A stretch of 22,387 bases of DNA from a virus: positions 1 through 22,387 of the IMG/VR virus record IMGVR_UViG_3300020205_001579, one strand, 5' to 3'. Numbering within the stretch: position 1 is the stretch's first letter; each line of letters starts with the position of its first letter. Of this stretch, positions 1 through 22,387 are shown piece after piece. The translations under genes were made by a program, and so were the position numbers. The notes beneath the pieces were generated by a model. That model was not told the origin of the DNA. It saw only the letters and a list, made by a program, of their open reading frames with translations, and ran no database searches.

Positions 1-807
1 ATGTTACAAAGTCTAGCCAAAGGACTAAGAGCATTAGGAACACCACAAGCCATGCTAGGAGCAGTTACACTAGGATTACTAGCAGGCACATTATATATTA
101 CAGCAAAAGCATTACAAGAATTTGTTTCAATTTCTTGGGAAGCCATGGCTAAAGGTTTTGTTACCCTAGGAGGACTAGGATTATTAGCATCGGTGTTAGG
201 ACTTGCAACTCCTTTTATAATTGCAGGTTCTGTTGCTATTGCTGCAATGAGTGTGGCATTAATTCCGTTTGCTGCTGCAATGGGAGTAATGGGATTAACA
301 TTGCCTCTATTTGTAAATGGTCTTGATAGAATAACAGCACTCAATAGTGATGCATTAAGTGCAGTTGCATTAAGTATAGGTAAGTTAGGAGTAGGGTTGG
401 CTACCTGGGCACCATTTGGAGTAATTGGAATACCTGCTGCATTGGCTTTAAACATGTTAACAACTAGTCTTTTTAGGTTAAGTGGGTTAGATACTGGAAA
501 ATTAGATAAAGTAGCAGCATCAATGCAAAAAATTAAAGATGCAACGCCTGGCGTTGGTCAAGCAATTGCCGGCGGCATAACTGGGTTAGTCAACAAGGCA
601 ATTGGATCATCTGAACCTGTTGCTACTACTACTGGTACACCTGCTACTTCAACAGCATCGAGCGATTCAAATAATTTAGTAAACGAGTTAAAATCATTAA
701 ATAAGCAGATGGCAGATGTATTAAAGTATGTTAGAGAAACAGCAGATCACACCAAACAAGGCGTATCTGCTACTAAATCTTTAGGTGGTAACCTGTTTAG
801 TTTTTAA
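1..807 (+). CDS. Tape-measure-like hydrophobic phage protein, C-terminal part
   Basis: The frame is open at the left edge, so the first ATG may be an internal Met and the protein is probably the C-terminal 268 residues of something longer. It has four strongly hydrophobic, Gly/Ala/Leu-rich stretches (about residues 13-38, 52-72, 73-105 and 127-155). A Thr/Ser/Ala-rich linker follows (about 200-225), then a charged helical tail (about 226-255, with NELKSLNKQMADVLKYVRE), and it ends in GNLFSF. This order of membrane-like segments followed by a short coiled coil is typical of the C-terminus of tail tape-measure proteins, which set tail length and may enter the host membrane during DNA ejection. 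Only 12 bases separate it from the portal gene, so they are probably co-transcribed. T4 has gp19 (tail tube) at this position, so the arrangement differs. An unrelated membrane-active virion protein is the main alternative. Confidence 0.55.
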   Translation: MLQSLAKGLRALGTPQAMLGAVTLGLLAGTLYITAKALQEFVSISWEAMAKGFVTLGGLGLLASVLGLATPFIIAGSVAIAAMSVALIPFAAAMGVMGLTLPLFVNGLDRITALNSDALSAVALSIGKLGVGLATWAPFGVIGIPAALALNMLTTSLFRLSGLDTGKLDKVAASMQKIKDATPGVGQAIAGGITGLVNKAIGSSEPVATTTGTPATSTASSDSNNLVNELKSLNKQMADVLKYVRETADHTKQGVSATKSLGGNLFSF

Positions 808-819
808 GGAAAATATATA

Positions 820-2538
820 ATGGCTGGTTGGAAAAAGTATTTTACGCCGGTAAATGCATCGGGGAATTTGAGTCCTATCAGCGGGTCGACTAATAACAAC
901 TCACAAACTAGTCCAACTCATCGCAATTACTCTAGTTATCTTCCAGATGTTTATTCAGGTCATCCAAACCGTTTAGAACGTTATGGTCAATATGACACCA
1001 TGGATTCAGACAGTGAAGTCAATGCTGCATTAGACATTTTAGCAGAATTCTGTAGTCAAGCAAATGAAGAAAATGGCACTCCATTTAGAGTATTTTTTAA
1101 AGATCAAGCCACAAGTACTGAAATTAAAGTCATTAGAAAGTACATGCAACAGTGGACCAAACTAAACAAATTTCAAACTAGAATTTTTAAAATAGTTCGT
1201 AACAGTTTCAAATATGGTGATACTTTCTTTGTTAGAGATCCAGAAACACAGTCGTGGATGTACATAGATCCTAACAAAGTAGATCGTATTATTGTTAATG
1301 AATCAGAAGGAAAAAAGCCTGAACAATATATGATTCGAGACTTTAACCCTAACTTAGAAACATTAGCAACAACTGCAATTAATCCTAGTAATGTTACAGG
1401 TGGAGGTAGCCAATATGCTGGAGGCGGAACAAGCCCAGGGCAAGCAGGTGCTGGTGGCAGTAGGGGAATGACTGGATCATATCCTAGCAATATTACTGGT
1501 AGTAGATTTGGTAGACATGAAAATCAATATGCAATTGATGCTAAACATGTAATACATATTAGCATGAGTGAAGGATTAGATAATAATTTTCCTTTTGGTA
1601 CTAGTTTATTAGAAAGCATTTTTAAAGTATTCAAACAGAAAGAATTATTAGAAGATGCAATTCTAATATATCGTATTCAACGTGCTCCAGAACGTCGTGT
1701 ATTCTATATTGATGTAGGAAATATGCCAAGCCATTTGGCCATGGGATTCGTTGAGCGTGTTAAAAACGAAGTTAATCAACGCCGTATTCCTAGTGCAACG
1801 GGTGGAGGTCAAAGTGTAGTCGATGCTGGATATAATCCACTTAGCATCAATGAAGATTACTTTTTCCCACAAACAGCAGAGGGTAGAGGCAGTAAAGTTG
1901 AAGTATTGCCAGGTGGTACTAACCTAGGAGAAATTGATGATCTTAAGTATTTTACTAATAAGTTGTTTCGTGCTCTACGCATACCTAGCACTTATCTTCC
2001 TACCGGCTCTGACGATGGAGGAAGCAATTTTAATGATGGTAGAGTTGGAACAGCATACATACAGGAACTTAGATTTAACAAGTATTGTGAACGACTACAA
2101 AGCTTAATGAATGAACAGTTTGATACAGAATTTAAACTGTATCTGCATAATAAAGGCATCAACATAGACAGCAATTTATTTGAAGTTAAGTTTAATCCTC
2201 CACAGAATTTTGCCAGTTATCGTCAAGCAGAAATGGATACAGCCCGTGTTAATACATTTAATACTATGATTGCTATTCCACAAATCAGTAAACGATTTGC
2301 GTTAAAACGTTTCTTAGGGCTTACAGCAGAAGAAATGGCAGATAATGAAAAATTATGGCAAGAAGAAAATATAGATACAGATGCTACATTGCCTGCAAGT
2401 GCTGAACTTAGAAGTGTTGGAATTACTGCAAATGGTATAGGATCTGATATATCTGGATTAAATTCTGCAACAGAAGCACCACCGCCGGAAGATCCTAATG
2501 CAGCAGCGCCTGCTCCAGAAACTCCGCCAGCAGCATAA
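820..2538 (+). CDS. 20: Portal vertex protein (T4 gp20-like)
   Basis: This is the portal protein, which forms the dodecameric ring at the head vertex. It starts head assembly, docks the terminase and is the DNA channel. Recognisable gp20 signatures are YGQYDTMDSDSEVNAALDI (residues 55-73), the RAPERRVFYIDVGNMP block (from residue 288), and LGEIDDLKYFTNKLFRALRIP with STYLPTG just after it. At 572 aa it is somewhat longer than T4 gp20 (524 aa). The extra length includes a Gly/Ser-rich insertion at about residues 188-228 and a Pro/Ala-rich acidic C-terminus (APPPEDPNAAAPAPETPPAA). The start is supported by AAGGA at 806-810, nine bases upstream, which overlaps the previous stop codon. It is the first gene of the head cluster. 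Identity is secure. What the insertion does is unknown. Confidence 0.97.
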   Translation: MAGWKKYFTPVNASGNLSPISGSTNNNSQTSPTHRNYSSYLPDVYSGHPNRLERYGQYDTMDSDSEVNAALDILAEFCSQANEENGTPFRVFFKDQATSTEIKVIRKYMQQWTKLNKFQTRIFKIVRNSFKYGDTFFVRDPETQSWMYIDPNKVDRIIVNESEGKKPEQYMIRDFNPNLETLATTAINPSNVTGGGSQYAGGGTSPGQAGAGGSRGMTGSYPSNITGSRFGRHENQYAIDAKHVIHISMSEGLDNNFPFGTSLLESIFKVFKQKELLEDAILIYRIQRAPERRVFYIDVGNMPSHLAMGFVERVKNEVNQRRIPSATGGGQSVVDAGYNPLSINEDYFFPQTAEGRGSKVEVLPGGTNLGEIDDLKYFTNKLFRALRIPSTYLPTGSDDGGSNFNDGRVGTAYIQELRFNKYCERLQSLMNEQFDTEFKLYLHNKGINIDSNLFEVKFNPPQNFASYRQAEMDTARVNTFNTMIAIPQISKRFALKRFLGLTAEEMADNEKLWQEENIDTDATLPASAELRSVGITANGIGSDISGLNSATEAPPPEDPNAAAPAPETPPAA

Positions 2539-2541
2539 ATA
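2534..2541 (+). promoter_or_regulatory. Candidate late promoter CATAAATA
   Basis: CATAAATA matches the NATAAATA late-promoter element of T4-like cyanophages (T4 consensus TATAAATA). It overlaps the gp20 stop codon. With T4 late-promoter spacing, transcription would begin at about 2547, the A of the next start codon. Confidence 0.45.
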
Positions 2542-2546
2542 TTTGT

Positions 2547-2795
2547 ATGCTATTAAACGAATTCATTTATTTTGACGGTCAGCAAGCAAATCAAGTTGAC
2601 GACTTGAGATACAATTCTGACAATGATACCAGTATATTAAAATCAAAAGATTTACGTAAAACACGATTAACTTTACGTATGTTAAATGATCTTCGTAAAG
2701 CAGGTGATGCTAGAGAAGAAGAAAAGAAAAATGAGTTAGGTTTAGTAAGAAAAATGTATGCGGTTCCGCCTCCTGAGGCAGCACCTGTAGCATAA
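2547..2795 (+). CDS. Small conserved prohead-region protein (gp67/gp68 position)
   Basis: This 82-aa protein lies between portal and prohead core, where T4 has the small core proteins gp67 and gp68. The N-terminal half is polar and acidic. The centre is a basic helix with the sequence LRKTRLTLRMLNDLRKAGDA, followed by EEEKKNELGLVRKMY and a Pro/Ala-rich tail. A KTRLTL-type helix in a small gene next to gp20 is, from memory, common in T4-like phages, where it is usually annotated as hypothetical or prohead core. I cannot assign it to gp67 or gp68 by sequence alone. No Shine-Dalgarno sequence precedes the ATG; the eight bases between the gp20 stop and this start are AT-rich. Translation may therefore depend on coupling to gp20 or on a leaderless message (see the late-promoter motif at 2534). 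Confidence 0.6.
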   Translation: MLLNEFIYFDGQQANQVDDLRYNSDNDTSILKSKDLRKTRLTLRMLNDLRKAGDAREEEKKNELGLVRKMYAVPPPEAAPVA

Positions 2796-2807
2796 TTTTA
2801 TAAAATT
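2794..2807. other. 14-bp AT palindrome at the end of the 82-aa gene
   Basis: AATTTTATAAAATT is a perfect palindrome overlapping the TAA stop codon. It is the first of four inverted repeats in this gap. Because it is pure AT, it could arise by chance. Confidence 0.4.
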
Positions 2808-2812
2808 TAATG

Positions 2813-2829
2813 ATTTTTTATCAAAAAAT
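2813..2829 (+). other. A/T hairpin ATTTTTT-ATC-AAAAAAT
   Basis: The seven-base arms are perfectly complementary around a three-base loop. It lies between the AT palindrome and the GC-containing hairpin. It is unlikely to be stable alone and may be part of a compound termination or processing region. Confidence 0.35.
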
Positions 2830-2862
2830 GCCTCAAACGATCAATAATGGCTCGTTTTAGGC
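2830..2862 (+). terminator. Imperfect 11-bp hairpin, possible terminator or RNA-processing site
   Basis: GCCTCAAACGA (2830-2840) pairs with TCGTTTTAGGC (2852-2862) at ten of eleven positions, with a C/T mismatch, around an 11-base loop. There is no clean downstream T-run, so it is not a textbook intrinsic terminator. The position, after the 82-aa gene and before the core cluster, suits partial termination or mRNA end formation. Confidence 0.4.
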
Positions 2863-2886
2863 CTGTTTCCTATGCCTTTATGTAAA

Positions 2887-2904
2887 TGTGTTTAAATAAA
2901 CACA
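2887..2904. promoter_or_regulatory. Inverted repeat containing a late-promoter-like TTTAAATA
   Basis: TGTGTTTA and TAAACACA are perfect eight-base inverted arms separated by AA. The centre reads TTTAAATA (2891-2898), one mismatch from the T4 late element TATAAATA. It would place a transcript start near 2904, 45 bases before the prohead-core start codon. It could be a promoter, an operator-like palindrome, or both. Confidence 0.35.
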
Positions 2905-2948
2905 CAATACAGCCTTGCCGCGCAATCTAATTAAGGAGAATACACGCA

Positions 2949-3968
2949 ATGTCTACAAAGTTTGAACAACTATTAGATCTCATCGTTAACGAAGATAAGC
3001 AAAAAGCCGAAGAACTTTTTCATGCTATCGTTGTTGAGAAATCTAGAGAAATTTATGAAAATCTAATCGCTGAAGAAGAAGAAGAAAATACCGATATGGA
3101 AGAAGCAGAAGATCCCGATGAAGATCCTGTTGAAGAAGGTGCTGATGATGTAGAAGAATCTGATGATACCGATATGGACGAGTCCATGGACTTAGAAGAT
3201 TCTTACAGCATGGAAGCAGATGACGAAGAAGATCCAATGAGTGGTTCTGGTGATGCTACTGATGAATTTGGTAGTGACATTGGCGCCGACGACACAGATG
3301 GTGAAGAAAATCCAGAAGCACAAGAAGATAACGCAATCATGGACATCAAAACTGCTATTCAAGAACTTGAAGCAGCCTTTGCTGAACTAGAACAAGCCCA
3401 GGGCGGTGAAGCATCACATGGTGGTTTTGGTAGTGAAGAAGAGCCAAAAATGGGAATGGATGATGAAGATGAAGGTATGATGATGGGAAAGCCAGCATTT
3501 GAAGGTCGTCGTATCACACGTGAATATACAGAGAAAGTTGGTAACGACTGGGATAAATCTGGTAGCCAAAAGAGTCAAGGTCAGTACTTAGGTGCAGGCA
3601 CTGGTGAGAAAGATGGCTCTCCAGTTGAAGGACGTAGCCCAATTGCTTCTGGTAAAAACAAGCCAGGACCGGCAAATGTAAATGGTAGAAACTTGGTACA
3701 AGGTTCTACAGAAGGTCAAAGCAACACTGGTACAAGCCCTGGCAAAGTAAACAACGGTATTACAAAAACTGCCGGTGAAAAGTTTGCTAGCGGTATCCAC
3801 AACGTTGACGGTATGAAGTCTGGTGTTAAGACACTAGGTAAAGTTGCCAACGGTCATGGTGCTGAGAAGAAAGGTTCTGGTCCAGGCCCAGTAGGTTCCG
3901 GTACAGGCGACAAAGCTGGTCAAACCAGTGTTAGCCCTGTAAAGCAATTCTTGAAGCCAGCTAATTAA
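2949..3968 (+). CDS. Prohead core scaffold protein, acidic (gp67/gp68 type)
   Basis: This 339-aa protein is probably an internal prohead-core component that helps shape the capsid and is removed by the gp21 protease. The N-terminal helix (residues 1-40, FEQLLDLIVNEDKQKAEELF) resembles the start of T4 gp67/gp68-type core proteins. Residues 41-180 are extremely acidic (runs of Glu/Asp with Met). The C-terminal 140 residues switch to a Gly/Ser/Asn/Lys-rich, low-complexity, net-basic sequence. It is several times larger than T4 gp67 (80 aa) and more than twice gp68 (141 aa). A strong AAGGAG lies 10 bases upstream of the ATG. It is followed after 13 bases by gp21, in the T4 order of core protein, protease, scaffold, capsid. 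The assignment rests on position, the N-terminal helix and composition, not on a diagnostic motif. Confidence 0.7.
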   Translation: MSTKFEQLLDLIVNEDKQKAEELFHAIVVEKSREIYENLIAEEEEENTDMEEAEDPDEDPVEEGADDVEESDDTDMDESMDLEDSYSMEADDEEDPMSGSGDATDEFGSDIGADDTDGEENPEAQEDNAIMDIKTAIQELEAAFAELEQAQGGEASHGGFGSEEEPKMGMDDEDEGMMMGKPAFEGRRITREYTEKVGNDWDKSGSQKSQGQYLGAGTGEKDGSPVEGRSPIASGKNKPGPANVNGRNLVQGSTEGQSNTGTSPGKVNNGITKTAGEKFASGIHNVDGMKSGVKTLGKVANGHGAEKKGSGPGPVGSGTGDKAGQTSVSPVKQFLKPAN

Positions 3969-3972
3969 TTAG
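3961..3972. other. 12-bp palindrome across the core-protein stop codon
   Basis: CTAATTAATTAG is a perfect palindrome spanning the TAA stop just before gp21. It is short and AT-rich, so any role is uncertain. It lies where translation restarts for gp21, which has only a weak ribosome site. Confidence 0.3.
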
Positions 3973-3981
3973 AGCACTAGG

Positions 3982-4611
3982 ATGAAAGTATCTTATCTAA
4001 GAGAACACCTAAGTTTTGATCAGGCCGGCATCATGATGGAGTCGGATGACAAGGATGGCAAGAGCCTTTATTTAAAAGGTATTGCCATCCAAGGTGGTAT
4101 TCGCAATGCAAATCAACGAGTCTACCCTGTAGATGAAATTGAACGTGCTGTGAAAACACTAAATGATCAATTACAAAGTGGATACTCTGTGTTAGGTGAA
4201 GTAGACCATCCAGATGATCTAAAAGTAAATTTGGACCGTGTATCCCATATGATTACTCAAATGTGGATGGAAGGTCCTAATGGTTATGGCAAGATGAAGA
4301 TTTTGCCAACACCAATGGGTAACTTAATTCGTACTATGCTTGAAAGCGGAGTGAAACTAGGTGTCAGCAGTAGAGGCAGCGGCAACGTTGATGAAATGTC
4401 TGGCAAAGTATCCGATTTTGAGATTATCACAGTAGATGTAGTTGCACAACCTAGCGCACCTGGTGCATATCCTACTCCTGTTTATGAGCATCTCATGAAC
4501 ACAAGAGGTGGAAATCGTGCCTTTAGTGTTGCTAAAGAAGTAAAAGAAGATCCAAAGGCCCAAAAGTATCTTCAAGAGTCTCTCTTGAAGATTATTAAAG
4601 GTCTAAAATAA
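3982..4611 (+). CDS. 21: Prohead maturation protease (T4 gp21-like)
   Basis: This serine protease has the herpesvirus-assemblin-like fold. It is packaged in the prohead and cleaves the scaffold, the core proteins and the N-terminus of the capsid protein. Visible hallmarks are the N-terminal LYLKGIAIQGGIRNANQRVYP (residues 29-49), GEVDHP with the likely catalytic His76, and KLGVSSRGSG with the likely catalytic Ser at 129/130. The DFEIITVDVVAQPSAPGA block (145-162) carries acidic residues conserved in the family. At 209 aa it is about the length of T4 gp21. The chosen start gives the expected N-terminus, but its ribosome site is poor (AGG directly abutting the ATG; AGAG at 3971-3974), suggesting low expression or coupling to the upstream gene. 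The last codons contain a perfect hairpin (4568-4592). Confidence 0.96.
   Translation: MKVSYLREHLSFDQAGIMMESDDKDGKSLYLKGIAIQGGIRNANQRVYPVDEIERAVKTLNDQLQSGYSVLGEVDHPDDLKVNLDRVSHMITQMWMEGPNGYGKMKILPTPMGNLIRTMLESGVKLGVSSRGSGNVDEMSGKVSDFEIITVDVVAQPSAPGAYPTPVYEHLMNTRGGNRAFSVAKEVKEDPKAQKYLQESLLKIIKGLK
4568..4592 (+). other. Perfect 11-bp hairpin inside the 3' end of gp21
   Basis: ATCTTCAAGAG (4568-4578), a TCT loop, and CTCTTGAAGAT (4582-4592) form an 11-bp uninterrupted stem with a triloop. It lies 19 bases before the gp21 stop codon and 35 bases before the gp22 start. No T-run follows, so it is not an intrinsic terminator. It could be an mRNA processing or stabilising element separating protease from scaffold message. 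Confidence 0.6.
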
Positions 4612-4627
4612 GCCCGAGGAGAAAAAG

Positions 4628-5710
4628 ATGGACGCATTCAAACAATTAGTGGAGTCAGGCGTAATGACAGAAGAAACAAGATCTGTTATTGAGTCTGCCT
4701 TTGCTACGAAAATTCAAGAGAATCGCGACCAAGTTACCGCAGAACTTCGTGAAGAATTTGCACAAAAATACAGTCATGACAAAACAGTTATGGTTGAAGC
4801 AATCGACAAGATGTTAAGCGACAGATTGGCCGTAGAAATGGCCGAATTGTATAATGACAAAAAAGCACTAGCAGAAGCAAAAGTAGCATACCAACAACGT
4901 ATTGCCGAAGATGCTAAGAAACTAGAAGGTTTTGTTATCAAGCAATTGGGCAAAGAAGTTGTAGAGTTCCAAAGCGATCGTAAGAAAGTTGCTGAGAACT
5001 TTGGCAAATTAGAACAGTTTATTGTACACGCTCTAGCAAAAGAAATTAGAGAGTTTGCAGTTGACAAGCGTGACCTAGCCGAAACGAAAGTTAAGTTAGT
5101 TCGCGAAGCAAAAAACAAGTTTGAAGAAATTAAACAACGTTTCATTCAACGTAGCGCACAGGTAGTAGAGGCTACAGTCACTAAACAAATGAGATCTGAA
5201 ATCAAGCAATTGAAAGAAGATATCGATAGTGCCCGTAACAACTCATTTGGACGTAAGTTGTATGAAGCATTTGCACAAGAGTATTCTGCATCATTCTTAA
5301 ATGAAAAATCTGAAACAAGTAAATTGTTAAAGATCATTGCTAAGAAAGATCAAGAACTTGCAGAAACAAAAGATGCTTTAACAGAAAAAGCTACAATTGT
5401 TGAATCTAAAGACCGCGAAATTCGTGTTACTAAAGATTTAATGGAACGTAAGCAAGTTATGGCTGAGTTGTTATCACCAATATCTGGTGAAAAAAGAGCG
5501 CTAATGAATCAATTGCTTGAGTCTGTAGAGACCAAGAGATTATCAGTAGCATTTGAGAAATACCTACCCACTGTTATGGAAGGTGCTACAGTTAAGACAG
5601 CGAAAGCAACATTAACTGAAAGTTCTGAAGTAACTGGAAATCGAGAAAGCAAGCCACAGGTAGGCTTAGATAACATCTTAGATATCCGCAAATTAGCGGG
5701 TCTAAAATAA
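4628..5710 (+). CDS. 22: Major prohead scaffold/core protein (T4 gp22-like)
   Basis: gp22 is the main internal scaffold of the prohead. It is assembled on the portal inside the gp23 shell and degraded to peptides by gp21. The 360-aa sequence is almost entirely charged helix with heptad-like Lys/Glu/Leu patterning from about residue 30 to 300, as expected for a coiled-coil scaffold. A conserved-looking segment with MERKQVMAELLSPISGEKR (about residues 272-290) is followed by a helix and a flexible Thr/Ser tail ending DNILDIRKLAGLK. The position between gp21 and gp23 and the N-terminal FKQLVESGVMTEETRSVIE agree with gp22. GAGGAG stands 6-11 bases before the ATG, a much stronger ribosome site than that of gp21. 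This fits the need for many scaffold copies per protease. Confidence 0.92.
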   Translation: MDAFKQLVESGVMTEETRSVIESAFATKIQENRDQVTAELREEFAQKYSHDKTVMVEAIDKMLSDRLAVEMAELYNDKKALAEAKVAYQQRIAEDAKKLEGFVIKQLGKEVVEFQSDRKKVAENFGKLEQFIVHALAKEIREFAVDKRDLAETKVKLVREAKNKFEEIKQRFIQRSAQVVEATVTKQMRSEIKQLKEDIDSARNNSFGRKLYEAFAQEYSASFLNEKSETSKLLKIIAKKDQELAETKDALTEKATIVESKDREIRVTKDLMERKQVMAELLSPISGEKRALMNQLLESVETKRLSVAFEKYLPTVMEGATVKTAKATLTESSEVTGNRESKPQVGLDNILDIRKLAGLK

Positions 5711-5730
5711 TTATATTCAAGGAGACGTAA

Positions 5731-6912
5731 ATGTCACAATTATTAAATGAAAGATGGTCAGAGACCAAAGAAGCTCTGCTTGAAGGCCTACAAGGTAACC
5801 GTCGTGCATCTATGGGCGTATGCCTAGAAAATACACGCCGTCATTTGGCTGAAAGCGCAACTGCTGGTGCAACATCCGCTGGAAACATTGCTACACTAAA
5901 CCGTGTAATTCTTCCAGTTATTCGTCGTGTTATGCCTACAGTTATTGCCAACGAAATCATCGGCGTTCAGCCAATGACTGGTCCAGTTGGTCAAATCCAC
6001 ACTCTACGTGTTCGCTACGCTGATGGCGTTGCTTCCGGTGATACAGTGTATGCAGGTGAAGAGGCCCTAAGCCCATTCAAGATTGCAGCCGCTTATTCTG
6101 GTAACAACAGTGCTACAGCAGGTGCCCAAACAACATCTGTTCTTGAAGGTTCACCAGGCAAGCGTATGAGCATCCAAATCTTGAAGACTCCAGTTGAAGC
6201 TAAGTCACGTAAACTAAGCGCACGTTGGACATTTGAGGCTGCTCAAGATGCACAAGCCCAACAAGGTATTGACATCGAAGCAGAAATCATGGCTGCTCTA
6301 GCACAAGAAATTACTGCTGAAATTGACCAAGAAATTCTAGCAAGTCTACGTCGTTTAGCAACTATCGAAGAAACATATGACCAGTCATTAGTTTCAGGTA
6401 CTGCTACATTCGTAGGTGACGAGCACGCTGCTCTTGCTATCCAAATCAACCGTGTAAGCAATTTGATTGCTCAACGTACACGTCGTGGTTCTGGTAACTG
6501 GGCTGTTGTTTCTAACCAAGCATTGACAATTCTACAATCTGCTACTACAAGCGCATTTGCTCGTACAACAGAAGGTACATTTGAAGCACCTACAAACACT
6601 AAGTTTGTTGGTACATTGAATGGCGCAATGAGAATTTATGTTGACGCATACAAGAGTGATACAGACGATGACAACCAAGTTCTTATCGGATACAAAGGTA
6701 CTAGCGAAGCAGATGCTGCTGCGTTCTATTGCCCATACATTCCTCTAATGAGTTCTGGTGTTGTTCTAGATCCAGCAACTTTTGAGCCAGTAGTTGGCTT
6801 CTTGACACGCTACGGCTATGTTGAGTTGAACAATACTGCGTCTTCTCTAGGTAACGCTGCCGACTATCTAGGTCGTGTATCTATTACAAACGCAACTGTA
6901 AGCTTCAAGTAA
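5731..6912 (+). CDS. 23: Major capsid protein (T4 gp23-like)
   Basis: This is the main shell protein (HK97 fold). Diagnostic T4-type sequence is RVMPTVIANEIIGVQPMTGP followed by VGQIHTLRVRYADG (residues 67-100), then the KSRKLSARWTFEAAQDAQAQ block with GIDIEAEIMAALAQEITAEID just after it, and the C-terminal TRYGYVELNN. It is 393 aa, clearly shorter than T4 gp23 (521 aa). A gp21-type cleavage site (Leu/Ile-x-Glu) occurs at LAE-S, residues 39-42, so the mature protein would begin at Ser42 and be 352 aa. LLE-G at 16-19 is a second match. A strong AAGGAG is placed 8 bases upstream. Codon use is richer in C/G-ending codons than in the tail-fibre genes, as expected for the most abundant virion protein. 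An intrinsic terminator follows directly. No gp24-type vertex paralogue is seen in the window. Confidence 0.98.
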   Translation: MSQLLNERWSETKEALLEGLQGNRRASMGVCLENTRRHLAESATAGATSAGNIATLNRVILPVIRRVMPTVIANEIIGVQPMTGPVGQIHTLRVRYADGVASGDTVYAGEEALSPFKIAAAYSGNNSATAGAQTTSVLEGSPGKRMSIQILKTPVEAKSRKLSARWTFEAAQDAQAQQGIDIEAEIMAALAQEITAEIDQEILASLRRLATIEETYDQSLVSGTATFVGDEHAALAIQINRVSNLIAQRTRRGSGNWAVVSNQALTILQSATTSAFARTTEGTFEAPTNTKFVGTLNGAMRIYVDAYKSDTDDDNQVLIGYKGTSEADAAAFYCPYIPLMSSGVVLDPATFEPVVGFLTRYGYVELNNTASSLGNAADYLGRVSITNATVSFK

Positions 6913-6933
6913 TCCGTTATTTGAAATACAAAC

Positions 6934-6958
6934 AAAAACCCACTTTGGTGGGTTTTTT
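6934..6958 (+). terminator. Intrinsic terminator after the major capsid gene
   Basis: AAAAACCCAC (6934-6943) and GTGGGTTTTT (6948-6957) form a perfect 10-bp stem with a TTTG loop, ending in six Ts. It starts 22 bases after the gp23 stop. The A-run on the left arm means it could also work on the opposite strand. Confidence 0.93.
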
Positions 6959-6969
6959 GTTGACCATTA

Positions 6970-6977
6970 CATAAATA
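6970..6977 (+). promoter_or_regulatory. Late promoter CATAAATA
   Basis: This exact NATAAATA match lies 12 bases after the gp23 terminator. T4 late spacing predicts a start near 6983, giving an 81-base leader for the gene at 7064. The terminator-then-promoter order makes this the best-supported promoter in the window. Confidence 0.65.
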
Positions 6978-6982
6978 CTATT

Positions 6983-7063
6983 GTTCACTCTTAGGTTAGA
7001 GTTTATGCGGTACCCCACCGCGTAGTAGATAGAATCTACTAGTTTATTTTAAGGAGAAACAAA
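6983..7063 (+). other. Stem-loop-rich mRNA leader (three consecutive hairpins)
   Basis: Three perfect inverted repeats follow one another. ACTCT/AGAGT (6987-6991/6998-7002) has a six-base loop. GCGGT/ACCGC (7007-7011/7017-7021) has an ACCCC loop. TAGTAGAT/ATCTACTA (7023-7030/7034-7041) has an AGA loop. They fill the predicted leader and leave the strong AAGGAG (7051-7056) unpaired nine bases downstream. This could be a late-mRNA stabilising leader, a translational control element or a small stable RNA. It lacks the features of a tRNA or of any riboswitch I recognise. Confidence 0.55.
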
Positions 7064-7807
7064 ATGGGACGTCCAATTAAAAAGACATTTTTTGGTAATT
7101 TAATTACCCCCTATCAGAATCAAGCAACTGGTGGCAGAACTGGTGTAGGTAATGAAGGTATTGCATCTATTGGTGTTGCTAATACATTAACAAATGCAGG
7201 TTATAGTACTAGTACAGCAGTTACATGGACAGCAAGTGCTCCATCAACAGCAGGTGGTCGTCCAGCAACTGGTACTGCTACTGTTTTATATGTAGCAGGA
7301 TTAGCTGATGCAGGTATGGCACAGCCGGGTCGTATTACCGCATTGCAAGTTACTGATTCTGGTTCAGGCTATACTTCAACAGGTTCTGTGACTTTAACTT
7401 TTAGTCCAGCAAAAGTAGCAGGTACAGCAACTACTATTAGTACAGTATTAACAACTGGTCGTCCAAATGCTATTGCTTTCACTTCATATCTAACTACAGG
7501 AAGTAGTGCAATTGATTCTGGCGATATTCTTAAACAAGAAGGTAGCCGTCGTTATTTGGTTCAAAATGCTCAAGGTCAAGGAATCTGCAAATTAGTTAAT
7601 ACTACTACATTAGCCGCTGGCGAAATGTCTATTATTGCAACAGACTGGAATGGTAGCACATACACTGTTAATAAATTAACTGCTCATAAAGCACTTGTTT
7701 ATCAAAGTACTGTATCTACAGCATTCTTAGTTGGTAATGGTGTGGCTACAGGTTGGACATTAGGTGCTGCAACAGGAACAGTGGTTAGTCTTGCTCAAAC
7801 AATATAA
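7064..7807 (+). CDS. Virion structural protein with its own promoter and terminator
   Basis: A 247-aa Thr/Ser/Gly/Ala-rich, almost cysteine-free protein. It starts MGRPIKKTFFGNL, a beginning that I recall in structural proteins of marine T4-like phages. The middle has ITALQVTDSGSGYTSTG (about residues 102-118), a Gly-Tyr beta-turn motif frequent in virion beta-sandwich repeats. The second half (KQEGSRRYLVQNAQGQGICK, then TDWNGSTYTVNKLTAHKALV) also looks all-beta. There is no signal peptide or membrane segment. It is flanked by terminators on both sides, with a late-promoter motif and structured leader upstream and the strongest type of ribosome site, so it should be an independently and highly expressed late gene. 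That profile would fit a head decoration or other high-copy surface protein, but this is inference and no specific family is recognised. Confidence 0.7.
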   Translation: MGRPIKKTFFGNLITPYQNQATGGRTGVGNEGIASIGVANTLTNAGYSTSTAVTWTASAPSTAGGRPATGTATVLYVAGLADAGMAQPGRITALQVTDSGSGYTSTGSVTLTFSPAKVAGTATTISTVLTTGRPNAIAFTSYLTTGSSAIDSGDILKQEGSRRYLVQNAQGQGICKLVNTTTLAAGEMSIIATDWNGSTYTVNKLTAHKALVYQSTVSTAFLVGNGVATGWTLGAATGTVVSLAQTI

Positions 7808-7821
7808 TCAATACTATGTAT

Positions 7822-7855
7822 AAAAATAAGGGGGCTTGTCTCCCTTATTTTTTTT
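7822..7855 (+). terminator. Intrinsic terminator after the 247-aa gene
   Basis: AAAAATAAGGG (7822-7832) pairs perfectly with CCCTTATTTTT (7842-7852) around a nine-base loop. The Ts continue to 7855. It begins 15 bases after the stop codon. Confidence 0.92.
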
Positions 7856-7871
7856 ATAGGTAAATAATGGT

Positions 7872-8396
7872 ATGACCACTAATTGGACCTTGCCTACCTC
7901 TGTAACTCAATATGCTGAACCTGAAACTGAAGATAATCACGTATCATGGTTAGATATTGATAATTTTCATAGAATTAGAAATCTTGATGGTAAACCAATA
8001 AAAACATCAAGAGATTTGTTACATATTGCTAGACAACCTAATCACGATTTTGTTGAAAAAACTTATTACATAAAATCTACTGGATTTAATTTTCAAAATT
8101 TACCAGATACTGTTTCTGGTGTTGAAATGAGATTATCTATAAAAAGACATGGTAGAATTTCTGACGAAACTATACAACTATGTTTAGATGATGAATTGAT
8201 TGGTGATAACCAAGCATCAAACAGTTTAGATCCTACCACTCTTTATGGTGGAGAAAACGATATATGGAATGCACAATTATCAATTCCAAAATTACAAAAT
8301 TCATCATTTGGAATAGTAATACGATTTAAAAGTCATCCACATTGGCCACATAAAACTGGTGCTGCGTTGGCTGGAGTTGAGATAAGAATACATTAA
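7872..8396 (+). CDS. T4-like phage virion structural protein (beta-sandwich type)
   Basis: A 174-aa protein that begins with a short Thr-rich segment and a DNHVSWLDIDNFHRIRNLDG region. A likely beta-sandwich domain (about residues 65-174) follows, with NLPDTVSGVEMRLSIKRHGR, then DETIQLCLDDELIGDNQAS and LYGGENDIW. It ends with FGIVIRFKSHPHWPHKTGAA and VEIRIH. From memory, this pattern of GRIxDxTIQL, IGxNxA and a terminal HPxWPH-VEIRIH recurs in structural genes next to fibre genes of cyanophage-like myoviruses; no biochemical role is known to me. The ribosome site is weak (TAGG, 11 bases upstream). An overlapping out-of-frame ATG at 7867 has no supporting frame. It opens the tail-fibre cassette and lies 27 bases before the giant beta-helix gene, which has its own promoter motif. 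Confidence 0.75.
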   Translation: MTTNWTLPTSVTQYAEPETEDNHVSWLDIDNFHRIRNLDGKPIKTSRDLLHIARQPNHDFVEKTYYIKSTGFNFQNLPDTVSGVEMRLSIKRHGRISDETIQLCLDDELIGDNQASNSLDPTTLYGGENDIWNAQLSIPKLQNSSFGIVIRFKSHPHWPHKTGAALAGVEIRIH

Positions 8397-8398
8397 CA

Positions 8399-8406
8399 AA
8401 TAAATA
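8399..8406 (+). promoter_or_regulatory. Late promoter AATAAATA
   Basis: This NATAAATA match lies in the 27-base gap before the 1840-aa gene. The predicted transcript start is about 8412, leaving a 12-base leader that just includes the ribosome site (GAGGA, 8412-8416). Confidence 0.55.
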
Positions 8407-8423
8407 CATCTGAGGATCAGAGA

Positions 8424-11400
8424 ATGACAACTAACGTATTAAATTTACCAGGCGATTATAAAATTGTAGTAAACGGAGCCAACGGGCTTGTTACCGTCGC
8501 CGGTGATACACAATTAGGATTAAATGCTACAAACACTATCGATGTTAAGGCCAATTTTATAAGCAGTTTAGTTCCACAAACATCATCTACTTATAATTTA
8601 GGTACAGCAACTAATTCTTGGAATATTGCTTATATACAACAAGAAAGAATACTTGATTTAACCAATGTTGAAAATCGTTACGGACGTCCGTACGATCCAC
8701 TCAACATGTATGATACTCCTGAGCATAGAAATACTGCGTCCTTATATGTATCTGGTGGTGTTGGTATTGAAAAAGATTTAAACGTTGGTGGTTTTATATA
8801 TGGTAGAATTGAAACTGCTAATACATCGTTATCTATTCTTACCACTGTTACTAATGTAGATTTAGATTTCTTTCCTACATTTGTTCTAGGAAGTTCAACA
8901 CAACAAATAGTATTTGTTGATTCCGACGGAGTTACTGGCGGTTTAAGATACAATCCATTCTATGGAAAATTAAAAACTGATAGAGCATTAATAGCAGAAA
9001 CTGAACAATCAGTAAGTACACAAACAGGTGCATTGGTAGTACAAGGTGGTGTTGGTATTGCTAGTACAATGACTATTGGCGGGGATATATTGCCGGCTGA
9101 AGATTTAAAAGGACACATTGGTAATACATCTACTCAATGGGCCGAAGCATATGTACATGATATATATACTAGATTAATTACATCTACTACAGGTACTATT
9201 GAAGTTAAGCCATATGACGGGTTAACTGATATATTTGGAGACATAAGAGTACGAGGAGTTAATCCACTCGGTACTGCTCCAATGGTAACCAACACACTCC
9301 ATGTAACAGTTGATGGCGATGATACAAATGATGGCCGCGCCATGGATGCTAGTAGAGCATGCCGAACAATTGGAGGTGCCATTAATAGTCCTTACTATCA
9401 ACCAGGTACACAAATTTTAGTCAGTGCTGGATTTTATTTAGAAGACAATCCTCTTAGATTAAAACCATATACTAGTGTTCGTGGTAGTGATATCCGTACA
9501 ACTTTTATTGAACCTATTAACAAAACACAAGACTTGTTTCATTTAGAAAGCGGATGTTATCTTAACTACATGACTTTCTTAAATGGAAGAAGTGGATTAC
9601 TTGAAGGACAATATGCACTTGGTTATAACAGAGGTGCCTATGCTACAGCATTTCCTCCTCAGACAGGTGATAACCGTATAGATTTATTCCATTCACCATA
9701 TGTACAAAACTGTACTAATCAAAGTGGACCATGGTTAAAAGATGGTACTATGTTTGTACCTAGTCAAACTGTTCAAGTACCGGCGGCTGTTGGAACAGGA
9801 ACATGGATAGCAAATACAACTACAATTGTTGTAAAAGTTAATACAGGCACTATCACCCAAGGTATGTCTATTAATGCTGGAGCACAAAATCCAGGATTCT
9901 TTAGCGCTCGTACATTACTATTGGCCAATAAACCATTTTTACAAGAACAGGTTGTTAACTACATTAACCAACAGATATTAACTAATACTGGTATATGGAA
10001 CAATTTTACCTATAATCAAGAAAAATGCCGTCGAGATGTTGGAATTTTGGTTGAAAATATTGCATATGATGCAGCATTTGGTGGAAATGAGAAAGCCGTT
10101 GAAAGCGGACTGTCATATTGGAAAGGTGTCGTTAGTGTAATTGCAGGTCAAGAAACACAGACAACAGATGCAATTGAATATTTACGTGATAGAATGTTAG
10201 AAGTAATAACTAATACTCCATGTACAAATACAACTCCTGGCGGAATTTATTCTCAAGTTATTAATATTGTATTACTCGATGGGGATGTTTCAAACGATTC
10301 TATTACAAAATTAGTTGGTACAATAACAAATATTATAAATTATGGACCAGATGTTGCTCCACCTGTTTATAAGAATACTGGACCCGATGCGGCATTTGTA
10401 AGTGCTGAAATATTAATGCAGGCTAACAGAAAATTTATTCAAGAAGATACTGTTAACTATATTAATAGTGTTATATATGATACGGGCACTGGAGGATTTC
10501 CTTATAGCGAAATTAAATGTCGTAGAGATACAGGATTAATTGTTGATTCTATTACATACGATTTATTGTACGATGGAATTACACAATCTAATTTTACTGG
10601 AATACAATATTGGAATCAAAGTGGATACACTGGTACTATAGAAAGTGAATTGTTACCTACTATCAATGCCATTAAATATTTAAAAGATTTATCTGTTAAA
10701 ATTATAAAGAATGTCACATATAGTGATGATTTAGTTTATAGATTTGGCGGTACAGATCAAACTATATCATTAGAATCTGCTACTAATGCCGAAGCGGATA
10801 TAATTAATCCATTGTTCAATATAATAATTAATATTATTAACGGAACTAATAAATTCTGGACTGATAGTATTATTCCTAATGGATCACCAAGCGATCTTCT
10901 TGGTGTTCAGAATGCTTTTGCATTGTTGCAATTCAATAAAAATTATATGGCCGACGAAGTAAATTCGTATATACGAGCAGCCACAAGCATTACAAATGGT
11001 GCATTTACTGGCCTTAATTTTACAGCATACGACGAAACTAAATGTAAACGTGATGTAAGACACATTATTGATTGCATATGCTTTGATTTATTAAATGGTG
11101 GTAATCGTCAAAGTATACAAGCAGGTGTATTGTATCTTGGATTTTCAGATGAAAATGGATCAAGTATTGCAGGACAAATTGTACAAACAACTGCTGCTTT
11201 TAATTATCTATCTACAATTGCACAACAAATTATACAAAATATTCCTGTAACAACAACAAAACAAAGAAGAGTAAAACAAAACTTATCTTTGGATACACCT
11301 ACCATTGCTCCAACTTCATCGTTAAATGATAAAGTAATTATAATTAATGACATCATTGATGACATAAACAATAAAGATCCAGATCCTACTCCAATATCAT

Positions 11401-13946
11401 TGACAATAACTACTGACGACGATATTATTAAAGCATGTACTATATTAAAGGCCAACAGACAATTTATTGTTGAAGAAGTAATTGCTTTCATAGATGAAAC
11501 TTACAATGCCGGTAGATTTAATTATGACGAAGCATCGTGCTATAGAGATACAGGATTAATTGTAGATGCAGTTAGTCAAGATATTTTATTAGGTGGAAAT
11601 CAAAAATCAGTAGAGGCTGGATTAGCATATTGGAATTTTGGATTTAACCATGTTGCCGGACAAGAAACTACTACCACCATGGCTCTTAATTATGCTAGAG
11701 ATATAGCATTACAAATTATTGCAAATCAACCAGTAACACCACAGTCTCAAACAAGTATACCTCAAGTAATTAACACTTTCTTCCAGTACGGCGGAGACTA
11801 CATGCCACAAGAAGCAGTGTCACGTAATTTTGGAATTATCACCGACATTATTGAAAGAGGTCCACAATATGCTCCGCCTATTTACGCAGGTGGAGGTTTG
11901 TTCTCATTAACTGGATTAAATGGTGCTGATGTAAAAATATCACCAACTGTATCTAGTATACAAGAAATTGATACAAATCAATATCGCATTGGACTAAGCG
12001 CACCCACTATTGGATTTGGAACTAATTCTACTTTATATTTTGGAGACATTTTAATATTTCCATTGAAAGATTCACAAGTAGAAGCCAAGAGTTTGGAATA
12101 TACCGGCAGAGCCAGTACATGGAATGCTCGTAAAGTAGATTCAATTGGAAGTATGGGCGGAAGTTTAGTTGACGGCGCCGTTATATCTGCCCGTAGTCCT
12201 ATACAGTCTTTTGTGTATGATGCATTTACTCAAGTTAATCAAGGCGGTAGAGGTATACATATTACCAATGATGGATATGCACAGTTAGTTTCTGTGTTTA
12301 CAATTTTCTGTTCAGTTGGGGTACAAACAGATAATGGCGGTATTGCAAGTATTGTTAACAGTAATGCCAACTTTGGCGATATATGTTTACTATCAACAGG
12401 TTATGGAACACGAAAATTTAGTGGAACTGTTTACAATCCAAGATTTAAAGCATATCCCGAAAGTCCAGGTATAGACGGGTTTGATCAATATTATCCCGAC
12501 GGATTCTGGCCAAACAACGCTAGAATGGAAGTATTCATACCCGATATAGATGATCGTCCACATATTAGTTTGGTAATGGAAATTATTCCTCCTGAAAAAA
12601 CATATGATCCAAATTTGTTAAAATATGTTGATCAAGTTAACGAGCAAGGATTTCCAGGCTTTTTAAATGCTGCTCCTAATACAGGAACACTAACCACTAG
12701 TACTATTGTTTTAACTGGTATAGATACAACCGGTATTGCTATTGGAAATTACTTATACATTAGAGATCAGGATAATAGTTTAGTAGGCTCCAATGGAAAT
12801 CCATATGCTGCTACTGGCACACAAGTTACAGCAATAGGATATCAAAGTGTTACATTGAATCTTGCGTTGACTAGTGGAGGATCTGATCCTATAAACACCG
12901 GCGAACTTTATAATAATAATTATTTTAGTTTATATTTCTGCGGTAACTCTTATTATACCGTACTAAGTAGTGAGATAGCAACTCCACCTAGTAATATACC
13001 AGTGGGATCTAATATATTATCTACTGCCAATACTAATGTTACTGTTGATCAAGTAGATGTACATATAGCGTCTTTAGAAAAATTAAGATTATTGATTCAC
13101 GACGTTGTTCAAAATAATAGTGTGACTCCATTATTCCAAACTACTGCAACTCAATATATAGATGTAATGGTGCAAAATGGACAGTATGCTATATCATTTA
13201 TAGATTTGCGCTTTGGTGAGATTGAGCAAATTATTAAACCTTCTACGGCTACCCCACCGCAGGCAAATACAGCAGCCGGCGCCGAATTAGTAATTAAACC
13301 TGCATTGAGAACTAAAACTGGTCCTACTGTACAAGGTGCCGGAGATGCTATTACATTGATTAAAAAGAATATAGGTTTCTTGACCAGTGAAGTCAGTGCT
13401 TATATTCAAGCACCAGTGGGAGTAGGTGGCGGACTTGGATTTACTACTTACGATGACTATAAATGTCGACGTGATTTTGGAATAATTTTACAAAGATTAA
13501 TATATGATATAGAAACCGGTGGAAGATATAATTCTGTTTTAACTGGATTGAGTTATTGGGCAAGAGCAGGTACACATCATATTATACAACTTGGAGAAAA
13601 CATTACCAGAACTGATTTATTCCCAGATGGCGCTACAGTTAATTTCTATCAAAGAAGTTATATTAGTGCTAGCGGTTATGTGTTTGAATATGTAGGTGCC
13701 GGTACCAATTACGGAGCATTACCACAACGAGGTGTTGCTGATCCTGTACAAGGAAAAGAAGTTGTTCAACTTGATAGTGGTAAAGTATTCTTTACCTCAT
13801 CTGATCAAAATGGTGATTTCCGCATTGGCCCGGGATTAGTTATTAGTCAGGCAACCGGTGTTCTAAGTGGTAGAACATTTACTAAATCTTTATTTGCTAA
13901 TATGACTCCGTTCATACTTGCAATTGAAGGTGGCGGAATGGTATAA
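8424..13946 (+). CDS. Giant beta-helix tail-fibre/adhesin protein with five internal KCxRD repeats
   Basis: An 1840-aa virion protein, probably part of the tail-fibre or baseplate-associated host-recognition structure. Visible regions in order: a fibre-shaft motif STYNLGTATNSWNIAYI (about residues 54-72); two GGVGIG modules (about 107-135 and 195-220); and a beta-helix that opens with TVDGDDTNDGRAMDASRACR (about 295-315) and continues to about 440. Four helical repeats are then centred on KCRRD-like motifs (Cys535, 699, 874, 1039). A second beta-helix spans about 1240-1370 (SFVYDAFTQVNQGGRGIHIT, then GYAQLVSVF). A fifth repeat carries Cys1681. The conserved-looking C-terminus (about 1786-1835) contains VFFTSSDQNGDFRIGPG and SLFANMTPFILAIEGG. 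The same beta-helix and C-terminal motifs occur, as I recall, in large structural proteins of cyanophages. The order of domains is seen; the adhesin role is inferred from position and fold. Confidence 0.85.
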   Translation: MTTNVLNLPGDYKIVVNGANGLVTVAGDTQLGLNATNTIDVKANFISSLVPQTSSTYNLGTATNSWNIAYIQQERILDLTNVENRYGRPYDPLNMYDTPEHRNTASLYVSGGVGIEKDLNVGGFIYGRIETANTSLSILTTVTNVDLDFFPTFVLGSSTQQIVFVDSDGVTGGLRYNPFYGKLKTDRALIAETEQSVSTQTGALVVQGGVGIASTMTIGGDILPAEDLKGHIGNTSTQWAEAYVHDIYTRLITSTTGTIEVKPYDGLTDIFGDIRVRGVNPLGTAPMVTNTLHVTVDGDDTNDGRAMDASRACRTIGGAINSPYYQPGTQILVSAGFYLEDNPLRLKPYTSVRGSDIRTTFIEPINKTQDLFHLESGCYLNYMTFLNGRSGLLEGQYALGYNRGAYATAFPPQTGDNRIDLFHSPYVQNCTNQSGPWLKDGTMFVPSQTVQVPAAVGTGTWIANTTTIVVKVNTGTITQGMSINAGAQNPGFFSARTLLLANKPFLQEQVVNYINQQILTNTGIWNNFTYNQEKCRRDVGILVENIAYDAAFGGNEKAVESGLSYWKGVVSVIAGQETQTTDAIEYLRDRMLEVITNTPCTNTTPGGIYSQVINIVLLDGDVSNDSITKLVGTITNIINYGPDVAPPVYKNTGPDAAFVSAEILMQANRKFIQEDTVNYINSVIYDTGTGGFPYSEIKCRRDTGLIVDSITYDLLYDGITQSNFTGIQYWNQSGYTGTIESELLPTINAIKYLKDLSVKIIKNVTYSDDLVYRFGGTDQTISLESATNAEADIINPLFNIIINIINGTNKFWTDSIIPNGSPSDLLGVQNAFALLQFNKNYMADEVNSYIRAATSITNGAFTGLNFTAYDETKCKRDVRHIIDCICFDLLNGGNRQSIQAGVLYLGFSDENGSSIAGQIVQTTAAFNYLSTIAQQIIQNIPVTTTKQRRVKQNLSLDTPTIAPTSSLNDKVIIINDIIDDINNKDPDPTPISLTITTDDDIIKACTILKANRQFIVEEVIAFIDETYNAGRFNYDEASCYRDTGLIVDAVSQDILLGGNQKSVEAGLAYWNFGFNHVAGQETTTTMALNYARDIALQIIANQPVTPQSQTSIPQVINTFFQYGGDYMPQEAVSRNFGIITDIIERGPQYAPPIYAGGGLFSLTGLNGADVKISPTVSSIQEIDTNQYRIGLSAPTIGFGTNSTLYFGDILIFPLKDSQVEAKSLEYTGRASTWNARKVDSIGSMGGSLVDGAVISARSPIQSFVYDAFTQVNQGGRGIHITNDGYAQLVSVFTIFCSVGVQTDNGGIASIVNSNANFGDICLLSTGYGTRKFSGTVYNPRFKAYPESPGIDGFDQYYPDGFWPNNARMEVFIPDIDDRPHISLVMEIIPPEKTYDPNLLKYVDQVNEQGFPGFLNAAPNTGTLTTSTIVLTGIDTTGIAIGNYLYIRDQDNSLVGSNGNPYAATGTQVTAIGYQSVTLNLALTSGGSDPINTGELYNNNYFSLYFCGNSYYTVLSSEIATPPSNIPVGSNILSTANTNVTVDQVDVHIASLEKLRLLIHDVVQNNSVTPLFQTTATQYIDVMVQNGQYAISFIDLRFGEIEQIIKPSTATPPQANTAAGAELVIKPALRTKTGPTVQGAGDAITLIKKNIGFLTSEVSAYIQAPVGVGGGLGFTTYDDYKCRRDFGIILQRLIYDIETGGRYNSVLTGLSYWARAGTHHIIQLGENITRTDLFPDGATVNFYQRSYISASGYVFEYVGAGTNYGALPQRGVADPVQGKEVVQLDSGKVFFTSSDQNGDFRIGPGLVISQATGVLSGRTFTKSLFANMTPFILAIEGGGMV
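9906..10214 (+). repeat. KCxRD domain copy 1 (residues 495-597)
   Basis: It contains LLLANKPFLQEQVVNYI, then EKCRRDVGILVENIAYD with Cys535, GGNEKAVESGLSYW, and a closing helix ending RDRMLEVITN. It is best matched by copy 4, including the shared AGQETxTT segment. Confidence 0.85.
10404..10712 (+). repeat. KCxRD domain copy 2 (residues 661-763)
   Basis: It contains ILMQANRKFIQEDTVNYIN, IKCRRDTGLIVDSITYD with Cys699, and GIQYW. The GGN motif is replaced by DGI and the following loop is diverged. It has the same length as copy 1 (103 residues). Confidence 0.85.
10914..11240 (+). repeat. KCxRD domain copy 3 (residues 831-939)
   Basis: It contains ALLQFNKNYMADEVNSYI, TKCKRDVRHIIDCICFD with Cys874, GGNRQSIQAGVLYL, and a closing helix ending AQQIIQN. 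It is slightly longer than the others because of extra residues around the linker before the Cys motif and in the loop. Confidence 0.85.
11433..11726 (+). repeat. KCxRD domain copy 4 (residues 1004-1101)
   Basis: It contains ILKANRQFIVEEVIAFID, ASCYRDTGLIVDAVSQD with Cys1039, and GGNQKSVEAGLAYW followed by AGQETTTTMALNYARDIALQ. The Lys before Cys is Ser and the usual Tyr-Asp is Gln-Asp. Confidence 0.85.
13347..13583 (+). repeat. KCxRD domain copy 5, short (residues 1642-1720)
   Basis: It contains LIKKNIGFLTSEVSAYIQ, YKCRRDFGIILQRLIYD with Cys1681, and GGRYNSVLTGLSYW. The closing helix is missing. It is separated from copy 4 by the second beta-helix, about 640 residues away. Confidence 0.8.
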
Positions 13947-13967
13947 GATAATATAAAAGGATAAATC

Positions 13968-14390
13968 ATGGCGTTAATTCCATTAAACAAATTTTTAACT
14001 AAAACATCAAAGTTGACAACATCAACTTCATATTTTCAATATAATGGTGATAAACCAACTACATCCACAGTGTATACAGCACCCATTGGTACTACTGCTA
14101 TTGTATTAATGGCCCAAGTGGCCAATATTACTACACAAACACAATCATGCAGTTTTTTACATCATAGAAATAGAAAAATAAGAAATGATGCACAGGGTAA
14201 TGGAGAACAGCTGGGTAATACAGATAGTTATTTGGTACAGAATTTTTTAATTCCAGCAGGAGATTCTGCATCTGTATTAACAGGAAAACTAATATTAGAA
14301 GAATTAGATAGTATACGTGGATACTCGAATACTACTGCTACTTCAACACTCCAATTAACGTTGAGCATATTGGAAACAGCAAATACTTAA
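13968..14390 (+). CDS. Small virion structural protein (all-beta)
   Basis: A 140-aa Thr/Ser-rich protein with a predicted beta-sandwich. TVYTAPIGTTAIVLMAQVAN (about residues 34-53) is followed by SCSFLHHRNRKIRNDAQGNG and YLVQNFLIPAGDSASVLTGK, then the strand STLQLTLSILE. The 'VYTAPxGxTAIVLxAQVAN' and 'IPAGDS' patterns recur, as I recall, in short structural genes beside tail-fibre genes of T4-like cyanophages. The ribosome site AAGGA lies 9 bases before the ATG, and the gap from the giant gene is only 21 bases, so it is likely cotranscribed. A role as fibre connector or cap is possible but not shown. Confidence 0.72.
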   Translation: MALIPLNKFLTKTSKLTTSTSYFQYNGDKPTTSTVYTAPIGTTAIVLMAQVANITTQTQSCSFLHHRNRKIRNDAQGNGEQLGNTDSYLVQNFLIPAGDSASVLTGKLILEELDSIRGYSNTTATSTLQLTLSILETANT

Positions 14391-14401
14391 GAGAATAAAA
14401 T

Positions 14402-15790
14402 ATGTCTAGTTTACTAAGTGCATCAAAATTACGATCTGGCGGCAGTGGAGAATTTCTTCCGCTTGAAGGCGCTATGCCTCAACTGCCTGAAACAACCAGC
14501 ACTACTGGTTTTACTTTGATCACAAATCAGTTATTACAAACCAGATATGCTTCTAGTCTTGGTAATATTGAATTTGACAAAGCAAATATGTACAGCAATC
14601 TCAGTGAAGGTGCTGTACGTATATTAATGACTGGTACTACATCTATTTCAACCAGTACTGCATCTGGTACATTAGTAGTTACAGGCGGAGTTGGTATTGG
14701 TAAAAACTTATGGGTTAAACAAGATATACATGTTAACGATTTAACTATTGGACAAGGAATTGATAACGGAAATAACATTACTTTTGTTGGAACTTATACA
14801 GAAATAATACCAGCCGATGGACAAAATACTATTTCAATTGGTTATAATGCTCTTACAAAATCAATTAAAGCATATAAAAGTATAGCAATTGGAAATAACG
14901 CTTTAGGGCAAGGTATAGGAATTACAAATTCTATAGCAATTGGTGACGGAGCACTTTCAAATTTAGGAACTATTGCAGAATCTGTAGTGGCTACTATTAG
15001 CAATGCAGCTCAACTTAATCCAGTAATAATTACAACATATGCGTCACATGGTTTAATAACAGGTGATAGAGTATTAATTACTGATGTTACAGGAATGATT
15101 GAATTAAATGAAAATAATTATTATGTTGAAGTTACAGATTCAGTAACATTTAAACTGTATAGTGATTTAATTTTAAATAGTCCTATTAACGGAACTGGAT
15201 ATACTGCATACGTATCAGACGGAACTATTAATAGATATGTATTAAGCAATAACAATATAGGAATTGGAGTTGATTCGGGGAAAAATTTAGTTGAAGGAAG
15301 AAAAAATTTCTTCTTTGGAGACCGTGTTGCTGAGAATATGACCACCGGCTCAGCCAATGTTCTTATTGGGTCAGATGTTGCAAGAAATATGATTACAGGA
15401 AGTGGAAATATTTCTATTAGCGGCGACAATTTAGTCGACGGTGTTGATAATCAAATTAATATAGGTAGCGTATTTTACTATAATGGTAGCGGTGATTTAA
15501 ATATACTTTCTAACACAGATGTAGGACTTGGAACAGAATCAACATCAACTTCTTCAGGATCATTAATTGTATCTGGGGGAATTGGTACACAATATAGTGT
15601 CTATAGCAGAGAAGGTAATCCAGACGAAAATTATCTATTGTACACACCAAGAGTTTTTGTAAGTGCTACACAACCAACTGGTCCTAGAATAGCAGATTTT
15701 TGGATATATAATGATGGTGACGCATCATCGTATCTTCAATATGTAAGAGATGGAACTGACACATTCTGGTTACAGGTTGGACTAATTTAA
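14402..15790 (+). CDS. Tail-fibre-like structural protein with YadA-head-like and FCCH-like parts
   Basis: A 462-aa protein. The N-terminus (about residues 18-75: FLPLEGAMPQLPETTSTTGF, then LGNIEFDKANMYSNL) looks like an attachment region. One GGVGIG module is at 88-112 and a partial one is near 385-400 (SGSLIVSGGIG). Between them are short repeats of the SIAIGNNAL/SIAIGDGAL kind (143-186) and IGIGVDSGKNL/VLIGSDVARNM (284-335), like the left-handed head of YadA-type adhesins. Residues about 195-280 (TTYASHGLITGDRVLITDVT, then NENNYYVEVTDSVTFKLYS) match the beta-barrel fold named after the E1 FCCH domain that is found in phage structural proteins. The C-terminus (PTGPRIADFWIYNDGDASSY, then WLQVGLI) is a separate small domain. 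The gene starts 11 bases after the previous stop, with a weak AGAG ribosome site. Confidence 0.78.
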   Translation: MSSLLSASKLRSGGSGEFLPLEGAMPQLPETTSTTGFTLITNQLLQTRYASSLGNIEFDKANMYSNLSEGAVRILMTGTTSISTSTASGTLVVTGGVGIGKNLWVKQDIHVNDLTIGQGIDNGNNITFVGTYTEIIPADGQNTISIGYNALTKSIKAYKSIAIGNNALGQGIGITNSIAIGDGALSNLGTIAESVVATISNAAQLNPVIITTYASHGLITGDRVLITDVTGMIELNENNYYVEVTDSVTFKLYSDLILNSPINGTGYTAYVSDGTINRYVLSNNNIGIGVDSGKNLVEGRKNFFFGDRVAENMTTGSANVLIGSDVARNMITGSGNISISGDNLVDGVDNQINIGSVFYYNGSGDLNILSNTDVGLGTESTSTSSGSLIVSGGIGTQYSVYSREGNPDENYLLYTPRVFVSATQPTGPRIADFWIYNDGDASSYLQYVRDGTDTFWLQVGLI

Positions 15791-15806
15791 TTAAAAAGAG
15801 AAACAT

Positions 15807-16706
15807 ATGGCAATTTTAAATTTTCCAAAATTTCCAAATAATGGAGATCTATATACTCCACCTGGAAGTACAAAAACATATATATGGACAGATCCTCCAG
15901 GTGCGTGGCTTATACTAAAATCACAGACTACTGCTACCACAGTTGAGGCTGCTACAGTAGTTATTACTTCATCAACTAATGCAATATCAACTGATACAGG
16001 TGCATTGCACGTTGTAGGCGGTGTTGGCATTGGCAAAGATCTATACGTTGGTGGACAACTTTATACAAATGGCGTTCCTGTAATAACAACAGCAAGTTTT
16101 AATATTAGTGAAGGCCCTGACGGCGGCACTGATATCAATATACAACATTATACAGATACAAGTACCAATACATCAACCATATTAATTAACAATATATCAA
16201 CATTAGCCAGTGTAACAGGTCGGGGTGCTACTACTCCTGAAATTATATATCTTACTAATTCAACTAATTCAAGTGCAACAAATAACGGCGCTCTCATAGT
16301 CAGTGGAGGGGTCGGTATTGCAGGAAGGGTAAATACAGAAAGCATTCAAATTGCAGACACTGTATTTGACTCTACTAAAACAACAGTAGATACGATTACA
16401 GAACATGTAATTGATACTTATTTGTTAAGTCAATATAGATCGTCAAAGTATTTTATACAGATTTCCGAATCTGTTACATATACCGCAAATCCTAGATTTG
16501 AGGCGCTTGAAATAACCTTAACGGCAAAGAATGATGGAACACCGTATCTAACACAGTATGGTCAGGTTACTACAGATGGTGAGTTGGGGACATTTAGTGC
16601 AAGAGGAGATGTTGCTGGTAGCGATATAGCAATATCACTAACTTTTACTCCGAATGATACAGAAAGAAAAACGATTAAGGTATTAAGGACGGCAATGGTC
16701 TCCTAA
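15807..16706 (+). CDS. Tail-fibre-like structural protein with YRSxKY C-terminal domain
   Basis: A 299-aa protein with three parts. The N-terminal 40 residues (ILNFPKFPNNGDLYTPPGST, then YIWTDPPGAWLI) resemble the short 'NFP-Y-WDG-AW' segment that begins many marine phage fibre proteins. The middle holds GGVGIG modules at 62-84 and 159-180, the second diverged. The C-terminal third (from about residue 206: LSQYRSSKYFIQISESVTY, later GQVTTDGELGTFSA and NDTERKTIKVLRTAM) looks like the beta-sandwich that ends several T4-like cyanophage structural proteins. It sits 16 bases after the preceding gene and 17 before the next, all in one apparent operon. A role in the fibre or its assembly is inferred. 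Confidence 0.78.
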   Translation: MAILNFPKFPNNGDLYTPPGSTKTYIWTDPPGAWLILKSQTTATTVEAATVVITSSTNAISTDTGALHVVGGVGIGKDLYVGGQLYTNGVPVITTASFNISEGPDGGTDINIQHYTDTSTNTSTILINNISTLASVTGRGATTPEIIYLTNSTNSSATNNGALIVSGGVGIAGRVNTESIQIADTVFDSTKTTVDTITEHVIDTYLLSQYRSSKYFIQISESVTYTANPRFEALEITLTAKNDGTPYLTQYGQVTTDGELGTFSARGDVAGSDIAISLTFTPNDTERKTIKVLRTAMVS

Positions 16707-16723
16707 TTAAAGGAATAAAAAAA

Positions 16724-19700
16724 ATGGCGATAGCAATCACAGAAGATTTCGTAACCAAAAGTGGTTTGATTGTACAAGGTACGGGCACGGTTACAAGTTC
16801 TACAGGACAGACTCAGGCTTTACAGGCTAATAGTGGTGCTGCAATCGCAAAAAATTTAATTGTAGGAACTAGTGCTGCAATTGGATCAAGTTTATCTGTA
16901 CAAACTACTGCATCTATTGGTGCATCACTTGCAGTCGGAACGTCACTCGGAGTTGGAACTGATGTAACAATTGGAAGAGATCTTTCAGTTACACGTGGTA
17001 CAAGATTAGTCACTGTAACTGCAACTGGTATAGTTTCAATTACTAATGCAACTGCTGCTACCACTGCAAGTATTGGAGCGTTAGTAGTAACCGGTGGTAT
17101 ATATTCTAACAATTTAGTTATTGGTAGCACATCTGCTAATACTGGTACTTCTCTTGACAATGCATTGTATGTAGCAGGTGGAATAGGTATTGGTAAATCA
17201 TTAGTAGTAGATGGTTCTGCGCTATTCAAAGGTGATGTAGTTTTTGTTGGCTCGTCTACTTATGTCTATAGTGTTAACTCATTATATACTGATAATTTAT
17301 TAGAAATACATGTACCGCCATCTAATACTGGAACATGGGCAATTGATGATGGAAAAGATATTGGATTACGTTTCCACTATTATTCAGGTAGCGATAAAAA
17401 TGCCGCGTTGGTATTATCAAGCGATTCGAGATATTTAGAATGGTACGAAACTGGCACAGAAAATGGATCAGGAGATTTTGTAAGCGGTACATATGGTACT
17501 TTTAAAACTGGTGCTATTAAATTAGTTGGTACAACCACTAGCACAAATACACAAACTGGTGATTTAACCGTTGTTGGTGGTGTTGGTATTGGTGGTGATT
17601 TAAATGTTGGAAATACAGTAACCGCACCATTATTTGTCGGCGATCTTACAGGTATTGCTACAACAGCAACAAATATTCAAGGTGGTGCAACTGGAGAGAT
17701 AGTATATCAAAGTACTGCAGGAGTTACTACGTTCCTTGCAGTTGATACAGATGGATATATTTTAAAACTTGACGGCGGCTTACCTACATGGGCTCCTTTA
17801 TCAACCGCAGTTGTTGATTATGCAAATACTGCTACTAACTTAAAGTACGGGTCAGATATGACAATTCCTTATCAAATAGGAATTGGACAAACCGAATTCA
17901 GTGATAATTTAAAATATGATTATGGCAATAGTAGATTACTTACTGTTAATGCTACGTTTACAGGAACTACTGGTGCATCAAGTACAGATTCTGGAACATT
18001 GCAAGTAGTAGGTGGCGTTGGCATTGGTGAGAATGTATGGATTGGTGGCAATGGAACTATATTTGGCGATCTTGAAGTTCGCGGTGGAGATATCACTACT
18101 GATCAAACAACATTTAATTTATTAAATGCCAATGCCACCACTGTTAATTTTGCAGGTGATGCAACAGCAATTACAGTAGGTTCAGATTCTGGTTATACAA
18201 CTATTAGAACACAAGTTACTGTTACAAATATTACTACTGCAACAAGTACATTAACAGGAGCACTAACAGTAGCAGGTGGAGTTGGAGTTGGTGGCAATTT
18301 GTATGTAGGTGGAACAACTACTGTATACGGAAATATATTGCCTGCAATTTCTGGAATTTCTTTAGGTTCTGCAGATATTCCGTTTGCTGATTTATTTTTA
18401 GGCGGTAATAGTTTATATATTGGAAACATTACAATCTCTGCCAGTGGATCGGGATTATCAATCGTAAGTTCAGGAGCCCCTGTAAATTTAAATGCTGCAT
18501 TTATAAATGCTACAACATCAACAGATGCATCTAGTACCAATACAGGTGCATTACAAGTAATAGGTGGGGTTGGTATTGGTAAAAATTTATGGGTAGGTGG
18601 TAACGAAACTATACTAGGTGACTTAGAAGTCCGCGGCGGCGATATTGCTACCAATCAAACAACATTTAATTTATTAAATGCTAATGCCACCACTGTTAAT
18701 TTTGCAGGTGCAGCAACTGCTATAAATGTTGGAGCCGGTTTAGGATACATTAATCTTAATAATAGAACTACTATAACCAATACAGCAACATCTATAGGAA
18801 CTGATACAGGTGCATTGGTAGTAGCAGGTGGTGCTGGAATTGCTGAGAATTTGTGGGTTGGTGGCAATGAAACTATATTAGGTGACTTAGAAGTCCGCGG
18901 TGGAGATATCACTACTGATCAAACAACATTTAATTTATTAAATGCCAATGCTACCACTGTTAATTTTGCAGGTGCAGCAACAGAAATTACAATTGGTTCT
19001 ACTGTTGGTTATACAATCATTAGAAATATTACCACATTAACTAATAATACGGCAGCAACTAGTACTACTACAGGTGCTTTACGTGTTGTAGGCGGTGTTG
19101 GAATTGGTGGTGCATTATATATTGGAACTTCTAGTTATATTAATGATTCTCTCATCTTAACTCGAGACAATATAGGTGCATTTGGTGTAACTAAGATAAT
19201 AGCCAGTACTGATACAGCAGTTAGTGCTGCAACCGGTGAAGTAACAATATGGAATACCAGTACATTACAAACAATAACCAATAGAGGTAATTCTACCAAT
19301 AATCAAATAGAATTTACCAATAGTACTATTGCTAGTTCAACAAATACAGGAGCAGTAACAGTTGTAGGTGGTGTTGGTGTTGGAAGAACTTTATGGGTAG
19401 GTAGTACCGCAACAATATCAAGTACAGCAATTTCTACATCAACCACTACCGGCGCATTGCAAGTATTTGGTGGTGTTGGTATTGGTGGTGATATGTATAT
19501 CAAAGGTACGATATATGGAGTTGCTACTACTGCTACTAATTTACGACAAGGTACTGTAGGACAAATACCTTTTCAAACTAATACAGGAACTACTGGGTTC
19601 TTTGGTCCAGGTACTAACGGGCAACTGCTAGTTAGTGCAGGTACTTCAACATCTGGACATCTTTTTGTAAGTACATCTAATTTTGTAATAGGATATTCTA

Positions 19701-22387
19701 CAAGTACAGTAGGTGGATCACCGGGTTCTTTATTATATCAATCTGCTGCTAGTAGAACCGCATTTATTGATATAGGTGCAAATGATACATTCTTAAGAAG
19801 TGATGGATCAACGGCAACCTTTGTAACCACAGGTTCAATGATGGTAGGTCGTACTGCACTTGCTGATAATGTAGCAGGCGGTCAACCAGGATCTATATTA
19901 TATCAAAGCAATGTAAATACCACAACTTCATTGTTAATAGGACAGAGCGGATATATTTTACAATCTGATGGTACAGGTCCTGCATGGGTTGAATTTCCAG
20001 GTGGAGCAACTGTAGCCAATGCTACAAATGTTGGTATTACTAATGATACAAGTAATACTAGAGCCAATTACATTGCATTTATAAACACTACCAGTGGAAT
20101 TTCTGGCGTTAGAGTATCGGGACTTACTGGTATAACTTATGTTCCAAGTACTGGAAATATGGGCATTGGAGTTGCCGAAGCATCTGCTAAACTTGAAGTT
20201 GATGGCACAGTAAAAATTTCAGGTGTTGCTACAATAAGCAATGCTACTGCTGCATCATCAACTAATACTGGTGGTTTACAAGTAATTGGCGGAGTTGGTA
20301 TTGGTGGCAATTTATGGGTGGGTAGTAGCGAAACTATATTAGGTGACTTAGAAGTTCGAGGTGGTGATATTACTACCAATCAAACAACATTTAATTTATT
20401 AAATGCCAATGCCACCACTGTTAATTTTGCAGGTGGTGGGACTACTATTAATATAGGATCATCATCAGGCGATACCAATATTAAAAATAATTTAGTTGTA
20501 GTTGGTAATATGACAGTGCAAGGTACGACTACTATTGTTGACAGCACTGTGACTAATATTACAGATCCTATCTTAACATTAGGAGGCCTTGCTAATAATC
20601 AACCATTAATAGCCAATGACAATAAAGATAAAGGTATTGCTTTTAAATATTTCTCTGGTAGTGCTAAAGTAGGATTTTTTGGATATAGTCAAGGAACTGG
20701 TTATCTTACATTTATTCCAGATGCTACTATTACAAACGAAGTAGTAACAGGAACAAGAGGATCAATAGATGTAGACCTTGCAGGTGGACAACAATATTCA
20801 TTAGTATATCAAACTGCGGCAAATCAAACTGGATTCTTGGCACCCGGAACAGCAGGATTTATATTACAAACAAACAGTTCTAATTCGGCTCCTAGTTGGG
20901 TATCAACTAGTTCATTAAATGCTGGAAATGCAACTACTTCAACTAACTTGTTTGGTGGTACTGCTGGTCAAATGCCATTCCAAACTGCTGCTGGAAGAAC
21001 TGGTTTTACACTTGCTGGTAGTACAGGCTCTATATTGATTAGTGCTGGAACATCTACATCAGGACCTGTATTCACTACTACATCTAGTATTAGAGTAGGA
21101 TATTCAAATTCTTCTACAAACATAAGTAGTGGAACTACTGCTCAACTATTATATCAAACTACATCTGGTGTTACTGCATTTGCCGGCCCAGGAGTATCGG
21201 GGCAATTGCTAGTCAGTCGAGGAACAACATCTACTGGTCCAATATTTGTTAATAGCAGTAGTATACAAGTAGGATATGCCCTTGATATACTCGGCGGCGG
21301 CCCTGGTCAAATTTTATATCAGACCAATCTAGATAGTACAGGATATGTATCAACTGGTACAGATGGAAATATATTGGTTAGTGGAGGAACAGGCACACCA
21401 GTATTCAGCAATACTTCGTCTTTCTTAATAGGGTATTCAGTAACTGCTACTAATATTGCAGGTGGAGTAACCGGCTCTCTTGTATATCAAAGTGCTACTG
21501 ATACTACTGCATTATTAGTACCAGGATCTTCTGGTAATATATTACAAACCAATGGATCTGGACAAGCACCTACATGGGTTCCTGCTGCTGGATTAACAGC
21601 AGCAAATGCAACAACCGCAACTCATATAGCATTTGGAACTGCTGGACAAATTCCATATCAAACAGCACCTGGCGTAACAAGTTTTATTAATACAGGCTCT
21701 GTTGGAAATGTATTGGTTAGTAACGGAACCAATGCTCCTACATACAATAATACACTAACACTTTCTAGCACATTAACATCTATTTCTAGTACTACAGGTG
21801 CATTGGTAGTAACAGGTGGCGTAGGTATTGGTAAAGATTTACATGTTGGTGGTGATACTGATATTAGTAGAAATATTGATGTAGTAGGAACAGGAACATT
21901 TGGTGGAAATTTACTAGTAAATGGTAATAATATTGGTACTACTAATTCTAGTACATTTAATTTAATTAATACTACCGCTACTACTATTAATTTTGCTGGT
22001 TCTGGAACTGCTGTAACAATTAGTTCTTCTACTGGTTATACCAATATTAGAAATCTTACAACATTAACCAATGCCACAAATGCTACATCAACTAGTTCAG
22101 GTGCTTTACGTGTTGTAGGTGGTGTTGGCATTGGTGGTAATTTATATGTTGGTGGAACACTTTTTGCCTCAGTATCGGGTACAATTACCAGTGCTACTAA
22201 TTTATCCGCTGGTTCATCTGGTACAGTAGTATATCAAAGTGCTGTAGGTGTTACCGGATATGTTGCGGCAGGCTCTGCAGGTCAACTTTTAGTTAGTGCA
22301 GGAACTACGTCAACTGGACCTGTGTTTACAAATACAGCAAGTATTATTGTTGGATATTCTGCAAATATTGTTAACGGAACTATTGGA
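16724..22387 (+). CDS. Giant modular tail-fibre/adhesin protein, C-terminus outside window
   Basis: The frame from ATG 16724 is open to the last base: 1888 codons with no stop. TAAAGGA nine bases upstream supports the start. The protein is built almost wholly from reused modules. Twelve GGVGIG-type units (consensus TGALxVxGGVGIGxxLxVGG) recur between about 17140 and 22160. Four near-identical 103-bp units and one diverged unit encode ETILGDLEVRGGDI...FNLLNANATTVNFAG. Eleven 'GxxGxxxYQ(S/T)...GxxGxxLxS' units cluster in 17689-22325. Two units have the DDGKDxGxxFxY type (near residues 204 and 1300). One GNMGIGVAEASAKLEVDGT motif is near 20155. There are very few charged residues and almost no Cys. 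These are features of trimeric phage fibre shafts. The receptor-binding tip, and any chaperone or enzymatic domain, must lie beyond the window. Confidence 0.85.
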   Translation, partial: MAIAITEDFVTKSGLIVQGTGTVTSSTGQTQALQANSGAAIAKNLIVGTSAAIGSSLSVQTTASIGASLAVGTSLGVGTDVTIGRDLSVTRGTRLVTVTATGIVSITNATAATTASIGALVVTGGIYSNNLVIGSTSANTGTSLDNALYVAGGIGIGKSLVVDGSALFKGDVVFVGSSTYVYSVNSLYTDNLLEIHVPPSNTGTWAIDDGKDIGLRFHYYSGSDKNAALVLSSDSRYLEWYETGTENGSGDFVSGTYGTFKTGAIKLVGTTTSTNTQTGDLTVVGGVGIGGDLNVGNTVTAPLFVGDLTGIATTATNIQGGATGEIVYQSTAGVTTFLAVDTDGYILKLDGGLPTWAPLSTAVVDYANTATNLKYGSDMTIPYQIGIGQTEFSDNLKYDYGNSRLLTVNATFTGTTGASSTDSGTLQVVGGVGIGENVWIGGNGTIFGDLEVRGGDITTDQTTFNLLNANATTVNFAGDATAITVGSDSGYTTIRTQVTVTNITTATSTLTGALTVAGGVGVGGNLYVGGTTTVYGNILPAISGISLGSADIPFADLFLGGNSLYIGNITISASGSGLSIVSSGAPVNLNAAFINATTSTDASSTNTGALQVIGGVGIGKNLWVGGNETILGDLEVRGGDIATNQTTFNLLNANATTVNFAGAATAINVGAGLGYINLNNRTTITNTATSIGTDTGALVVAGGAGIAENLWVGGNETILGDLEVRGGDITTDQTTFNLLNANATTVNFAGAATEITIGSTVGYTIIRNITTLTNNTAATSTTTGALRVVGGVGIGGALYIGTSSYINDSLILTRDNIGAFGVTKIIASTDTAVSAATGEVTIWNTSTLQTITNRGNSTNNQIEFTNSTIASSTNTGAVTVVGGVGVGRTLWVGSTATISSTAISTSTTTGALQVFGGVGIGGDMYIKGTIYGVATTATNLRQGTVGQIPFQTNTGTTGFFGPGTNGQLLVSAGTSTSGHLFVSTSNFVIGYSTSTVGGSPGSLLYQSAASRTAFIDIGANDTFLRSDGSTATFVTTGSMMVGRTALADNVAGGQPGSILYQSNVNTTTSLLIGQSGYILQSDGTGPAWVEFPGGATVANATNVGITNDTSNTRANYIAFINTTSGISGVRVSGLTGITYVPSTGNMGIGVAEASAKLEVDGTVKISGVATISNATAASSTNTGGLQVIGGVGIGGNLWVGSSETILGDLEVRGGDITTNQTTFNLLNANATTVNFAGGGTTINIGSSSGDTNIKNNLVVVGNMTVQGTTTIVDSTVTNITDPILTLGGLANNQPLIANDNKDKGIAFKYFSGSAKVGFFGYSQGTGYLTFIPDATITNEVVTGTRGSIDVDLAGGQQYSLVYQTAANQTGFLAPGTAGFILQTNSSNSAPSWVSTSSLNAGNATTSTNLFGGTAGQMPFQTAAGRTGFTLAGSTGSILISAGTSTSGPVFTTTSSIRVGYSNSSTNISSGTTAQLLYQTTSGVTAFAGPGVSGQLLVSRGTTSTGPIFVNSSSIQVGYALDILGGGPGQILYQTNLDSTGYVSTGTDGNILVSGGTGTPVFSNTSSFLIGYSVTATNIAGGVTGSLVYQSATDTTALLVPGSSGNILQTNGSGQAPTWVPAAGLTAANATTATHIAFGTAGQIPYQTAPGVTSFINTGSVGNVLVSNGTNAPTYNNTLTLSSTLTSISSTTGALVVTGGVGIGKDLHVGGDTDISRNIDVVGTGTFGGNLLVNGNNIGTTNSSTFNLINTTATTINFAGSGTAVTISSSTGYTNIRNLTTLTNATNATSTSSGALRVVGGVGIGGNLYVGGTLFASVSGTITSATNLSAGSSGTVVYQSAVGVTGYVAAGSAGQLLVSAGTTSTGPVFTNTASIIVGYSANIVNGTIG
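18055..18157 (+). repeat. 103-bp coding repeat, copy a
   Basis: It encodes TIFGDLEVRGGDITTDQTTF plus NLLNANATTVNFAG. It matches copy c at 96 of 103 bases by my count, and six of the seven differences are silent. Confidence 0.9.
18607..18709 (+). repeat. 103-bp coding repeat, copy b
   Basis: Same unit as copy a, matching copy c at about 94 of 103 bases. Two differences change residues (T to A and D to N, in DIATNQ). Confidence 0.9.
18871..18973 (+). repeat. 103-bp coding repeat, copy c
   Basis: It starts exactly 264 bases (88 codons) after copy b. A GGVGIG-type unit precedes both, indicating a tandem duplication of a composite unit. Confidence 0.9.
19551..19990 (+). repeat. Cluster of three YQ-type fibre repeats
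   Basis: The units begin GTVGQIPFQT, SPGSLLYQS and QPGSILYQS, each followed by a GxxGxxLxS-like half. They are linked by NFVIGYS or MMVGRTA spacers. Confidence 0.75.
20332..20434 (+). repeat. 103-bp coding repeat, copy d
   Basis: It lies about 1.4 kb from copy c yet keeps the unbroken 27-base core shared by copies a-d, and encodes TILGDLEVRGGDITTNQTTF then NLLNANATTVNFAG. Confidence 0.9.
20790..21745 (+). repeat. Cluster of six YQ-type fibre repeats
   Basis: The units begin QQYSLVYQT, TAGQMPFQT, TTAQLLYQT, GPGQILYQT, VTGSLVYQS and TAGQIPYQT. Spacing is about 170 bases. Most are separated by a short 'SSxxVGYS' linker. Isolated further copies are at about 17689 and 22210. Confidence 0.75.
21898..22000 (+). 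repeat. 103-bp coding repeat, diverged copy e
   Basis: Only the second half is clearly related (STFNLINTTATTINFAG). Many silent and replacement changes show that it is older than copies a-d. Confidence 0.65.

Follow-up and report, generated by a model that had tools for sequence, protein, structure and literature searches.

The fibre protein and its repeated domain

The window analysed here, i.e. the whole stretch of 22,387 nucleotides, encodes on its plus strand a major capsid protein and, further downstream, a large fibre protein in which five related units were found. In a tblastn search the fibre protein matched 242 phage records, all of them cyanophage, marine or uncultured viral records. 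The features are listed below, with the score of each copy against a profile built from the domain itself (own profile) and the score of the copy alone against the Pfam family Phycobilisome (PF00502).

5731..6912, plus strand: major capsid protein, which places the window phage in an uncultured jumbo-phage clade
8424..13946, plus strand: tail-fibre/virion structural protein, 1840 amino acids, five domains (PHROG tail-fibre families, 3.8e-75 and weaker)
9903..10235, plus strand: phycobiliprotein-like copy 1, CRRD, Cys535 at nt 10026 (own profile 128 bits; PF00502 16.3 bits)
10401..10727, plus strand: phycobiliprotein-like copy 2, CRRD, Cys699 at nt 10518 (own profile 122 bits; PF00502 12.0 bits)
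10908..11282, plus strand: phycobiliprotein-like copy 3, CKRD, Cys874 at nt 11043 (own profile 121 bits; PF00502 no match)
11430..11771, plus strand: phycobiliprotein-like copy 4, CYRD, Cys1039 at nt 11538 (own profile 138 bits; PF00502 13.5 bits, across profile positions 31–141)
13344..13634, plus strand: phycobiliprotein-like copy 5, CRRD, Cys1681 at nt 13464 (own profile 81 bits; PF00502 no match)

The five copies that an earlier note had reported from inspection of this DNA are present, with the cysteines at the residues it gave and C-x-R-D occurring five times and nowhere else in the protein. Alignment of the five units left 13 invariant columns, with 35–43% identity to copy 1, and a profile trained on relatives recovered the window copies at i-E-values of 2e-41 to 9.6e-24, far beyond chance. 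Copies 1–4 lie in tandem at spacings of 164, 175 and 165 residues, approximately one phycobiliprotein length (162 residues), while copy 5, which is shorter and more diverged than the others, follows 642 residues further on. The helical core extends over some 110–125 residues, slightly more than the previously estimated ~100, and the proposed signature around KCxRD, YD and GGN is recognizable but looser than described: copy 2 lacks the GGN, copy 3 has R in place of G, and copy 4 has SC and lacks the Tyr. The description of a helical repeated domain set within a beta-rich fibre agrees with the model of copy 1, which is helical apart from short strands.

The motif T-G-A-L-x-V-x-G-G-V-G-I-G recurs in the domain-bearing and the downstream fibre genes of the window (8724–8772, 9015–9063, 14654–14702, 15560–15587 and 18527–19106) and, in the open reading frame at 16724–22387, forms a 264-nt tandem array.

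Phage affiliation and distribution of the domain

The capsid protein of the window shares 87–94% identity with its counterparts in most domain-bearing IMG/VR contigs, 70% with those in Sinorhizobium phage Phosso and Vibrio phage 2.275, and only ~37% with those in cyanophages. This grouping with jumbo phages rules out a T4-like cyanophage as the source of the window. Within the jumbo clade that bears the domain, contigs reach 331 kb and carry up to 23 domain matches each. The domain is absent from the heterotroph-infecting jumbo relatives Phosso, Vibrio 2.275, PA5oct, 121Q and XaC1, and also from Pelagibacter phage Mosig.

Searched against 50,697 phage records, the domain consensus matched 288, comprising Synechococcus phages, Prochlorococcus phages, records labelled ‘Cyanophage’ and one marine single-cell virus. 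As the earlier note had suggested, there are similar sequences in marine phages, both the fibre and the domain finding their matches in cyanophage and marine viral records. Host markers were scarce in the jumbo clade: psbA was found in 0 of 44, cpeT in 0 of 50 and a bilin reductase in 1 of 50, with no NblA gene found, and a Pfam scan of 125 proteins from a 328-kb jumbo contig pointed to no clear host. This clade may infect cyanobacteria, because the rest of the fibre also matches only cyanophage and marine viral records.

In several cyanophages (records including DSL-LC03 and P-HM2) the domain occurs not only in short tail fibre proteins but also in a protein annotated as gp7 or baseplate wedge initiator. 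A DNA-pattern search of genome contigs returned nine stretches, all in contigs of marine or aquatic metagenome-assembled genomes, among them Rhodobacteraceae Water_Bin34, Flavobacteriales TMED113 and Euryarchaeota TMED129. These contigs are probably misbinned phage, and the DNA-pattern search therefore yielded no cellular homologue.

Sequence similarity to phycobiliproteins

PF00502 was the sole Pfam family to match the whole window protein above its cut-off (1.6e-7; 31.8 bits against a cut-off of 22.2). The threshold was passed only by the sum of the copies, the best stretch of the match being copy 1 with its 16.3 bits; a single copy from Synechococcus phage S-PM2 came closer, at 22.0 bits. 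Among NCBIfam models only that of phycoerythrin alpha matched the window protein (0.0082, far below the model cut-off), and phmmer with the whole window protein against the PDB gave no match. Since single window copies score weakly against PF00502, the relation to phycobiliproteins was tested in several ways.

Window copies and the S-PM2 domain clearly belong to the same family on sequence comparison, copy 4 being 32% identical to the latter (E = 1e-14) and profile–profile alignment by hhalign giving a probability of 99.95%. Across the wider family, PF00502 matched 11 of 119 jumbo-clade units at E ≤ 0.01, every other Pfam family matching once, and 16 of 79 mostly cyanophage units (best 3.4e-6), where it was the sole family to match more than one member. 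Searched against the PDB, the profile of the 119 jumbo-clade units placed phycocyanin on top (0.0031), while that of the 79 units gave 115 matches, the best 60 of which were all phycobiliproteins (top 2.3e-5). With one S-PM2 fibre domain alone as the phmmer query, the first 23 PDB matches were all alpha chains of phycoerythrin or phycocyanin (best 9.6e-4). In the reverse direction, a profile made from 19 phycobiliproteins scored whole fibre open reading frames down to 4.7e-19, and 590 of 830 real units exceeded 5 bits with the phycobiliprotein HMM against 2 of 830 shuffled ones. The hhalign comparison of the two families reached a score of 41.3 (probability 91%); 60 column shuffles gave no more than 19.2, and the reversed profile gave 12. 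The matches start at about residue 29–39 of phycobiliproteins, take in helix B, the KYPYL loop and helix E, and continue past the latter.

It is almost certain, on these grounds, that the window domains are related to phycobiliproteins. The earlier note had asked whether a profile search would reveal a known, named domain with an assigned function; the units do belong with PF00502, but no virion function is described for it in the searchable literature. The full-text literature, with preprints and most subscription papers lying outside it, likewise held no report of phycobiliprotein-like domains in phage structural proteins. The superfamily is known; what is new is this variant of it and its location in the virion fibre. 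The name ‘phycobiliprotein’ would be unsuited to the domain, because it lacks the terminal parts and two invariant residues, and the pigment is putative.

Predicted structures

A model of an S-PM2 copy built without templates (pLDDT 75) retrieved phycobiliproteins as all of its best 50 Foldseek matches, with probabilities of 0.97–1.00 and E-values of at least 0.019. In VIA its best 50 matches were all phycobiliproteins, with Z ~12–13 across 110–124 residues. The predicted structure shows a phycobiliprotein (globin-type) fold for the cyanophage copies.

The model of copy 1 from the window was helical, with a higher mean pLDDT (92.6), but Foldseek gave no significant match and no phycobiliprotein in its list, and the best VIA match was a weak one to a globin (Z 4.3, 90 residues, 3.0 Å). 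The query was a tandem piece that took in the start of the next repeat, and the mismatch reflects either structural drift of the jumbo-phage copies or a poor query; it is not counted as evidence of a different fold. As the copy 1 model had no phycobiliprotein match, the fold of the window copies was therefore approached through homology, by which they probably share that of phycobiliproteins.

Conservation of the putative bilin helix

In phycobiliproteins the bilin is attached to and held in place by Cys84, Arg86 and Asp87, whereas Arg93 and Tyr97 take part in the packing of subunits; all five residues of helix E were invariant in the 19 phycobiliproteins compared. The KCxRD of the fibre domains corresponds to Cys84-x-Arg86-Asp87, present in all five window copies, and CxRD is the bilin-anchor motif of phycobiliproteins (PMC10151467). 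Arg93 and Tyr97 have been lost from the fibre domains, Arg93 being replaced by Asp or Glu.

Cys84, Arg86 and Asp87 were kept in 98%, 99% and 99%, respectively, of 640 distinct jumbo-clade copies, a sample fetched by a pattern that itself contained C-x-RD, although one match per locus was enough for this and most of the 768 copies came in through the profile. The corresponding values for 345 distinct cyanophage-type copies were 99%, 82% and 100%, the remainder being mostly C-x-D-D. Among isolates (eight records examined by profile, seven with the domain) Cys was present in 91% of 47 copies and absent from four, while the Asp was found in all. Besides this helix the phage family conserves Asn9, Asp49, Asn55 and Tyr65 (domain numbering), and no Cys or His other than that of CxRD.

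Cys-x-Arg-Asp had been judged strict enough to be functional, and its conservation across ~1,000 copies (Cys 98–99%, Asp 99–100%) is in keeping with this view; the roles then suggested, a metal site, an inter-chain contact or a receptor pocket, give way to a bilin-anchor motif, which homology to PF00502 makes the better reading. C-x-D-D takes the place of C-x-R-D in ~17% of cyanophage-type copies, which perhaps form a subclass with different ligand chemistry.

Bilin-related genes in domain-bearing phages

In S-PM2, Syn1 and ACG-2014h only a few genes separate cpeT from the giant domain-bearing fibre gene downstream of it. All 15 informative S-PM2-type IMG/VR loci (fibre gene start and at least 5 kb upstream visible) have cpeT upstream of that gene, at a distance of 251–2152 bp; a few of these loci are near-identical and all were fetched by similarity to the S-PM2 copy, so that the pattern represents conserved synteny of one orthologous gene. 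Identity of CpeT to that of S-PM2 falls to ~39% across these loci. Of the 25 isolate records appearing in both the domain and the cpeT lists, many of them close relatives, 23 had cpeT 1.7–6.6 kb upstream on the same strand. The S-PM2 record (AJ630128) places 16 annotated tRNAs within the giant fibre gene (7437–12264 of the retrieved stretch), where ARAGORN finds none; the real tRNA genes lie around cpeT (2263–4183 of the same stretch), and the deposited tRNA coordinates look shifted.

Of the records searched, 3 of 58 had a bilin reductase and 3 of 20 a heme oxygenase; the domain-less P-SSM2 is among those with such genes, and where found they did not adjoin the fibre gene. P-HM2 combines six matches to the domain with genes for a heme oxygenase, a bilin reductase and a short CpeT, although these do not lie side by side. 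P-SSM2 and Pelagibacter phage Mosig have heme oxygenase and bilin reductase genes without the domain. Jumbo contig G018 (328 kb, ~20 copies) carries overlapping heme oxygenase and bilin reductase genes at ~163.5–164.7 kb, and this reductase is nearest (41%) to that of Mosig, i.e. PcyX-like. The host may supply the bilins, and additional functions are possible for the phage bilin genes. The CpeT of P-HM1, the sole phage CpeT known to have been characterized, reportedly bound phycoerythrobilin without transferring it to host phycoerythrin, behaviour that would fit a different acceptor.

Possible functions of the domain

The five units are best explained as truncated, diverged phycobiliprotein-type (bilin-binding globin-like) domains in a virion fibre, four of them in tandem. 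The part kept corresponds approximately to phycobiliprotein residues 38–138, with the N-terminal helices and the C-terminal end absent, and in phycobiliproteins these residues form the pocket of the Cys84 bilin. We lean, if only slightly, towards domains that carry a covalent bilin in the virion, the attachment of the bilin, its chemistry and its role being inferred. In the infected cell a linear tetrapyrrole would then be attached covalently to each conserved Cys84; its propionate and pyrrole nitrogens would be held by Arg86 and Asp87, and each fibre chain of the mature particle would bear several chromophores. Loading could be spontaneous, as in the bilin biosynthesis-associated globins (BBAGs), or aided by a CpeT-type lyase, and is plausible because BBAGs with CXRD load without a lyase and the engineered protein smURFP binds bilin. 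Candidate roles for the pigment are light-gated adsorption, energy quenching or photoprotection, and bilin-based stabilization of the fibre. Several observations speak against a bound bilin: the copy 1 model has no phycobiliprotein match and no single window copy passes the PF00502 cut-off; bilin genes are rare in the jumbo clade, while P-SSM2 and Mosig have such genes and lack the domain; and four of the 47 isolate copies are without the Cys and 17% have C-x-D-D, and the terminal phycobiliprotein parts are absent.

Alternatively, the fold could derive from phycobiliproteins but have been recycled as a scaffold from which bilin binding is gone, a helical spacer or adhesion module in which Cys, Arg and Asp serve packing and folding. 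We regard this as possible, though not probable. Asn9, Asp38, Asn55 and Tyr65 of the domain are conserved like the Cys, the Asp persists in copies that have lost the Cys, hardly any jumbo-clade contig carries bilin genes or cpeT, and fibres act outside the cell, where bilins are not expected; the failure of the copy 1 model to resemble phycobiliproteins in structure searches points the same way. It is difficult, however, to reconcile mere packing with a set of retained invariants that is exactly the bilin-contact triad while Arg93 and Tyr97 were lost, or with a lone Cys kept at 98–99%, which is costly without a job. The tie of cpeT to the fibre gene and, among isolates, the restriction of the domain to phages of bilin-making hosts also argue against such a scaffold. 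A metal site or an inter-chain contact, as first proposed, or a disulphide, is very unlikely. One strictly kept Cys adjoining Arg and Asp would suit it, and trimeric fibres bring three domain copies together, but with one Cys in each domain a three-fold axis brings together an odd number that cannot all pair, the domain has no other conserved Cys or His, and the motif is already explained by homology. Least credible of all is convergence, i.e. a chance likeness of the CxRD helix in domains unrelated to phycobiliproteins. The 12–16 bits of single window copies against PF00502 and the copy 1 model without a fold match would allow it; against it, the similarity is not confined to that helix but also covers helix B and the KYPYL loop and continues past helix E, the best 60 of 115 matches in the family-profile PDB search were only phycobiliproteins, and the fold match reached Z ~12–13. 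Shuffled controls, both profile–profile and HMM, and the PDB searches strongly disfavour it.

A special case of the bilin-carrying fibre would have the pigment gate adsorption by responding to light or passing on energy, a reading that we consider unlikely. Light-dependent adsorption of cyanophages has been described since 1979. Some cyanophages need light to adsorb (PMC5082946; PMC2984593), and P-HM2 hardly adsorbs in the dark while P-SSP7 adsorbs equally in light and dark (PMC7112961). The domain matched six times in P-HM2, six times in P-HM1 and thirteen times in S-PM2, but not in P-SSP7. This comparison involves two or three phages and proves nothing, being confounded because the phages differ in family (myoviruses versus podoviruses). 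The light effect could, moreover, lie in the host, and the BBAGs tested so far are photoinactive (PMC10151467), which counts against light sensing. It is improbable that virions are pigmented through fibres loaded during infection with bilins from phage or host, often with a neighbouring CpeT, and that their adsorption responds to light; if true, such virions would give the phage bilin genes a purpose and also account for light-dependent adsorption. The domain is a first molecular candidate for the latter.

Comparison with known bilin-binding systems

The closest known proteins are the alpha and beta subunits of phycobiliproteins (PF00502; phycocyanin, phycoerythrin, allophycocyanin), the globin-like bilin carriers of the light-harvesting antennae of cyanobacteria, which share with the fibre domains helix B, the B–E loop (KYPYL in S-PM2 copies), the bilin helix K-C84-x-R86-D87, the helices that follow and the fold of the cyanophage copy. 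They differ in possessing ~35 N-terminal residues, which form helices, and a C-terminal end, both missing in the fibre domains. The latter, in turn, have lost Arg93 and Tyr97, show a new invariant Asp at 98 and the GGN, and are repeated up to ~20 times inside giant fibre proteins, with a putative bilin. A similar truncation is seen in smURFP, a small fluorescent protein engineered from allophycocyanin alpha that is likewise without the N-terminal part (its PDB chains match allophycocyanin from residue 35) and still takes up a bilin.

The BBAGs (Rockwell et al. 2023; PMC10151467) are paralogs of phycobiliproteins with no part in light harvesting; two of them, BBAG-1 and BBAG-3, have the CXRD motif and need no lyase to bind bilins. 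They are small stand-alone proteins encoded beside bilin reductase genes, whereas the units described here are domains of a virion fibre; heme oxygenase and bilin reductase genes, with which those of BBAGs are encoded, did not adjoin the fibre gene in the records where they were found.

Among the phage bilin genes, those for CpeT (PF06206; T-type phycobilin lyase family) and HemO, PebS, PcyA and PcyX encode enzymes or chaperones, not bilin carriers, cpeT being the one that adjoins the fibre gene; in the literature searched we found no link of these products to virion proteins. Why phages carry genes that make or handle bilins is debated (PMC11480375); phages with phycobilin genes include those of Prochlorococcus, which has no phycobilisomes, and of heterotrophs, in which light harvesting is unlikely (PMC2984593, PMC11480375). 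The fibre domain provides a concrete candidate acceptor for phage phycobilins, a virion protein that has the appropriate attachment motif and whose gene is often a neighbour of cpeT, and its retention of the bilin-anchoring residues suggests that virus particles themselves may carry light-absorbing pigments.
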